Below, one piece after another: positions 1 to 64,000 of a stretch of DNA of 64,000 bases; position 1 is the stretch's first letter; each line of letters opens with the position of its first letter. A program made the translations under genes and the position numbers. Below the pieces are notes generated by a model that saw only the letters and a list, made by a program, of their open reading frames with translations, had not been told where the DNA came from and made no database searches. Location: assembly GCF_009711165.2 (NCBI RefSeq), contig NZ_WMID02000010.1:103836-167835 (forward strand), read 5' to 3'. Source of the DNA: Flavobacterium sp. MC2016-06 (GTDB lineage Bacteria > Bacteroidota > Bacteroidia > Flavobacteriales > Flavobacteriaceae).

Positions 1-1182
1 TGCTCCAGAACGTAAACGAGCTTCGGCAACTAAGGCGCGAACATCTGTACGGAAAGCATTTTGCAGAATTTCCTGTGCTTTTACAACATCATTTTCTTCT
101 TGTGCTTTTTCTAATGCTTTTCTATCTACAGAAAGTGCTTGAGCATAAGCAATCATAATCGCTTCTACAGATTGTAATAAATCTTCTAATGGGTCTTTGA
201 TGTTATGAGAAGCATCAATCATCCAGCCTAAATCTTTGGCGTGATTCATTCCTCTAGCGTCCATTCCATCTACTAATTCATTAAAAATCAAGAACAATTG
301 ATAGGGTTTTAATGCTCCAGCAGTTAAATCATCGTCTCCATATTTTGAATCATTAAAATGGAAACCTCCTAACTTACCTTCCATCAATAATAAAGAAACA
401 ATCTGCTCAATATTAGCATTTGGTAAATGGTGTCCTAAATCGACTAGAGTCTGCGCTTTATCGCCTAACTTTTTCACGTATGAATATGATTGCCCCCAAT
501 CAGCCACAGTCGTCGAATAAAAGTTAGGCTCAGCACATTTATATTCTAAAAATAATTTCCAGTTAGAAGGCAATGCATCGTAGATTTCTTCTAAACTTTC
601 TAATGTATTTTGGTAAGCGCGACGGAAATTTAACTGTCCAGGAAAGTTTGATCCATCTGCCAGCCAAATCGTTAAAGATTCAGAACCTAATTCAATTCCG
701 TGCTTAATAACTTCAATATTGTGTGCAATTGCTTGTTTGCGAACTGCTTTATTAACGTTTTGCAACGAACCGTATCTGTAAGAATGCTCAGAATTTGCCT
801 GATCTTGAAACGTGTTCGAGTTCATGGCATCAAACTTTAAATTGTGCTGTCCAGCAAGCGTTTTAATTGCCTTATAGTCTGTTGGAATATCCCACGGAAT
901 ATGAAGCGAAATTGCGCCAGAAGCATTGTTTAAAGCATGAAGCAATCCTACATCTTCAATTTTTTCTTCTAATGAACGAGGTTCACCGCCACCCGGAAAA
1001 CGTCCGAATCTAGTTCCTCCTGTTCCCAATGCCCAAGATGGAATTGCGATTTGAAAATCGATTAGTTTTTTAATAATCGATTCTGTTTCATCTATTTCAG
1101 AAGCTGTATAAATTAATTTATTGGTATGTTTTTGTAGTAGTTCCTCGTTATGAGATTCTATAGTGTTTGGTGTAATTAACAT
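1..1182 (-). CDS. rhaI: L-rhamnose isomerase, Pseudomonas-type (partial, C-terminus outside window)
   Basis: Reading the minus strand from the ATG at 1182 gives 394 codons without a stop, running off the left edge. The protein is a cytoplasmic TIM-barrel sugar isomerase of the P. stutzeri L-rhamnose isomerase family (about 430 residues), converting L-rhamnose to L-rhamnulose. Visible family motifs are IPSWALGTGGTRFGRFPG near the N-terminus, the metal-ligand segments FLEYKCAEPNFY and LVDLGHHLPN, and GGFHFNDSKYGDDDL. It follows the rhaT-rhaD genes on the same strand but is separated from rhaD by a 200-bp gap with a terminator-like hairpin. Only the last few dozen residues are missing. It is not the E. 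coli RhaA type. Function is confident from motifs and neighbours. Confidence 0.93.
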   Translation of the reverse strand, partial: MLITPNTIESHNEELLQKHTNKLIYTASEIDETESIIKKLIDFQIAIPSWALGTGGTRFGRFPGGGEPRSLEEKIEDVGLLHALNNASGAISLHIPWDIPTDYKAIKTLAGQHNLKFDAMNSNTFQDQANSEHSYRYGSLQNVNKAVRKQAIAHNIEVIKHGIELGSESLTIWLADGSNFPGQLNFRRAYQNTLESLEEIYDALPSNWKLFLEYKCAEPNFYSTTVADWGQSYSYVKKLGDKAQTLVDLGHHLPNANIEQIVSLLLMEGKLGGFHFNDSKYGDDDLTAGALKPYQLFLIFNELVDGMDARGMNHAKDLGWMIDASHNIKDPLEDLLQSVEAIMIAYAQALSVDRKALEKAQEENDVVKAQEILQNAFRTDVRALVAEARLRSGA

Positions 1183-1297
1183 GTGGTATTATATTTTAAT
1201 AGAGCTTACAATATATAAATTTATATAAATCGAACTCAAAATTTAACTTTACTATTTTTATACTTTATTGTTGTTTTAAGCGGCATTACTGTAGGCT

Positions 1298-1333
1298 AAA
1301 AAAATCTAACGTCCGAATAATATCGAACGCTAG
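1298..1333 (-). terminator. Rho-independent terminator after rhaD
   Basis: Read on the minus strand, an 11-bp stem (with two G-U pairs) spans 1306-1333 around the loop AUUA and is followed by a run of seven U at 1304-1298. It lies 50 bp past the stop of the aldolase/dehydrogenase gene and before the isomerase. It either ends the rhaT-rhaD transcript or partly attenuates read-through into rhaI. Confidence 0.75.
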
Positions 1334-1382
1334 ACCACAAAAAACCACTTTTGCTTAAACAAACTTATAAAACCTAAACAAT

Positions 1383-3524
1383 TTATCTGTAAAAGCCCAT
1401 CGCTACGCCGCCGTCTACGTTTAAGGCATTTCCTGTTGATTTATTTAATAAACCACCAACAAAAGAGAAACAAGCATTTGCAATATCGTCGGGCAATATA
1501 ATTTCATTCAATAACGTACGCTTAGCATAATAAGCCGGTAATTCTTCTACCGTAATACCATATGCTTTTGCACGACCATCTGCCCATCCGCCAGACCAAA
1601 TATTTGAATCTGAGATTACGGCATCTGGATTTACTGTGTTTACACGAATTTTATCTGCTCCCAATTCGGCAGCCATTAAACGTGTTAAATGTGCCTGCGC
1701 CGCTTTTGCCGATCCGTAACCAGGATTATTTGGTCCTGCTACTACAGCATTTTTAGAAACAATATTTACGATGTCTCCACCAAAACCTTGTTTACGCATA
1801 ACTTCAATTCCAGCTTTAGAAACAATAAATTGTCCTTTAACCAAAATATCATATAATCTATCCCACTCTTCAAGTGTATGTTCGGCAATAGATTTAGAAA
1901 TACTGATTCCTGCATTGTTTACTACAATATCTACACCTCCAAAAGCTAAAGATGTTTCATCTAATGCCAGTTCTGTACTTTTTTCGTCAGTAACATTCAA
2001 TAAAGTACTCGAAACAGTATCTTTTCCAAACAGTTTAGTAAACTCGGCTGTAGCCTGCTCTAAACGTTCTGCATTAATATCATTGATCACAATACAAGCT
2101 CCTTCTTGTGCAAATTTCTTCGCGATAGCTTTACCAATTCCTCCGGCAGAACCTGTAATTAAAGCTACTCTGCCAGATAACGCTTTAGGTTTTGGCATAC
2201 GCTGTAATTTTGCTTCTTCTAATAACCAATATTCGATGTCAAAAGCTTCTTGGTGCGGCAATGAAGTATATTCTGAAACTGCTTCTGCACCTTTCATTAC
2301 ATTTACTGCATTGATGTAATATTCTGATGCCAGACGAGCCATTGTTTTATCTTTAGCAAACGTAAACATACCAACTCCTGGATATAAAATCACAACTGGA
2401 TTTGGGTCACGCATTGCTGGCGAATTTGATTTTTTACAGGCATTGTAATAGTCTTTGTACATTGCACGGTATGCCTCAAAAGCTGGTTTTAGTTTAGCTT
2501 TTACAGCATCAACATCTGATAAATCTTCGTTTGGATCTAATGTTAAAACCAAAGGACTAATCTTAGTTCTTAAAAAGTGATCTGGACAAGAGGTTCCTAA
2601 TGGAGCTAATTTTGCTAAATCATTAGAATTAATAAATTCCAAAACTCTATTATCATCTGTATAATGTCCAATCATCTGACGTTCTGACGAACAGAAACCT
2701 CTTAAAATTGGTGCTACTTTTGCTGCTTTTAATTTACGGTCTGTTTCAGGAAGACTTTCCATTTTCTGACCGCCAAAAACAGCACGTTTTTTTCCGTAGT
2801 TATTTTCTAAGTAATCTGCGCATTTCTCGATTACTTCCAGCGTATTTATATAACTTTCAAACGCAGTATCTCCCCAAGTAAATAAACCATGAGAACCTAA
2901 CATGATCCCGCGTAGTTTTTTACCTTTCTTTGCAGCTTCTTCTAAACAAGCTCTTAATTGAAGCCCTAAGTCAAAACCTGGACGCTGCCAGCCTACCCAG
3001 CCAATTTCACCGTCAAATAATTCTTCGGTAATTTTAGCTCCATCTTTTGCTGCTGCGATTGCAATTGCTGCATCTGGATGTAAGTGATCTATATGTTTAA
3101 ATGGTAAAAAACCATGTAAAGGCGTATCTATTGATGGCGCTTTTGAAGCTAAGTCGAAAATACAGTGATTGAATAATTCTACCATTTCGTCTTCAAACTC
3201 AATTCCTCTGTAAACATTTTCAAGATTACGAAGTCTGTCTAAATACAGTGCTGCACAACCTGATTTTGTCAATGTTCCGATATCTCCTCCAGAACCTTTA
3301 ATCCACATTACCTCAGAGCTTGCTCCTGTTAATGGGTCTTTATCTGTTATTTTTACAGAAGTATTTCCTCCTCCGTAATTTGTCAATCGCAAATCTGCTC
3401 CTAATAGGTTAGAACGATAAATGAAAAGCGCAACTTCATCTCCTGCTAATGCTGCTGCCTTTGCGTCATCCCACAGGTAGCTTACATGCTTAAAATTCAT
3501 ATTTTTTGTATTTATATTCGACAT
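1383..3524 (-). CDS. rhaD: Bifunctional rhamnulose-1-phosphate aldolase / short-chain dehydrogenase
   Basis: A 713-residue fusion. Roughly residues 20-250 are a class II (zinc) aldolase with the metal-binding histidines in HGFLPFKHIDHLHPDA. From about residue 452 a Rossmann-fold SDR begins (TGSAGGIG), with NNAG and a catalytic YGSAK motif. The family cleaves L-rhamnulose-1-phosphate to dihydroxyacetone phosphate and L-lactaldehyde. The dehydrogenase half is thought to oxidise the lactaldehyde to lactate. It is cytoplasmic. It lies 25 bp downstream of rhaT on the same strand, so the two are probably cotranscribed. Both active-site signatures look intact. The symbol follows rhizobial usage for this fusion. 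Confidence 0.93.
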   Translation of the reverse strand: MSNINTKNMNFKHVSYLWDDAKAAALAGDEVALFIYRSNLLGADLRLTNYGGGNTSVKITDKDPLTGASSEVMWIKGSGGDIGTLTKSGCAALYLDRLRNLENVYRGIEFEDEMVELFNHCIFDLASKAPSIDTPLHGFLPFKHIDHLHPDAAIAIAAAKDGAKITEELFDGEIGWVGWQRPGFDLGLQLRACLEEAAKKGKKLRGIMLGSHGLFTWGDTAFESYINTLEVIEKCADYLENNYGKKRAVFGGQKMESLPETDRKLKAAKVAPILRGFCSSERQMIGHYTDDNRVLEFINSNDLAKLAPLGTSCPDHFLRTKISPLVLTLDPNEDLSDVDAVKAKLKPAFEAYRAMYKDYYNACKKSNSPAMRDPNPVVILYPGVGMFTFAKDKTMARLASEYYINAVNVMKGAEAVSEYTSLPHQEAFDIEYWLLEEAKLQRMPKPKALSGRVALITGSAGGIGKAIAKKFAQEGACIVINDINAERLEQATAEFTKLFGKDTVSSTLLNVTDEKSTELALDETSLAFGGVDIVVNNAGISISKSIAEHTLEEWDRLYDILVKGQFIVSKAGIEVMRKQGFGGDIVNIVSKNAVVAGPNNPGYGSAKAAQAHLTRLMAAELGADKIRVNTVNPDAVISDSNIWSGGWADGRAKAYGITVEELPAYYAKRTLLNEIILPDDIANACFSFVGGLLNKSTGNALNVDGGVAMGFYR

Positions 3525-3549
3525 ATCTCTGTTATGTATTTTTATGTTT

Positions 3550-4599
3550 TTATAATGAATTCCCTATTCCGACAATGATTATCGAAAGCATAATTAATCC
3601 AATTCCCCAGATAAAAGTTCTGAATGTTTTTTTTGAAACTCCTGACCATTCTTTCAAATAAAAGCCCCAAAAATTAGCCGTCAAAATAATGGTTGCCATG
3701 TGCAAAATCCATGAGCTTGCACCATTTCCTAATTTACTCTCTCCCATTCCGTAAAAGAAAAACTGTAAAAACCACATAGTTCCTGCAAGTGCCGAAAACA
3801 AAGTGTTTTTTGCAATAGGCGTTTCTTTATTGGTATAATCTGAGAAAGTCTTATTCTTAAAATTAAGATACAAACACCATATAAAATTGGTTGTCAAACC
3901 TCCCCAAAGCAAAACGACATAGGTTACATTGTTTTGAAATAACGGGTTACAGCCATACACTATAGCTTCTTCTGCCATTGGTTTTCCAGCTTCAATTCCG
4001 AAATTAAAAAACGAACTTAAAATCCCTGAAATCACAGCTATAACAAGTCCTTTGACCAAGCTGAAATCCTGATCCTTGTCTTCATGACCAACAGCAAAGT
4101 CTTTTTCTTTCAGCATTCCTGCCTTACCAGAAATTGCGATACCCGCAAGACAAACCAAAACTCCAAACAAAACCATTTGTCCGCCAGTATGCGAAAGCAT
4201 ATCTGAAAATGAGATTTTTCCTTCTGTTGGATTAAAATCATAATATATAGAAGGTACTAATGCTCCAAAAGCAGAGCAGAATCCTAAAATAATCGAATTA
4301 CCAAGTGACATTCCTAAATAACGAACACCTAAACCATAAGTAAGTCCTCCAATTCCCCAAATCAATCCCATTGAGAAGGTAAAAGCTTTTATTGCCGGCG
4401 ACGCTGCAATGATAATGTCTACAAAATTTGGAATGGTTAAATACGCTGCGATTGGCGGTACAATCAGCCAAGAAAAAAATCCTCCTACAAGCCAATAGCT
4501 TTCCCAAGCCCAGTTTTTAACTTTCTTAAACGGCATATAAAAACTGCCCGAAGAAAAACCTCCTATAGAATGAAAAATAATCCCTAGTAATGATTCCAT
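3550..4599 (-). CDS. rhaT: L-rhamnose/proton symporter
   Basis: A 349-residue inner-membrane protein with about ten hydrophobic segments, matching the RhaT family in length and in its N-terminal IIFHSIGGFSSGSFYMPFK region. It imports L-rhamnose with protons. It is first in the minus-strand rha set and faces the GntR-type regulator across a 387-bp gap. Adjacent aldolase and isomerase genes support the substrate. No frameshift or unusual insertion is visible. Confidence 0.93.
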   Translation of the reverse strand: MESLLGIIFHSIGGFSSGSFYMPFKKVKNWAWESYWLVGGFFSWLIVPPIAAYLTIPNFVDIIIAASPAIKAFTFSMGLIWGIGGLTYGLGVRYLGMSLGNSIILGFCSAFGALVPSIYYDFNPTEGKISFSDMLSHTGGQMVLFGVLVCLAGIAISGKAGMLKEKDFAVGHEDKDQDFSLVKGLVIAVISGILSSFFNFGIEAGKPMAEEAIVYGCNPLFQNNVTYVVLLWGGLTTNFIWCLYLNFKNKTFSDYTNKETPIAKNTLFSALAGTMWFLQFFFYGMGESKLGNGASSWILHMATIILTANFWGFYLKEWSGVSKKTFRTFIWGIGLIMLSIIIVGIGNSL

Positions 4600-4986
4600 C
4601 TTAATATTTTGTTTTGGTTGGTTTGATAGTTATTTAGTTTTGTAAAATAAGAGAATGTAAAAAACAAAACTGTCCTGTACTATCCTTTATGCTTTTAGTA
4701 TTTATGTTAAAACTGAATGTTATTGAGAATAACAACCTCAATATTTTAGAAAAACAAATTTAAAATATCTATTTTAGCAATCGATTTCGTAATTATTATA
4801 TCCGCAATCAGCCTTAAACAAACGAATTACTAAAAAAATAAAATAAGTCTTATTTTTATCTGCTTTACTTGTAAGAAAAACATCAAAACAAAAAAAATAA
4901 CAAGTTTTAAATAAACCTTTTCGAAAAAATATAATCTAAGAATTAAGTCTCATGTACAACATAGACCTAATTTGAAAAAAAATATC
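4600..4986. promoter_or_regulatory. Divergent regulatory region between rhaT and the GntR gene
   Basis: AT-rich 387-bp gap that must hold the promoters of both divergent units. I see no gene in it. Possible regulator half-sites around GTAC occur at about 4674-4684 (CCTGTACTATC) and 4951-4960 (CATGTACAAC), but they are too weak to call operators. Confidence 0.5.
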
Positions 4987-6027
4987 ATGATTAAATTAAT
5001 TAAAATAGACGAAGATTCCAGGGTTCCAAAATATAAACAAATTGTTGACTCTATATTACAGAATATCGCTAATGGAAATTTAAAAATAAATCAAAAAATA
5101 CCCTCCATAAATAGTTTCAGCGAAGAATTTTATATGTCTCGAGATACTGTTGAGAAAGCTTATAATATTCTAAAAGAGCGAAAAATTATCTCTTCTATTA
5201 GAGGGAAAGGCTATTATATTACCCGAACAAAATTAGAATCTAAAGTAAATATCTTGTTTTTAACGAATAAATTGAGCGCGTACAAAATGAAAACGTACAG
5301 CTCATTTATTAATACGCTTGGTGCTAACGCACACACTGACCTGCATATTTATCATTGTGACGAAACTTTATTTTTAAATATACTGGACAAGTTTGAAGGC
5401 GCATACGATTATTATGTTATTACTACGCATTTTAAAACCGATGAGCTGAAACATTCTAGTTTTACAGATGAAGTGGTTCAAGCCATTCAGAATATTCCGC
5501 AAGATAAATTGGTAATGCTGGACAACATTAAACTTGGAATGGGAAGTGAAGTGATTAAAATCTATCAGGATTTTGAAAATGATATTTATAATGCCTTAAA
5601 AGAAGGTCTTTCGAAGATTACCAAATACAAAAAACTAATTCTGGTTTATCCTGATAAAGCGGTTTACCCTTATCCTAGAAGAATTTTACACGGATTTAGA
5701 AAATTTTGTGTGGAGCATGAAATTAACTTCGAAATTATGAGTGAAGTTTACGATGATATGATTCTAAAAAAAGGCGATTTGTTTATTACTATTGAAGAAT
5801 CTGATTTGGTAAATTTGGTAAAACAAATTAGAGATGAAGAATATGTTTTAGGCGAAGATATAGGTGTAATATCATACAACGATACTCCTCTAAAAGAATT
5901 ACTTGGCATAACGGTTATGTCTACCGATTTTAATATCATGGGAGAAACTGCTGCACGAATGATTTTAAATAAAGAGAAAGGACAAGTAAAAGTTCCGTTT
6001 AATTTTATTGATAGAAATTCTATTTAA
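4987..6027 (+). CDS. GntR-family regulator with LacI-type ligand-binding domain (rhamnose regulator candidate)
   Basis: About 346 residues. The N-terminal 70 residues form a GntR winged helix (DSRVPKYKQIVDSI, then IPSINSFSEEFYMSRDTVEKAY and GKGYYI). The rest resembles a periplasmic-binding-protein/LacI sensory domain, the arrangement seen in Bacteroidota sugar regulators such as AraR-like proteins. I chose the ATG at 4987 over an upstream TTG at 4972 because the conserved GntR start begins there. Its divergent position to rhaT-rhaD makes it the likely L-rhamnose-responsive regulator of the block. The ligand is inferred from context only. Confidence 0.85.
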   Translation: MIKLIKIDEDSRVPKYKQIVDSILQNIANGNLKINQKIPSINSFSEEFYMSRDTVEKAYNILKERKIISSIRGKGYYITRTKLESKVNILFLTNKLSAYKMKTYSSFINTLGANAHTDLHIYHCDETLFLNILDKFEGAYDYYVITTHFKTDELKHSSFTDEVVQAIQNIPQDKLVMLDNIKLGMGSEVIKIYQDFENDIYNALKEGLSKITKYKKLILVYPDKAVYPYPRRILHGFRKFCVEHEINFEIMSEVYDDMILKKGDLFITIEESDLVNLVKQIRDEEYVLGEDIGVISYNDTPLKELLGITVMSTDFNIMGETAARMILNKEKGQVKVPFNFIDRNSI

Positions 6028-6075
6028 AATTACTACAACTCCTTTTTGTTATAAAAATTAAAGACATAAAAAAAC

Positions 6076-6108
6076 CTCGTTTAATATTTCTTAAACGAGG
6101 CTGCATTT
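6076..6108. terminator. Bidirectional hairpin terminator
   Basis: Perfect 10-bp stem CCTCGTTTAA/TTAAACGAGG at 6076-6085 and 6092-6101, flanked by an A run on the left and T-rich sequence on the right. It lies between two convergent genes (GntR regulator and histone) and can serve both. Confidence 0.85.
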
Positions 6109-6123
6109 TTTTAATAAAAAATA

Positions 6124-6300
6124 CTATTTTTTAGATTCTTCGATAGAAACTTTTCTGAACTCTTTTAAAAGTTTTTCAATTTCTAAAGTTGATTTACGTG
6201 CTCTTGGTCCAGCAGCTTTAACACCTTTTTCAGTTAACGATTCTGCTTCCGCTTTAAATGTGTCAATTTCGGCGTTGATCTTTACTAATAAATCTTTCAT
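6124..6300 (-). CDS. Histone H1-like small nucleoid protein
   Basis: A 58-residue Lys/Arg/Glu-rich protein starting MKDLLVKINAEIDTF and carrying the RARKSTLEIEKLLKEFRKVS segment typical of the short flavobacterial H1/Hc1-like proteins. It is expected to bind DNA non-specifically. An upstream in-frame ATG would add 19 residues. I prefer the ATG at 6300 because family proteins start there and a -7/-33 promoter lies at 6325-6354, which would exclude the longer form. It is monocistronic. Confidence 0.85.
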   Translation of the reverse strand: MKDLLVKINAEIDTFKAEAESLTEKGVKAAGPRARKSTLEIEKLLKEFRKVSIEESKK

Positions 6301-6324
6301 GCTTATATTTGTTAAATTAAGGCA

Positions 6325-6354
6325 CAAAAATAAAAGTTTGTGTGATAGATACAA
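6325..6354 (-). promoter_or_regulatory. Promoter of the histone-like gene
   Basis: On the minus strand a perfect Bacteroidota -7 box TATTTTTG (6332-6325) lies 19 nt from a -33 TTG (6354-6352), about 25 bp upstream of the ATG at 6300. The rest of the gap 6355-6731 holds no gene that I can support. Confidence 0.65.
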
Positions 6355-6731
6355 CACTTTTGTTGTTAAAATTATGGCTGTTTTTTATCACATAGTTTAA
6401 CATTAAATTTACGCCAGCCCTTTTCATTGCTGAAAATAGACTCAATAATTTAATAATCAATCACTTATTAATATATCCAAAATTAGACACGTTCTATATA
6501 GACTACTCAGCACAATAAAATATTTTTTTTTGCAATAGAAATTTTAAGAAAAATTGACTGATTTTTGAAGATTTTAAGCTTCTGAATTCTAGTCTTTTCA
6601 TAAAATTACGCTGCCAATTGCCAATTTAAGTCGATATTTACAAAAGTAATGCACCTTAATTAGACTTTAATCAATCTTATTCATTCCCTTTATAATTTCA
6701 TTTTCAAAATAAAAATCAAATCAAATTGAAA

Positions 6732-8024
6732 CTATTTCTTTATTTCAACCTGAATTGAAGTTGAAAGCTGTTTTGCTAAAGTAGTTACGTAATTTGTAAA
6801 ATAAGCAGCATCTTGAAAAGCTCTATCTGCACTCAATTCCCAGCATGCTACTGCATAATAACTAATTTCTTTGTTATTTTCTATACTTAATTCTGCTAAA
6901 TAAGAATCTGTTAATTGTCCTGTTTTAGGTGCTTCTGTATATCCTTTATAAATTTCTTTTGGGACTAAAATAGCCGTTCCTAAAATCCATTGACGGTCAT
7001 AAGTAAGATAATCATGCTGTAATAAACATACCCAATTACCTGATTCAATTACCTGCAACGGATTTTTATTGTTTAAATTAGAAAGAGCAACTAAAAATTT
7101 TTCTTTTCCTTTAATGCCGTTTATAGCAACTGTATTTTTGTATGCATACATTCCTGGCCAAATTGAAGTGGTTTCCTGTACTTGATATAAGTTACCTGAA
7201 GCATTCCAATTATGATAATTATAACTCAAAACAGAATTTACCGGTCCTTCGCTTACTATTTTAAAGGTTGTTTTTTCAACATTATTAAGGGTATCAGCTG
7301 CAAGAATACCAAGTCTATTGATTTCACCATCAATTGATAATGCGTAGCCGCCTAAACCAGCTGAATTTCCGACAGGAAAAATATCTCTTCCCCAATCGTA
7401 CATAACATGGTAATTATCTTCAACAGCTCCTTTACTATTTATACCAACATTTTCCGGAGTGATTGCTGGAATTTTCTTTCCAAAAACATCAACAGAGTTT
7501 CTACCGTCTAAATAATGCCTAAAACCTACTTTATCATTTTCCCAAGTTGGGCCGTCGGTTTGGTACTTTTGGTAGCCTAATTTTTTATGTACTTGATTGG
7601 CCATCAAAACTTCTTCGACAGCAGGATGAACAGGAAGATCTTTTCCTTCTCTTTTTCCAAATCTAACGCTTGTTTTTATGGGGAATTTTGGGTCAGTCTG
7701 TGACCATTTTAGCTCTAGCGTTTTTTCTTCTTTTGGAGAAAAATCTGCTACTAAAAAGAGTTCATCCCATTTTCCGTCTCCGTTAAGATCATTAACCTGA
7801 GCAGGAATTGTATCTGTTTTATTAATTAAAATTGGGAAATTTGCTTTTGGATTATTCGCCAAAAGCAATGCTCTTTTTATAGAAACTGCCTTTTGGGGCA
7901 GTGCTAAATCTGATGTATTCTTTAAAATAATTTTGTTTACAGCTATTTTCTGTTGCGCTTTACAGTTCCCTAAAAATAAGACAGATAAAGCGATTGGCAC
8001 ATAAAGTTTGATCGTTTTTTTCAT
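6732..8024 (-). CDS. DUF4861 family secreted lipoprotein
   Basis: 430 residues from the ATG at 8024, chosen because it gives a clean lipoprotein signal (hydrophobic core, then LGNC with Cys21); the longer reading adds 13 residues ahead of the signal. DUF4861 proteins are found in Bacteroidota polysaccharide loci. Their enzymatic role was not known to me when reading this. The segment GPTWENDKVGFRHYLDGRNSVDVFGK matches the second DUF4861 gene of this window at 25431-26396, which lacks about 100 N-terminal residues. Standing alone between the rhamnose block and the regulatory cluster, it is probably part of the pectin response. A role on oligosaccharides outside the inner membrane is inferred. 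Confidence 0.8.
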   Translation of the reverse strand: MKKTIKLYVPIALSVLFLGNCKAQQKIAVNKIILKNTSDLALPQKAVSIKRALLLANNPKANFPILINKTDTIPAQVNDLNGDGKWDELFLVADFSPKEEKTLELKWSQTDPKFPIKTSVRFGKREGKDLPVHPAVEEVLMANQVHKKLGYQKYQTDGPTWENDKVGFRHYLDGRNSVDVFGKKIPAITPENVGINSKGAVEDNYHVMYDWGRDIFPVGNSAGLGGYALSIDGEINRLGILAADTLNNVEKTTFKIVSEGPVNSVLSYNYHNWNASGNLYQVQETTSIWPGMYAYKNTVAINGIKGKEKFLVALSNLNNKNPLQVIESGNWVCLLQHDYLTYDRQWILGTAILVPKEIYKGYTEAPKTGQLTDSYLAELSIENNKEISYYAVACWELSADRAFQDAAYFTNYVTTLAKQLSTSIQVEIKK

Positions 8025-8182
8025 TCTATGTTTTAACGTTTTATTTGTGAACAATTTAATCATTTTATCGAAATGAAAAACTTCTTTTAATAAAAATTAA
8101 AAATAACATATTTAAATGATCTTTTTTAAGGTTTAAAAAATGTGCATAATTGTTCCATTTTTGGCTTACAAATAGTCTAAAA

Positions 8183-8218
8183 AAAAGCAGTATATGGAAC
8201 AACACATATACTGCTTTT
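8183..8218 (-). terminator. Terminator of the receiver-like gene
   Basis: A perfect 14-bp stem (AAAAGCAGTATATG / CATATACTGCTTTT, loop 8197-8204) is followed on the minus strand by a T run. It lies 55 bp past the stop of the 8273-8722 gene. Confidence 0.8.
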
Positions 8219-8272
8219 AACGCTATTCATCACTAGAACAGCTAATTAATTATATCTCAATAACAAAAATAA

Positions 8273-8722
8273 CTACATAAGAAAAAACAAAGTTTTATAA
8301 TAATTATTGAACTGTGTTTGAAGAATATTTGAACTACTAAATTTTATTGTCTCTTTTTTTGAAGCAGAATTGGGTATTCTAGCAAAATGTAATTTCAAAT
8401 CATTGATAATTTCTTTTCTTGTTTTAGAAGCATCTAATAAAGACAAATCGTTTACTTCTTCTAAAAAAAATAATTTTTCATAAAGCTGTTTATCAAACAA
8501 ACAAACCAAAACATTAGTTCCTTTATTTTCTAATTTCAAAAACTCTACAAGCTCTAATTTATCATATACTACATATACAAAATGATCAAAATTTTTAATT
8601 TCATTTTGTTCTTTTGCTACTGAAGAATTTTCAAAAAAATCAAATTCTTCTTTAAATTTTCTTTTGAACATTTTCAAGAAAATGTTTTTATTATCGTGTA
8701 CTAAAATTCTTTCCTTTTCCAT
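8273..8722 (-). CDS. Receiver-like protein without the usual phosphoacceptor pocket (uncharacterised)
   Basis: A 149-residue soluble protein. Its start ERILVHDNKNIFLKMFKRKF resembles the first strand and helix of response-regulator receivers (normally ILxVDDN), but the acidic pair is HD. Where the phospho-Asp would be expected the sequence reads FVYVVYDKLELVEF, so the phosphoacceptor assignment is uncertain. No output domain follows. It is the first gene of a loose minus-strand set (8273-10004) next to a kinase and sigma-54 regulator. A phosphorylation-independent signalling role is a guess, and the fold assignment rests on pattern only. Confidence 0.55.
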   Translation of the reverse strand: MEKERILVHDNKNIFLKMFKRKFKEEFDFFENSSVAKEQNEIKNFDHFVYVVYDKLELVEFLKLENKGTNVLVCLFDKQLYEKLFFLEEVNDLSLLDASKTRKEIINDLKLHFARIPNSASKKETIKFSSSNILQTQFNNYYKTLFFLM

Positions 8723-8788
8723 AATCTTTCTCTAGAATTATTAAGCCTTAAAGCTGTCCTTTTTTAATTCTCAAACAACTAAGTATAT

Positions 8789-9370
8789 CTAAATCATATA
8801 CATAACAATAGCACTTGAAAAAATGGCTATTTTATCATTTTTATTTACAAAATCAGTCTTTATATTAACATTGAATTTATCTGCAGAACTATAGATTTCT
8901 TTCATGATTCCTTCCCATTTTTTATCTATAGATCCTATTTTGCTTTTTGATGCATCAGTTATCATAAAACTCCATTCTTTATCATTACCAGAAATTTCGG
9001 CAATAATTTCATCAAATTGATTAAGTATCGTATAGGTTGATTTAAAAAAATTAACTCTTCTCTTAATACAGCCTAATACATTTCCGCGTGGATCACATAT
9101 TACAATTTTATTGCTTTGAAAAAATGATCTTCTAGACAACAACACTTCTAATGTTCCGTTTGCACTCCTAATTTCTATCTGAGCAGGAAGAAATGTTTTA
9201 CCAACAACTTGTCTTAGAATTTTCTTTCCTTTTGTCATTCTTTCTCTAACAAAACCGATGTTTTCTTTTTTATTATTAAAAATTTGATATTTATCATATG
9301 ATTTAGAACAGATTGCATTTTGCCCTACAAAATAATTGCTCCTTTCAAAGAAATTTGAGTTTGAATTCAT
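8789..9370 (-). CDS. LURP-one/phospholipid-scramblase-like protein
   Basis: 193 residues from the ATG at 9370 (an upstream in-frame ATG adds ten residues, less likely). The alternating beta pattern with KYQIFNNKKENIGFVRER, IVICDPRGNVLGCIKRR, FDEIIAEISGNDKEWSFMITDA and a final hydrophobic segment is that of the tubby-C-terminal-like LURP-one/scramblase superfamily. The C-terminal hydrophobic helix (IAIFSSAIVMYMI) may touch the membrane, as in scramblases. Bacterial members have no settled function. It sits 91 bp from the YcxB-like gene and 66 bp from the receiver-like gene on the same strand. Confidence 0.7.
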   Translation of the reverse strand: MNSNSNFFERSNYFVGQNAICSKSYDKYQIFNNKKENIGFVRERMTKGKKILRQVVGKTFLPAQIEIRSANGTLEVLLSRRSFFQSNKIVICDPRGNVLGCIKRRVNFFKSTYTILNQFDEIIAEISGNDKEWSFMITDASKSKIGSIDKKWEGIMKEIYSSADKFNVNIKTDFVNKNDKIAIFSSAIVMYMI

Positions 9371-9461
9371 AATTGTTTTTTTAAGACAGACGTAAATCAA
9401 ACCAAATATTGATTTGAAAATTTCAATTTTTAAATATTCTTTTAATCTATAACTTGTTTAA

Positions 9462-10004
9462 TTAAACCTTTGTAACATGAGTGACATGTCTTTCTATGAA
9501 AGTTATTAATTCTTCCATATTTCTCTGATTGTTGTCTTTATTAGAAATTGTAATGATGTACCCATTTCTTTTTTTCACATAGAGAAAGAAAAAATCCTTT
9601 GTTAATATTGCTTTCTCTATTTCACTCCATTTATGAGCAAACTCACCTAGAGGTGAATGTACATGAATAAGAGAACTAGTAAAATTGAATTTATATTTAC
9701 TTATAAATGAATCAAATTTCAGCAGTTTTTTTGCTAGTCTAAAAATCAGTTTACAAATTGTATTTACAAATGAGTACTGAATCAACAAAAAAAATATAAT
9801 AAGTATCAAACTTCTTATAATCCATTGCATCATATCATTATTATGATCCACTCTAAAAAAATCAAACAGAATTAACAAAAACAAAATCAAAGAAGAGATA
9901 GTGGTTACTCTTTCTTTATAAAGATGTTTAAAATACATCTTGTTGAGTTTTCGTATTTCAGAAATATTCAATTCAAATTCCAACGAAAAGTCAGGCATAT
10001 TCAT
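9462..10004 (-). CDS. YcxB-like two-helix membrane protein
   Basis: 180 residues with two adjacent membrane segments (about residues 36-50 and 64-82) and a C-terminal beta-rich domain (SLIHVHSPLGEFAHKWSEIEKAILTKDFFFLYVKK) as in YcxB-like proteins. These are small bacterial membrane proteins of unknown role with a PH-like cytoplasmic domain. Both ATG codons at the start (residues 1 and 3) are possible. It is divergent to the histidine kinase across a 447-bp gap. Confidence 0.65.
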   Translation of the reverse strand: MNMPDFSLEFELNISEIRKLNKMYFKHLYKERVTTISSLILFLLILFDFFRVDHNNDMMQWIIRSLILIIFFLLIQYSFVNTICKLIFRLAKKLLKFDSFISKYKFNFTSSLIHVHSPLGEFAHKWSEIEKAILTKDFFFLYVKKRNGYIITISNKDNNQRNMEELITFIERHVTHVTKV

Positions 10005-10451
10005 AACACTTACATTAATTTTTAACCTCTTAGTTACCGATTACTTTGTTTTTCAATCTTTTATCAGAAATTCATCAAATAAAGATAGAAAGCAAAAATA
10101 CCTCAAGAGAAAGCATTAAGTAGTCCACATAAAGCCATTATAATGTCAAAATAAGCTTTATTTCATGAAAGCATTTACAAGTCCTTTTATAAATAAAAGA
10201 GATTTAGCAAAACCCAAAATCACAACAGAAAAAAGGTGATTTTTGCACAAAATATTATTTTTTCACTACCAAAAACAAGCTAAAAAAAATACCTCGAAAA
10301 GTTAAAAAAGTATCATTATAAGATTAAAGGAATGAAATCTATTTATTTTATTTTCAAATAGTTAAATAAAAATATATTTTAATATCATAACTAAAATATA
10401 TAGTTACTTTTGGCATTAATTTAAAATTTATTGTAAAAAAAATCCTTCAAA
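10005..10451. promoter_or_regulatory. Divergent gap between the YcxB-like gene and the kinase
   Basis: A 447-bp AT-rich gap without a gene. A -7 box TACTTTTG lies at 10405-10412, 40 bp before the kinase start; no good -33 TTG precedes it. On the minus strand GG-N10-GC (TGGACTACTTAATGC) at 10126-10113 is a weak sigma-54 promoter candidate for the YcxB-like gene. Nothing else stands out. Confidence 0.45.
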
Positions 10452-11543
10452 ATGAAACTTGCTTCTATCGAAGAAAAACTCAAAGAAAGAATTAAAGAGC
10501 TAACCTGCCTTTATGAGATTTCACAAATAATATCTCAATCAAATTCTGTAAATAATCAGGTCTTACAAGAAATAATTTTAAGCACAAAAAAAGCTTGGCA
10601 TTATAATGATGAGGCGATAATTGAAATCCAAATTTTAGATTCTAATTTATCAACATCAATTATAAACGAACAGACCGTTTATCAAACTAGCCCGATAACT
10701 ATCACCAAAAACAACATTGGCTATATTAAAGTGCATTATCCGCGGAGCAGATTTACTGAAGATTATTTTTTAGCAGACGAACAAAAACTACTCGATACTA
10801 TTGCCCATGAGATTGCTAATTTTATTGAAAAACATCAAATTTTAGAAAAAACGACTTTATTAAATCAAACCATCGAACGGATGGACCGTTTGAATATTTT
10901 TGGCCAAATGACAGCTGGAATATCTCACGAACTCAATACTACTTTAGGCAATATATTGGGATTTGCAGAACTTATTAAAATAAATAATGCTGATCCTGAA
11001 ATTGATTCTGATATTTCAATAATTATAAATGCAGCTATTTATTCTAGAGATGTTGTAAAAAAGCTAATGTATTTTTCAACCGAAATACCCCAACAATTAA
11101 AGCTCCAGCCTCTTCAACCTATTATAACTTTTGCTGTAGCCTTTTTGAAACCTAATTTTTTAAAAAAAGATATAAAAAGCGAGTTAATTTTTGAGGATAA
11201 TACACTGAATTCTAAAATCGATTCTGTGCAACTTACACAAGTCTTACTCAATTTACTACTAAATGCAATATATGCTTCTCCTAAAAAAAGCATCATTAGA
11301 ATAACAATTAAAAATGATACTAAAAACTTATTTATAACAATAGAAGATCATGGAACAGGGATTCCCGAAAATATTAAACAAAAAATATTTGATCCCTTTT
11401 TTACAACTAAGCCAATAAATGAAGGATACGGGCTTGGATTAAGTGTTGTTTATAGTATTATCAAGAGTCACAATGGAGAAATATTCGTAAAAGATAATTT
11501 ACCTACTGGAACTATTTTTATAATAAAACTACCTATACAATAA
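10452..11543 (+). CDS. Soluble sensor histidine kinase (partner of sigma-54 regulator)
   Basis: 363 residues without a membrane segment. Residues 10-140 look like a GAF-type sensor. The HisKA box MTAGISHELNTT carries the phosphoacceptor His159. The ATPase domain shows the N box LLLNAIYASP, the G1 box DHGTGIP, an FDPFFTTKP F box and GYGLGLSVV. The stop codon overlaps the start of the next gene by one base (TAATG), which shows translational coupling with the sigma-54 response regulator. The cytoplasmic location suggests an intracellular signal. The ligand is unknown. Confidence 0.9.
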   Translation: MKLASIEEKLKERIKELTCLYEISQIISQSNSVNNQVLQEIILSTKKAWHYNDEAIIEIQILDSNLSTSIINEQTVYQTSPITITKNNIGYIKVHYPRSRFTEDYFLADEQKLLDTIAHEIANFIEKHQILEKTTLLNQTIERMDRLNIFGQMTAGISHELNTTLGNILGFAELIKINNADPEIDSDISIIINAAIYSRDVVKKLMYFSTEIPQQLKLQPLQPIITFAVAFLKPNFLKKDIKSELIFEDNTLNSKIDSVQLTQVLLNLLLNAIYASPKKSIIRITIKNDTKNLFITIEDHGTGIPENIKQKIFDPFFTTKPINEGYGLGLSVVYSIIKSHNGEIFVKDNLPTGTIFIIKLPIQ

Positions 11544-12877
11544 TGCAAATGAGCTTAAAGAAAAAAAATATACTAATTGTTGATGACAATTATGATATGC
11601 TTGATTTAATGCAGCGCCATCTTAAAGGTTTTAATTACAATACATACAAAGCATCTTCTGCAAACGAAGCAATTGAGGTATTAAAATATGCATCAATTGA
11701 TTTATTGATTACAGATCTCAATATGCCAGACACTAATGGTTTTGAATTAATAAAATACAGCAAAGAGCATTATCCAATATTACCTACTTTGATTATAACC
11801 GGAATGCCTACTATAGAAAATGCTGTTAATGCCATAAAAACTGGGGCTTCAGATTATTTAGTTAAACCTTTTACAAGCGATGAACTTTACCAGACCATAA
11901 ACCGCTCTGTTTTAAAAAACACAAATGACTCTTATCTTTCAAATCCAGTTACATCTGTATCAGAAGAAATAAATTATGCCGGCATCGATGGACGCTCGGA
12001 GCAATTTAAAAATCTGGTTGATATAATTGAACGTGTAAAAAACAACAAAGTAAATGTTTTAATTGAAGGAGAAAGCGGCACTGGTAAAGAACTTATTGCA
12101 AGAGCTATTCATACTAAGGGCTCTTTGGCAAATATGCCTTTTATTTGTATTAATTGCGGCGGAATACCTGAAACCTTAATTGAGTCTGAGCTATTCGGAC
12201 ATACAAAAGGTGCTTTTACAGGCGCTAAGGAATCTAGAATTGGGCTGTTTCAGGCGGCTTCTGGCGGTACTATATTTTTAGATGAAATTGGCAATGCTCC
12301 ATTGTTTCTGCAAACAAAACTCTTGCGGGTAATACAAGAGAAAGAAATTACAAAAATTGGAGCAGTAAATACCGAAAAAATAGATGTTAGAATAATATGC
12401 GCTACCAATAGTGATCTTCACAAAATGGTACTCGATGGTACTTTTAGAGAAGACTTATATTATAGAATTAATGTTATAAATATAAAAACAACCCCCTTAA
12501 GAGAAAGAAAAGAAGACATTATTTTTTTAGTAAATACTTTTATTAAAAAATACGCCATAGAATATCACAAGCCAAGCATCAAGATTAATGAAAAAATAAA
12601 TGATATTTTATTACGCTATTCTTGGCCAGGTAATATTAGAGAGCTCGAAAACATAATTCAGAGAATGATCATTATGACCGATGATATTATCGACCTACAA
12701 CATGTACCTAAACAGCTAAAATATCATATTCCAGAAAAAACAGAACCTTTTAAATCTTTAAGGGAATATGAAAAGGATCAAATTTTAAAAATATTAGCAG
12801 CCGTTGATAACAACAAAACTAAAGCTGCCAAAATTTTACAAATAGACCGCAAAACTTTAAATCAAAAAATAATATAA
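11543..12877 (+). CDS. NtrC-family sigma-54-dependent response regulator
   Basis: 444 residues. A receiver domain (about 8-125; acidic pair in ILIVDDN, phospho-Asp58 in LLITDLNMP, switch Lys in YLVKPF) is followed by an AAA+ domain (about 145-375) with Walker A GESGTGKE, an intact sigma-54 contact loop GAFTGA, Walker B GGTIFLDEIGNA and an R-finger region. A Fis-type helix-turn-helix (NNKTKAAKILQIDRKTL) ends the protein. A second ATG two codons in (MSLKKK) is an alternative start. It should activate sigma-54 promoters on phosphorylation by the preceding kinase. A matching promoter lies just downstream. Confidence 0.93.
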   Translation: MQMSLKKKNILIVDDNYDMLDLMQRHLKGFNYNTYKASSANEAIEVLKYASIDLLITDLNMPDTNGFELIKYSKEHYPILPTLIITGMPTIENAVNAIKTGASDYLVKPFTSDELYQTINRSVLKNTNDSYLSNPVTSVSEEINYAGIDGRSEQFKNLVDIIERVKNNKVNVLIEGESGTGKELIARAIHTKGSLANMPFICINCGGIPETLIESELFGHTKGAFTGAKESRIGLFQAASGGTIFLDEIGNAPLFLQTKLLRVIQEKEITKIGAVNTEKIDVRIICATNSDLHKMVLDGTFREDLYYRINVINIKTTPLRERKEDIIFLVNTFIKKYAIEYHKPSIKINEKINDILLRYSWPGNIRELENIIQRMIIMTDDIIDLQHVPKQLKYHIPEKTEPFKSLREYEKDQILKILAAVDNNKTKAAKILQIDRKTLNQKII

Positions 12878-12994
12878 AAGTGAGTAAATATTCCTCTAGT
12901 GGTAATTTATTACTATGTGGAATTTGAAGGGATTTGCTTTTTTTAAATTATAAGAATTTGATTATACAATAATTACCTTTTCTATAAAATTTTA

Positions 12995-13008
12995 GGCACA
13001 TCTTTTGC
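12995..13008 (+). promoter_or_regulatory. Sigma-54 (-24/-12) promoter
   Basis: AGGCACATCTTTTGCC places GG at 12995-12996 and GC at 13007-13008 with exactly ten bases between, and keeps the GGCAC and TTGC cores of the consensus TGGCACG-N4-TTGC. Only the leading T is A. It lies 118 bp after the sigma-54 activator gene and upstream of the tandem AraC genes. Confidence 0.75.
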
Positions 13009-13112
13009 CTTTAAAAGACAAATTAGTATCAGAATAAAACTACAACACTATTAATACATACTATTAGGTTGATAATATTTTGATAAACTAAAATTTATCT
13101 AAATACGAGTTA

Positions 13113-13214
13113 ATGCAAATGAGAAATAAAAAACACAAAATAGTTTCGATTTTAATCTTGCCTAAAATTGTCTGCTCAATTTTAGTTCGCAAAATAGAAA
13201 ATAAAAATTTCTAA
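13113..13214 (+). CDS. Possible 33-residue leader peptide
   Basis: ATG to TAA frame of 33 codons starting MQMRNKKHKIVSILILPKIV, with a basic N-terminus and a hydrophobic middle. It lies about 90 bp after the predicted sigma-54 start site and inside an imperfect inverted repeat. There is no homology support. It could be a small hydrophobic peptide, or chance in AT-rich leader RNA. Confidence 0.2.
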   Translation: MQMRNKKHKIVSILILPKIVCSILVRKIENKNF

Positions 13215-13376
13215 ACTAAATCTCTAACTCATTTGAGCATTATGAATTCTTAATAATTGAATAAAGCAAAAAAATAGTTTTCAATTTGTTTTTACACACA
13301 AAAAGAACAAAAATACTGATAATCAGTTAATTAATTAACAAAAAGCATTAACTTTATATGATAAAATCCACGTCTT

Positions 13377-14357
13377 ATGAAAATAATTGAACACTCATAT
13401 AGTGCAGACTTAAGTTGGGTAGAATCTTTTGCGAAACAATTTGGAGGAAAAGTCGAAGGGAATTTTATTATAGTACCAGAAGAATATCAAACTGGTACTC
13501 GATACTTTATAGATTGTGGAGAGGGAATTATTGCCTATTACCTCAATGTTACCTACAAAAAAAATATTCATTTAATACAAAAAAATTCAACTAACGATTT
13601 TGTTGGTTTTTATTATAACTTGACAGATGGAGAAGCAAGTGTTACAGGAGAAAATTTTGTTTATGAAGTTGGAAGATGGCAGTATAATTTAGCCGTTATA
13701 GACGGAACTTTAGAATCTACATACAAAGTAAAATCAGGAAGTTCTACATATGCGCTCTGCATTTTTATAAAAAAAAGCAATATTGAAGCTTATGCAAAAA
13801 AGAACAACATTACATTTCAGAATATTGATAAAATAGTTGATCCTTCTAAAAATACAATTATACGTTTTGACAGAATGAGCAGTGAAAGTTTTCATTTACT
13901 AAATGATTTACGCAAACTTAAAGTAGGCGGTCCCATATTTGACTTAAACCTAATAGGAACTGTGCACATGTTAATTTCTAATTACCTAAAAAAAATAGCC
14001 AGTAATCGTATTATAATACAAACCGTTAATCAATCAGATCTTGCTAACATTATTAAAATTCAAATGTATTTGATTGAGAATATTCAAAATCATTTTCCTA
14101 GTATCAAATTTATGGCAAGTCAGGCTAATATGTCTGAATCTAAATTTAAAAATTTATTCAAAAAAATTACAGGAAATACACCTAGCTCTTTCTTTATGGA
14201 CAACAAATTACTTTTAGCCAAAGAATTACTAGAAAAAAAACAGTTAACCATAACCCAGATTTCCGATCAGCTCAATTTTACAAACAACTCTTATTTTGCT
14301 TCAAAATTTAAATTCCATTTTGGTATGTCTCCAAAAGCCTTTATCAAACAATTGTAA
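13377..14357 (+). CDS. AraC-family regulator with an uncharacterised N-terminal sensor domain (copy 1)
   Basis: 326 residues. The C-terminal 80 residues form an AraC/XylS double helix-turn-helix (MSESKFKNLFKKITGNTPSSFF, then ITQISDQLNFTNNSYFASKFK and GMSPKAF). The N-terminal 230 residues are mostly beta and do not look like the usual AraC cupin. They begin KIIEHSYSADLSWVESFAKQFGGKV. The same layout is repeated in the next gene, 48 bp downstream. Ligand and targets cannot be read from sequence. The upstream sigma-54 promoter suggests control by the adjacent two-component system. Confidence 0.85.
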   Translation: MKIIEHSYSADLSWVESFAKQFGGKVEGNFIIVPEEYQTGTRYFIDCGEGIIAYYLNVTYKKNIHLIQKNSTNDFVGFYYNLTDGEASVTGENFVYEVGRWQYNLAVIDGTLESTYKVKSGSSTYALCIFIKKSNIEAYAKKNNITFQNIDKIVDPSKNTIIRFDRMSSESFHLLNDLRKLKVGGPIFDLNLIGTVHMLISNYLKKIASNRIIIQTVNQSDLANIIKIQMYLIENIQNHFPSIKFMASQANMSESKFKNLFKKITGNTPSSFFMDNKLLLAKELLEKKQLTITQISDQLNFTNNSYFASKFKFHFGMSPKAFIKQL

Positions 14358-14405
14358 TTAAATCTTCCCTAACAAAAATTTAGAAATCTAAAATCAAACC
14401 TTTTC

Positions 14406-15404
14406 ATGAAAAAAATTACTTATTCCGGCACACTAACACCCGAATGTCTATATGAAATGGCAGAAGGCTTGGATACTAAAGTCGTTGATGATAAAATAGC
14501 TTATATTCCTAAAGAACTAGGCTCTGGAAATATTTATTTTACTCAAATTACACCAGATATCTCCGGAATCTTTTTTGATGTTACATTTGATAGTCCTGTA
14601 AAGATAACCCGACTGGGTTCTGATAATGAATTCTTTATTTTTCATTATGACCTAAGTGAACATGTGAATTTAATAAAAATTAACAATACCGATTATCAAA
14701 TTGGAGCCTTTGATCAATTAGATCTTGCCATAATGGATAATATTCTGGAAAGCTCTTTTAAACCAGCTGTAAACGAAAGAACTATTGCAATTCGTCTGTT
14801 TGTTAATAAAAGTATACTTAACGATTTTATAAAAAAGTATACAGCCAAAAAAGAAACAAAACAAAAGAAAGAAAATGGAAAACCTTCATTTTATCATTAT
14901 GGTAATATTGACAGTAATAGTATTCTATTAATTCAATCTATTAAAAATAAACCTGTAAGTGATTTATCTTTTGAATCTCTTCTTAAAGGTATTTCGCTAA
15001 AATTATTGGGCAATTTCTTTAACAAATTTTATAATACAGATTTAAATAAAAACAACATCACAGAAATTGAAAACGAATCGATTATAAAAACAAAAGAATA
15101 TCTGCAAAACAATTTAAACGGACCTTTTCCTTCTGTAACGTTTTTAGCTGCAATGGCTGGCATGTCTGAGTCTAAATACAAAGCATTATTTAAAAAATGC
15201 TTTGATACAACTCCAAACAATTTTTTTATTGTAGAAAAAATGCGGCTTGGAAAAGAACTTTTAGAAAGTGGCGAATATTATACAATAACCGAAATTCTTT
15301 ATGAATTAAACTATAGTAAACTCAGTTATTTTACATCTAAATACTATGAAATCTTTAATAGAAAACCTTCTGAAGATTTCTTAAAAAGAAGACATGAACA
15401 TTAA
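14406..15404 (+). CDS. AraC-family regulator, tandem paralogue (copy 2)
   Basis: 332 residues, homologous over its whole length to the preceding gene. Compare MKKITYSGTLTPECLYEMAEG at the start, the QLDLAIMDNILESSF segment against QYNLAVIDGTLESTY, and the C-terminal helix-turn-helix MSESKYKALFKKCFDTTPNNFF. It has a lysine-rich insertion in the middle (about residues 148-160, KKYTAKKETKQKKENGK) that copy 1 lacks. Divergence is high, so the duplication is old and the copies probably sense or bind different things. A strong terminator follows. Confidence 0.85.
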   Translation: MKKITYSGTLTPECLYEMAEGLDTKVVDDKIAYIPKELGSGNIYFTQITPDISGIFFDVTFDSPVKITRLGSDNEFFIFHYDLSEHVNLIKINNTDYQIGAFDQLDLAIMDNILESSFKPAVNERTIAIRLFVNKSILNDFIKKYTAKKETKQKKENGKPSFYHYGNIDSNSILLIQSIKNKPVSDLSFESLLKGISLKLLGNFFNKFYNTDLNKNNITEIENESIIKTKEYLQNNLNGPFPSVTFLAAMAGMSESKYKALFKKCFDTTPNNFFIVEKMRLGKELLESGEYYTITEILYELNYSKLSYFTSKYYEIFNRKPSEDFLKRRHEH

Positions 15405-15412
15405 TTTAAAAC

Positions 15413-15446
15413 AAAAAGTGAGAGAACATAAATTCTCTCACTTTTT
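15413..15446 (+). terminator. Terminator of the AraC pair
   Basis: Perfect 14-bp stem: AAAAAGTGAGAGAA at 15413-15426 pairs with TTCTCTCACTTTTT at 15433-15446 around the loop CATAAA. The symmetric A/T tails let it act on both strands. Confidence 0.9.
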
Positions 15447-15646
15447 AAAATTTTAATAGTAAAACCAAAATTTTGAAAAAAACAAAAACACTAACACTAA
15501 AAAATATTGGTATATATTATTACTGCAAATGTCCTCTTAATTTAAAATAACAATTACCCTAAAAAGTCATTAAACTCTTAAGATAAGACATCATTGCGTG
15601 AAAATTTATTTTCAAATAATTTTGATATAAATCTGAAAAAGTACTT

Positions 15647-16390
15647 TTACTTAATTCCTTTTTGAAGCTTTTCTAGTAAAGGATTTTCTGAAATTTTGAT
15701 TTGATTTACAACAATCTGAGCTATTTCTGTCGCACCTTTTAATGACAAGTGTGTATCATCATCTTTGGCCGTTTTATAAAACGGATTTTCTCCTTCTTTA
15801 AAATGCAAATGCAGTAACTTCGATTTTTCTGGACCATAAGATTGTTCTAATAATTCTGTGTAGTATTCTAAGTCTATAAAAGGCACTTTATACTCTTGTG
15901 CAACTAATCTTGTTTCTAACGGATAATCTCCGTGTGTAGGCACTAATACACCTTTCTCATTAAAATTGCGTCTCGCTATAGAAGTAAGCAATATCGGAAT
16001 TGCTCCTTTCTCTCTGCTTTCTTTTACAAAGCGAATTAAATTGTATCTATAACTTGTATGAGGATTTGTATAACGTGTTGAGTCTTCTATTTTCTCATCG
16101 TTATGTCCAAATTCGATAAAAACGTAATCTCCTTTTTTTAGTTTTTTGCAAACAGAATCCCAGCGCTTTTCATTAATAAAACTCTTTGTGCTTCTGCCAT
16201 TTAATGCTTTATTTTCTATTACAATATTGGCTGTAAAAAAAGACTGCAGCACTTGTGCCCAGCCATGCTCTGGATTGTTTTCTGGATCTTTTTTATTTGC
16301 CATCGTCGAATCGCCGATACAATAAACCGTTGTTTTCTGTGCAAAACAAGTCATTGAAAACATGAAGATAATTAGTAGATAATATTTCAT
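15647..16390 (-). CDS. Rhamnogalacturonan acetylesterase (SGNH hydrolase, CE12-like)
   Basis: 247 residues with a signal peptide ending near CFAQ (residues 1-18). The SGNH blocks are present: GDSTMANK with the nucleophile Ser28, N in ENKALNGRS, FGHND, and DDTHLS with the catalytic Asp-x-x-His near residue 225. CE12 enzymes remove acetyl groups from rhamnogalacturonan so that lyases and hydrolases can act. It is the last gene of the minus-strand pectin locus, 124 bp after the GH28 gene. Related acetylxylan esterases share the fold, so the substrate rests partly on context. Confidence 0.88.
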   Translation of the reverse strand: MKYYLLIIFMFSMTCFAQKTTVYCIGDSTMANKKDPENNPEHGWAQVLQSFFTANIVIENKALNGRSTKSFINEKRWDSVCKKLKKGDYVFIEFGHNDEKIEDSTRYTNPHTSYRYNLIRFVKESREKGAIPILLTSIARRNFNEKGVLVPTHGDYPLETRLVAQEYKVPFIDLEYYTELLEQSYGPEKSKLLHLHFKEGENPFYKTAKDDDTHLSLKGATEIAQIVVNQIKISENPLLEKLQKGIK

Positions 16391-16514
16391 TTTAAAACTT
16401 AATTATGAATTTAGATTTTAGATTTTTCGAAACTTGATTAACCGCAAGGTTCGCCAAGGTTTACAGAATGAACGCTGCCTTTTTATACCTCTTTAAACTA
16501 GTAACTTAAAAACT

Positions 16515-17867
16515 TTATTTGGCCGCTGTTGGAACCGTTGCTTTTTTTCCGATAAAAACATCTGTCATTACAACATTATCAGCATTTTCATTAGAAATTG
16601 CATTTTTGGCCCATTTGATTTCGATATTGTTTAAAGATATATTTCTGATTTTCTTCTCGGGAAATCCTTGTATTACAATACCCGATTCTGTTGCTTTATT
16701 GCAGGTAATATTCGAAAAATGAACATTAGATATGTCCGATTGAAAACCACTGCCCTCACCGTGATAATTGGCCGTGATATACAAACAATCTTCAACTTCG
16801 TCTAATTGTATATTTCTAACAAAAATATTTTTAATATAACCGCCTCTATCGGCATTGGTTTTAATGTAAATTCCTCTTTTTAAATATCCGACAGTTTTAC
16901 AATTCTCTACAAAAACATTCTGTACTCCAGCAGACATTTCGCTTCCTAAAACTACGCCGTGAAGTCCTTTAAAATTACAATTTCTAATTACGATATTCTC
17001 ACTTGGTGTCGCAGCATTTGCTCTTCCTTCATGATCTCTTCCTGCTTTAACAGCTACATTATCATCTCCGTTATCAAAATTCACATTCTCTATCAAAACA
17101 TCTTTTGCGTATTCGGGATCAATACCGTCGTTATTGTAATTTAATGATTTATAACTCACGCCTCGAACGGTAATACTTTCTGATTTTAGGAGATGTAAAC
17201 ACCAAAACGGAGAATTTTCGATATGTACATTTTCCACCAATACATTTTTACAATTAAAAAACTGAATCATCTGCGGACGCAAAAAATAACCGTCACCCAA
17301 TTTTCTATCTTTCAGCGCCACATTGTTGTGATTCATATCTCGACTTAACTCTTTCCCCGCATTTTCTTTGGCTTTAAAACTTTTCCAAGTCTTTCCTCCT
17401 TCTCCATCTATAGTCCCTTCACCTGTAATGGCAATATTAGTGCATTCATACGCATATATAAGCGGACTGTAATTATAGAGCATTGTGCCTTCCCAACTTG
17501 TTAAAACCATTGGTAAATAATCTTCTGGTTTATCGCTGAATTTTATTTTTGCTCCTTTTTCTATTTTCAAATTAACATTGCTTACAAAATGAATGGGTCC
17601 ATTAATTTTGTAAATTCCTTTTGGGACAATTATAGTTCCTCCTTTATTCTTCTTACACAATGCCATTGCTTTATCAAAAGCCACTTTATTGTTAGTAGTA
17701 GAATCTCCTTTTGCGCCAACTTTTAAAACATTTATTTGAAAAGCAGGAATAACCGGAAGTTTTATTCTATTGACAATTGAATCTACTTTTGCTGACGGAA
17801 ACTGATTATTCTGCGCAAAAGAAATACAAGAAATCAAAAGAAAAAAAAGGTATTTTAAATTCGTCAT
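16515..17867 (-). CDS. GH28 family glycosidase (polygalacturonase-like), divergent active site
   Basis: 450 residues with a short export signal (LLISCISFAQ; a lipobox LISC also fits, so the signal type is uncertain) and a parallel beta-helix. GH28 active-site motifs are NNDGIDPEY, GDDNVAVKAG and LHGVVLGSE. The usual Arg-Ile-Lys motif reads Tyr-Ile-Lys (RGIYIKTN), whereas the other GH28 in this locus keeps RIKTN. It should hydrolyse galacturonate-containing chains, but the change points to a different subsite, for example exo-action or rhamnogalacturonan or xylogalacturonan. It is 105 bp after the PL10-CE8 gene. Confidence 0.87.
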   Translation of the reverse strand: MTNLKYLFFLLISCISFAQNNQFPSAKVDSIVNRIKLPVIPAFQINVLKVGAKGDSTTNNKVAFDKAMALCKKNKGGTIIVPKGIYKINGPIHFVSNVNLKIEKGAKIKFSDKPEDYLPMVLTSWEGTMLYNYSPLIYAYECTNIAITGEGTIDGEGGKTWKSFKAKENAGKELSRDMNHNNVALKDRKLGDGYFLRPQMIQFFNCKNVLVENVHIENSPFWCLHLLKSESITVRGVSYKSLNYNNDGIDPEYAKDVLIENVNFDNGDDNVAVKAGRDHEGRANAATPSENIVIRNCNFKGLHGVVLGSEMSAGVQNVFVENCKTVGYLKRGIYIKTNADRGGYIKNIFVRNIQLDEVEDCLYITANYHGEGSGFQSDISNVHFSNITCNKATESGIVIQGFPEKKIRNISLNNIEIKWAKNAISNENADNVVMTDVFIGKKATVPTAAK

Positions 17868-17918
17868 TTTAATATTATTTTCAAATTTTACAGCAAACTA
17901 CACTATCCATATTTCTTT

Positions 17919-17945
17919 CCTGCAAGGTTTCCAAAACCTTGCAGG
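17919..17945. repeat. 27-bp intergenic palindrome
   Basis: CCTGCAAGGTTT-cca-AAACCTTGCAGG is a perfect inverted repeat in the gap between the PL10-CE8 and GH28 genes. It has the same plan (CCTxxxxGGTTTT centre) as the palindromes at 21607, 21670, 63533 and 63858. Confidence 0.85.
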
Positions 17946-17972
17946 ATATATATCATACATTCAATCAAATTC

Positions 17973-19970
17973 CTATAAATACCAATTCTCAATTTTATCT
18001 TGAAGAATATTCTCTATCGTATATTTTTCAGCTTCCGTTTTTTGAAGCTGATGTGACCAAGCGACTCTTTTACCAGGCTGAAAACCTTCACCTTTGCAAT
18101 TGTATTCGGCATAAAAAGCATTTTTTTCAGCATCGGGTTTCGACCAGTTTTCCCAGCCTTCTGGTTTAATTTGTTTTCCCATTTCGCATTCTATAAAAAC
18201 GGTTTTAGCATAGATACGCCAAGGTCTTCCTAAATAAACGTCGGTTGCTTTTGCATCGGCTGTAAGTTTGCAATTTTTAAAAACAAAACCAAAGGCTGTT
18301 CCTTCTGGAGTTGAAGCTGCAGTGACATAAGAACTTTTAATGCTGTGAATGGTACAATTTTCGAATAATGCCGTTGCACCTCCAAAAATAAAATCGGTTG
18401 TGCCTTCTATATAACAATCTTTAAAATACTGTTTTGCCTCTTTTCCAGACAAGTACAAAGTGTCTTGATTTCCTAAAAGTATACAGTTAAATATTTTTAC
18501 ACGATTTGCCACAACAGACAAAGCAACTGCCTGACCATTGTCTCCAGAAGTGTTTCTAATGGTTAGATTTGAAGCCGAAAAATCATCGCCTTCAACCAAA
18601 AGTGTCGAAGTATAAAAAGTACTGTTTCTGCCTAAATTGATTTTAGAGAAATTATCATCAAAACTAACAATGGTGTTTTCTTTACTTTCTCCGCGTAAAA
18701 CTAAATTAGTATTACATTCTGGAATTTGCACTTTTTCGTTGTAAATTCCGTTTTTAATATATATCGTAACTTTCTCATAAGGGAATGCTGGAGTTGCATA
18801 AACAGCATCCTGAATTTTTGTAAAATCTCCCGAACCATCTTGTGCAACGGTAATTAGAGTCACGTTCTTCTTATCTGCTGTACCAACCTTAGTTCCGTTT
18901 TTAACTGCCCAATCCGGAAATTTTTTTAAAACTTCTCTTGGTGCATCAGAATACCATGAATATCCGTTACGTCGTTCAGAACCTATTTGATCCAGTGATT
19001 TTTTCTTAATTCCATCGCGATCACAGAAAAAAGGTTCATTAGTCTCTAGATCCATAAATCTAGCCCAAATTGGTGCACCATTTTGAACCATAATCATTTT
19101 TTTATCTACTACTTTTCCCGCGTCATTAAGCACTCTCTTTTCTTCTAAGTTGGTGATCTTTGTTTTATCAAACCATTCTACAGCACTTTTTACAGCAGTC
19201 ACAATTTCTCTAGACGGCTTGTCTATAGACATCAAAAGCAATACAATTTTTGTAGATTCATAACCGCTTAGAGAAGCCAATTCAAAAGCTCTGGCATTTG
19301 CAGGAAGCAAAGTTACTTCGTCATGCTGTGCGCACCAAGCCGTAAGAACTCCTTTTTGTTTGTATTGTGTTTTTAAGATACAATCAATTCCTTTATTGAA
19401 CGCTTTTTTGGACTTTTCTATAATTTCTTTTGATGGTTTAATGCTATAATAATCCGTTTCATTAGCAACTTCTTTTATAATATTCAGAATATTTACCATC
19501 GAATCGTCATTGTAGGTAATGTGCGTATAATACCCTTTTTTAAGCGGATAAAACTGAGGCCAGCCTCCATTAGCATATTGTGCTTTTAACAAATAATCAA
19601 GACCATTTAAAAAAGATGCTGCATATCGTTCGTCTTTTACCTGAGCATACATTTTTGACATAAAAAGCATTTCCTGACACGTAGCTCCATTGTCTGTCGT
19701 GGTTTCTTCGGATGTTTTTTTAAGTCTCGTTAAATCTTTTTTCTGCTGTTCCGTAAGCTCATGCTGCATTTGAATGTTTTTGGGCCAGCCGCCAATATTT
19801 CGCTGATAAAGCAAAACATTCTCTGCAATACTTTTAGCTTCTGCTGTACCAAACCAAGCAGCATCATTCTTGCGAATAATATCCGACCAATTTTTATAGG
19901 TATTCTGTGCTTTTGCACCAAAACTGCAAACGAATAAAAAGAGTACTATATATTTTTTTAACTGTATCAT
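17973..19970 (-). CDS. Pectate lyase (PL10) - pectin methylesterase (CE8) fusion
   Basis: 665 residues with an N-terminal signal peptide (to about residue 21). Roughly residues 30-340 form an alpha-barrel pectate lyase of the PL10 type (NIGGWPKNIQM, NGGWPQFYPL, HITYNDDSM). From about residue 370 a beta-helix pectinesterase follows, with the CE8 motifs GNQDTLYLSG, DFIFGGATALFENC (catalytic Asp) and YLGRPWRIYAKTVF. The protein would demethylate homogalacturonan and cleave the product in one polypeptide. The gene is 8 bp after the GH43 gene in the same operon. Confidence 0.9.
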   Translation of the reverse strand: MIQLKKYIVLFLFVCSFGAKAQNTYKNWSDIIRKNDAAWFGTAEAKSIAENVLLYQRNIGGWPKNIQMQHELTEQQKKDLTRLKKTSEETTTDNGATCQEMLFMSKMYAQVKDERYAASFLNGLDYLLKAQYANGGWPQFYPLKKGYYTHITYNDDSMVNILNIIKEVANETDYYSIKPSKEIIEKSKKAFNKGIDCILKTQYKQKGVLTAWCAQHDEVTLLPANARAFELASLSGYESTKIVLLLMSIDKPSREIVTAVKSAVEWFDKTKITNLEEKRVLNDAGKVVDKKMIMVQNGAPIWARFMDLETNEPFFCDRDGIKKKSLDQIGSERRNGYSWYSDAPREVLKKFPDWAVKNGTKVGTADKKNVTLITVAQDGSGDFTKIQDAVYATPAFPYEKVTIYIKNGIYNEKVQIPECNTNLVLRGESKENTIVSFDDNFSKINLGRNSTFYTSTLLVEGDDFSASNLTIRNTSGDNGQAVALSVVANRVKIFNCILLGNQDTLYLSGKEAKQYFKDCYIEGTTDFIFGGATALFENCTIHSIKSSYVTAASTPEGTAFGFVFKNCKLTADAKATDVYLGRPWRIYAKTVFIECEMGKQIKPEGWENWSKPDAEKNAFYAEYNCKGEGFQPGKRVAWSHQLQKTEAEKYTIENILQDKIENWYL

Positions 19971-19978
19971 TTCTTTAC

Positions 19979-21589
19979 TTATTTAGTAACTCTAAACCAA
20001 TCTATCGCAGCATTTCCAGAGTCATTTTTTACTTCTTGACCCAAAGCAAAAAGTCCCACTTTAGCACCAATCCATTTCCCTTCTTTAGCCGTAAAATCAG
20101 AACCAATGGCTTGATAATTTTTATCATCAAGACTGTAAAAGAAACTGCAGATACCGTCTTTTTTAATTTTTACTCTCAAATAGATTGTATTGTTTTCTAT
20201 TAAAATAGGCTTCGTTTCTATTTCTGAAACTGTTTTTGCAAAAGTTCCTGTCTTTTGGTTCAAATACAATTTACCATTGTCATTTTTAAAACATAAATAA
20301 CTATAATCTAAACCCATTATGATAAGTCCTGTAGATTCTCCGTTAAGTCTTGCATTAAAAGTCAGTTTGGTTGTTGCTGTAAACTCTTCTGCTGGGAATT
20401 TCTGTAGTAACAAATTTGGTGCGTCAAAGATATTTTTAGGATCTTTAATGGTAGTTTGGCAATACAAATTAAGATAACCTAAACTGGTTGGAAATCCCCA
20501 ATTAATCTGGCGGTTTGCCTGCCATTGCCATTGTAATCCTAATTTAGGCAAATTAAATTCGTCTGATTCTGCTGGAGTTTCTATTGGATATTTCTTTCCA
20601 ACGTTTGGTTTTTTGTATTTTGTAACTGGTTCTCCAATTCCGTTTTTATCAAAATCCTGTCCCATTACAGGCCAGTCGTTTTCCCATTTCATAGGCTGCA
20701 AATGCACAATTCTGCCGTAAGCGCCTTTGTCCTGAAAATGTATAAACCAATCTTCGCCTGTCTGCGTTTGCACCCAAGCACCTTGATGCGGCCCATTTAT
20801 GGTTGTTGATCCCTGTTCTAAAACTTTTTTCTTCTCATAAGGACCAAAAACATTTTTAGATCTTAAAATCGTCTGCCAGCCCGTTGGAACACCTCCTGCC
20901 GGTGCAAAAATATAATAGTAATTGTTTCTCTTATAAAATTTTGGACCTTCAATTGTACCTTCACTTTCATGTCCGTCAATTACCATAACTTCATCATTAT
21001 TGACAATTGTACCTTCAGGATTCATCGTACAAACTACCAGTAAACTTTTAATCTGTGCTCGGCTTCCTGCAAAGGCGTGTACCAAATACGCTTTTCCGTC
21101 AGTATCCCACAACGGACTCGGATCAATCAAACCGAGTCCCGCTTTTACCAAAAGTGGCTCAGACCAAGGTCCTTCTGCTTTTTTAGATTTTATCATGTAG
21201 ATTCCGAAATCTGGATCTGGATAATAAATATAAAATTCATTATTATGATAATTTATACTTGGTGCCCAAACTCCATTTCCGTGCTGTACTTTATTGTAGG
21301 TTTCAAATGGCGGTTGTTTGATCAACGCATGTGCAATAATTTTCCAATTTACCAAGTCTTTAGAATGCAGAATTGGCAATCCTGGAATACAGTTAAAAGA
21401 CGAAGCTGTCATATAAAAATCATCACCTACACGAACAACATCTGGATCTGAATAATCGGCATGAATAATTGGATTGGTATACGTTCCGTCTCCATTATCG
21501 GAAACCCAAACCTGCGCAGAATTCTTTTGTATGATAAATACAAAGAAAAGAACAAGCGTAATTTTTATATTTTTCATTTTCAAAAACAA
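19979..21589 (-). CDS. GH43 family glycosidase (arabinofuranosidase/xylosidase/galactosidase type)
   Basis: About 536 residues; an ATG four codons in (21577) is an equally good start before the signal peptide. The five-bladed propeller carries the catalytic base in HADYSDPDVVRVGD, the pKa-modulating Asp region DPSPLWDTDGKAYL and the acid Glu in GTIEGPKF. A C-terminal beta-sandwich of about 190 residues, as in GH43 enzymes with an accessory domain, follows. In a pectin locus it probably trims arabinan or galactan side chains. The exact sugar cannot be decided here. It lies 128 bp after a GH105 gene, with two palindromes between. Confidence 0.88.
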   Translation of the reverse strand: MFLKMKNIKITLVLFFVFIIQKNSAQVWVSDNGDGTYTNPIIHADYSDPDVVRVGDDFYMTASSFNCIPGLPILHSKDLVNWKIIAHALIKQPPFETYNKVQHGNGVWAPSINYHNNEFYIYYPDPDFGIYMIKSKKAEGPWSEPLLVKAGLGLIDPSPLWDTDGKAYLVHAFAGSRAQIKSLLVVCTMNPEGTIVNNDEVMVIDGHESEGTIEGPKFYKRNNYYYIFAPAGGVPTGWQTILRSKNVFGPYEKKKVLEQGSTTINGPHQGAWVQTQTGEDWFIHFQDKGAYGRIVHLQPMKWENDWPVMGQDFDKNGIGEPVTKYKKPNVGKKYPIETPAESDEFNLPKLGLQWQWQANRQINWGFPTSLGYLNLYCQTTIKDPKNIFDAPNLLLQKFPAEEFTATTKLTFNARLNGESTGLIIMGLDYSYLCFKNDNGKLYLNQKTGTFAKTVSEIETKPILIENNTIYLRVKIKKDGICSFFYSLDDKNYQAIGSDFTAKEGKWIGAKVGLFALGQEVKNDSGNAAIDWFRVTK

Positions 21590-21606
21590 TTGACTTTCTT
21601 ACTCGT

Positions 21607-21696
21607 CCTAACAGGTTTTTAAAACCTGTTAGGTCTTTTCTTCTAGACCCAAAAAGCTTACTTATAAAACCTAACAGGTTTTAAAAACCTGTTAGG
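21607..21696. repeat. Pair of identical-plan 27-bp palindromes
   Basis: CCTAACAGGTTTT-type perfect palindromes lie at 21607-21633 and 21670-21696, 36 bp apart, in the gap between the GH105 and GH43 genes of the operon. Either could form a strong RNA hairpin. The same element occurs at 63533 and 63858 with CTGACAGG in place of CTAACAGG. Confidence 0.9.
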
Positions 21697-21717
21697 AATT
21701 TAAAAATTTAATTTTTA

Positions 21718-22941
21718 TTATCTATTTAACTCTAAAGCAGCCAAAATAAAAGGTCCCGTTGCTTTAGGATCGTTGTCTTTTTTTCTTTCGTTTACGTAAT
21801 ATTCGTAAGTACCATCACGATACGGAGTTCCACCTAAACCAGCTACTTGACAAGCTTGAGTTAAGCTAATTCCACCGTCTGCATCAACTTTTGTAATCAA
21901 TTTAGTCGTTAAACCATCAAAAGCTTTGTTGGCTAATTTTTTAAATTTTGCAGGCAGATATCCTTTGTTTGCACCTTTTGCAAAAGCATAAGTAAACATA
22001 GCAGATCCAGATGCTTCAAGGTAATTCCCTTTTTCGCCTCCTTTGTCTGTTACCTGCCACCATAAACCTGATTTGTCTTGGTATTTAGCTAAACTCACAC
22101 AAGCTTCGTTTAAATATTGTACTAATTCCTTTTGTTTTGGATGTTCTTTTGGATAATAATCTAACACATCTACCAAAGCCATTACATACCAGCCTAAAGC
22201 TCTAGACCAGAAATTTGGCGAAGTACCTGTTTCTTTGTTCGCCCAAGCCATTTGCTTGCTTTCGTCCCAGCCGTGGTATAACAATCCTGTTTTTGGATCT
22301 GTGGCGTGAAGTCTAATCTGCTCAAATTGTTTTGCTATATCGTCTAAACTTTTTCCGTTTTCAAAAGTTACAGTGTATTGTGCGTAAAATGGTTCTCCCA
22401 TATACAAACCGTCTAACCACATTTGATTTGGATAGATTTGTTTGTGCCAGAAACCACCACTTTTTGTACGAGGCTGTTCTGCAAGTTGTTTGCGTACTAA
22501 TTGTAACGCTTTTAGGTATTTTTCTTCTTTTGTTTCGGCATAAATGCTAAAAAGCAAACGACCTGGTACAACTAAATCAATGTTGTATTTATCAAACTCA
22601 TAGGTTTTAATAGATCCGTCTGGCTGCACTAATGCGTCTACATAACCTCTTACATAAGCTTTATATCTAGGGTCTGGATTTTTTTTGTATAATTCTTCTA
22701 TCGAATGCAAAACCAATGCGTGTACATAATCCCATTTTTGCACTTTAGAATCGTCAATCATATAGGCTTCTGGATGGCGTTTCATCAAGGTTAAAGCCAT
22801 TTTATCGGACCATTTTAAATCTTTAGAAATCACTAAATCTTTGTTTGCAGGTTCTTGCGAAGTCACTTTACAACTTGTAAAAGTCATTGCGCAAATCAAT
22901 AAAACCGACATAAAATAACCTTGCTTTCTCTTATTTTTCAT
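21718..22941 (-). CDS. GH105 unsaturated rhamnogalacturonyl/galacturonyl hydrolase, lipoprotein (copy 3)
   Basis: 407 residues. An (alpha/alpha)6-barrel protein with the GH105 catalytic Asp177 in PNQMWLDGLYMGEP and typical motifs SGGFWHKQIYPN, GTSPNFWSRALGW and GNYLEASGSAMF. The signal is a lipoprotein type (MTFTSC, Cys24), unlike the two upstream paralogues. The family releases the 4,5-unsaturated uronic acid from the non-reducing end of lyase products, which then feeds KduI. It is third in a tandem of three. Confidence 0.92.
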   Translation of the reverse strand: MKNKRKQGYFMSVLLICAMTFTSCKVTSQEPANKDLVISKDLKWSDKMALTLMKRHPEAYMIDDSKVQKWDYVHALVLHSIEELYKKNPDPRYKAYVRGYVDALVQPDGSIKTYEFDKYNIDLVVPGRLLFSIYAETKEEKYLKALQLVRKQLAEQPRTKSGGFWHKQIYPNQMWLDGLYMGEPFYAQYTVTFENGKSLDDIAKQFEQIRLHATDPKTGLLYHGWDESKQMAWANKETGTSPNFWSRALGWYVMALVDVLDYYPKEHPKQKELVQYLNEACVSLAKYQDKSGLWWQVTDKGGEKGNYLEASGSAMFTYAFAKGANKGYLPAKFKKLANKAFDGLTTKLITKVDADGGISLTQACQVAGLGGTPYRDGTYEYYVNERKKDNDPKATGPFILAALELNR

Positions 22942-22963
22942 TTCAAAATATATTTAAATTCTA

Positions 22964-24184
22964 TTATTTTTCTAATTCAAGTGCTGCCAAAATAAAAGGC
23001 CCTAATCCATGAGAATTATCTACTTTTATTTTCTCTTTTATATAATATTCGTACGAGCCATCTCTATATGGGTTTCCTCCTAATCCTGCGCTGGCACAAA
23101 CTTGTGTGATATGTATTTCTCCATCTGCATCAACCGTAATCAACTTTTTTGTTATCCCGTCAAAACCCTTTTGGGCTAGTTTTTTATAACTCACCGGTAA
23201 ATATCCTTTGTTTACTCCTTTTGCAAAAGCATAAACAAACATTTCAGAACCTGAGGCTTCTAGATAATTACCTTGTTTTTTTCCAGAATCGGTAACTTGA
23301 TACCATAATCCAGATTGGTCTTGGTATTTTGCAACGGCTTTAGAAATATCATTTAAGTATTGAATTAATTCTTTACGTTTTGGATGATCCTTTGGCATAT
23401 AATCTAAATCATCTACCAAAGCCATCATGTACCAGCCAATAGAACGCGACCAAAAATTAGGTGAAGTTCCCGTTTCTTTGTTCGCCCAATCCATTTTTTT
23501 ACTTTCATCCCAAGCGTGAAAAAGCAATCCTGTTTTTTTATCTAACGTATGAAGATGAACTTGCTCAAACTGTTTGGCAATGTCATCAAAATCCTTCCCT
23601 TCGTTAAATGTAGAACTATATTGAGCGTAAAAAGGTGTTCCCATATACAAGCCGTCAAGCCACATTTGGTTAGGATAAATCTTTTTATGCCAAAATCCGC
23701 CAGAATTTGTTCTCGGATGTGTCTCTAATTGTTTTCGAAGTGTTTGTAATGCAATTAGATATCGATTGTCTTTGGTCTGATTATAAAGATCAAAAAGTAC
23801 TTTTCCGGCATTTACACTATCAATATTGTAATCTTCTAATTTGTAATTTAGAATTTCTCCCGAAGGATTTACAACTGTTTCGTAATAGTCTTTAACGTAA
23901 GTGCTGTAAATTGGATTGTTTGTTTTTTGATACAATCTTTCAAAAGACATCATCACCAATCCTAATTTATAATCCCATTTTGGTTTTTCGCCATTATCAA
24001 TCTGCCATGCTTTAGGATCACGTTTCATTATAGAAAGCGCCATTCTTTCGGACCATTTTAAATCTTTAGAAATAACAACTGCTGGCTTTGAAGTTTCCTG
24101 CGCCGTACTAATACCGCGGGAAAACAACATCAAACCAATTAATAAGATTGAAGTCAAATACTCTTTCTTTTTATAATGTATCAT
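22964..24184 (-). CDS. GH105 unsaturated rhamnogalacturonyl/galacturonyl hydrolase (copy 2)
   Basis: 406 residues. A signal peptide ends near GISTAQ. The catalytic Asp177 is in QMWLDGLYMGTP, with SGGFWHKKIYPN, GTSPNFWSRSIGWYM and GNYLEASGSEMF. It is very similar to the downstream copy (22 bp away) along its whole length. It acts in the periplasm on unsaturated oligogalacturonides or rhamnogalacturonan disaccharides. The duplicates may split substrates by chain length or linkage. Confidence 0.92.
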   Translation of the reverse strand: MIHYKKKEYLTSILLIGLMLFSRGISTAQETSKPAVVISKDLKWSERMALSIMKRDPKAWQIDNGEKPKWDYKLGLVMMSFERLYQKTNNPIYSTYVKDYYETVVNPSGEILNYKLEDYNIDSVNAGKVLFDLYNQTKDNRYLIALQTLRKQLETHPRTNSGGFWHKKIYPNQMWLDGLYMGTPFYAQYSSTFNEGKDFDDIAKQFEQVHLHTLDKKTGLLFHAWDESKKMDWANKETGTSPNFWSRSIGWYMMALVDDLDYMPKDHPKRKELIQYLNDISKAVAKYQDQSGLWYQVTDSGKKQGNYLEASGSEMFVYAFAKGVNKGYLPVSYKKLAQKGFDGITKKLITVDADGEIHITQVCASAGLGGNPYRDGSYEYYIKEKIKVDNSHGLGPFILAALELEK

Positions 24185-24202
24185 GCTAAAGCTTTTAAAC
24201 TG

Positions 24203-25426
24203 TTATTTATTCAATTCAATTGCACTCAACAAAAACGCACCAAAACCAATGGCTCCGTTGTCTTTTGTTTTGGCATTTAAATAATAATCATTGGTACCGT
24301 CACGAAATGGTTTTCCGCCCAAGCCAACATTTGCTGAAACATTCAGAATATTGATTTCTCCTTTTTTATCCACTTTTACAAATTGTTTTACAAAACTGTC
24401 AAATGATTTTTTAGCCGTTGTTTTATAACTTGATGCCAAATACCCTTTGTCTGCTCCTTTTGCAAAAGCATAAATAATCATTGCCGATGCCGATGGTTCT
24501 TCATAATTTCCAAACAATTCCGGCTTATCTGCAACTTGATACCACAATCCTGCCGGGCTTTTATATTGGTTTACATTCTTTGCTATTTGGTTTAAATACT
24601 CGACCAAAACTTTGTATTTTGGATGTGATTTCGGAAAATAATCTAAGGTTTCTACCAGCGCAATCATGTACCAGCCAATACCGCGTCCCCATACTGTAGG
24701 CGAAGTTCCGGTTTGTTTATCTGCCCAAGCAATTTCTTTGTTTTCGTCCCAGCATTGATACACTAAACCTGTTTTTTTGTCTAACATGTGATTTTGCACC
24801 AATTCAAATTGTTTGGCAATATCCTCTAAGTTTTTCCCTTTTTCATACTTCACCGTAAATTGTGTGTAGAAAGGTTCTGCCATATACAAACCATCAATCC
24901 ACATTTGGTTAGGATAAATCTGTTTGTGCCAAAACCCGCCGCTTGGTGTTCTCGGCTGTGTTTCTAACTGGTTTCTTAATTGCCCGATAATTTTTAGATA
25001 GCGCGGATCTTTTGTTTCATCATATAAATTAAACAGTAGTTTTCCAGGATTTAAACAATCGATATTGTATTCTTTAATATCATATTTTTTAATATTATCG
25101 GTGCTGTCAATCATTCCATCAACATATTCTTTGATGTAATTCAGGTATTTTTTATCGTTTGTTTTTTGATATAATTTTTCAAAACCAGACAATACAAAAC
25201 CCATTTTATAATCCCATTTTGGTTTTTCGTTTCCGTCGAGCTGCCACGCTTTTGGGTACTTATTTAAAATAGAAAGTGCTGTTCTTTCCGACCATTTTAA
25301 TTGATACGAAATAACAGCTTCATTTGAATCTTCTTGATTCTGTGCAATTGTTTTACTGCCAGAAAGCAGCAGTAAAACAATAACGCATTTTATAAAATTT
25401 ACCTTTGTAGAAACAGCTTTAAACAT
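24203..25426 (-). CDS. GH105 unsaturated rhamnogalacturonyl/galacturonyl hydrolase (copy 1)
   Basis: 407 residues. A signal peptide ends near KTIAQ. The catalytic Asp178 is in QMWIDGLYMAEP. It is the most diverged of the three: GTSPTVWGRGIGWYM replaces GTSPNFWSR and GNYEEPSASAMI replaces GNYLEASGS, around the substrate pocket. It follows the DUF4861 gene with only 4 bp between. A role on a differently substituted substrate is plausible from these changes. Confidence 0.9.
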   Translation of the reverse strand: MFKAVSTKVNFIKCVIVLLLLSGSKTIAQNQEDSNEAVISYQLKWSERTALSILNKYPKAWQLDGNEKPKWDYKMGFVLSGFEKLYQKTNDKKYLNYIKEYVDGMIDSTDNIKKYDIKEYNIDCLNPGKLLFNLYDETKDPRYLKIIGQLRNQLETQPRTPSGGFWHKQIYPNQMWIDGLYMAEPFYTQFTVKYEKGKNLEDIAKQFELVQNHMLDKKTGLVYQCWDENKEIAWADKQTGTSPTVWGRGIGWYMIALVETLDYFPKSHPKYKVLVEYLNQIAKNVNQYKSPAGLWYQVADKPELFGNYEEPSASAMIIYAFAKGADKGYLASSYKTTAKKSFDSFVKQFVKVDKKGEINILNVSANVGLGGKPFRDGTNDYYLNAKTKDNGAIGFGAFLLSAIELNK

Positions 25427-25430
25427 AAAA

Positions 25431-26396
25431 TTACATTTTACCTTTTTTATTCAATACTTCTAATTTTGCCTCTAAATACTTCAAAAAGTCTTCTTTATTT
25501 TTTATTCCGTTTGCTTCTTGTTCCCAAGCTCCCATTAAGTAAAAAGAAGTTGCTTTTGTAGTGGGTTTAAATACCAATAAATAATCTAAATCTGTGTCTT
25601 CAACACTCGCAACAGTGCTTACTTCATAAAAAATAGCCATTCCTAAATTGTCTGGAACCAGCGATTGTTTACCATAAGTGGCGATATAAGCCCATTTTTT
25701 ATTTTTGCTTTCTTTTTTAAGAAACTCTCCTTCTTTTTGTTTTGCAATTCCGGTACAAATTCCTTGAATTGCTTTTGAAGCTTTGATAGTATGCTGTGTA
25801 TAAAGTTCGTCTGGTTTAATGGTTAAAAACGACGTGAAATTAATTTTATCAGAAGCCGTTTTCCATCCAAAATAATCCACTTTTACAGTAGACTCTTTCG
25901 TTGTATTATTTACATAAGCAATAGTTGAATCCACTTCACGAAAGTGTAACTTTTCTTTGTTTAGGTAACGATCGATAGAACCAATTCCGATTGCTTTTCC
26001 AGCCTTCAAAATATCTGCTCCCCAATCGCTCATTTCGTGGTACGAATCAAAATTATCCTGTCCTACTTTTGGTAAAATATTCTCAGTTGTTTTCTTTCCA
26101 AAAATATCAATTGCATTTCTCCAGTCTAAATACAAACGATATCCAATTCTGTTATTTTCCCAGCCTGGACCTTCGTAACGTATGTCAAAAGAATGGTCTG
26201 TATGTTCTGGAGCTAGTTTTAATCGGTCTACATTTTTAAAAACGGTACCGCCAATATATTTTCTTCCTTCCCATTTTCCATCTGTTTTTGATGAAATTTC
26301 GGCATATGTTTTATTCTTTTTTATATCGTAATTCTGAGCGCTTACTGTTGTAATACCTGCTAAAAGTAAAATTGCTGCGGTGATTTTTGTTTTCAT
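25431..26396 (-). CDS. DUF4861 family secreted protein, short form
   Basis: 321 residues with a type I signal (to about VSAQ20). It shares the DUF4861 core (GPGWENNRIGYRLYLDWRNAIDIFGKK, SYHEMSDWGADILKAGKAIGIGS) with the lipoprotein at 6732-8024, but lacks that protein's N-terminal domain of about 100 residues. It is encoded tightly between the alpha/beta hydrolase and the first GH105 gene. Operon position suggests a catalytic or accessory role on pectic oligosaccharides. No activity can be assigned from sequence alone. Confidence 0.85.
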   Translation of the reverse strand: MKTKITAAILLLAGITTVSAQNYDIKKNKTYAEISSKTDGKWEGRKYIGGTVFKNVDRLKLAPEHTDHSFDIRYEGPGWENNRIGYRLYLDWRNAIDIFGKKTTENILPKVGQDNFDSYHEMSDWGADILKAGKAIGIGSIDRYLNKEKLHFREVDSTIAYVNNTTKESTVKVDYFGWKTASDKINFTSFLTIKPDELYTQHTIKASKAIQGICTGIAKQKEGEFLKKESKNKKWAYIATYGKQSLVPDNLGMAIFYEVSTVASVEDTDLDYLLVFKPTTKATSFYLMGAWEQEANGIKNKEDFLKYLEAKLEVLNKKGKM

Positions 26397-26408
26397 TTGT
26401 ATTGTAAA

Positions 26409-27344
26409 TTATTTAAAAATTGTATCTAAAAATTGTGTGGTATAAACTACTGTTTCTGTATACCAAGGTTCAAAAAACCAAAAGGAATGAGGCGAATCTT
26501 TTATTGTTTTGACTTCACTGTAAATTTTATTCTCATTCAAAATTTTTATCATATCATCTCTTCCAGCATGAAACCGATCTATACTGCTGTTGATAAACAA
26601 TACGGGGGGAGTACTTTTGCCAGTATGGCTTAAAGCCGATGCATTTTTCCAAATTTCAGGTTTTTCCTGAGAAGTTCCCCCTAACCAAAAAGCAGCCATA
26701 TCTCCTTCGCTTGATTCTGGATGTTTGAAAGCCAAAACGCCATCTATATTGATAATTGCTTCTACTTTTGAGGTTGACTTACTTTTGTTTGAAGCATCTT
26801 CAAAAGCTGGATCTTCGTTTGTTGTACCAATCAAAGCTGCCATTTGACCTCCTGAGGAGCATCCTAAAACCGCAATTTTGTTTGGATCTACATTGAATTT
26901 CTTCGCATTGTCTTTTATAAATTTAATGGCATCTTTTACATCATAAACTGCCTGCGGATATTTTGCTTCGAGCGATAATCTGTATTCTATGGCAAAACAA
27001 GAATATCCTTTTGAAGCGATTTCCTGCCCTAAAAGCCACATGTGATTTTTATTTCCTGATCTCCAGCCGCCACCATGAATCATGATTACTGCGGGATTTA
27101 GTTTGCTTTTTTTATTAATAAAGGCATCTAAATGTAAAACTCTATTTTGCTCCTGATGATAAACAATCTCTTTTTTTTGTTCAACATTGGTATGCTCTTT
27201 TGCTGCTGCAATGGTTATAAAAGGATATTTCTTGATCAATTTAGCATAAGTACTTTTTACAGTATACGATGTATCTACAGCATACTGACTGTGAGCCAAT
27301 AAGCCTTGAAAGAACACTACTAAAATTAATACTATTTTTTTCAT
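26409..27344 (-). CDS. Secreted alpha/beta hydrolase, probable carbohydrate esterase
   Basis: 311 residues with a signal peptide (to about AHSQ). It has the oxyanion motif HGGGWRSG, the nucleophile in GCSSGGQMAAL, an Asp in INSSIDRFHAG and the catalytic His in DSPHSFWFF. These are features of the BD-FAE/acetyl-esterase type of alpha/beta hydrolase. In this operon it probably removes acetyl, methyl or feruloyl esters from pectin. Which one cannot be read. It follows SusD after a 102-bp gap with a hairpin. Confidence 0.85.
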   Translation of the reverse strand: MKKIVLILVVFFQGLLAHSQYAVDTSYTVKSTYAKLIKKYPFITIAAAKEHTNVEQKKEIVYHQEQNRVLHLDAFINKKSKLNPAVIMIHGGGWRSGNKNHMWLLGQEIASKGYSCFAIEYRLSLEAKYPQAVYDVKDAIKFIKDNAKKFNVDPNKIAVLGCSSGGQMAALIGTTNEDPAFEDASNKSKSTSKVEAIINIDGVLAFKHPESSEGDMAAFWLGGTSQEKPEIWKNASALSHTGKSTPPVLFINSSIDRFHAGRDDMIKILNENKIYSEVKTIKDSPHSFWFFEPWYTETVVYTTQFLDTIFK

Positions 27345-27370
27345 TTTTTACCTTCTATTTTTTAGTTAAG

Positions 27371-27403
27371 AAAGGAGTTCGACACTTGGTCAAACTCCTT
27401 TTT
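27371..27403 (-). terminator. Intra-operon hairpin after SusD
   Basis: On the minus strand AAAGGAGTTTGAC pairs with GTCGAACTCCTTT (one U-G pair) around a 5-nt loop, 44 bp past the SusD stop. The following tract (CUUAACUAAAAAAU) is only weakly U-rich. It therefore looks like a partial terminator or an mRNA-stabilising 3' end rather than a complete stop. Confidence 0.6.
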
Positions 27404-27446
27404 AACTGCTTCAAAAAACAATCCTCTCAAAAAAAATTACAAATTA

Positions 27447-29120
27447 CTAATAACCAGGATTTTGAGGAAAATCTTTATTTTGATTTAAATCTAATGCCAA
27501 TTGTGGGATAGGTCTTAAAATTTTAAGCTGTCCGCCTACTCCAACAAAATTGGCTGCTTTAACTTTATAATTATAGGCAGAAGCTCTTGCAACAAGTGTT
27601 CCTGTACGTTTCAAGTCGAACCAACGGTGGTATTCGCCCAATAATTCTCTTCCTCTTTCGTCTAATATATAATCGATATTAAATTCGCCAATTAATGCAT
27701 TTGCCACACCAGCTCTTCTTCTTACTTCGTTTAAACGTGCTAAACCTGTAGTTGGAACTCCTGCTTTTAAATACGCTTCTGCTGCTACTAAATACGTTTC
27801 TCCAAGTCTAGAAACAATAATATCTCTTGTACTTACAGGACCTGTACTAGATGGTGTTGTTGGGTCTGGATCATCAAACTTTTTAACTGGAATAGTGTAA
27901 CAGTCTAAGTTTTTGATTAGTGTATATTCTGCCGAATATTCTCCCCAAGGGTGGTATACAAAAGTTGCTGCTTTTCTAGAAGCATTAGCAGTTTCCCAAG
28001 CTGTTCTGTCTGCTGGTGTAAACCATTTTGGCGCATAAAAGTGTCTTACTTTTAAGGCGCTTGGGTTTGTGCTTCTGTAGTATGGATAGTAAAGAATGGT
28101 TTTAGTAACTCCGTTTGTAGTTTCTGGACCTTCTAAAATTTCTGTCATAAAAGTAGCATCCCATCTTTTATCTCCTTTTTCATATAATCCTAAAGCATAA
28201 CTTGTTGGACATAAATTGTAACTTCTTAATGGCGCTCCTGTTTCTGCTCCTCCTAAGTAAGAACTGAAATAATAAAACTGGTTGTTACCCAATTTTGTTG
28301 GGTTTGTACTTGTAGAAGCTTTGTCGTATTGAACAGAAAAAATAGTTTCTACGTTTAAATCATTTCCTGGTTTGAATAATTGATCAAAAGCTAAGTTTAA
28401 TGCTTGACCTGCAATTGCATCGTCAGCATAAGCTGCTGCTTTTGTAAAATCGGCAGGCGTACCAAAAGTTTCATATCCTTTAGTCAAATATACTTTTGCT
28501 AATAAATCCTGTACGGCTCTTTTGTTTACTCTACCTGTTGTAGCATAAGCACCTGTACCAACGCTTGCTAGAGAAGCTTCTAGATCGGCAATAATTTGTG
28601 TATAAACTTCTTCAGCAGTATTTCTATGAAATGATAAAACTGGAGTTGTAATATTATCTAAAACAATTGGAACTCCGCCATACGTTTGCACTAATAAGAA
28701 ATAAGCATTTGCTCTTAAATATTTAGCTTCACCAACAAGTGAATTTAAATTTGTCGTTTGTTCTGTAATTGTCGAATAATAAACTGTTTTATTTACAGAT
28801 TGAATTTCTTGATAACAAGAGTTATACAAATCTTCTACGTTTGTTGAAGATGGTATTAAAAGTGTATACTGGCTTAAACCTGCTGGTTCTGGAGTTCTTC
28901 CTTCTGCATACATATCTGTACCAGAGCAAAACAACCACGGATTGCCACCATAAATTCCTTTAAGCCAAGCATAATTTGCATTCACTAATAACTGAAACCC
29001 AGATGCTGTTTTGTAAGTTGCATCTGCGGGAACATTAGAAAGACTCTCTTCTTCTATATAATTACTACAAGAACCTAAAGTAGTAGCAACCATTCCTAGC
29101 ATTACTATTATTTTTTTCAT
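27447..29120 (-). CDS. SusD/RagB family glycan-binding outer-membrane lipoprotein
   Basis: 557 residues. A lipoprotein signal MKKIIVMLGMVATTLGSC gives Cys18. TPR-type helices, AEAYLKAGVPTTGLARLNEVRRRAGV and the C-terminal ILDERGRELLGEYHRWFDLKRTG motif are diagnostic of SusD. It acts as the surface lid that captures oligosaccharide for the SusC channel. It lies 12 bp after SusC. Ligand is inferred as a pectic oligosaccharide from the operon. Confidence 0.95.
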   Translation of the reverse strand: MKKIIVMLGMVATTLGSCSNYIEEESLSNVPADATYKTASGFQLLVNANYAWLKGIYGGNPWLFCSGTDMYAEGRTPEPAGLSQYTLLIPSSTNVEDLYNSCYQEIQSVNKTVYYSTITEQTTNLNSLVGEAKYLRANAYFLLVQTYGGVPIVLDNITTPVLSFHRNTAEEVYTQIIADLEASLASVGTGAYATTGRVNKRAVQDLLAKVYLTKGYETFGTPADFTKAAAYADDAIAGQALNLAFDQLFKPGNDLNVETIFSVQYDKASTSTNPTKLGNNQFYYFSSYLGGAETGAPLRSYNLCPTSYALGLYEKGDKRWDATFMTEILEGPETTNGVTKTILYYPYYRSTNPSALKVRHFYAPKWFTPADRTAWETANASRKAATFVYHPWGEYSAEYTLIKNLDCYTIPVKKFDDPDPTTPSSTGPVSTRDIIVSRLGETYLVAAEAYLKAGVPTTGLARLNEVRRRAGVANALIGEFNIDYILDERGRELLGEYHRWFDLKRTGTLVARASAYNYKVKAANFVGVGGQLKILRPIPQLALDLNQNKDFPQNPGY

Positions 29121-29132
29121 TTGATATCTTTA

Positions 29133-32100
29133 TTAAAATTTAACACTTAACCCTAATTGCGTTGTTACAGATGCTGGACGGTTAACTCCAAAAGGTGAGC
29201 TAGCCCATTCTGGGTCATATCCATCGAATTTTGTAAACACAAATGGGTCTAAAACATTTACATAAATTCTGAAATTACTAATTTTTAGTTTTTTCAATAA
29301 GTCTGAATTTAATGTATAGCCTAAAGATATATTTTTGATTTTTACGTAAGAAACATCTCTATAGTAAGCAAATAAAGAGGTCCAATATGCTCCTGCACCT
29401 GTAGCTACAGGTCCTGGTCTTGGGTTTGTATTATTAGCATTTGCTTCAATACCCGTTCCGTTTGTTGGGATAAAATAGTCCATTGCTATTTTTTGACGTC
29501 CTCTATCACTTACGTCTGCAAAGTTTTGATGAAAAGTACTCAAAACTGTTTGCCCTTGACTTGTAAGTACTGAGAAGTTGAAATCAAATTGACCTACAGT
29601 TAATTTAGAATACATACTTCCCTGCCATTCTGGATTTGGATTACCAATTACAGTTCTGTCGTCTTGGTTAAATTTACCATCGCCATTTAAATCTTTTGGT
29701 TTTGCTTGTCCTGGTAACATACCGTAAGTAGCGGCTTGAGCGGCTTGGCTTTCCTGCCAAACTCCATCATAAACATAATTGTAATTTGGGTTTAATGGCG
29801 CTCCAAGAATTAATGAATTCCCAATATCACTTACTTTATCTTGATTGTAAATAGATTCTAATTTGTTTACGTTTTTAGTAAATGTAAAAGTAGTTTCCCA
29901 ATTCACTAATTTACTTTTAATGTTTTTGGTTGTTAATAAAACCTCCACACCTTTATTACTTACAGAACCCACGTTTGCATACGTATTTTTCCATCCTGTT
30001 TCTGCTGGTAATTGTTGTTTGTAAATTAATTTATCTGATAATCTGTCGTAAACATCAACAGAACCTGTAATTCTATTATTTAAGAAACCATAATCAATAC
30101 CTAAGTTAATCTCTCTTGTTTTCTCCCAAGTTAAATTTTGATTGGCTAAGTTTTCAGACTGCCATCCAGAAACTACATTTGCTCCGTTTGCATAAAAAGT
30201 TTGTTGGTTTAATAACGCTTGAGAAGTATAAGGTGCAACGTTATCGTTTCCTGTGTACCCTAAACTCGCTCTTAATTTCAAATCTGAAACTACTGTACTA
30301 TTTGCTAAGAAAGATTCTTTACTGATTTTCCATCCTAAAGCTACAGAAGGGAAACTCTGCCATTTATTTTCTTTTGATAATACTGATGAACCATCCCATC
30401 TATTAGAAGCAGTTAATAAATATTTGTCTTTATAGGTATAATTTAAACGGATAGCATAAGAACTAAGTGTGTTTTTTTGGTATCCTGAACTAATATTATA
30501 GCTGGTTTGAACTCCTGAACCTAAATTATTAGATCCTACGTCAAAAGGCTGGCTGTTAGAATACAAATAATTAGTTTCATCTGTATTGGAATACAAACTC
30601 TGTAATAATAAAAGACTGAAATCGTGTACTTGATTAAAAGTCTTTTTTAAGTCAACTTGATTATCCCAAGTATAATTGAAGTTATTGTAATTTTTAATTG
30701 AGGCAGAATTTTTTCCATTTAAAGTAACACCTGCATTTGTCTGCGCTCCATAAGCTGCACTTGTAACCGTATTTTCGATTCCGGCAGAAAATGTTGTTTT
30801 AAAAGTCATCCATTTTAAAGGCTGGTATTGAAAATAAGCATTTCCAACAGTCTGCCAAGTTTTTTCTGTCTGTGATGAATTTGCAATTTCCAATAATGGA
30901 TTTACGGCACTTGTTTTATTAATTGCCCAAGAACCATCAGGATAAGTCAATTTACCCGGAAGGAAAAATAAAGTTCCTAATTGTTCGTTTCCTGCAGCAT
31001 CAACAGCATAAGGAGACATTAATGGGCTTAATCTAAAAGCATCCTGCATGGCTAAATCACTTCCTAATTGTGTGTCTACGCGCGCAACAGTAATGTTTGC
31101 TCCTGTAGAAAATTTATCATTTATTTTGTGATTTAATCCCATTTTAAACGAATATTTATCCGTTCCGTCTTTGTCTATTAGACCTCGATCGCTCTGAATA
31201 CCAAAACCTAAATTATAACTTAAACCAGAATCTGAACGTCCAGAAACATTTAAATAATTATTTTCGGTCATACCTGTTTGAAGAACTGCATTTGCCCAAT
31301 CAAAATTGTAACCGTTGTTAGCTCTTGATACTAACAATGGGCTTTGATTTCCTGCTAAAACTGCAAGCTGTGCAGGCGTCTGAGTTAGCGGTGTAGCACT
31401 CATGTAAGCAACTTGGTGAAATTTCCACCATTCTTCACCGCTCATCATTTTAGGCATTCTAGCCGCTTCTTTAGTTCCGTAAGAAGTATCAAAAGTTACA
31501 TTGATACCCGCTTTTGCACTTGTACCGCTTTTTGTTGTAACAATGATAACTCCATTTGATCCTCTTGATCCATAAATTGCAGCAGAAGAAGCATCTTTTA
31601 AGACGTCCATTCTAGCAATATCCTGCGGATTCAAAAAGTCAATTCCGTCCATTGGCACACCATCAACTACATATAAAGGATTAGACCCAACTTTTGATGG
31701 ATTACTAGAATCTGCAACCAAAGAGTTATTACCTCTAATAACTACTTTAAATCCATCTCCAGAACGTCCTGTAGTAGATGAAATCTGAACTCCCGGCGTA
31801 CTTCCTTGAATAGCTTCTAAGGCACTTGTTGTATTTCTTTCTGTAATAGTTGCTGCCGTAATTGTGCTTACAGATCCTGTTAAGTCTGTCTTTTTTACAG
31901 AACCGTATCCAACAACAACAACTTCGCTCAAAGCATTAGATTGCTCTGCAAGGCTAACGTTTACTTTACTTTTTCCTAAAATGCTAACTTCTTGTGTTTG
32001 AAAGCCTAAATAGCTGATTATTAAAATCGCTTTAGTGCTTGTAACATTTATTTTAAAACTTCCTTCAAAATCTGTTGAAGTCCCGTTTTTGGTTCCTTTT

Positions 32101-32264
32101 TCCTGGATATTTACACCTGGCAGTGATAATCCGGAAGCATCTGTAATTTTCCCTTCTATTACATTCGACTGAGCATTCATAGTAGCGCTCACCAGAAAAT
32201 TTAGGAAAAATAAAAATACAAGATTGTATTTTGTTTTTTTCTTTAATAATTGTTTAATAGTCAT
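29133..32264 (-). CDS. SusC/RagA family TonB-dependent transporter
   Basis: 1043 residues. A signal peptide ends near MNAQ32. A carboxypeptidase-like regulatory beta-sandwich (VIEGKITDASGLSLPGVNI) precedes the plug domain with its SusC-type VVVVGYGSVKK stretch and IRGNNSL, NPLYVVDGVPMDGIDFLNP. The 22-strand barrel ends in LGLSVKF with a terminal Phe. It imports pectic oligosaccharides across the outer membrane using TonB. It is paired with SusD and preceded 32 bp upstream by a GH28 gene. Confidence 0.95.
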   Translation of the reverse strand: MTIKQLLKKKTKYNLVFLFFLNFLVSATMNAQSNVIEGKITDASGLSLPGVNIQEKGTKNGTSTDFEGSFKINVTSTKAILIISYLGFQTQEVSILGKSKVNVSLAEQSNALSEVVVVGYGSVKKTDLTGSVSTITAATITERNTTSALEAIQGSTPGVQISSTTGRSGDGFKVVIRGNNSLVADSSNPSKVGSNPLYVVDGVPMDGIDFLNPQDIARMDVLKDASSAAIYGSRGSNGVIIVTTKSGTSAKAGINVTFDTSYGTKEAARMPKMMSGEEWWKFHQVAYMSATPLTQTPAQLAVLAGNQSPLLVSRANNGYNFDWANAVLQTGMTENNYLNVSGRSDSGLSYNLGFGIQSDRGLIDKDGTDKYSFKMGLNHKINDKFSTGANITVARVDTQLGSDLAMQDAFRLSPLMSPYAVDAAGNEQLGTLFFLPGKLTYPDGSWAINKTSAVNPLLEIANSSQTEKTWQTVGNAYFQYQPLKWMTFKTTFSAGIENTVTSAAYGAQTNAGVTLNGKNSASIKNYNNFNYTWDNQVDLKKTFNQVHDFSLLLLQSLYSNTDETNYLYSNSQPFDVGSNNLGSGVQTSYNISSGYQKNTLSSYAIRLNYTYKDKYLLTASNRWDGSSVLSKENKWQSFPSVALGWKISKESFLANSTVVSDLKLRASLGYTGNDNVAPYTSQALLNQQTFYANGANVVSGWQSENLANQNLTWEKTREINLGIDYGFLNNRITGSVDVYDRLSDKLIYKQQLPAETGWKNTYANVGSVSNKGVEVLLTTKNIKSKLVNWETTFTFTKNVNKLESIYNQDKVSDIGNSLILGAPLNPNYNYVYDGVWQESQAAQAATYGMLPGQAKPKDLNGDGKFNQDDRTVIGNPNPEWQGSMYSKLTVGQFDFNFSVLTSQGQTVLSTFHQNFADVSDRGRQKIAMDYFIPTNGTGIEANANNTNPRPGPVATGAGAYWTSLFAYYRDVSYVKIKNISLGYTLNSDLLKKLKISNFRIYVNVLDPFVFTKFDGYDPEWASSPFGVNRPASVTTQLGLSVKF

Positions 32265-32296
32265 AAGTGGTTTAATTGTGGTTAATGGATAGTTAT

Positions 32297-33736
32297 TCAG
32301 TTTTTAATTGATTCTACTTTTTTGTCATTGATATAAGTATTAATAAAATTGATATTTTTTACGTTTTTTAATAAATAGAGCGAATCTACTTTTTCAATTT
32401 TCACATTTTTAAGTGTGATATTTTCTACTGGAGATGTCGCGTATCCTTCGGCCCAAACACTATATTTTCCGCCGTATTTTACTGTTACGTTTTCAATATT
32501 TATATTTCTAATAACAGGTATAAAATTTCCTGTCTGAGATCCGTAAACATTGTAAAACATGTTCAATTTCAAAACACATTCTTTTACGGTTCCTACCTCT
32601 AGATTTCTAACATATACATCTTCGATAACGCCGCCTCTTTTAGAATTTGTCTTGATTCTAATGGCACGATCCAAATTAGGACTGTCCATTACACAATTTT
32701 CTACAAAAACATTATTTACTCCTGCAGATATTTCACTTCCAATTACAACGCCACCGTGGCCGTCGATCATTTTGCAATTCTGAACAATGATATTTTTACT
32801 AGGTATTGCCACTCTTCTACCATCAGCGTCACGACCTGCTTTAATCGCAATACAGTCATCACCAGTATTAAAAGTGCAGTTTTTAATTACTATATTTTGA
32901 GAATATTCAGGATCGCAGCCATCATTATTAGGTCCGTGGCTGTTTACCGTTACGCCATCAATAATCATGTTATTTGTTTTGAATGGATGAAGAATCCAAA
33001 ACGGAGAATTGATAACCGTAACGTCTTTTATTAAAACCGTATTACACTCAAAAAACTCAATAAAATTAGGGCGTAAATAACGACCTTCACCAAAAACTCT
33101 TTCAGAAACCAGAGTTCCTTTTTCAGCCATTTCTACTAATACTTCACGATTGTTTGGGTCATTTTGGGACGGAATTCCTTTTTTCCAGCCGTAATCTTTT
33201 CCGCCAGACCAAATCCACCAATTCGTTTTATCAGCTTGGCCGTTAAGAGTTCCTTTTCCTGTTATAGCAACATTAGTTTTGTTTTTAGCATAAATAAGAG
33301 GAGAATAATTCATTACTTCTGTTCCTTCAAACGAAGTATGAACGATTGGATAATCTTGAGGGTTTAAACTAAACAGAATTTCGGCATTGTCTTCTAAATG
33401 CAGATTTACATTACTTTCTAAGTGAATTGGTCCAGTTAGATATTTACCGTTAGGAACTATAACTTTTCCGCCTCCATTTGCAGCACATTCTTTTATAGCT
33501 TTTTCAAATGCATTTGTGTTTAATGTTTTACCATCTGCAACAGCTCCAAAATCATTTATGTTATAGGTTTTATTTACGAAGTGAGTTTCTGGAATACTTT
33601 TAATGACTAATTCCATTCTTTTCCAAGGATCTAACTCAGAAACAGCAGAAACTTGTTTACTGCATGACACAATCATGAAAGCAATTGTAGTTAAAAAAAT
33701 AACTGACTTGAATGCTATATCCTTATTTGTAATCAT
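32297..33736 (-). CDS. GH28 family polygalacturonase-like lipoprotein
   Basis: 479 residues. A lipoprotein signal ends MIVSC with Cys25. The canonical GH28 set is complete: NNDGCDPEYS, TGDDCIAIKAGRD, DGHGGVVIGSE and RIKTN. It is the first gene of the pectin operon, so it is expressed together with SusCD and is probably anchored at the cell surface or in the periplasm. It resembles exo-acting bacterial GH28 (galacturonidase or rhamnogalacturonan-type) in the pattern after the second Asp pair. Endo or exo action cannot be fixed here. Confidence 0.92.
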   Translation of the reverse strand: MITNKDIAFKSVIFLTTIAFMIVSCSKQVSAVSELDPWKRMELVIKSIPETHFVNKTYNINDFGAVADGKTLNTNAFEKAIKECAANGGGKVIVPNGKYLTGPIHLESNVNLHLEDNAEILFSLNPQDYPIVHTSFEGTEVMNYSPLIYAKNKTNVAITGKGTLNGQADKTNWWIWSGGKDYGWKKGIPSQNDPNNREVLVEMAEKGTLVSERVFGEGRYLRPNFIEFFECNTVLIKDVTVINSPFWILHPFKTNNMIIDGVTVNSHGPNNDGCDPEYSQNIVIKNCTFNTGDDCIAIKAGRDADGRRVAIPSKNIIVQNCKMIDGHGGVVIGSEISAGVNNVFVENCVMDSPNLDRAIRIKTNSKRGGVIEDVYVRNLEVGTVKECVLKLNMFYNVYGSQTGNFIPVIRNINIENVTVKYGGKYSVWAEGYATSPVENITLKNVKIEKVDSLYLLKNVKNINFINTYINDKKVESIKN

Positions 33737-33780
33737 TTAAACCGTTTTTTATTGTTTGATAAATAAAACAATGATTAATA

Positions 33781-33802
33781 TGTAATCGATTACACGAAAG
33801 TA
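33781..33802 (-). promoter_or_regulatory. LacI-type operator and promoter of the pectin operon
   Basis: Perfect 14-bp palindrome TGTAATCGATTACA (33781-33794), directly followed by CGAAAGTA, which on the minus strand is TACTTTCG, one base off the -7 consensus TAnnTTTG. The same operator plus -7 arrangement precedes kduI and the first MFS gene. A second -7 match (TAAATTTG, minus, 33830-33823) lies further upstream. The GH28 start is 45 bp downstream. Confidence 0.8.
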
Positions 33803-33944
33803 GATAATTTGTTCTAATGCACCAAATTTATTTAGAAATAAATTGTATATTTAATTTTTATTATGAATTATAATTACAGTTAATGTAAAAAAACACATAA
33901 TTTATTATCATTGTATAACTGAAAACGTTTTAGTTATTCATTAT

Positions 33945-33993
33945 GGTAATCGATAACATTTTATGTTACATATATAAAAAAAATGTATTTTTG
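33945..33993 (+). promoter_or_regulatory. Probable autoregulatory operator and promoter of the LacI-type gene
   Basis: GGTAATCGATAACA at 33945-33958 matches 12 of 14 positions of the TGTAATCGATTACA operator. A -7 box TATTTTTG lies at 33986-33993, 30 bp before the ATG. A separate palindrome AAAACGTTTT sits at 33922-33931 and is another possible LacI-family site. Confidence 0.6.
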
Positions 33994-34022
33994 TCTAGAA
34001 TTAATCCAACAACTCTTTATTA

Positions 34023-35051
34023 ATGAGCGAAAAAATAACCATTTACGATATTGCTGAGAAATTAAATATCACCGCTGCTACTGTTTCTAGAGCGTTAAAC
34101 AATAACCCAAAGATTAAAGAAAGTACGCGCGAGCTGGTAATTAAAACCGCTGCTGCAATGAACTATAAGCAGAACAAACTTGCTTTAGCTCTAAAAAGCG
34201 GCCGAAGTAATAATATTGGAGTTATTGTTCCTCGTATCGACAGCAATTTTTTTGCTTCGGTTATTAGAGGTATCGAAGAAGAACTTCATCCGCATGGTTA
34301 TCAAGTCATTATCTGCCAGACGCACGAAAGTTCAAAAAGAGAAAATGAAAATCTTCATACTTTAATCGATGCTCAGGTTGATGGAATTATGATGTCGGTA
34401 ACCGATGTTACAGACGAAAACAATGGTGCTTTTCAATATGTTTTAGAGAAAAATGTACCTCTTATCTTTTTTGATAGAAGTAAACATATTGACGGTGTAA
34501 GCTCCGTTACGATCAACGACTTTAAAGGTGGTTACATTACCACAAAACATTTAATAGACGAAGGCTGCAGATGTATTGCTCATTTTTCTGGAGACCTTTC
34601 ACTTGAAATTTTCAAAAGCAGGTTTTTAGGCTATAAACAAGCGTTATTAGACAACGGAATGACTTTTAAAGAAGAATATGTTATTCGTACTAAAAGTAGT
34701 GTTGATTCAGGAAAAGAAGCTTTAAATCAAATGTTACAATTAGAAACACCACCCGATGCCATATTTTCGGCGAGTGATTTCGCTGCATTAGGTGCTATTC
34801 AAGAGCTAAGAGAGAGAAATATCAACATTCCAAAAGATTTTTGTGTAGCAGGTTTCAGTAACGAACCTTTCACCAAATTCATGGAATTGTCAATTACTTC
34901 TGTTGATCAATCACCACTTGAAATGGGTAAAATGTCTGCACGTGTTTTCTTAGAGCAAGTAGATAAAACAGATACCATTAAAATAGAAAAAAAGGTAGTT
35001 CTTGCTCCAGAATTGCATATTCGTAAATCATCGTCACGAACAAACTCTTAG
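34023..35051 (+). CDS. LacI-family transcriptional regulator (pectin/uronate regulon candidate)
   Basis: 342 residues. The N-terminal helix-turn-helix and hinge helix (ITIYDIAEKLNITAATVSRALNNNPKI, NKLALALKSGRSNNIGVIVP) are followed by a periplasmic-binding-type ligand domain ending in a typical SVDQSPLEMGKMSA. It lies divergently between the pectin operon and the uronate genes. The TGTAATCGATTrCA palindromes near it and before the uronate operons are the size and form of LacI-family operators, so it is the prime candidate to bind them. The inducer, perhaps a uronate or KDG-type intermediate, is inferred. Confidence 0.92.
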   Translation: MSEKITIYDIAEKLNITAATVSRALNNNPKIKESTRELVIKTAAAMNYKQNKLALALKSGRSNNIGVIVPRIDSNFFASVIRGIEEELHPHGYQVIICQTHESSKRENENLHTLIDAQVDGIMMSVTDVTDENNGAFQYVLEKNVPLIFFDRSKHIDGVSSVTINDFKGGYITTKHLIDEGCRCIAHFSGDLSLEIFKSRFLGYKQALLDNGMTFKEEYVIRTKSSVDSGKEALNQMLQLETPPDAIFSASDFAALGAIQELRERNINIPKDFCVAGFSNEPFTKFMELSITSVDQSPLEMGKMSARVFLEQVDKTDTIKIEKKVVLAPELHIRKSSSRTNS

Positions 35052-35061
35052 TGTTTTTTTT

Positions 35062-35313
35062 ACCATATAAGTTATGTAAGTTCATTTAATTAAGCTGTTT
35101 TCAAAGCTTTTTTAAGGGCATATAAAACTTTGTCAAAGTTTGAAACTTTGATAAAGTTGACTGGTATAATCTGGAATGTAATTTTGACGATATAAGTTCT
35201 CTAAAAAATAATAAACCCTATAAACCTAGAAGCTAACTTCTTTGATTTATAGGGTTTTTAATTTAAAATTAATTAAGCTCAAACTTAAAATGAACTTATA
35301 TAACTTATATGGT
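35062..35313. repeat. Nested inverted-repeat element between lacI-type gene and uxaA
   Basis: Outer arms 35062-35086 and 35289-35313 are inverted copies with one mismatch in 25 (ACCATATAAGTTAT...). Inside lies a palindrome at 35126-35158 (AACTTTGTCAAAGTTT centre) and a terminator hairpin at 35213-35257. The inner palindrome family recurs at 49853-49883. Confidence 0.85.
35213..35261. terminator. Shared terminator of the LacI-type gene and uxaA
   Basis: AAACCCTATAAA (35213-35224) pairs with TTTATAGGGTTT (35246-35257), followed by T on the plus strand and preceded by A-rich sequence. It sits between two convergent genes. Confidence 0.75.
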
Positions 35314-35325
35314 TTAAATAAATCC

Positions 35326-36948
35326 TTAAAGAGAAACTCCTCTTTTCCAAGGAATAAAATCGTTTTGATTTAAAACTGCTGCTTTGGTTTTAATAGTACC
35401 ACTTGCAACATCAATAATAAACTCAAGCATTTCGTCAGCCATTTCATCAATTGATTTTTCACCAGTGATAATTCCACCCGTATCAATATCAATAATATCA
35501 GACATTTTGTTTGCTAATTGTGTGTTTGATGAAATCTTCACAACTGGTGCAATCGGGTTTCCTGTCGGAGTTCCTAAACCTGTTGTAAACAATACCATAT
35601 TTGCTCCAGAACCTACCATTGCTGTTGTACATTCTACATCATTTCCTGGTGTACATAACAATGTAAAGCCTGGTTCGTTAATATATTCTCCATAATCGAA
35701 AACACCTGTAATTGGCGATGTTCCACCTTTTTTAGCAGCACCAGCCGATTTCATTGCATCTGTAATCAAACCGTCTTTGATGTTACCTGGAGAAGGATTC
35801 ATATCAAATCCTGAACCTGCATCAACAACTGTTTTTTCGTACCATTGCATTAATTCTAAGAAACGTTTTCCATCCTTATCATCTATACAACGATTTACTA
35901 ATTCCTGTTCTACTCCACATAATTCAGGAAATTCAGAAAGAATTGTAGTTCCTCCCAAAGCAACTAAATGATCAGATAACACTCCCAATGTTGGATTTGC
36001 AGAAATTCCAGAGAATCCATCAGATCCACCGCACTCTAAACCAATTCTTAGTTTAGATAATGGAGCTGGTTCTCTCTTAATTTCGTTTGCTTTTTTAATC
36101 GCTTCAAAAGTATCTTTTACAACACTGCTAAGCATTGTTTCGATAGTTCCAATTTGCTGTTGATCGTAAATTAAAACAGGCTTTTTACTGTTTGGATTAA
36201 TAGCATCTAAAGCATCTTTGAAGATTTGAATCTGCAAGTTCTGACATCCTAAACTTAAAACAGTAGCTCCAGCAACGTTTGGATTGTTTACATAACCAGC
36301 CAAAAGCTTAGCCAAACTGTGAGAATCCTGACGAATTCCACCACAACCACCTTGATGCGTAATAAATTTAACTTCAATATTATTGAATAAATTGGCATCA
36401 TTAGAAGCTGCTTCATTTCCAGTTCCACCCGTTTCTGTTTTCACTAAAGAACGAAGTAATAACTGATAATCGTTTTCTTTAGGCTTCATTAATTCCTTTT
36501 CGAAGATATCTTTTAAGATCTCGATGTTTCTGTTTTCACAAAAAACTAATGGAAAAAATAACCATACATTCTCTGTTCCAACTTGTCCATCTTCTCTATG
36601 ATAGCCCTGCCACGTTCTATCTTTCCATTTGTCTACATTTGGTGCAGTCCAGCCAATAGTTTCAGTTTTACCTGTAACTTTATCACTCTCGTGTTTTACG
36701 TTTAAAGTAGAAAGCAATCCTCCTTTTTCGATTCTTGCGCTTGCTTTACCTACCAAAACACCATACATAATAATTCTGTCTCCTACATTAAAAGGAACCA
36801 TTGCAATCTTATGTTTCATTTTTACATCAGACTCAATAGCAATTGATTGTCCATCAAAATCAATTACTTCGCCTGCTGTAAGATTCACCAAAGCCACCGC
36901 TACATTATCCGTAGGATTAACTTTTATTAATTTTTTTTGCGTTGCCAT
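35326..36948 (-). CDS. uxaA: Altronate dehydratase
   Basis: 540 residues. An N-terminal SAF domain (about 1-100) is joined to the large UxaA catalytic domain (THQGGCGGIRQDSHSL, GCQNLQIQIFKDAL, GLECGGSDGFSGISANP, CTPGNDVECTTAMVGSGANM). It dehydrates D-altronate to 2-keto-3-deoxygluconate in the cytoplasm and uses iron or manganese. It is somewhat longer than the enterobacterial enzyme (about 495). It lies 29 bp after uxaB and is the last gene of the uronate run. Confidence 0.95.
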   Translation of the reverse strand: MATQKKLIKVNPTDNVAVALVNLTAGEVIDFDGQSIAIESDVKMKHKIAMVPFNVGDRIIMYGVLVGKASARIEKGGLLSTLNVKHESDKVTGKTETIGWTAPNVDKWKDRTWQGYHREDGQVGTENVWLFFPLVFCENRNIEILKDIFEKELMKPKENDYQLLLRSLVKTETGGTGNEAASNDANLFNNIEVKFITHQGGCGGIRQDSHSLAKLLAGYVNNPNVAGATVLSLGCQNLQIQIFKDALDAINPNSKKPVLIYDQQQIGTIETMLSSVVKDTFEAIKKANEIKREPAPLSKLRIGLECGGSDGFSGISANPTLGVLSDHLVALGGTTILSEFPELCGVEQELVNRCIDDKDGKRFLELMQWYEKTVVDAGSGFDMNPSPGNIKDGLITDAMKSAGAAKKGGTSPITGVFDYGEYINEPGFTLLCTPGNDVECTTAMVGSGANMVLFTTGLGTPTGNPIAPVVKISSNTQLANKMSDIIDIDTGGIITGEKSIDEMADEMLEFIIDVASGTIKTKAAVLNQNDFIPWKRGVSL

Positions 36949-36977
36949 AATTAACCTTTGTTCTTTTTGTTTTTTTT

Positions 36978-38423
36978 TTATTTTATTCTTTCTTGAAAAC
37001 TAGCAAAACCAGCTTCAATTCCCTTCGAATCTATTTCTTCCAAAGCAATTGTAATTGCTTTAGTTAATCCAGGGATATCTGTTAAATCTTCATCCCAGAA
37101 ACTTTTGTTTTGCAATGTAAGTCTTGCTACTTTTTCATAATCATCTGATTTCCATAAACTATCAAAAAATGATACGATATCTTCACCATCTTTAACGGGT
37201 AAACTTTGACCATCCCACGTTCCTTTGTAGAAACGAATTAAACTCGCTAATGAAAAAGTTAAATTAACAGGCAATTTTTTGTTAGCATTATAATATCCTA
37301 ATAAACTAGGTAAAACTCTTACTTTGAATTTCGATACAGAATTTAATGCAATATCAGCAAGTGCATGTTTGATAAATGGATTTTTAAATCGGTCCATTAC
37401 TTCCTCAGAATAGGCCGTAATTTCATTTTTGTCCATATCAAGAGTTTCACTAATTTCACTAATAACGCTATCTACAAATTTTCCGGTAAAACCTCCGTTA
37501 ACAGTTTCCATTACTAATTTATTACCATGCAAAAGTGAAAAAGGAACCATTGCCGTGTGCGCACCGTTTAAAATACGAACTTTAATCATTTTAAAAGGAC
37601 GTATATCATCAACGATTTTTACATTCAAATCTGTTTTATGAAAAGGCAATTTTGCTTTTAAATCATCTCCACCTTCAATAGCCCAAAGGAAAAAAGGTTC
37701 AGCAGCAACAATTAAATTGTCCTCATAATCTAATTTATTATTGTATTCTTCAATTTCAGCTCTAGGATATCCAGGAACAATTCTGTCAACCAAAGTACTA
37801 TGATATGTACAAGCATCTGATACCCAAGTCTTAAATGCATCTTCTAATTTCCATAAATCAACATATTGTAAAATATATTTTTTAAGCGTCTCAGAGTTAT
37901 AATCGATTAATTCACAAGGAATTATTGTAACTCCTTTAGAAGCATCTCCTTTAAAATGTTTAAATCTTTCATATAATAAAACCGTCAATTTTGCAGGAAA
38001 TGACACTGGCGGCTGCATGTCTGGAGTATCACTTTCAATAAATTCAATTCCAGCTTCTGTAGTATTAGAAACAATAAACTGAAGTTCTTCCTCTTTGGCT
38101 AAAGCCAAATAATTTGCAAATTCAGTATAAGGGTTTATAGTTTTTACAATATTAGTAATTAACTCAATATATTGTATCTTTTCACCTTTTTTAATTCCGT
38201 TCATAAACAAGGTATAAAGACCGTCCTGATCATTAATCAGGTGCACCATACCATCTTTCAAAGGTTGAACTATTGCAATACCAGCATTAAAATCAACTTC
38301 TTTATTTAGTTTATCAAAAGCATAATCAACAAAGGCTCTTAAAAAATTACCTTCTCCAAACTGAACTACCTTAATTGGCTGTAACTTTTCTAATCCTGTA
38401 TTTATTCTATTTAATTTTTTCAT
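36978..38423 (-). CDS. uxaB: Tagaturonate reductase (altronate oxidoreductase)
   Basis: 481 residues of the mannitol dehydrogenase family. The Rossmann part has VQFGEGNFLRAFVDYAFD. The conserved KVRILNGAHTAMVPFSLLHG motif carries the catalytic Lys and His-Asn residues. It reduces D-tagaturonate to D-altronate with NADH. Its neighbours uxaA and uxaC give the complete galacturonate isomerase pathway. A 216-bp gap with a long hairpin separates it from kdgA upstream. Confidence 0.93.
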   Translation of the reverse strand: MKKLNRINTGLEKLQPIKVVQFGEGNFLRAFVDYAFDKLNKEVDFNAGIAIVQPLKDGMVHLINDQDGLYTLFMNGIKKGEKIQYIELITNIVKTINPYTEFANYLALAKEEELQFIVSNTTEAGIEFIESDTPDMQPPVSFPAKLTVLLYERFKHFKGDASKGVTIIPCELIDYNSETLKKYILQYVDLWKLEDAFKTWVSDACTYHSTLVDRIVPGYPRAEIEEYNNKLDYEDNLIVAAEPFFLWAIEGGDDLKAKLPFHKTDLNVKIVDDIRPFKMIKVRILNGAHTAMVPFSLLHGNKLVMETVNGGFTGKFVDSVISEISETLDMDKNEITAYSEEVMDRFKNPFIKHALADIALNSVSKFKVRVLPSLLGYYNANKKLPVNLTFSLASLIRFYKGTWDGQSLPVKDGEDIVSFFDSLWKSDDYEKVARLTLQNKSFWDEDLTDIPGLTKAITIALEEIDSKGIEAGFASFQERIK

Positions 38424-38490
38424 TTTAAATTTTCTTTAATGCGTTATAAATAATCATTTATAAATCTTATTTCTTCATTTCTGTCTTTTA

Positions 38491-38586
38491 AATTGTAAAT
38501 GAAACATTACACTCGATTAAACAAAATAAAACCTGCTGTGAGGAGTGACAAGTTTTATTTTCCAAGCGTAATGTTCAATTACAATC
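38491..38586. repeat. 96-bp nested hairpin upstream of uxaB
   Basis: Outer arms 38491-38513 and 38566-38586 are inverted copies with a single-base gap and a few mismatches. Inner arms AAAATAAAAC (38523-38532) and GTTTTATTTT (38552-38561) pair perfectly around a 19-nt GC-richer loop. It lies between kdgA and uxaB on the transcribed strand and could act as attenuator, processing site or small mobile palindromic element. Confidence 0.75.
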
Positions 38587-38639
38587 TCTAAAATCTAAAA
38601 AAAAACGTATTTAAAATAAGGTTTTGGCATGATTACTCC

Positions 38640-39311
38640 TTATTTATTTTTAATATTTTTGATAATGTCAAGAACTTGACTGACTTTTGCAGTCAAACCG
38701 TCAAAATCTTTATTGTCTAATATATCTTTTGAAATCAATTGTGAACCTAAACCAACGCAAGTTGCACCAGCATTCAACCAAGAACTTAAACTTTCAACTG
38801 TTGGATAAACACCTCCAGTTGGCATAATATTAGTCCACGGACACGGTCCTTTTATTGCTTTAATAAATTCTGGCCCGTAAATATCTGCTGGAAATAATTT
38901 TACAATTTCGCAACCCAATTCTTCTGCTCTTGCAATTTCCGTAAGCGTTCCACAGCCCGGAGACCAAAGCACTTTACGACGATTACAAGCAATTGCAATA
39001 TCTTCTCTAAAAACTGGAGTAACAATAAAATTAGCTCCTAAACTCATATATTGCGAAGCTGCTGCCGCATCTGTAATAGAACCAACTCCCAAGATCATTC
39101 CTGGTAATTCGGCCAAAGCGTATTTATTTAAAGCGCCAAAAACTTCATGAGCAAAGTCTCCTCTGCTGGTAAATTCCATTAATCTAGAACCACCATCATA
39201 ACATGCTTTTAAAACTTTCTTGCTTATTTCTATATCTGAATGAAAAAACAACGGAACCATTCCGTTATCCTTCATTGTCTGCGCTACTTCAATTCTTGAA
39301 TATCTTGCCAT
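38640..39311 (-). CDS. kdgA: 2-keto-3-deoxy-6-phosphogluconate aldolase
   Basis: 223 residues, a class I TIM-barrel aldolase of the KHG/KDPG family. The Schiff-base Lys is in EIVKLFPADIYGPEFIKAIKGP, the Glu in MEFTSRGD, and a phosphate-binding GGVYPT stretch follows. It cleaves KDPG into pyruvate and glyceraldehyde-3-phosphate, the last step of both uronate routes encoded here. It is 10 bp after kdgK. Confidence 0.93.
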   Translation of the reverse strand: MARYSRIEVAQTMKDNGMVPLFFHSDIEISKKVLKACYDGGSRLMEFTSRGDFAHEVFGALNKYALAELPGMILGVGSITDAAAASQYMSLGANFIVTPVFREDIAIACNRRKVLWSPGCGTLTEIARAEELGCEIVKLFPADIYGPEFIKAIKGPCPWTNIMPTGGVYPTVESLSSWLNAGATCVGLGSQLISKDILDNKDFDGLTAKVSQVLDIIKNIKNK

Positions 39312-39321
39312 TTTTATTTTA

Positions 39322-40344
39322 TTATCTTGATACTAATGCAGAACCATCACCATCAATCATATTTTCAACTTCTTTAAGTGTAACCAAGTTGTAATCTCCT
39401 GCAATGGTATGTTTTAAACAACAAGCTGCTACCGCAAAATCTAATGCTCTTTGATTATTATTTTGATATTCTAACAAACCATAAATTAAACCGCCCATAA
39501 AGGCATCACCGCTTCCTACACGGTCTACAACTGGAGTAACTTCCTTAACGGCTGCACTATAAATTGCTTTTCCGTTAAATAAAACACCTCCAATTCTTTG
39601 ATGAGAAGCACTTACAGAATAACGAAGTGTTGTTGCTGCAATCTCTAAATTCGGAACCAATTCAAATAATTTTGAATATACAGCTGGAAGTGATTTCTCG
39701 TCTTGATAATTCGGATTTACTTTCGGAATTCCAAGCATAAAATAGGCTGTATCAATATCACCTAAAATAACATTGCTGTACTTTAGCATTTCTGGCATTA
39801 CTTCGCTTGGCGTTTTACCATACTGCCAAAGTTTTGATCTATAATTTAGATCGCATGAAATTTTAATTCCTAGTTTATGCGCCACTTTTATTGCTTCTAA
39901 ACAAGCATCAGCAGCACTTTGAGAAATAGCCGGCGTAATCCCGCTCCAATGGAACCATTCTGCTCCTTCTAGAACTTCTTCCCAGTTTACCATGCCTTTT
40001 TCTATAGTCGACATAGCACTGTGAGCACGATCGTAAACTACATTGCTTCCACGAGTTCCTGCTCCTGTTTCTAGAAAATAGATTCCTAAACGCTCTCCTC
40101 CATAAACTATGTTTTTAGATTCTACGTTCATTTTTCGCATTTCTTTTAATGCTGTCAATCCAATTTCATTTTCAGGTAATCTGGTAACAAATTCAGCATT
40201 TATACCATAATTAGCCAAAGAAACGCATACATTAAATTCGCCGCCACCATAAGAAGCACCAAACTCTTTTGCCTGCGAAAAACGTAAATGTCTTTCTGTT
40301 GAAAGACGAAGCATGATTTCTCCAAATGCAACTACTCTACTCAT
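39322..40344 (-). CDS. kdgK: 2-keto-3-deoxygluconate kinase (PfkB family)
   Basis: 340 residues. The PfkB N-terminal motif is GEIMLRLSTERHLRF with GGGEFNVCVSLANYG, and the catalytic Asp lies in DRVGSGDAFMGGLIYGLL. It phosphorylates KDG to KDPG. It is coupled to kdgA. A 230-bp gap with a CCCGATAGCTATCGGG palindrome precedes it, so it may have its own promoter or lie downstream of a processing site. Confidence 0.92.
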   Translation of the reverse strand: MSRVVAFGEIMLRLSTERHLRFSQAKEFGASYGGGEFNVCVSLANYGINAEFVTRLPENEIGLTALKEMRKMNVESKNIVYGGERLGIYFLETGAGTRGSNVVYDRAHSAMSTIEKGMVNWEEVLEGAEWFHWSGITPAISQSAADACLEAIKVAHKLGIKISCDLNYRSKLWQYGKTPSEVMPEMLKYSNVILGDIDTAYFMLGIPKVNPNYQDEKSLPAVYSKLFELVPNLEIAATTLRYSVSASHQRIGGVLFNGKAIYSAAVKEVTPVVDRVGSGDAFMGGLIYGLLEYQNNNQRALDFAVAACCLKHTIAGDYNLVTLKEVENMIDGDGSALVSR

Positions 40345-40447
40345 ATTGTTTAATTATTTTACCAGTAAAAGGTTTTGTTTTTACCATTAAGAGATTAAGA
40401 AAAATTAAGTTTTGCCTAATGTCTTAACTGTTATTTTTTTTTCAACT

Positions 40448-40463
40448 CCCGATAGCTATCGGG
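40448..40463. repeat. CCCGATAGCTATCGGG palindrome, copy 1
   Basis: Perfect 16-bp palindrome in the uxaC-kdgK gap. An identical copy lies at 52347-52362 and a half copy (GAGCTATCGGGAG) near 48275-48287. Next to it, 40490-40519 holds a partial copy of the CTGC-rich repeat seen at 48181 and 51136. Confidence 0.85.
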
Positions 40464-40574
40464 ATAAAAGATTAAAATGATTTTTAAATTAAATCTGCTC
40501 AATCTGCAAAATCTGCGTGCTTAACATTCTTCCTTAATGACTCTTAATATCTTAATGGTTCAAAAAGAAAAAAA

Positions 40575-41981
40575 TTAAAATTTGAAATATTCTTTTGCAT
40601 TGTTATACGAAATATCCTGAACCATTTTACCAATCCATTCCATATCGTTTGGAAGTTCACCGCGTTTGATTTCGTCTCCTAAAAGATTACATAAAATACG
40701 TCTGAAATATTCGTGTCTTGGGAACGATAAGAAACTTCTAGAATCTGTAAGCATTCCGATAAAACAACTAATTAATCCCATGTTTGAAAGGGCGTTTAAT
40801 TGTTTTGTCATTCCATCTTTTTGATCTAAAAACCACCATCCAGATCCAAATTGTACTTTTCCTCTAACGCTTCCGTCGTTGAAATTTCCAATCATTGTTG
40901 CCATAACTTCGTTATCAGCTGGATTTAGATTATAAATGATTGTTTTAGTCAATTTATCTTTGCTATCTAATGCATTTAAAAAGTTAGATAGTTTTTGTGC
41001 TTGCGGATAATCTCCAATAGAATCCCAACCTGTATCTGGTCCTAAAATTCTATGCATACGAGCATTATTATTACGTAAAGCACCTAAGTGAAATTGCTGT
41101 ACCCATCCGAATTCATGATATGTTTCAGACAAGTATAATAATACGGCACTTTGGAATTTTAATGCTTCTTCTGGAGATAAAACGCCATTTTCTCTTTTCT
41201 TTTTGAAAATTGAACTTACTTCGCTTTCTGTAAAGTTTTCAAAGTAAATCTGATCTAAACCGTGATCACTTAATTTACATCCGTTTTTAGAGAAAAATTC
41301 AATTCTATTTCTCAATGCACTTTGTAAATCAGCATAAGTATTAATTGCAACTCCGGACACATCCCCTAATGTGTCCAGATATGCATTATAACCATCATTA
41401 GAAATTAAGATGGCTTTATCAGGTCTGAAAGCTGTACTCATTTTAGTTCCAATTGGATTCTGATTTAGTTTCTGGTGAAACTCTAAAGTATCAATCGGAT
41501 CTTCTGTTGTACAAACTAATTCAGCGTTTACTTTTTTAAGCAAATTCTGTGTGCTGTAAGCTTGAGAATTTATTTTTTCTGTAGTTTCGATATAAATTTT
41601 CTCTGCTGTTTTTTCATTCAACAAATCATAAATATCAAAATAACGTGCTAATTCTAAATGTGTCCAGTGGTACAAAGGATTACGCATTGTGTACGGAACC
41701 GTTTTTGCCCAATTTATGAACTTATCTTTATCAGAACCATTTCCAGTTACAAATTGTTCGTTGATTCCTAATGTACGCATTGCGCGCCATTTGTAATGAT
41801 CTCCGTTAATCCAAACCTGTGTAGTGTTATCAAAGATTTTATCTTCGGCAATAAATTGTGGATTTAGGTGATTATGGTAATCAATAATCGGCTGATTTTT
41901 AGAGTAATTGTGGTATAACTCTTCAGCAAATTTATTTTCTAATAAAAAATTATCGTTTATGAATGTCTGATTAGCGCTCAT
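40575..41981 (-). CDS. uxaC: Uronate isomerase
   Basis: 468 residues, a TIM-barrel of the amidohydrolase superfamily. The metal-ligand pair is in IIDYHNHLNPQFIAEDK. Other family motifs are WINGDHYKWRAMRTLG, YFDIYDLLN and FIGMLTDSRSFLSFPRHEYFRR. It isomerises galacturonate to tagaturonate (and glucuronate to fructuronate). It is 21 bp after kduD on the same strand. Length matches the family (about 470). Confidence 0.95.
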   Translation of the reverse strand: MSANQTFINDNFLLENKFAEELYHNYSKNQPIIDYHNHLNPQFIAEDKIFDNTTQVWINGDHYKWRAMRTLGINEQFVTGNGSDKDKFINWAKTVPYTMRNPLYHWTHLELARYFDIYDLLNEKTAEKIYIETTEKINSQAYSTQNLLKKVNAELVCTTEDPIDTLEFHQKLNQNPIGTKMSTAFRPDKAILISNDGYNAYLDTLGDVSGVAINTYADLQSALRNRIEFFSKNGCKLSDHGLDQIYFENFTESEVSSIFKKKRENGVLSPEEALKFQSAVLLYLSETYHEFGWVQQFHLGALRNNNARMHRILGPDTGWDSIGDYPQAQKLSNFLNALDSKDKLTKTIIYNLNPADNEVMATMIGNFNDGSVRGKVQFGSGWWFLDQKDGMTKQLNALSNMGLISCFIGMLTDSRSFLSFPRHEYFRRILCNLLGDEIKRGELPNDMEWIGKMVQDISYNNAKEYFKF

Positions 41982-42002
41982 GATTTTATATAATTGAAAT
42001 AA

Positions 42003-42791
42003 TTATTCGTTTGATGGTTTTCCGATTGTAGCCAAAATTCCTCCGTCAACATATAAAATATGTCCGTTAACAAAATCGCTGGCTTTCGAAGATAAAAATA
42101 TTGCTGCTCCGGCTAAATCACTTGGATCTCCCCATTTTGCAGCTGGTGTTCTACTGATAATAAAATCATTAAACGGATGTCCGTCTACTCTAATAGGCTT
42201 CGTTTGTTCTGTAGCAAAATAACCCGGTCCAATTCCGTTGATCTGAACGTTGTGTTTTGCCCACTCTGTTGCCATATTTTTAGTCAGCATTTTCAATCCG
42301 CCTTTTGCAGCAGCATAAGCACTTACTGTGCTTCTGCCCAATTCACTCATCATCGAGCAAATGTTGATTATTTTTCCTTGCTGTCTTTCAATCATTCCTT
42401 TAGCAACATGCTTAGAAACAATAAACGGACTTACTAAATCAATATCAATTACTTCTCTAAAATCTTCAACTTCCATTTCTAGAAGTGGAATTCTTTTAAT
42501 AATTCCAGCGTTGTTGATTAGAATATCAATTGGTCCAACTTCGCTTTCAATTTTTTGAATCGCAGTCATTACTTCCTGCTCATTGGTTACATTAAATTTA
42601 TAACCTACAGCATTGATTCCTTCACTTTTAAGTGCTGCCACAGCTGCATCAATCTTTTCTTGAGAAGAATTACCGTTTACAACAATTGTTGCTCCAGCTT
42701 GTCCTAAACCTTTTGCCATTGCCATTCCCAGTCCGTGTGTACTTCCTGTGATTAGGGCAATTTTTCCTTGTATATCAAATAAGTTTGTCAT
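42003..42791 (-). CDS. kduD: 2-deoxy-D-gluconate 3-dehydrogenase / DKII reductase
   Basis: 262-residue SDR with TGSTHGLG cofactor motif, NNAG, catalytic YAAAK and C-terminal YVDGG. Its location 4 bp from kduI identifies it as KduD. It reduces the diketo sugar acid made by KduI to 2-keto-3-deoxygluconate with NADH. Without the context it could only be called an SDR. Confidence 0.92.
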   Translation of the reverse strand: MTNLFDIQGKIALITGSTHGLGMAMAKGLGQAGATIVVNGNSSQEKIDAAVAALKSEGINAVGYKFNVTNEQEVMTAIQKIESEVGPIDILINNAGIIKRIPLLEMEVEDFREVIDIDLVSPFIVSKHVAKGMIERQQGKIINICSMMSELGRSTVSAYAAAKGGLKMLTKNMATEWAKHNVQINGIGPGYFATEQTKPIRVDGHPFNDFIISRTPAAKWGDPSDLAGAAIFLSSKASDFVNGHILYVDGGILATIGKPSNE

Positions 42792-42795
42792 ATTC

Positions 42796-43635
42796 TTATC
42801 TTAAATCTGTGATTTTACAAACATCCATATCACCGTAATCTAAATTCTCACCAGCCATTCCCCAAATAAAAGTATAATTTGAAGTTCCTGAACCAGAGTG
42901 AATCGACCATGGCGGTGAAATTACAGCTTGATGATTGTTCATCCAGATATGTCTTGTTTCCTGTGGTTGTCCCATAAAGTGACAAACGGCTTGATTTTCT
43001 GGAATGTCTAAATAAAAATAAACTTCCATTCTACGATCGTGAACGTGCGCTGGCATCGTATTCCAAACACTTCCAGGTCTTAATTCTGTCATTCCCATTT
43101 GCAATTGGCAGGTAGTAACAACACTTCCAATAATCATTTGGTTTACGGTACGGTGATTTGCCGTTTCCATAGTTCCCAATTGTAATTTATTTGCTTCTGC
43201 TAAACTTACTTTTACCGTTGGATAACTGGTGTGAGCTGGTGCAGAGTTGATATAAAATTTAGCTGGAGTTTTGCTGTCGTCACTTTTAAAAGTAACTTCT
43301 TTATTCCCGCTTCCGATATACAAAGCATCTTTAAATCCTAGTTCAAACGTTTTTCCTTCAACAACAACAGAACCGCTTCCTCCAACATTGATGATTCCAA
43401 TTTCTCTTCGCTCTAAAAAATAAGGCGCTTTAAGAGGATCAATTGTTTCTAATTGCAAATCGCCTTTTACAGGAACTGCAGAACCAGCAATATATCTGTC
43501 GTAATGAGAGTAAACCAATACAATCTCATCTTCTTGCATTAAGTCTTCAATTAAGAATTCTTCTCTTAGTTGCTGCGTATCATATTTTTTTACAGCTTCT
43601 GGATTTGACGCGTATCTTGAACTATATTTTGTCAT
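42796..43635 (-). CDS. kduI: 5-keto-4-deoxyuronate isomerase
   Basis: 279 residues, a two-cupin protein with the Zn ligands in MPAHVHDRRMEVYFYLD and SPPWSIHSGSG, and ETRHIWMNNHQAV. It isomerises 5-keto-4-deoxyuronate, which forms spontaneously from the unsaturated galacturonate released by the GH105 enzymes. It is first in the kduI-kduD-uxaC run and has its own operator-promoter at 43649-43670. Confidence 0.95.
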   Translation of the reverse strand: MTKYSSRYASNPEAVKKYDTQQLREEFLIEDLMQEDEIVLVYSHYDRYIAGSAVPVKGDLQLETIDPLKAPYFLERREIGIINVGGSGSVVVEGKTFELGFKDALYIGSGNKEVTFKSDDSKTPAKFYINSAPAHTSYPTVKVSLAEANKLQLGTMETANHRTVNQMIIGSVVTTCQLQMGMTELRPGSVWNTMPAHVHDRRMEVYFYLDIPENQAVCHFMGQPQETRHIWMNNHQAVISPPWSIHSGSGTSNYTFIWGMAGENLDYGDMDVCKITDLR

Positions 43636-43648
43636 AATTTTAATTTAA

Positions 43649-43670
43649 TGTAATCGATTGCACAAAATTA
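43649..43670 (-). promoter_or_regulatory. LacI-type operator and promoter of kduI
   Basis: TGTAATCGATTGCA (43649-43662, 13 of 14 palindromic bases) immediately followed by CAAAATTA, i.e. TAATTTTG on the minus strand, a perfect -7 box. The operator covers the expected start site about 20 bp before the kduI ATG, the position of a repressor. Confidence 0.85.
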
Positions 43671-43729
43671 TATTTTTATATTTAAAAACCATAATTGAAA
43701 CTAAAAATTATTTCATTTTTTGTTAAAAA

Positions 43730-45058
43730 TTACAATTCTACCTTCTTCATTCTAGGAACCAAAAGATGCATAATTAACCAAGCCGTTAAGTATGAGGCCC
43801 CGCAAATACAGAACATAATGAAATATCCTGTTTCAATTTTTCCGATTTTAGTGTAATAAACAAACATATTTTTTTGTACCACTAAAGTCAATAAAATTCC
43901 TCCTAATGCTCCAAACATTCCTCCAATTCCTGTTACAGAAGCTGTAGCCTTTTTTGGAAACATATCTGATACTGTTGTAAAGATATTTGCCGACCAAGCT
44001 TGGTGCGCAGAAACTGCTAAACCTATTACCAAAATTGCCAGCCACATATTAATTGAACCTAAATATTGTGAAAACAATACCGGTAAAACAGCAAATGCAT
44101 ATAAGAGCATACTTGTTTTACGTGCTTTGTAAGCCGGCCAGTTATTGTTTATTAATTTTAATGGAAGCCAGCCTCCGCCGATGCTTCCAATACTTCCAAT
44201 CATGTATACTAAAGCGCAAGGCCAAATAATTCCTGTTGCTGATAATTTGTATTGTTTCATCAAGAAATCAGGCAGCCAGAATAAATAAAACCACCAAACT
44301 GGATCTGTCAATAATTTTCCGATTGCAAATGCCCAAGTCTGACGAAATGAAAGTAATTTTAACCAAGAAACTTTTTCTGTATCATTAGCTACAGCTTCAG
44401 CTTCAGCAACTTCAACTTGATCCGCTGTAATATATTCTAATTCTGCCTGCGAAAGGCGTTTTTGTTTTTGAGGTATCTCATAATAGATAAACCATAAAAT
44501 CAGCCAAACAAAACCAACAATTCCAGTTAGAATAAAAGCCCATTGCCAGCCGTAATTTTCTGCTATAAATGGAACAGTAAGCGGCACAATGATAGCGCCA
44601 ATATTACTGCCAGAATTGAATATTCCTGTTGCTAATGCTCGTTCTTTCTGCGGAAACCATTCTGCCGTAGCTTTTATCGCTGCAGGAAAATTTCCCGCCT
44701 CTGTAATTCCTAAAAATACACGAGCAATTAAAAAACCTCCTGTACCCGTTGCAAATGCATGCCCAATAGCTGCCAAACTCCATAAACCTGTTGCAATTGC
44801 ATACCCTAATTTTGTACCTAATTTATCTATAAATCCTCCTGCCATAAACATACCTAATGCGTATGCTATTTTAAAAGCCAGCTCAATATTAGAATAATCT
44901 ATCACCTCTTGTTCTGGTGTCCAGTGAAAAGCTTCTGCCAAAAAAGGCCGAAGGTAACTTATTACATTTCTGTCTAGATAATTGACAGTTGTAGCAAAAA
45001 ATACTAAACTGCAAATCGTCCATCGGTATTTTCCAATTACTGCATTGGTTTGGTTCAT
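43730..45058 (-). CDS. MFS hexuronate transporter (ExuT-like), copy 2
   Basis: 442 residues with twelve predicted membrane segments and the anion/cation symporter (ACS) pattern: NYLDRNVISY in the first helix and LGITEAGNFPAAIKATAEWFPQKERALATGIFNSGSNIGA. These match hexuronate transporters of the ExuT type. It imports galacturonate or glucuronate. It is 48 bp after its longer paralogue, and the context strongly supports a uronate substrate. The two copies may prefer saturated and unsaturated uronates. Confidence 0.9.
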   Translation of the reverse strand: MNQTNAVIGKYRWTICSLVFFATTVNYLDRNVISYLRPFLAEAFHWTPEQEVIDYSNIELAFKIAYALGMFMAGGFIDKLGTKLGYAIATGLWSLAAIGHAFATGTGGFLIARVFLGITEAGNFPAAIKATAEWFPQKERALATGIFNSGSNIGAIIVPLTVPFIAENYGWQWAFILTGIVGFVWLILWFIYYEIPQKQKRLSQAELEYITADQVEVAEAEAVANDTEKVSWLKLLSFRQTWAFAIGKLLTDPVWWFYLFWLPDFLMKQYKLSATGIIWPCALVYMIGSIGSIGGGWLPLKLINNNWPAYKARKTSMLLYAFAVLPVLFSQYLGSINMWLAILVIGLAVSAHQAWSANIFTTVSDMFPKKATASVTGIGGMFGALGGILLTLVVQKNMFVYYTKIGKIETGYFIMFCICGASYLTAWLIMHLLVPRMKKVEL

Positions 45059-45106
45059 AATTAAGTTTGGTTTAGGTTGATTGGTTAGTTAGTATTCAAT
45101 ATGCTT

Positions 45107-46702
45107 TTACAAATCTGTAATTGGTCTGTATTTTGGAACTAATGTTTTCATCACTAACCAGCCTATTAAATAGCAGACTGCACAGATTGAAAAGATAATC
45201 ATATACCCCGAATTTATACCGTTTACGACGTGATCTCCTGTTGCTGTTAATGATTTTAAAAAATCTTCTAAACTAGCAATTCCTTTTTCGTTTAAAAAGA
45301 CTTTTGTAGTTTCTGAATTTTGAAATTGCGGGTATTTTTCTAATAAAGGCTGACCATTTACAGAAGTCCAATTTCTTTGCGTAAAATCAAACAATACTCC
45401 CGAACCTTTATTTATTATTGTAGAACCAATTCCTCCAGCTAAACCACCAATACCTGTAATGGTAGCAATTGCTTTTTTAGGAAACATATCTCCAACAGTT
45501 GTAAAAATATTTGCCGACCAAGATTGATGTGCTGCTCCTGCAATACCAATAATAATTATTGGAATCCAATAACTAATATATCCTAAAGGCTGTGCAATCA
45601 AAGCTAATAATGGAAAAAATGCAAAAATTAACATTGCTCTCATTCTTCCTTCATACGGATTCATTCCTTTTTTTTCTACAAAATAAGTAGGAAGCCATCC
45701 TCCAATAATCGAAAGTAACGTAATCATATACAAAACAAACAATGGTAAAGCTGCTTGAGTAGAATCCATTCCGTAAACAGAACTTAAATAAGCCGGAGTC
45801 CAGAATAAGAAAAACCACCAAACACCATCTGTCATAAATTTACCAAACGCAAAAGCCCATGTCTGTTTGTATTTAAAACACTCTACAAAAGAGACTTTAG
45901 TTCTTGTATCCAAAACATAACCTTCAATTTTACTATCTGCTATATCGTCTTGCTGTATATATTCTAATTCGGCTGCATTTACTTTAGAATGTCTTTCTGG
46001 TTTATCGTACATAAACATCCAAAATCCCATCCAAACAAAACCTAAAGCTCCAATTATGATAAAAGACATTTCCCATCCAAAAGATTTTGCAATAAACGGA
46101 ATTGAAATTGGTGCCGCCAATGCTCCTACTGTCGCACCAGCATTAAAAATACTTGTAGCAAATGCTCTGTCTTTTTTAGGAAAATATTCGGCCGTAGTTT
46201 TTATAGCTGCAGGAAAGTTACCTGCTTCACCAATTGCCAATACAAAACGAGCAAAAATAAACAAGGAAACGCTCACATTGATTACCATTCCTGTATCGTT
46301 TATGGCATGAATCACATTTTTAGCTCCTTCAAAACCTACAAACCAATTTCCTGTTATAATTCCAGATGTTGCAATACCGCAGAAGGCATGAAGACAAGCT
46401 CCTATAGACCAAATTCCAATGGCCCAAAGAAATCCTTTTTTAGTATCTAACCAGTCTACAAAACGACCTGCAAATAATAACGAAACGGCATAAAAAATAG
46501 AGAATAAAGCTGTAATATCACCGTAATCACTATTAGTCCAATGAAATTCCGGAGCAATAAAATCCTTCCAAGTTAAGGAAAGTACTTGTCTGTCTAAGTA
46601 GTTAATTGTAGTTGCAAAAAATAGCAACGCACATATACTCCATCGATACTTTCCGGCTGTTTTTGAGGCTTGGCTTGTAGTAATTGCTTCGGTTTGATTC
46701 AT
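45107..46702 (-). CDS. MFS hexuronate transporter (ExuT-like), long form with two loop insertions
   Basis: 531 residues. The same ACS-family core as the neighbour (NYLDRQVLSLTWKDF, AIGEAGNFPAAIKTTAEYFPKKDRAFATSIFNAGATVGA), but about 90 residues longer. One insertion of some 35 residues follows ACLHAFCG (around residues 105-140). A second of about 55 residues lies near residues 430-490 (FDFTQRNWTSVNGQPLL...ATGDHVVNGINSG). Both fall in predicted loops. It is first in its transcript and controlled by the operator at 46809. Substrate is inferred as a uronate. Confidence 0.88.
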   Translation of the reverse strand: MNQTEAITTSQASKTAGKYRWSICALLFFATTINYLDRQVLSLTWKDFIAPEFHWTNSDYGDITALFSIFYAVSLLFAGRFVDWLDTKKGFLWAIGIWSIGACLHAFCGIATSGIITGNWFVGFEGAKNVIHAINDTGMVINVSVSLFIFARFVLAIGEAGNFPAAIKTTAEYFPKKDRAFATSIFNAGATVGALAAPISIPFIAKSFGWEMSFIIIGALGFVWMGFWMFMYDKPERHSKVNAAELEYIQQDDIADSKIEGYVLDTRTKVSFVECFKYKQTWAFAFGKFMTDGVWWFFLFWTPAYLSSVYGMDSTQAALPLFVLYMITLLSIIGGWLPTYFVEKKGMNPYEGRMRAMLIFAFFPLLALIAQPLGYISYWIPIIIIGIAGAAHQSWSANIFTTVGDMFPKKAIATITGIGGLAGGIGSTIINKGSGVLFDFTQRNWTSVNGQPLLEKYPQFQNSETTKVFLNEKGIASLEDFLKSLTATGDHVVNGINSGYMIIFSICAVCYLIGWLVMKTLVPKYRPITDL

Positions 46703-47138
46703 GGTAACAGTTAGTTATAAATTTAAAAAATTTTGGTAATTTAATTTTGCAATCGCATTCACTTTAAAAACATTAAAATCAATAAACTAATACCAACAAA
46801 TGCAATAATGTAATCGATTGCACAAATATAGTTTTAAATCTTTATATTCCAAATAAATTGAATAAAAAATTATTTTAAGTATTTAAATAAACGTATAGCT
46901 CAAAAAATATAACTCAAAATTACACATTAAATAATATATTTGTTAAAATCAGGCATGTAAAAATCATCCGTTTTAGGGATCAAAATAATACCAGAAAATG
47001 CATATTCTAATTCTATTTTACTTACTTTTCGAATTCAAAAATTGATGTATTTTTAAACTTTTATAACAAATTATTACAGCAAAAAATATCTTTTTTTACC
47101 TTTATATATACTATTAACCTTCATAAATTCTTTTACAA
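46703..47138. other. Divergent gap between MFS and esterase genes
   Basis: 436 bp holding the operator-promoter of the MFS gene (46809-46830). The rest is AT-rich with no gene I can support. Confidence 0.5.
46809..46830 (-). promoter_or_regulatory. LacI-type operator and promoter of the uronate transporters
   Basis: TGTAATCGATTGCA (46809-46822), identical to the kduI operator, is directly followed by CAAATATA, which on the minus strand is TATATTTG, a perfect -7 box. The spacing to the box is the same as at kduI. The transporter start is 107 bp downstream. Confidence 0.85.
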
Positions 47139-48083
47139 TTGAAAAAATCAAAAAGACAATTCTCACACAAAAGCTTTTTAAGTATACTTTTATTCTTAGC
47201 TTTTATTAGCCAATTACAAGCCCAAAATCAAACTATTATGCCACTTTGGAAAACTATTCCTGACGAAATTAAAGCTACAGATTACACAGAAAAAGAAAGT
47301 ATAAGCGACGGAAAAGTGCAAAGCACAAGTCAAGTTACAATTCCTACCTTGAGCATTTTTCTGCCAAAAGAGACCAAACCAAATCAAACTGCCGTAATTA
47401 TTCTTCCTGGAGGCGGTTATACACATTTGGCAATTGATAAAGAAGGAACTAAAGTTGCTTTATGGCTTAATAGTCTTGGAATTACGGCTTTTGTTTTAAA
47501 ATACCGTCTTCCAAATGATTTGATTATGAAAAACAAAAATATCGGCCCTTTACAAGACGCTCAGGAAGCGGTAAGATATGTTAGAAATAATGCCGCAAAA
47601 TGGAATCTTGACAGTTCTAAAATTGGTATTATGGGATTCTCTGCCGGCGGTCATTTAGCTGCTACTTTATCTACTCATTATGATGATAAAGTATATGACT
47701 CAAACCCAAAAGTAAGTGCTCGTCCTGATTTTTCTCTTTTGATTTATCCTGTAATTTCAATGCAGAACGACATTACTCATAAAGGATCACAAATTAATCT
47801 GCTGGGGAATAATCCTTCACAAGATTTAATTGATTCTTTTTCTAATGAGAAAAAAATTACCGCTCAAACTCCTCCAACTTTTCTTGTGCACGCTACAGAT
47901 GATACCGTTGTTTTACCAGAAAACAGTATTATTTATTATTTAGGTCTTAAGAAAAATGGAATTGCAGCTGAGTTACATTTATATGAAAAAGGCGGACATG
48001 GTTTTGGTTTAGGTGTAAATGATACGAGTAAATTCTGGACAAAACACTGTGAAGAATGGCTTAAAATGCATCACTATTTATAA
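47139..48083 (+). CDS. Secreted alpha/beta hydrolase, probable acetyl esterase (TTG start)
   Basis: 314 residues. It starts at a TTG: the reading MKKSKRQFSHKSFLSILLFLAFISQLQAQ is a complete signal peptide, and the next in-frame ATG (about residue 33) would remove it. Motifs are LPGGGYTHLA (oxyanion), GFSAGGHLAATL (nucleophile), ATDDTVVLPENS (Asp) and EKGGHGFGLG (His), as in bacterial xylan/pectin acetyl esterases. It is monocistronic, divergent to the uronate transporter, and probably deacetylates pectic or hemicellulosic oligosaccharides in the periplasm. Confidence 0.87.
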   Translation: MKKSKRQFSHKSFLSILLFLAFISQLQAQNQTIMPLWKTIPDEIKATDYTEKESISDGKVQSTSQVTIPTLSIFLPKETKPNQTAVIILPGGGYTHLAIDKEGTKVALWLNSLGITAFVLKYRLPNDLIMKNKNIGPLQDAQEAVRYVRNNAAKWNLDSSKIGIMGFSAGGHLAATLSTHYDDKVYDSNPKVSARPDFSLLIYPVISMQNDITHKGSQINLLGNNPSQDLIDSFSNEKKITAQTPPTFLVHATDDTVVLPENSIIYYLGLKKNGIAAELHLYEKGGHGFGLGVNDTSKFWTKHCEEWLKMHHYL

Positions 48084-48822
48084 AAAAGTTCGCAAGATTA
48101 TTTAAAAGAAGTCAGCCACAGATTAAACGGATTAAAAGGATTTTTTTTAATCTGTGTCTAAAAATTATTAAAAAAAAGTCTCACGCAGATTTAGCAGATT
48201 TTAGCGGAAAAAGAATAAAAAAAATCTGCTAAATCTGCTGAATCTGCGTGAAAAAAACTTTACTTAATAACATTGAGCTATCGGGAGTGGTTTAAAATTA
48301 TCTGCATTGTTGAAAGATGATTTTTTTTGCATAAAAAAAGGTTTTTAGATTCAGCCGAAAAGCCAAATCTAAAAACCTTATAGAAAAATTAAAACTATCT
48401 TGTATATTGCAAATTCATACAAAGTTTACCCACGATCAAATGAATATGTTAAATCTTTCTTGTAACTAATGTTTCTCCAAAAACAGTTAACTATAAAAAT
48501 CAACTATAACAGCAAAAAGGTAAATGTGCTATAGCTTTTGATTTCTATGCCACAAATTTAGAGACGCCCCAAAAGATTACCTTACGGTTTTCCTCATTCT
48601 AACAAAATATTATATTTTTTTTATAATAGTAAAACTTCAATACCCTGTTGTATATTGAGTTAAGTTTTTTTATTTAACATTTCCATTTGTCAGATAAATA
48701 TCAGTTTTTTCAAAAAACTATATCGATTACGTAAATAAAGTTCAATAGAAATTATCTTTCTTGTCCTAGATTAAGTTGGAATCACCTTTTAAAAAATAAA
48801 TTTGTATCCTAAATTATTTGTT
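48084..48822. other. 739-bp gap with hairpins and dispersed repeats
   Basis: No gene seen. From left: a hairpin CACAGATTAAA/TTTAATCTGTG at 48117-48156 (possible terminator of the esterase) and a CTGC-rich inverted repeat at 48181-48251 (CACGCAGATT/AATCTGCGTG arms). A terminator-like hairpin AAGGTTTTTAGATT/AATCTAAAAACCTT follows at 48338-48379. Then about 390 bp of unassigned sequence leads to the promoter at 48776-48804. Confidence 0.6.
48776..48804 (+). promoter_or_regulatory. Promoter of the receiver-like gene
   Basis: -33 TTG at 48776-48778 and -7 TAAATTTG at 48797-48804 with 18 bp between match the Bacteroidota vegetative promoter. The ATG follows at 48823. Confidence 0.7.
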
Positions 48823-49137
48823 ATGAAAATATTTGAATTCTTAATACTCGGAAAAAACGAACCTATATTAGCGATTTTAACTAGGCTTGTAAACGCATAT
48901 GAAAATTGGAACGCAGTAAGTTTTAATGACGAAAAAACTGCTCAGGAATATTTTCTAAAAAACAAAATAGATATCGTATTATTGAGTTCTGGAATAGAGA
49001 ACGATGTTGAAAAAGATTTTACTTCTTTCTGCTTAAAGGAACAGCCCGATGTTGAAGTAATTGAACATTTTGGAGGCGGAAGCGGTTTATTAAAATCTGA
49101 AATTGAACATCGACTATTTCTTAAAGAAAAAAAATAA
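48823..49137 (+). CDS. Small receiver-like protein without output domain
   Basis: 104 residues from the ATG at 48823 (an upstream TTG would overlap the promoter). The pattern KIFEFLILGKNEPILAILTRL, SFNDEKTAQEYFLKNKIDIVLLSSGIEND follows the beta-alpha units of a response-regulator receiver. The acidic pair is absent (LILGKNE), and SSGI replaces the phospho-Asp DxxM segment. It is therefore likely not phosphorylated. It is 15 bp upstream of the 2H phosphoesterase and probably cotranscribed. Function unknown. Confidence 0.65.
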   Translation: MKIFEFLILGKNEPILAILTRLVNAYENWNAVSFNDEKTAQEYFLKNKIDIVLLSSGIENDVEKDFTSFCLKEQPDVEVIEHFGGGSGLLKSEIEHRLFLKEKK

Positions 49138-49152
49138 AATTAGAGTTCAAAA

Positions 49153-49716
49153 ATGGAAAAGAAGTATTCTGTTGCAATTTATCCTTCACAAGATGTAATT
49201 GATGCTATAAAAAAAATGAAGGATTATTTAAAAAGCAAAATTGATTGGTACAGCAGTTCTAATTCTACTGCTCATATTACCATTTGCGAATTTACAATTG
49301 ACGATTCACAAATAAATCAATACAAACAGAAGCTTTTTAAAACCTGCGATACTTTTAAACCTTTTCAGGTTTATCTGGACCATTTTGGATCTTATGAAAA
49401 TAGCGGCGCTTTCTTTATTGCTCCTAATGAGGACTCTAAAAATAGTTTAAAGCCTGTCATGAAAAAAACGCAAGAGGCTTTAAAAGCTTTAAAACTAAAA
49501 AAAAGCGACGACCCGCATTTGTCTATTGGCAGAAAACTGAATCCTGAAAATCTTAAAATAGCTTCGCAGTTATTTACAACTATAGATATTGATTTTTTGT
49601 GTGATGCGATTGTCTTGCGTGAATTAGATGAAGTAAAAAAACAGTTTTTTGTAATTGACACTTTTTCCTTTAATAGTAACATACAGCCTGAATTGATACA
49701 GGGAAGTTTGTTTTAA
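49153..49716 (+). CDS. 2H phosphoesterase (2'-5' RNA ligase family)
   Basis: 187 residues with the two diagnostic His-x-Thr/Ser motifs: HIT at about residue 41 (STAHITICEF) and HLS near residue 134 (DDPHLSIGR). The family includes 2'-5' RNA ligases and cyclic phosphodiesterases acting on RNA or nucleotides. The true substrate is unknown. It pairs with a receiver-like gene, an unusual neighbour. Confidence 0.85.
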   Translation: MEKKYSVAIYPSQDVIDAIKKMKDYLKSKIDWYSSSNSTAHITICEFTIDDSQINQYKQKLFKTCDTFKPFQVYLDHFGSYENSGAFFIAPNEDSKNSLKPVMKKTQEALKALKLKKSDDPHLSIGRKLNPENLKIASQLFTTIDIDFLCDAIVLRELDEVKKQFFVIDTFSFNSNIQPELIQGSLF

Positions 49717-50126
49717 TTTTTTTTGCCACGAAGGCGCTAAGGCATAAAGTTTTTTTGTTTTAAAGTCACAACGATAACCACAAAACTGGTCATTAGAGCA
49801 ACCAAGCAACCACACTAACAAAATCAATACTTAAGTTTTATCATTACGCAAACCTTTGTCAAAGTTTAAAACTTTGACAAAGGTAAAAAGCGCTGTAAGA
49901 ATAAAAAACATCCTCAATTTATGTCATTTCGACGAAAGGAGAAATCACACTCTTAAATCGATAAAGATTGGCAGATTACTGTATGGAGTTTCTTGTGCGA
50001 TTTCTCGACTTCGCTCGAAATGACAAAAAATGCGTGTAAAACACGCAAAGTTTTAAAACCTGAAACTTAAAACCTGAAACCAAAATACAGATTTCTTTTC
50101 GTATATTTGAATTTTACAATTCGCTT
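49717..50126. repeat. 410-bp gap filled with palindromic repeats
   Basis: Holds a 31-bp palindrome CCTTTGTCAAAGTTT... at 49853-49883, inverted copies of GTCATTTCGA(G)CGAA...GAAATC at 49923-49950 and 49995-50024, and a small palindrome TGCGTGTAAAACACGCA at 50031-50047. The GTCATTTCGA family recurs at 63187, 63416 and 63742. No gene is seen. Confidence 0.8.
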
Positions 50127-51050
50127 ATGAAATCTCTAGATTCATTTTATAAAGATATTACCGAAGGTTCTACTGTTGAACCGACTTCTTTATTGCCTAA
50201 TGATATTAAAAAAGAAATAGGCCATTTTAATGTTTTTGATATTAAAGAACTTTTAGAACGCCTTCAAGGCAAAGGCACTATGCCTTATGATCGAAGAGCG
50301 TATTATAAAATAAGCTTGATAAAAGGTAAAAACAGAGCTGAATATGCCGATAAAATCATCGAGATCGACCAATATGCGCTTTTGTTTGCAACACCAAAAA
50401 TTCCGTATAATTATGTGCCGCAAGACACCAATCAATCTGGTCAGTTTTGCGTTTTCACGAATGAATTCTTAACAAAAAGTAAAAGCGGTATTGATTTAGA
50501 CGAACTTCCTATTTTTGCTTCAGATGGTTATCCTGTTTTTCAAATTACTGAAGATGAAGTTTTTGAATTAGATTTAATCTTCAATAAAATTAAAAAAGAA
50601 ATCAATTCTGATTATGTTTACAAATACGATTTGATTCGGAATTATGTTGCGGAACTAATTCACTTTGGACAAAAATTGCAGCCTATAACAGCTTTGTATT
50701 CTAAACATAATTCGGCAGCAAGAGTTTCGTCTTTATTTGCTGAATTATTAGAAAGACAATTCCCTATAGAATCACCACATCAACGCCTAGAACTACGAAC
50801 TGCAAAGGATTTTGCGGATAGATTATCTGTACACGTCAATCATTTAAATAAAGTTTTAAAAGAAAACACCGGAAAAACTACAACAGAATTAATCAGCACT
50901 AGATTAACAAACGAGGCCAAAATTCTGCTGAAACAAACGGACTGGAACATCTCTGAAATCGCTTATTCATTGGGTTTTGAGGAATTAGCGCATTTTTCTA
51001 ACTTCTTTAAAAAACAAACTTCATTTACACCTTTAGCTTTTAGATTGTAG
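50127..51050 (+). CDS. AraC-family transcriptional regulator
   Basis: 307 residues. The N-terminal part (to about 190) resembles a cupin-like sensing domain, and the C-terminal 100 residues form the double helix-turn-helix (TAKDFADRLSVHVNHLNKVLKENTGKTTTELI, NISEIAYSLGFEELAHFSNFFKKQTSFTPLAFR). It precedes two SDR genes on the same strand across a repeat-rich gap. In Bacteroidota such a regulator next to SDR enzymes often controls them, but that is inference. Confidence 0.9.
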   Translation: MKSLDSFYKDITEGSTVEPTSLLPNDIKKEIGHFNVFDIKELLERLQGKGTMPYDRRAYYKISLIKGKNRAEYADKIIEIDQYALLFATPKIPYNYVPQDTNQSGQFCVFTNEFLTKSKSGIDLDELPIFASDGYPVFQITEDEVFELDLIFNKIKKEINSDYVYKYDLIRNYVAELIHFGQKLQPITALYSKHNSAARVSSLFAELLERQFPIESPHQRLELRTAKDFADRLSVHVNHLNKVLKENTGKTTTELISTRLTNEAKILLKQTDWNISEIAYSLGFEELAHFSNFFKKQTSFTPLAFRL

Positions 51051-51090
51051 ATTTTAGAGTTTAGATTGTCAAATGTTAGCATTTAAGGCT

Positions 51091-51339
51091 GTCATCCTGA
51101 GCGAAGTCGAAGGATCGCATGCTAAATCTATAAAGTTTCACGCAGATTCAGCAGATTTGGCAGATTTTTTCCATTCTAATTCTGCTAAAATCTGCTGAAT
51201 CTGCGTGAAAAAATATCTTAACTTAATAACAACATAGTGCATGTCCTTAGACTTCGCTCAGGATGACATAAAATAAGAATTGGAATTTGAATATTGAGTC
51301 GTTCTACTGTACGTGTCCTTCGACTTCGCTCAGGATGAC
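51091..51339. repeat. Nested inverted repeats in the AraC-SDR gap
   Basis: Outer arms GTCATCCTGAGCGAAGTC... at 51091-51115 and its inverted copy at 51243-51267, with a further inverted copy at 51316-51339. Inside, 51136-51210 is a near-perfect inverted repeat beginning TTTCACGCAGATTCAGCAG. The remaining sequence to 51487 has ATTCCAA-type short repeats and no supported gene. Confidence 0.85.
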
Positions 51340-51487
51340 ATAAAATGAGAATTGGAATTTGGAATTTAAAAAATTGGAATTTAAATTTCCACCTGATTTG
51401 AATTTCGCAAACATCGGTTTGATATTTACAATACCCCAAGGCTGCTTCACTCCTACCTTTGTCTTATCAATTTAAAAGATCAAAAAG

Positions 51488-52213
51488 ATGAATTTATCAA
51501 ACAACAAAATTTTAATTACAGGTGGTGCAAGCGGTATTGGTCTTGGACTTACACAACGATTTATTGAAGAAAATAATACTGTTATTATTTGTGGCAGAAG
51601 AGAAGATGTTTTGAATGAAGTTGCTGCTCAATTTCCAACGGTTATAACAAAAGTCTGTGATTTATCTGTTGAAGCTGAGCGTATAGCTTTATATGAATGG
51701 ATTAAAGAAAACCACAGCGACTTAAATGTTTTAATTAATAATGCAGGAATTCAAAAATGGGTTTCGGTTACAGATGCTGATTTTTACGAAAGTATGAAAG
51801 CTGAGATTAATACCAATATTGAAGCTCCGTTACATTTAACTTCTTTATTTATTCAGTTACAATCTTTGACAACTGTAATGAATGTAACATCTGGATTGGC
51901 ATTTTCACCTTTTGCAAAAATTCCAGTATATTCTGCAACAAAAGCATTTTTCCGTTCCTTTACGCTATCACTTCGTCACCTTTTGAAAGAAAAAAATATT
52001 GAAGTAGTAGAAATCATTCCGCCAGCACTAAACACAGATCTTGGAGGCGTTGGTTTACACAATGCACACCCAAGTGTAAGCAGTTTTATTGAATCAATAT
52101 TTGAGCAATTAAAACAAGGAAAAACAGAACTTACTTTTGGAACGAGTGAGTCTAGATTAAATGCAAGTGTTCCAGAATTAAGAGCTTCTTTTGACGCATT
52201 ACACGGAAATTAA
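51488..52213 (+). CDS. SDR family oxidoreductase (DltE-like)
   Basis: 241 residues with the cofactor motif TGGASGIG, NNAG, and catalytic Ser/Tyr/Lys in VTSGLAFSP and YSATK. It is closest in pattern to DltE-type cytoplasmic SDRs of unknown substrate. It is 217 bp ahead of another SDR gene; an AraC regulator lies upstream. Confidence 0.88.
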   Translation: MNLSNNKILITGGASGIGLGLTQRFIEENNTVIICGRREDVLNEVAAQFPTVITKVCDLSVEAERIALYEWIKENHSDLNVLINNAGIQKWVSVTDADFYESMKAEINTNIEAPLHLTSLFIQLQSLTTVMNVTSGLAFSPFAKIPVYSATKAFFRSFTLSLRHLLKEKNIEVVEIIPPALNTDLGGVGLHNAHPSVSSFIESIFEQLKQGKTELTFGTSESRLNASVPELRASFDALHGN

Positions 52214-52346
52214 TATTTTTTAAACACATAGAAATATATATTTTTTCAAGCCTAAAAGAGGCAGTTAAGTTATTAGAAATACACATAGCTCTATGTTAGA
52301 GAAATGAATTTCTTTTTCGTATTCTTTTTAAAATCAAAAAATCTAT

Positions 52347-52362
52347 CCCGATAGCTATCGGG
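52347..52362. repeat. CCCGATAGCTATCGGG palindrome, copy 2
   Basis: Exact copy of the 16-bp palindrome at 40448-40463, in the gap between the two SDR genes. Confidence 0.85.
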
Positions 52363-52429
52363 ACTATGTGTTAAATCAATTTTCAACACAACAATAGAAC
52401 AATTCAATACAATTAAAAATAAAAATAAA

Positions 52430-53194
52430 ATGGCAGTAAATACAAAAATAGCTCTAGTTACAGGTGGTAGCAGAGGTTTGGGGGAAAATATGGCGATAGC
52501 AATTGCTAAAAAGGGAATTGATGTAATTATTACTTACAACAGCAAAAAAGAAGAAGCTGACAGTGTTGTAAAAGAAATTGAAAGTTTAGGTCAAAAGGCT
52601 GCAGCTCTTCAATTGAATGTTGCGGATTCGGGCACTTTTGATACTTTTTTTGAAGGTATTTCAGCAGTATTAAAAAATACTTTTAATACTAATACATTTG
52701 ATTTTCTAGTAAACAATGCTGGAATCGGAATTCATAATTCTTTTCTAGGAACTACAGAAGCAGAATTTGACCAATTGACTAACATTCAGTTTAAAGGTCC
52801 ATTTTTCTTAACGCAAAAAGCTTTGGCTTTAATGAATAACGGCGGTGGAATTGTAAACATTTCTACAGGTTTAGCAAGATTTTCTTTTCCTGGTTATGCA
52901 GCTTATGCGTCTATGAAAGGTGCTATTGAAACACTTACAAAATATCAGGCAAAAGAATTGGGCGATAGAAAAATTAGAGCCAATGTAGTTGCTCCTGGTG
53001 CAATAGAAACAGATTTTGGCGGTGGTGTTGTTCGTGATAACGAACAATTAAATAAAAACTTGGCATCTATAACTGCTTTAGGAAGAGTTGGTTTACCTGA
53101 TGATATTGGTGGTGTTGTTGCCTTTTTATGTACTGAAGAAGCAGGCTGGGTAAATGCTCAAAGAATTGAGGTTTCTGGCGGAATGAATCTGTAA
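52430..53194 (+). CDS. SDR family oxidoreductase
   Basis: 254 residues. TGGSRGLG cofactor motif, NNAGIG, catalytic Ser in NISTG and YASMK. The C-terminus GWVNAQRIEVSGGMNL is typical of FabG-like classical SDRs. The arginine after the glycine motif (GGSRG) suggests NADP(H). Substrate unknown. It may be cotranscribed with the preceding SDR. Confidence 0.9.
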   Translation: MAVNTKIALVTGGSRGLGENMAIAIAKKGIDVIITYNSKKEEADSVVKEIESLGQKAAALQLNVADSGTFDTFFEGISAVLKNTFNTNTFDFLVNNAGIGIHNSFLGTTEAEFDQLTNIQFKGPFFLTQKALALMNNGGGIVNISTGLARFSFPGYAAYASMKGAIETLTKYQAKELGDRKIRANVVAPGAIETDFGGGVVRDNEQLNKNLASITALGRVGLPDDIGGVVAFLCTEEAGWVNAQRIEVSGGMNL

Positions 53195-53219
53195 TAATTC
53201 TTATAAATTCTAAATTTTT

Positions 53220-53260
53220 AAATTCCAAATTCCAATTATGACAATTGGAATTTGGAATTT
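53220..53260. repeat. ATTCCAA-family hairpin
   Basis: Perfect 18-bp stem of repeated ATTCCAA units (53220-53237 with 53243-53260, loop ATGAC), followed by two more GGAATTT units and a T run to 53281. It lies between convergent genes and can end both transcripts. Similar units occur at 51345-51385. Confidence 0.85.
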
Positions 53261-53312
53261 GGAATTTGGAATTTTTTTTTTAATAATAGGTTTTAAAATC
53301 TGTAAGGTTTGT

Positions 53313-53765
53313 TTATTCTATTTGGATTCTATTTTTTAAATCTCCACTTTTATCAAAGATAATCTTATAATATTTTTTGTCTTTAATTGCTACAACTTCA
53401 TAAGTCTCAACATTTTTATCATCCACAACAGAAAGAGTTTGTTTTACAGACTTCGGATATTCTTTTGCAAGATATTTTATAGTATTTTTAGGCAGCTTTG
53501 TCATCAAGATTTGAGCTTTATATGCCTTAAATGCGCCTTTATTATCATAGACCGCAACAGCCTTAACATTTGGTGATTGAATAAAACTTGCAATAAACTT
53601 TATATCGTTATCATTATTACCTAATTCTAAAGACCAAATAGGCTTTTTTTTAGGATATTGTTTTTCAAAAGCCAGCTTAATATTCTCTGGAGGCTGAAGT
53701 ATGCTTTGTTGTGCTAATAGAAAACTGCACCATAGAAGTGAGGTAATCACGAAAAGGTTTTTCAT
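53313..53765 (-). CDS. Secreted PepSY-like protein (copy 2)
   Basis: 150 residues with a signal peptide (to about FLLAQ). Two PepSY-like/BLIP-like repeats: PPENIKLAFEKQYPKKKPIWSLE and KNTIKYLAKEYPKSVKQTLSVVDDKNVETYEV. Such putative beta-lactamase-inhibitor-like proteins are common small exported proteins in Bacteroidota with unknown targets. It is a paralogue of the upstream gene and 147 bp from it. Confidence 0.8.
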   Translation of the reverse strand: MKNLFVITSLLWCSFLLAQQSILQPPENIKLAFEKQYPKKKPIWSLELGNNDNDIKFIASFIQSPNVKAVAVYDNKGAFKAYKAQILMTKLPKNTIKYLAKEYPKSVKQTLSVVDDKNVETYEVVAIKDKKYYKIIFDKSGDLKNRIQIE

Positions 53766-53839
53766 TTTTATAATTATTAATTTGTAGTAAAAATAATACT
53801 TTTTAAAATAAATAAAATAATTCTAAACTAATTTAATGA

Positions 53840-53880
53840 AAAATAAAACCCGACAGCCTTTAGAAACTATCGGATTTATT
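53840..53880 (-). terminator. Terminator of the upstream PepSY-like gene
   Basis: On the minus strand AATAAATCCGATAG pairs with CTGTCGGGTTTTATT (with wobble) and is followed by T-rich sequence, 30 bp past the stop at 53913. Confidence 0.7.
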
Positions 53881-53912
53881 GCAAAATATAATGAATTAGT
53901 AAATACCTTTAT

Positions 53913-54383
53913 TTAATCTTTTTGAATGATAACATTAAAACCTCCTTTTTGATCAAATACAACATCGTAGAATTTAGAATTATTTTGTATGCCAACTTCA
54001 TATGTAGTTTTATTTTTATCATCTACCACAATGCTGCATTCACCAATTTTAGATTTAGGATAATATTGTTTTAAATAACTTAAAGCTACTTTTGGCACCT
54101 TAGACGTTGGTATTGCTAATTCAAAAGCTCTTAAAATAGCCAGATTATCATAAACAGCCAGAGCTTCTCCATCTTTTGATTTAAATTTTGCTTCATATCT
54201 AATTTCGTCATTATCATCTCCCACATATTCCAATATCCAAACTGGTTTTACATTAGGATATTCTTTTTGAAAAACCTCTTGTATTTTTGCTGGAGGCGTT
54301 ACTTTACTATTAGGCTCAATTTCATTTTGAGCCATTAAAAGACTATTATATAAAACAGCCATAATTAAAAATATTCTTTTCAT
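53913..54383 (-). CDS. Secreted PepSY-like protein (copy 1)
   Basis: 156 residues with a signal peptide (to about LLMAQ). It has the same two-repeat plan as its neighbour: VTPPAKIQEVFQKEYPNVKPVWILE and VALSYLKQYYPKSKIGECSIVVDDKNKTTYEVG. A terminator separates the two, so they are expressed independently. Envelope or periplasmic function unknown. Confidence 0.8.
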   Translation of the reverse strand: MKRIFLIMAVLYNSLLMAQNEIEPNSKVTPPAKIQEVFQKEYPNVKPVWILEYVGDDNDEIRYEAKFKSKDGEALAVYDNLAILRAFELAIPTSKVPKVALSYLKQYYPKSKIGECSIVVDDKNKTTYEVGIQNNSKFYDVVFDQKGGFNVIIQKD

Positions 54384-54565
54384 TCTTAAAAAATTTTAAC
54401 ATGAATAATTATACAAAAAAGAATAAAATTACGGCTTTTTTTAACACCGAAAGAAATTTTAAAAAACTTTTTTTTTACTAGTTACAAATTGAAAAACAAA
54501 CTTTTAAAAGAAGCGTAACGATATTTAACCTTTAGCGTCTTACCTTTAGCAAAACCCAAAAACCT

Positions 54566-55291
54566 ATGATCAAATCAAACCTAAAGAATTTTGAAAATTC
54601 CCCTCAGATTTATGCACGAACAGCTGGAATCTTATACCTAATTATTATAATAGCAGGAGTATTTGGAGAGCTCTTTGTGCGAAACAAATTAATTGTTTAC
54701 GGCAATGCCGAAGCGACTGCAAACCACATTATGCATTCTGAATTCTTATGGCGTTTTGGAATCACTGCAGATTTGGTAATGCATCTTTGCGATCTTCCGG
54801 TAATGATTATTTTATATTACCTTTTTCGGCCTGTGAGTAAAAAACTGGCACTTCTTAATTTATCTTTCAATTTAATACAAACTGCTGTTTTAGTACTTAA
54901 TAAACTAAATCTTTTGGTTGCTTTATTCTTTTTGGGAGATTCAGAATATTTAAAATCTTTTAGTCCAGAACAACTTCATTCTTTATCGTATATGGCGATA
55001 AAAGTTCATGATTTTGGTTTTGGAATTGGCTTACTGTTTTTTGGTTTTGTATGCCTTTTTGAAGGTTATCTAATCTTCAAATCAAACTATATTCCAAAAG
55101 CATTTGGGGTTTTAATGTCAATTGCAGGATTGTGTTATATAAGTAATACTCTTGCATTACTGCTTGCACCGCAATTGTCTAGTATTGCATTATTAATGCC
55201 TTGCTTTATTGCTGAATTATCGCTTAGCTTATGGCTGATTTTTAAAGGGGTAAAAATAACGGAGTGGAAAACTGCAATTGCCAAAAATTAA
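54566..55291 (+). CDS. DUF4386 family membrane protein
   Basis: 241 residues with about six membrane segments, starting with the family pattern QIYARTAGILYLIIIIAGVFGE. DUF4386 proteins are uncharacterised. The gene ends one base before the convergent LytTR regulator stop, leaving no room for separate terminators. Confidence 0.85.
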   Translation: MIKSNLKNFENSPQIYARTAGILYLIIIIAGVFGELFVRNKLIVYGNAEATANHIMHSEFLWRFGITADLVMHLCDLPVMIILYYLFRPVSKKLALLNLSFNLIQTAVLVLNKLNLLVALFFLGDSEYLKSFSPEQLHSLSYMAIKVHDFGFGIGLLFFGFVCLFEGYLIFKSNYIPKAFGVLMSIAGLCYISNTLALLLAPQLSSIALLMPCFIAELSLSLWLIFKGVKITEWKTAIAKN

Positions 55292-55292
55292 A

Positions 55293-55991
55293 TTATTTTT
55301 TTAATCGATCTGAAAGCTCCCTTTTGTAAGTAATTCCGACTGGGAGTTTTTCATTTTTAATAATTACAAAATCTTTTTCTGTTTCTTCAATTTTATCTAA
55401 AGCAACAATGTAAGACTTATGAATTCTCATAAAGTTTTTTTCAGGCAGACATTTTTCTAATTCACTTGTAGTAATAGACGCCAGATACGTTCTTTTAGTC
55501 GTATGCAGCTTTACGTAATTACCAAAACTTTGTGCAAACAAAAGTTTATCCAATTCGATCTCAATAAAATAACCATCTACTTTTACGCTTACCGAGTTGG
55601 CAACTGCTTCTTCAGATTTAGTAGTTGTGTTTTCCATTGAAAAAAAGCGATCTACAGCTTTTAAAAATCGAGGAAAATATATGGGTTTTAATAAATAATC
55701 AATTACGCCATAATCGTAACTTTCGAGTGCAAACTCAGAATAAGCAGTTGTTAAGATTGTTTTGGGATGCGTTTGAAGAATCTTAAGCAGTTCCATTCCA
55801 GAAATCTCAGGCATATTGATATCTAAAAACATCAAATCTACTTTGTTTTCACGAAGATAATCCATGGCTTCAATACCATTATAACCTTGAAAAACCAACT
55901 CTAATTGTGGATTTTGTTTGATATAATTTGCTAAAACATAATGTGCAGCAGGCTCATCATCAACAATAATACATTTTTTGGGATCTTTCAT
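55293..55991 (-). CDS. LytTR-family response regulator
   Basis: 232 residues. Receiver domain (acidic pair in CIIVDDEP, phospho-Asp57 in LMFLDINMP, Lys in YLLKPI) and a C-terminal LytTR DNA-binding domain (about 130-232) with FAQSFGNYVKLHTTKRTYLA and FMRIHKSYIVALDKI. Its start overlaps the kinase stop by 4 bp. It probably controls the divergent efflux operon through the repeats at 57083-57138. Confidence 0.93.
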   Translation of the reverse strand: MKDPKKCIIVDDEPAAHYVLANYIKQNPQLELVFQGYNGIEAMDYLRENKVDLMFLDINMPEISGMELLKILQTHPKTILTTAYSEFALESYDYGVIDYLLKPIYFPRFLKAVDRFFSMENTTTKSEEAVANSVSVKVDGYFIEIELDKLLFAQSFGNYVKLHTTKRTYLASITTSELEKCLPEKNFMRIHKSYIVALDKIEETEKDFVIIKNEKLPVGITYKRELSDRLKK

Positions 55992-57028
55992 TCTACAAAC
56001 TTTTTCAGTTGTAATTTCAAATCTACAATATAAGTATTATTATCTTGTTGAATATTCAATTTATATTCCTTGCCATATATTAAATTCAAACGTTCGATTG
56101 TATTTTTTAAACCAATTTTAGTCGAAATTACATCTGTTTTTTTCTTCGGAATTGAATTAACAACATGCAGATGCAGTAAGCCGTTTTCTACTGTAACAAT
56201 AATCCGAACAAAACATTTTTCGATCGCACAGGTTCCGTGTTTAAAAGCATTTTCTATAAAAGCAATCAACAGCATTGGCGATACTTTATAAGCATTTTCG
56301 TTGTCAATTTTACAATCGTAAGTAATCTCACAACGATAGCCGACTCTTTCTTTTTCAAGCTGTACATAACTGTTTATAAACTCCAATTCATCTTCTAAAG
56401 ACACACATTGTTTATTGTTACTTTCGAGCTGATAACGCATTAACTGCGAAACTTTCATGATTAAATCTGGTGTTCTATCTGGAAACTCTAAACTTATTCC
56501 GTAAAGTGTATTGAATGTATTGAATAAAAAATGCGGATTTAATTGTCCTTTTAAAGAATTCAACTGCATTTCATTAAACAATAAAGTCTCATTAGTTTGT
56601 TTTCTGTGAATTCTATAGAATTTAAAAACTATAATTGGGCTCAAAATGCAAACCAAAGTTCCTAAAACACTTGCCAATTGGTACACATAACTTCTTTGAT
56701 GCGAATTCTGGTACAATTGTAAAGTACTAAACATGTCGAGCGAAGTCATTTCGTATAAAACTACCGAAAATACAAACACTCCAAACAAAGTTAGAAATAT
56801 ATAGGTTAAAGGTTTTTTAGTTTTAAATAATATGGGTAATAAAAAGAAACGATTAAATTGGGCGTGCATGTACAAAACGCAATAAAAAAAGATGCCCATT
56901 AAGATTGAAGTTGCTGAACTAAACAGCATCCAATCATTTTTTAAGGTATATATGGTAAAAGAAAAGGCAACAACGGCAACCTCCTGCCACCACTTGTTAT
57001 CTAATATGTTATCAATTTTTAAATTCAT
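55988..57028 (-). CDS. LytS-like sensor histidine kinase
   Basis: 346 residues with four membrane segments in the first 140 residues and the His-kinase region LKGQLNPHFLFNTFNTLYG with phosphoacceptor His166. A HATPase domain with IAFIENAFKHG follows. It has no periplasmic sensor of note, so the signal may be sensed in the membrane. It is translationally coupled to the LytTR regulator and divergent to tolC. Confidence 0.92.
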   Translation of the reverse strand: MNLKIDNILDNKWWQEVAVVAFSFTIYTLKNDWMLFSSATSILMGIFFYCVLYMHAQFNRFFLLPILFKTKKPLTYIFLTLFGVFVFSVVLYEMTSLDMFSTLQLYQNSHQRSYVYQLASVLGTLVCILSPIIVFKFYRIHRKQTNETLLFNEMQLNSLKGQLNPHFLFNTFNTLYGISLEFPDRTPDLIMKVSQLMRYQLESNNKQCVSLEDELEFINSYVQLEKERVGYRCEITYDCKIDNENAYKVSPMLLIAFIENAFKHGTCAIEKCFVRIIVTVENGLLHLHVVNSIPKKKTDVISTKIGLKNTIERLNLIYGKEYKLNIQQDNNTYIVDLKLQLKKFVE

Positions 57029-57082
57029 TCTTAATACTTAAATAGTTTACAAAGTAAGAACAAATATTTAATTATTATTTCC

Positions 57083-57138
57083 AATAAATGACGAATTGAA
57101 TTGGTCATTTATTAGTGGCTTACATCATTTAACATGAC
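57083..57138 (+). promoter_or_regulatory. Probable LytTR operator before the efflux operon
   Basis: Perfect inverted repeat AATAAATGAC (57083-57092) / GTCATTTATT (57104-57113), plus a further TCATTT at 57125-57130 that repeats the second arm 20 bp on, and ATGAC at 57134-57138. Two-turn spacing is that of LytTR sites. It lies 46 bp upstream of the -7 box. Confidence 0.6.
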
Positions 57139-57158
57139 ATAAATCAGCTTAAGTAAAA

Positions 57159-57166
57159 TAATTTTG
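57159..57166 (+). promoter_or_regulatory. -7 box of the efflux operon
   Basis: TAATTTTG fits TAnnTTTG exactly, 27 bp before the tolC ATG at 57193. No clear -33 TTG is present at the normal distance, consistent with an activated promoter. Confidence 0.6.
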
Positions 57167-57192
57167 TTCTATCATTTTTACAATTGAGTTAT

Positions 57193-58578
57193 ATGTATTT
57201 CAAAAAAATTACTTTATTATTTTTCTTGATTTTTGCCTCAATCGGTTATTCACAAACTCTGTCTTTAAAAGAAGCAATAAAAACAGGTCTTGAAAACTAC
57301 GGTTCCATCAAAGCAAAAACCAACTACACCAATGCTTCGCGAGAAACACTTAAACAATCTCGCCGCGATTATCTGCCTAATTTAAATTTATCGGCACAAC
57401 AAGATTACGGAACTATCAACGGTCAAAACGGTGCTTTGTACGGTTTTAACGGTTTAGGAACTGCATCTTCTGGACCAACGCTGCCAGAGCAAAACTGGAA
57501 CTCTGCTTTTGGAGCGCTGTATTTGGTAAACATGAATTGGGATTTTTTCACTTTCGGAAAAACAAAGGAAAAAATCAATTTATCTAAAATTGATATTCAG
57601 GCGAAAGAAAAAGATTTGAATCAGGAGAAATTCCAGCAGGAAATCAGGATTTCATCGGCTTATCTAAATTTATTAGCAAGCCAGCGATTATTGATTTCAC
57701 AGCAAAAAAATCTAGACCGCGCTGTAATTTTCAAAAAGACAGCTGTAGCTAGAGTTAAAAACGGATTATTGGCCGGAGTAGATTCTACTCTTGCAACTGC
57801 AGAAGTTTCTAAAGCTAAAATCGCTTTAAATCTGGCACGAAATACTGTGAAAGAACAAAACAACAAATTGGTAGATTTGATGGGTGTTGCTCCTCAGGAT
57901 TTTGTAACAGATACCCTTTTTGTGAATCAAATTCCAAAAGAATTATTAATGGAAACTAAAGCAACAGACAGCTTGCATCCATTACTTCAATTGTATAAAA
58001 CAAGGATTGATTACAGCGATCAGCAGGCTAAATTATACAAACGATTCTATTACCCAACTATGAGCGCTTTTGGTGTTTTACAAACACGTGCTTCTGGGTT
58101 TAATTCTAATTATTCAACAGATCAAAACTCTTTCAGTAGAAATTACTGGGATGGCGTAAATCCAGATCGTACCAATTATCTAATTGGTGTTGGAATTAGC
58201 TGGAACTTAACAACTCCATTTAGAATCAGCAAACAAGTAAATGCTCAGAAATATGTTTCTCAAGCTTTACAAGAAGAATACAACCAAGCTGACAGAGAGC
58301 TGAAATCTCAGTTGAAATTGGCCGATGATAAAATAAAAATAACGCTTGATAATTTTGCCGAAGCACCAATTCAGGTCGATGCAGCACAAAGAGCTTATTT
58401 ACAAAAATCAACTTTATATAAAAACGGATTAACGGATTTGACGGATATTACGCAAACGCTGTATACCTTAAATCGTGCCGAAATCGATCGTGATATTGTA
58501 AACAACAATGTGTGGCAGTCGTTTTTATTAAAAGTAGCCGCAACGGGCAATTTTGACTTATTTATAAATGAATTTTAA
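57193..58578 (+). CDS. TolC-family outer-membrane efflux protein
   Basis: 461 residues from the ATG at 57193 (a TTG three codons earlier is less likely). A signal peptide ends at GYSQ. Two TolC-type repeats of long helices with beta strands (SLKEAIKTGLENYGSIKA, ISSAYLNLLASQRLLISQQKN, LTDLTDITQTLYTLNRAEID). It forms the outer-membrane channel for the RND pump encoded next, 12 bp downstream. Confidence 0.92.
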   Translation: MYFKKITLLFFLIFASIGYSQTLSLKEAIKTGLENYGSIKAKTNYTNASRETLKQSRRDYLPNLNLSAQQDYGTINGQNGALYGFNGLGTASSGPTLPEQNWNSAFGALYLVNMNWDFFTFGKTKEKINLSKIDIQAKEKDLNQEKFQQEIRISSAYLNLLASQRLLISQQKNLDRAVIFKKTAVARVKNGLLAGVDSTLATAEVSKAKIALNLARNTVKEQNNKLVDLMGVAPQDFVTDTLFVNQIPKELLMETKATDSLHPLLQLYKTRIDYSDQQAKLYKRFYYPTMSAFGVLQTRASGFNSNYSTDQNSFSRNYWDGVNPDRTNYLIGVGISWNLTTPFRISKQVNAQKYVSQALQEEYNQADRELKSQLKLADDKIKITLDNFAEAPIQVDAAQRAYLQKSTLYKNGLTDLTDITQTLYTLNRAEIDRDIVNNNVWQSFLLKVAATGNFDLFINEF

Positions 58579-58590
58579 TTATAGATCCTA

Positions 58591-61500
58591 ATGAATTTAA
58601 TACGTTTTGCACTCCGCAAACCCATCTCCATATTAGTATTGGTAGCTGGTTTATTTTTCTTCGGAATTGGTGCCATAAAAGATATTAAGGTAGATATTCT
58701 TCCTAAGATGAATTTACCAGTAATATATATTGCACACCCGTTTGGAGGATATACTCCAGACCAAATGGAAGCTTATTTTGCTAAGAATTACGTGAATATT
58801 TTACCTTTTGCCAATGGAGTAAAATCTGTTGAAACTAAGAATGTTCAAGGGTTAATGATTATGAAATTGACCTATTACGAAAACACTAACATGGCGCAGG
58901 CAGCTGCCGAATTGAGTGCTTTGGCAAATAGGGTTCAGGCGGCGTTTCCTCCAGGATCTCAGCCACCATTTATCATCCGTTTTGATGCTTCTTCATTACC
59001 AATTGGACAATTGGTTTTGAGTAGTAAAATTAGATCAAACAACGAGTTACAGGATTTAGCCAACGTTTATGTTCGTGCTTCCTTTACTTCGATTCCAGGT
59101 TTATTATCTCCAGCACCTTTTGGAGGAAGCCCGAGAACGGTTGAAGTAAACGTAGATCCAGATTTATTACGTTCGCACAATATGACGCCAGATCAGATTG
59201 TTGAAGCCATTCGATTAAACAATCAAACTGCTCCTTCTGGAAACGTTAGAATTGGTGACAAAAACTATATTACGCCAACCAACAATACGATTAGAGACAT
59301 TGCAGATTTTGAACAAATCCCGTTGTTTAAAGGTGGTGTTCAAAACTTAAAATTAGGTGATGTTGCTACTGTAAAAGATGGTGCCGATATTACAAATGGT
59401 TACGCTTTAGTAAACGGTAAACGTTCGGTTTATATTAGTATTGCAAAAGCGGGAGATGCTTCGACTTGGGATGTAGTTCAGAAATTAAAAGCAGAACTTC
59501 CTAAAATACAAAGTACATTACCAGAAGACGTAAAATTATCATACGAATTTGACCAATCAGTATATGTAATCAACTCGGTAAAAAGTTTGATTACTGAGGG
59601 AATTATTGGAGCTGTTTTAACGGGTTTAATGGTATTACTTTTCCTTGGTGACAGACGTGCGGCATTAATTGTAATTATGACAATTCCGATTTCGATTATT
59701 TCGGGAGTTTTATTCTTGAAATTATTCGGACAAACGATCAACTTAATGTCTTTAAGCGGACTTGCTCTGGCAATTGGTATTTTGGTGGATGAAAGTACGG
59801 TTACCATCGAAAATATTCACCAGCATCTTGATATGGGTAAACCCAAGGCACTCGCTATTTGGGATGCTTGTCAGGAGATTGCACTGCCTAAATTATTAAT
59901 CTTATTATGTATTTTGGCCGTATTTGCACCAGCATTTACAATGGTCGGAATTCCGGGAGCTTTGTTCTTGCCTTTGGCTTTAGCAATTGGATTCTCAATG
60001 ATTATTTCGTTTATACTTTCTCAGACTTTTGTACCTGTAATGGCCAACTGGATGATGAAAGAGCATGAAGTACATCATCATGGACCAGAAATAACAGATG
60101 ATGAAGCTGAATTTAACGATTGCGGTTTAACTCCAGAATCTGAAAAAGATCTTATCACACAGAAAAAAGTCTTGACGAACAGAGACGATCTTGATAACAA
60201 TAAAAAAATCGGTGCTTTTGAGCGTTTCAGAATCCGATTTATGAAAACCTTAGATCGTTTACTACCGCACAAAAAAGCAACGAGTTTAATTTACTTAATC
60301 GGGATTACCGCGTTTGCAGTTATAATGCTTGGTCTTATCGGAAAAGATGTTTTCCCTAAAGTAAACTCAAGCCAATTTCAGTTAAGAATGCGCGCTGCAG
60401 ACGGAACACGTATCGAACGTACGGAAGAAAAATCGATTATGATTTTGAAAGAAATCACTAAAATGGTGGGTAAAGAACATGTGGGAATTACTTCTGTTTA
60501 TGTGGGACAACACCCTTCTTTATTCTCCATCAACCCGATTTATCTTTTTACTGCTGGTCCTCACGAAGCTGTTTTTCAGGTGAGTTTAAAAGAGTATCAT
60601 GTAGATATGGACGATTTTAAAGATGAGCTTAGAGCAAGAATCAAAAAAATTCTTCCAGATGTAAAATTGACTTTCGAGCCAATCGAATTGACAGATAAAG
60701 TTTTGAGTCAAGGTTCTCCTACTCCAATTGAAATTAGAATTGCAGGAAAAGACAAAAAACGAAATGAATTATATGCGAATCAAATCGTAGATAAACTTCA
60801 AAAAATATCTTATTTCAGAGATGTGCAAATTGGTCAGCCAATACATTATCCTGCAATGAATATTGATATCAATAGAACTCGAGCTGCAGAATTAGGTGTT
60901 GATATGAATGATATTTCGAGATCACTTATTGCTTCTACTTCATCTTCAAGATATACAGAAAAAAATAACTGGATTGATGAAAAAACAGGTTTATCGGTTG
61001 CGGTTCAGGTTCAAGTGCCGCTGAATCAAATGAAAAGTAAAACCGATATTGGAGAAATTCCGGTATTAAAAAACTCGCTTCGTCCTGTATTAAGTGACGT
61101 TGCCAAAATTACACCAGGTTTTACAAATGGAGAAAATGATAATTTAGGGGCTATGCCATACATTACTGTTACAGCCAACATTTACCAAACCGATTTAGGT
61201 ACGGCATCTAAAGATGTAGCTAAAACAATAAGCGCATTGGGTGAATTACCACGTGGTTTGTTTGTTTACCCAATTGGTTTAAGTACAGTATTGAGCGAAA
61301 CATTAAGTAGTTTACAGGTTGGATTATTGGTTGCCATCATTGTAATCTTCTTAATGTTAGCCGCTAATTTCCAATCATTCAAAGTATCGTTGGTAATCTT
61401 AACAACAGTTCCTGCTGTAGTTTTAGGATCATTATTAATGCTTACAATTACAGGTTCTACGTTAAACTTACAATCGTACATGGGTATCATTATGTCAGTT

Positions 61501-61875
61501 GGGGTTTCTATTGCAAATGCCGTATTACTGGTCACGAATGCCGAACAATTGCGAAAACGAAATGGCAATGCCTTACAATCTGCGCGTGAAGCTGCATCGT
61601 TACGTCTGCGTCCAATTATTATGACTTCTGTGGCGATGATTGCGGGAATGTTACCTATGGCAATTGGTCATGGCGAAGGTGGCGATCAGGTTTCTCCGTT
61701 AGGAAGAGCCGTAATCGGAGGATTATTATTCTCAACCTTTGCAGTATTGCTTATCTTACCGCTTATTTTTGCTTGGGCACAAGAACACACAACAACACAA
61801 TCAGTTTCATTAGATCCTGAAGACCCAGAAAGCATCCATTATATCTCATCATTAAACTCAAAAAATGAAAAATAA
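58591..61875 (+). CDS. RND efflux permease (AcrB/HAE family)
   Basis: 1094 residues with the 12-helix RND layout and two large periplasmic domains (FGGSPRTVEVNVDPDLL, NMTPDQIVEAIRLNN). In the fourth helix the AcrB Asp-Asp pair reads Asp-Glu (ILVDESTVTIENI, near residue 400). In TM10 the AcrB Lys position is Ala (SVGVSIANAVLLV, near residue 970). A charged cytoplasmic stretch of about 60 residues (HEVHHHGPEITDDEAEF...) links the two halves. The substrate is not evident. The gene overlaps the adaptor by 11 bp. Confidence 0.93.
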   Translation: MNLIRFALRKPISILVLVAGLFFFGIGAIKDIKVDILPKMNLPVIYIAHPFGGYTPDQMEAYFAKNYVNILPFANGVKSVETKNVQGLMIMKLTYYENTNMAQAAAELSALANRVQAAFPPGSQPPFIIRFDASSLPIGQLVLSSKIRSNNELQDLANVYVRASFTSIPGLLSPAPFGGSPRTVEVNVDPDLLRSHNMTPDQIVEAIRLNNQTAPSGNVRIGDKNYITPTNNTIRDIADFEQIPLFKGGVQNLKLGDVATVKDGADITNGYALVNGKRSVYISIAKAGDASTWDVVQKLKAELPKIQSTLPEDVKLSYEFDQSVYVINSVKSLITEGIIGAVLTGLMVLLFLGDRRAALIVIMTIPISIISGVLFLKLFGQTINLMSLSGLALAIGILVDESTVTIENIHQHLDMGKPKALAIWDACQEIALPKLLILLCILAVFAPAFTMVGIPGALFLPLALAIGFSMIISFILSQTFVPVMANWMMKEHEVHHHGPEITDDEAEFNDCGLTPESEKDLITQKKVLTNRDDLDNNKKIGAFERFRIRFMKTLDRLLPHKKATSLIYLIGITAFAVIMLGLIGKDVFPKVNSSQFQLRMRAADGTRIERTEEKSIMILKEITKMVGKEHVGITSVYVGQHPSLFSINPIYLFTAGPHEAVFQVSLKEYHVDMDDFKDELRARIKKILPDVKLTFEPIELTDKVLSQGSPTPIEIRIAGKDKKRNELYANQIVDKLQKISYFRDVQIGQPIHYPAMNIDINRTRAAELGVDMNDISRSLIASTSSSRYTEKNNWIDEKTGLSVAVQVQVPLNQMKSKTDIGEIPVLKNSLRPVLSDVAKITPGFTNGENDNLGAMPYITVTANIYQTDLGTASKDVAKTISALGELPRGLFVYPIGLSTVLSETLSSLQVGLLVAIIVIFLMLAANFQSFKVSLVILTTVPAVVLGSLLMLTITGSTLNLQSYMGIIMSVGVSIANAVLLVTNAEQLRKRNGNALQSAREAASLRLRPIIMTSVAMIAGMLPMAIGHGEGGDQVSPLGRAVIGGLLFSTFAVLLILPLIFAWAQEHTTTQSVSLDPEDPESIHYISSLNSKNEK

Positions 61876-62953
61876 AATAGTACAATCGACCGCAATAGTT
61901 TTTGCAGCAGTATTTTTACTAAGCAGTTGTAACTCTAAAAAAGAAGAAACTGTTACTGCAGAAATCGAACCTAAAACAGAAACTTTTCTTTTAGCCAAAG
62001 AAAAACTAACAACAGAATTACGTTTACCAGCCGAATTAACTGGTTTTCAACAAGTAGATTTATACGCTAAAGTAAGCAGTTTTGTAAAAATTTTAAAAGT
62101 TGATATTGGTTCTGAAGTTAAAAAAGGACAGCTTTTAATTGTTCTTGAAGCACCAGAAATCAGTTCGCAATTGGCTGCAGCCGAATCGAGATTAAAATCA
62201 ATGGAAGCCATTTATGCTACCAGTAAAAGTACTTACAACCGTTTGTATGAAACTAGTAAAGTAGAAGGAACGATTTCTAAAAATGATTTAGAAATGGCAA
62301 ACGGAAAGAAAAATTCTGATTACGCGCAATACCAAGCCGCAATTGCAGCACACAAAGAAGTTTCGATTATGAGAGGTTACCTTGAAATTCGCGCTCCTTT
62401 TGATGGTGTTGTAGCAGCAAGAAATGTCAATTTAGGAACATTTGTTGGACCAGCAGGAAAAGGATCAGATTTGCCTTTATTAACGATTCAACAGCAAGAT
62501 AAATTACGTTTAGCAGTTTCTATTCCAGAATTGTACACAGGATATTTACACAAAGGTGACGAAATGAGTTTTAATGTAAAATCATTGCCTGATACTTTTA
62601 AAGCTACAATTCAGAGAATGTCTGGAGCATTAGATTTAAAACTACGTTCTGAGCGTCTAGAAATGGATGTACACAACACAAAAGGAAATTTATTACCTGG
62701 AATGGTTGCCGAAGTTATTTTACCCCTTAACGCGAAAGACAGCACATTTGTAGTTCCAAGAACCGCAGTAGTAGCTTCTGCTGAAAGTACTTTTGTAATT
62801 AAAGTCCTTAATCATAAAGCAACTAGAGTTGAAGTTAAAAAAGGAAGAGAAATTGACGATAAAGTTGAAGTTTTCGGAGATTTAAACCTTAATGATAAAC
62901 TGGTAAAAATGGCCAGCGAAGAGACTAAGGAAGGCGATGTTATAAACGAATAA
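61865..62953 (+). CDS. RND periplasmic adaptor (membrane fusion lipoprotein)
   Basis: 362 residues. A lipoprotein signal ends LLSSC with Cys22. Barrel-sandwich halves (VSSFVKILKVDIGSEVKKGQLLIVLEAPE and IRAPFDGVVAARNVNLGTFVGP) flank a coiled-coil hairpin, and a beta-barrel follows. It connects the RND pump to TolC. It is the last gene of the efflux operon, after the pump rather than before it, and is followed by a terminator. Confidence 0.92.
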   Translation: MKNKIVQSTAIVFAAVFLLSSCNSKKEETVTAEIEPKTETFLLAKEKLTTELRLPAELTGFQQVDLYAKVSSFVKILKVDIGSEVKKGQLLIVLEAPEISSQLAAAESRLKSMEAIYATSKSTYNRLYETSKVEGTISKNDLEMANGKKNSDYAQYQAAIAAHKEVSIMRGYLEIRAPFDGVVAARNVNLGTFVGPAGKGSDLPLLTIQQQDKLRLAVSIPELYTGYLHKGDEMSFNVKSLPDTFKATIQRMSGALDLKLRSERLEMDVHNTKGNLLPGMVAEVILPLNAKDSTFVVPRTAVVASAESTFVIKVLNHKATRVEVKKGREIDDKVEVFGDLNLNDKLVKMASEETKEGDVINE

Positions 62954-63010
62954 CCTGCGTTTAGTCTTCATTTTAGTGATTACCAAAAACTGTACGCATT
63001 CTTGAATGCG

Positions 63011-63088
63011 GCATTCTAAATTAATTTTAGAATGCAAATTAAAATTTGCCTAAGGGACAGCACACACCAAAAGTGCTGTCCTTTTTTT
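63011..63088 (+). terminator. Terminators of the efflux operon
   Basis: A hairpin GCATTCTAAA/TTTTAGAATGC at 63011-63035 and then a typical terminator, GGACAGCAC (63055-63063) with GTGCTGTCC (63073-63081) followed by seven T. Confidence 0.88.
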
Positions 63089-63296
63089 ATGGCTTTTTGT
63101 TTCAGGTTTCAGGTTTGTTTTGTTTCAAGTTTTCTTTGTTTCAAGTTTCAGGTTTCAGGTTTACGCAGAATTCTACACAATCTTATCATTTCGAGCGAAG
63201 GGAGAAATCGCACTAGAAACTCCGCTCCTGTTTTCTTCAATCCTTTCATTTTCCGTCTAGTCTTTCATTTCCATCCAGTTTGTCATTTCCATCCAG
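63089..63296. other. Non-coding region leading into the tandem repeat
   Basis: Rich in short direct repeats (GTTTCAGGTTT variants, CATTTCCATCCAGTTTGT) and one GTCATTTCGA-type repeat at 63187-63213. A short reading frame through it is a by-product of these repeats. No gene supported. Confidence 0.7.
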
Positions 63297-64000
63297 TTTG
63301 TCATCCTGAGGAACAAAGGATCTCCACAAGAAACTCCATAAAGTAAAACACCAAGAATTTCAACAAACAAAATTCTTCCCTAATTAAAATTATAATAATA
63401 GTAATCGAGTTACTTGTGTGATTTCTCCCTTCGCTCGAAATGACAAAATTGAGGAAAGTTGGAATCGAATTACTTACGAAGATTCTTCGTTCCTCAGAAT
63501 GACAAGATTGTGGTTAACTCATTTGCTCAATTAAATCTGACAGGTTTTAAAAACCTGTCAGATTTGGCTCTAGGAATACCATAATCTTGTAATTTTTTCT
63601 AGTTTGTCATTTCCGCCTAGTTTGTCATCCTGAGGAACGAAGGATCTCCACAAGGAACTCCATAAAGTAAAGCACCAAGAATTTCAGCAAACAAAATTCT
63701 TCCCTAATTAAAATTATAAAAATAGTAATCGAGTTACTTGTGCGATTTCTCCCTTCGCTCGAAATGACAAAATTGAGCGACAATTGCAATGGAATTACTT
63801 ACGAAGATTCTTCATTCCTCAGAATGACAAGATTATGGTTTACTCGTTTGATGAATTAAATCTGACAGGTTTTAAAAACCTCTCAGATTTGGCTCAAGGA
63901 ATGCCTTAATCTTGTAATTTTTTCTAGTTTGTCATTTCCGCCTAGTTTGTCATCCTGAGGAACGAAGGATCTCCACAAGAAACTCCATAAAGTAAAGCAC
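63297..64000. repeat. Tandem repeat of about 325 bp, running off the window
   Basis: Units start with TTTGTCATCCTGAGGAAC at 63297, 63621 and 63946, giving periods of 324 and 325 bp; the third is cut by the edge. Within each unit the start and an inverted copy (ending CCTCAGAATGAC) form outer arms. A GAAATGAC-type repeat lies inside, and a 33-bp palindrome AAATCTGACAGGTTTT... follows at 63533-63565 and 63858-63890. No coding potential is seen. Confidence 0.92.

What the first reader, a model, noticed from the sequence alone, without database searches (positions are those of the whole stretch)
33781..46830. A LacI-type operator fused to a -7 box marks one pectin/uronate regulon
TGTAATCGATTrCA occurs before the SusCD/GH28 operon (33781), kduI (43649) and the uronate transporters (46809). 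At each it is immediately followed by a minus-strand -7 box (perfect at two, one mismatch at the third). A 12/14 match precedes the LacI-family gene itself (33945). Identical geometry at three transcription units implies repression by covering the start site. The divergent LacI protein at 34023 is the natural binder. The site is seen; the binder is inferred.
Basis: partly seen in the sequence, partly recalled or inferred. Interest (0 to 1): 0.72.

Follow-up and report, generated by a model that had tools for sequence, protein, structure and literature searches.

The report
Pectin-gene operator fused to promoters
A short palindromic DNA switch sits directly against the promoters of pectin-digesting genes in Flavobacterium and related bacteria, very probably where a LacI-type sugar-sensing repressor binds to keep these genes off until pectin is present.

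Summary
The three exact TGTAATCGATTRCA sites are real, each abuts a minus-strand -7 box, and a conserved weaker site precedes lacI. The regulon reaches beyond the window: the 6.17 Mb genome has 7 exact sites, and 7 of 7 carry the fused -7 box pointing at pectin, uronate or SusCD genes. In 80 lacI loci of close relatives 156 of 156 exact sites are fused. In 299 genomes of the family (236 genera) the fused motif and the LacI ortholog occur together in 41; one genome has LacI alone, one a motif hit inside a reading frame. Among GH28-positive genomes the motif is in 37 of 37 with the LacI and 0 of 28 without. This LacI is therefore very probably the binder. With start-site mapping from F. psychrophilum the operator would cover about -4 to +10, which fits repression by blocking the start; binding, repression and inducer are untested. 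It is a new member of a known kind (LacI-type uronate regulon) with unusually rigid promoter-operator geometry and a Crp-like gene among its targets.

The parts
33781..33794 (.). Operator TGTAATCGATTACA of the GH28/SusCD operon
   Evidence: exact palindrome; exact and fused at 79 GH28-side sites in 80 loci of relatives, the 80th locus being cut short
33795..33802 (-). Fused -7 box TACTTTCG (one base off TAnnTTTG, deviation conserved)
   Evidence: ends TTCG in 79 of 79
33823..33826 (-). Probable -33 box TTTG, 20 nt upstream of the -7 box
   Evidence: read by eye in the sequence; region conserved
32297..33736 (-). GH28 polygalacturonase family, first gene of the operon
   Evidence: Pfam PF00295
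29133..32264 (-). SusC-like TonB-dependent receptor
   Evidence: Pfam
27447..29120 (-). SusD-like lipoprotein
   Evidence: Pfam
33945..33958 (.). Weaker lacI-proximal site GGTAATCGATAACA, not fused
   Evidence: best site lies -76 to -85 from the lacI start in 80 of 80 loci; GGTAATCGATAACA in 69 of the 79 whose letters were tallied
33986..33993 (+). Probable -7 box of lacI, TATTTTTG
   Evidence: conserved in the alignment of lacI upstream regions
34023..35051 (+). LacI-family regulator, proposed binder
   Evidence: Pfam LacI HTH + Peripla_BP; co-occurrence
43649..43662 (.). Operator TGTAATCGATTGCA of the kduI operon
   Evidence: 77 of 77 orthologous exact sites fused
43663..43670 (-). Fused -7 box TAATTTTG
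42796..43635 (-). kduI
   Evidence: Pfam PF04962
42003..42791 (-). kduD-like short-chain dehydrogenase
   Evidence: Pfam adh_short; name from context
40575..41981 (-). uxaC uronate isomerase
   Evidence: Pfam PF02614
39322..40344 (-). PfkB kinase, probable kdgK
   Evidence: Pfam PF00294; name from context
38640..39311 (-). KDPG/KHG aldolase
   Evidence: Pfam PF01081
36978..38423 (-). Mannitol-dehydrogenase family, probable uxaB
   Evidence: Pfam; name from context
35326..36948 (-). Altronate/galactarate dehydratase family, probable uxaA
   Evidence: Pfam; that this and the genes above form one transcript with kduI is inferred
46809..46822 (.). Operator TGTAATCGATTGCA of the transporter unit
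46823..46830 (-). Fused -7 box TATATTTG
46850..46853 (-). Probable -33 box TTTG, 19 nt upstream of the -7 box
   Evidence: read by eye in the sequence
45107..46702 (-). MFS transporter, probable uronate permease
   Evidence: Pfam MFS_1; best NCBIfam hit D-galactonate transporter, below cut-off
43730..45058 (-). Second MFS transporter
   Evidence: Pfam MFS_1; below-cut-off hit to D-galactonate transporter

Best explanation
A single LacI-family repressor (34023-35051) controls pectin (homogalacturonan) use. As a dimer it binds the 14-bp palindrome TGYAATCGATTRCA, which is fused to the 3' end of the -7 box so that it covers about -4 to +10 of each transcript and blocks RNA polymerase. When pectin breakdown yields a uronate-pathway intermediate in the cell, the ligand binds the periplasmic-binding-protein-like domain, the repressor leaves, and secreted lyases, GH28/SusCD import, uronate permeases and KduI/Uxa catabolic genes come on together. 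A weaker, non-fused site upstream of lacI probably tunes its own expression. Shown here: the sites, the fixed geometry and its conservation, the gene set, and LacI-motif co-occurrence. Inferred: binding, repression, the start site and the inducer (KDG, DKI or galacturonate; not distinguished).
For: 7 of 7 exact genome sites fused and pointing at pectin, uronate or SusCD genes. 156 of 156 exact sites fused in 80 lacI loci of relatives; mean column identity of the 22-mer 0.986 (GH28) and 0.992 (kduI) against 0.58 and 0.74 in the 30 nt downstream. Palindromes chosen without regard to the -7 box in 28 lacI loci of other genera: 22 of 31 fused (up to 1 mismatch in the box), other offsets mean 1.08, largest 8. 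Co-occurrence: genus 46 of 47 LacI genomes and 0 of 103 others; family 41 of 42 and 1 of 257. The genus exception G061 carries CGTAATCGATTACG, changed at both ends, before GH28 and before a kduI-uxa array. GH28-positive genomes of the family: 37/37 with LacI, 0/28 without. Of 93 downstream genes: GH28 17, PL1 12, CBM77 9, MFS 12, KduI 8, SusC plug 9. Recognition helix AATVSRALN in 111 of 112 orthologs (GATVSRALN in the other) and in 0 of 6 paralogs of this genome. Nearest solved relatives are CcpA chains. F. johnsoniae raises a SusC and a Sus gene mapped to one operon with a polygalacturonase 60-100-fold on pectin (PMC8056085, section 17 read).
Against: No binding, start-site or expression data for this organism. 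G163 has the LacI ortholog (58%) but no GH28 and no site; G467, of another family, has a 60% relative and no site in the 20 kb taken. In the unbiased set 9 of 31 sites are not fused and 6 of 28 loci have no site. In the 80 close loci 12 one-mismatch palindromes are all unfused, 8 of them the lacI-proximal site. The exact palindrome without the -7 box also occurs once each in 9 of 103 genomes lacking the LacI; the backward control occurs in 13 of 150 genomes, so this looks like chance. A GH28 on contig C31 has no site up to one mismatch on its contig. In the F. johnsoniae study a pectate lyase, a TonB gene and a transcriptional regulator rose in the proteome but not by qPCR; in Gramella flava pectin raised uxa genes but not the SusCD pair of its pectin PUL (PMC5306329, passages). 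Genomes are related, so Fisher values overstate independence. Near own paralog C1 a 12/14 palindrome is itself within one mismatch of fusion.
Confidence: 0.83

Rival explanations
1. Another regulator in the same genomes, such as the Crp-like protein whose gene carries the site or another LacI paralog, binds the palindrome, and this LacI merely travels with it.
For: The Crp-like gene (L011:5006-5575) carries the site in this and in four other genomes picked for it; the genome has 7 LacI-family genes.
Against: A palindrome with central CG is the usual LacI-family form (recalled). GH28 genomes without this LacI have no fused motif, 0 of 28. All 6 paralogs have different recognition helices. One paralog group (5 of 5 loci) has a different shared palindrome. 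The Crp-like gene was not searched across the family, so this rival is not excluded.
Confidence: 0.07
2. LacI binds these sites but acts as an activator, or as both, rather than as a simple start-site blocker.
For: The lacI-proximal site lies upstream of its promoter (about -53 to -40 by the same count), where binding need not block. The GH28 promoter has a conserved off-consensus -7 box, as in promoters that need help.
Against: At the fused promoters the site would overlap the start region, a classic blocking position; most characterised LacI-family members repress (recalled).
Confidence: 0.08
3. The 22-mer is a promoter class read by an alternative sigma factor, not an operator.
For: The -7 box and the palindrome go together at all 7 exact sites of the genome.
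Against: The palindrome is symmetric, also in the G061 variant changed at both ends; the -7 part alone is the ordinary sigma-A box (PMC9723704, section 15 part 1 read); the motif follows a LacI gene, and not all sites are fused.
Confidence: 0.02

Closest known systems
Bacteroides KdgR/UxaR/UxuR LacI-family uronate regulons (PMC3878776, PMC4052901; passages seen)
   Same: LacI-family regulators of glucuronate, galacturonate and KDG use in Bacteroidota, reconstructed by comparative genomics
   Different: There rhamnogalacturonan/pectin SusCD loci are assigned to hybrid two-component systems, and the monosaccharide regulons are mostly cytoplasmic enzymes and inner-membrane transporters (a few periplasmic or extracellular proteins in KdgR); here one LacI covers lyases, SusCD, permeases and catabolism. 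Their motifs are in supplements I could not read; orthology not tested.
CcpA-cre (PDB 1rzr, 3oqm; nearest solved relatives)
   Same: LacI-family dimer; palindrome with central CG of the TGnAAnCGnTTnCA type (consensus recalled); similar recognition helix (MATVSRVVN against AATVSRALN)
   Different: CcpA is a global regulator with an HPr cofactor (recalled); the NCBIfam ccpA cut-off is not met (188.3 of 442.35 bits)
Lac repressor at lacO1 (recalled)
   Same: operator overlapping the start of transcription, repression by blocking
   Different: O1 lies further downstream and works with auxiliary operators; here the site abuts a Bacteroidota -7 box exactly, at non-homologous promoters

Membership tests
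LacI family of transcription factors | N-terminal LacI HTH plus periplasmic-binding-protein-like ligand domain | tested here: met
   PF00356 45.1 bits (cut-off 27); PF00532 and PF13377 above cut-off
LacI family of transcription factors | palindromic operator with central CG | tested here: met
   TGYAATCGATTRCA; two-sided variant in G061; that this protein binds it is inferred
LacI-type uronate/pectin regulon | site shared by several uronate or pectin transcription units and conserved across genomes | tested here: met
LacI-type uronate/pectin regulon | regulator binds the site and responds to a uronate intermediate | not testable with these tools
   needs gel shift, DAP-seq or expression data
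Bacteroides KdgR/UxaR/UxuR groups | orthology to those proteins and same motif | not tested
   named sequences and supplementary motifs not compared
CcpA | NCBIfam ccpA score above curated cut-off | tested here: not met
   188.3 of 442.35 bits

The most novel reading that the evidence does not exclude
The 22-bp TAnnTTTG-TGYAATCGATTRCA is a frame-locked composite module rather than an operator placed near a promoter: its position against the -7 box is itself under selection across dozens of genera and has arisen repeatedly at unrelated promoters, because this LacI must contact or trap polymerase (or the operator's first bases double as the discriminator), not only block it. The regulon also commands a Crp-like second regulator, giving a two-tier pectin cascade.
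Probability: 0.22. Interest if true: 0.65.

Novelty: new member of a known kind. Interest (0 to 1): 0.5.

Why it matters
Few regulons are defined in environmental Bacteroidota (recalled). Here one 22-bp pattern reads out a pectin regulon across a family, including lyases and a SusCD operon far from the main locus, and names its probable regulator. That makes the pectin response of flavobacteria, which F. johnsoniae couples to colony spreading (PMC8056085), directly testable, and suggests a design rule for repressible promoters in this group: abut the operator to TAnnTTTG.

Tried and rejected
Window-level enrichment at 3 mismatches: not significant (25 against 16.5), so not used. One-mismatch genome hits: C6 (at the start of an L25p ribosomal gene) and the C1 and two C12 hits (inside reading frames) were taken as chance. 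C8:8335, first taken as unfused towards PL1, is fused towards the divergent Crp-like gene, with one mismatch to the looser pattern.

Looping between the GH28 site and the lacI-proximal site: spacings in six loci run from 148 to 201 bp without an obvious helical phase (by eye), so not proposed.

Is fusion a general rule for LacI paralogs? In 20 regions: one paralog group (5 loci) has CGAAAACGTTTTCG or a 12/14 form in 5 of 5, at four of them as two copies 21 bp apart, and none of the exact copies fused; the other group (12 loci) shares no palindrome core in more than 2 loci; of 3 own paralogs, C19 has pairs 23 bp apart. Against a clean contrast, three palindromes (L354:4931, L355:7249, L356:4866) have a -7 box within one mismatch at offset zero. 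The question stays open.

G256 (motif, no LacI) is a hit inside a reading frame. G163 remains unexplained.

Literature: searched for LacI-type pectin regulons, pectin responses or operators on the TAnnTTTG box in Bacteroidota; none of the listings showed this regulon, and (operator, repressor, TAnnTTTG) found no paper. Only the held open-access library was searched.
Full report
CHECK. At three mismatches the window shows no clear excess (25 seen, 16.5 expected), so the case rests on exact sites: 7 in the 6.17 Mb genome, none for the pattern read backwards (G000 row).

ORGANISM. I call the genus Flavobacterium because the closest named lacI loci are (76 of 80 titled so, 87-94% identity over the best segment); the family name Flavobacteriaceae follows from that.

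THE GENOME-WIDE SET. The four exact sites outside the window precede a GH28 gene followed by a Pec_lyase (PL10-type) gene (C5), a PL1 with CBM77 (C9), a PL1 with a T9SS tail (C35) and a SusC/SusD operon of unproven substrate (C36). At all four TAnnTTTG is perfect, fused, and on the strand of the gene; at C9 the tool's TTG start overlaps the site, but the first ATG lies 68 bp further on. With the window that is 7 of 7 fused and 7 of 7 correctly oriented, at promoters of different genes. An eighth, imperfect site (TATTTTTA-CGTAATCGATTACA, C8) lies between a PL1 and a divergent Crp-like gene and is fused towards the latter; in four other genomes, picked because a fused site led to this gene, the same PL1 is divergent too. 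A GH28 on contig C31 has no site on its contig, so the regulon does not take in every GH28.

CONSERVATION. Of 104 relatives found, the best 80 lacI loci were kept. They hold 156 exact sites, all fused: 79 on the GH28 side, always ending TTCG, and 77 at kduI, always ending TTTG. The four loci with one of the two missing are cut short in the record. Twelve further one-mismatch palindromes are unfused, 8 of them the lacI-proximal site. The 22-mer has mean column identity 0.986 (GH28) and 0.992 (kduI); the 30 nt downstream 0.58 and 0.74; the 17-nt spacer upstream 0.73 and 0.84; the stretch 33-72 nt upstream of the -7 box 0.88 and 0.59. The 0.88 lies in the divergent lacI-GH28 interval, so conservation there is not confined to the element. 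In 28 lacI loci of other genera, scanning for the palindrome alone (up to one mismatch), 22 loci hold 31 sites; 22 of the 31 are fused with at most one mismatch in the box, other offsets average 1.08 and reach 8 at most. At least four of the 9 unfused sites are lacI-proximal second sites.

BINDER. In 150 genomes of the genus the fused motif (up to one mismatch) is in 46, the LacI ortholog in 47, both in 46; the backward control gave 2 hits in all 150. The palindrome alone, exact, is in 46 of 47 LacI genomes and in 9 of 103 others with one site each; its backward control is in 13 of 150 genomes, so the 9 look like chance. The exception, G061, has CGTAATCGATTACG before GH28 and before an array of kduI, kduD, uxaC, kdgK, aldolase, permease, uxaB and uxaA homologs (59-80% identity to the window's proteins). 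At G061's GH28 the box is off consensus and overlaps the palindrome by two bases. In 299 genomes of the family (236 genera), with a slightly looser pattern: LacI 42, motif 42, both 41; the backward control gave 6 hits. The obvious confounder, that both merely follow pectin loci, was tested with GH28: 65 genomes have it (62 over the family's cut-off); of 37 with the LacI 37 have the motif, of 28 without it none. Of 5 LacI genomes without GH28, 4 have the motif. In the genus the same test is weak: of 48 GH28 genomes only 2 lack the LacI. In 217 genomes of the class the motif is in 4, all of the window's genus; the ortholog is in those and in G467, another family, 60% identity, without a site in the 20 kb taken. 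The recognition helix reads AATVSRALN in 111 of 112 orthologs and GATVSRALN in one; 0 of 6 paralogs of this genome share it.

REGULON CONTENT. Of 98 sites picked from 21 genomes, 93 had a usable downstream frame; Pfam tallies are Pect-lyase_RHGA_epim 19, GH28 17, PL1 12, CBM77 9, MFS 12, KduI 8, SusC plug 9, BD-FAE esterase 4, cNMP-binding 4, Pec_lyase 2 (families overlap within proteins; 25 of 54 families shown). NCBIfam points the same way.

MECHANISM. TSS mapping in F. psychrophilum places TAnnTTTG at -12 to -5 (PMC9723704; passages and section 15 part 1 read). The operator would then cover -4 to +10, so a bound LacI dimer would block the start. TTTG -33 boxes are visible at GH28 and the permease (spacers 20 and 19) but not clearly at kduI (by eye). 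Pectin induction fits published data: in F. johnsoniae two Sus genes mapped to one operon with a polygalacturonase rise 60-100-fold, and their 18-gene cluster rises in the proteome (PMC8056085, section 17 read); I did not map those accessions to this locus. The same study found a pectate lyase, a TonB gene and a transcriptional regulator raised in the proteome but not by qPCR. In Gramella flava pectin raised uxa genes but not the SusCD pair of the pectin PUL (PMC5306329, passages). At lacI the site lies about 27 bp upstream of a conserved -7 box, so control there would not be by start-site blocking.

COMPARISON AND NOVELTY. LacI-type uronate regulators are known in Bacteroides (PMC3878776, PMC4052901; passages), where rhamnogalacturonan SusCD loci are assigned to hybrid two-component systems. 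The family-wide 22-mer, its rigid geometry, its reach to secreted lyases and SusCD, and the Crp-like target were not seen in the listings or passages. Whether other LacI paralogs also fuse their operators is open. I file it as a new member of a known kind.

Noticed in passing
L011:4936-5575 (genome C8); also L333, L334, L335, L336: A Crp-like cyclic-nucleotide-binding gene, divergent from a PL1 pectate lyase, carries the fused operator (CG in place of TG at its start) here and in four genomes picked for it: a possible second tier of pectin control.
   Followed up: partly
33795-33802 and 79 orthologous promoters: The -7 box of the GH28/SusCD operon ends TTCG instead of TTTG in 79 of 79 exact sites of relatives, while kduI ends TTTG in 77 of 77; reason unknown.
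   Followed up: partly
L355:4797-4833, L355:7226-7262; L350, L352, L353, L354: Near other LacI paralogs lie different palindromes (TGTGCTCGAACACA type; CGAAAACGTTTTCG type) in pairs 21-23 bp apart.
   Followed up: partly
L356:4866-4879 (genome C1, just upstream of another LacI-family gene): A 12/14 palindrome with the same AATCGATT core has a -7 box within one mismatch directly beside it, so fusion may not be unique to the pectin regulator.
   Followed up: no
G060:C22:166559-168862 and G066:C104:80823-83131: Two genomes carry tandem copies of this LacI gene (81-86% identical to the query).
   Followed up: no
L162:5260-5778: In G061 a short 172-aa LacI-like frame sits inside the kduI-uxa array, before the aldolase gene.
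   Followed up: no
L292 (G163): LacI ortholog at 58% identity in a genome without GH28 and without any site: its targets are unknown.
   Followed up: partly
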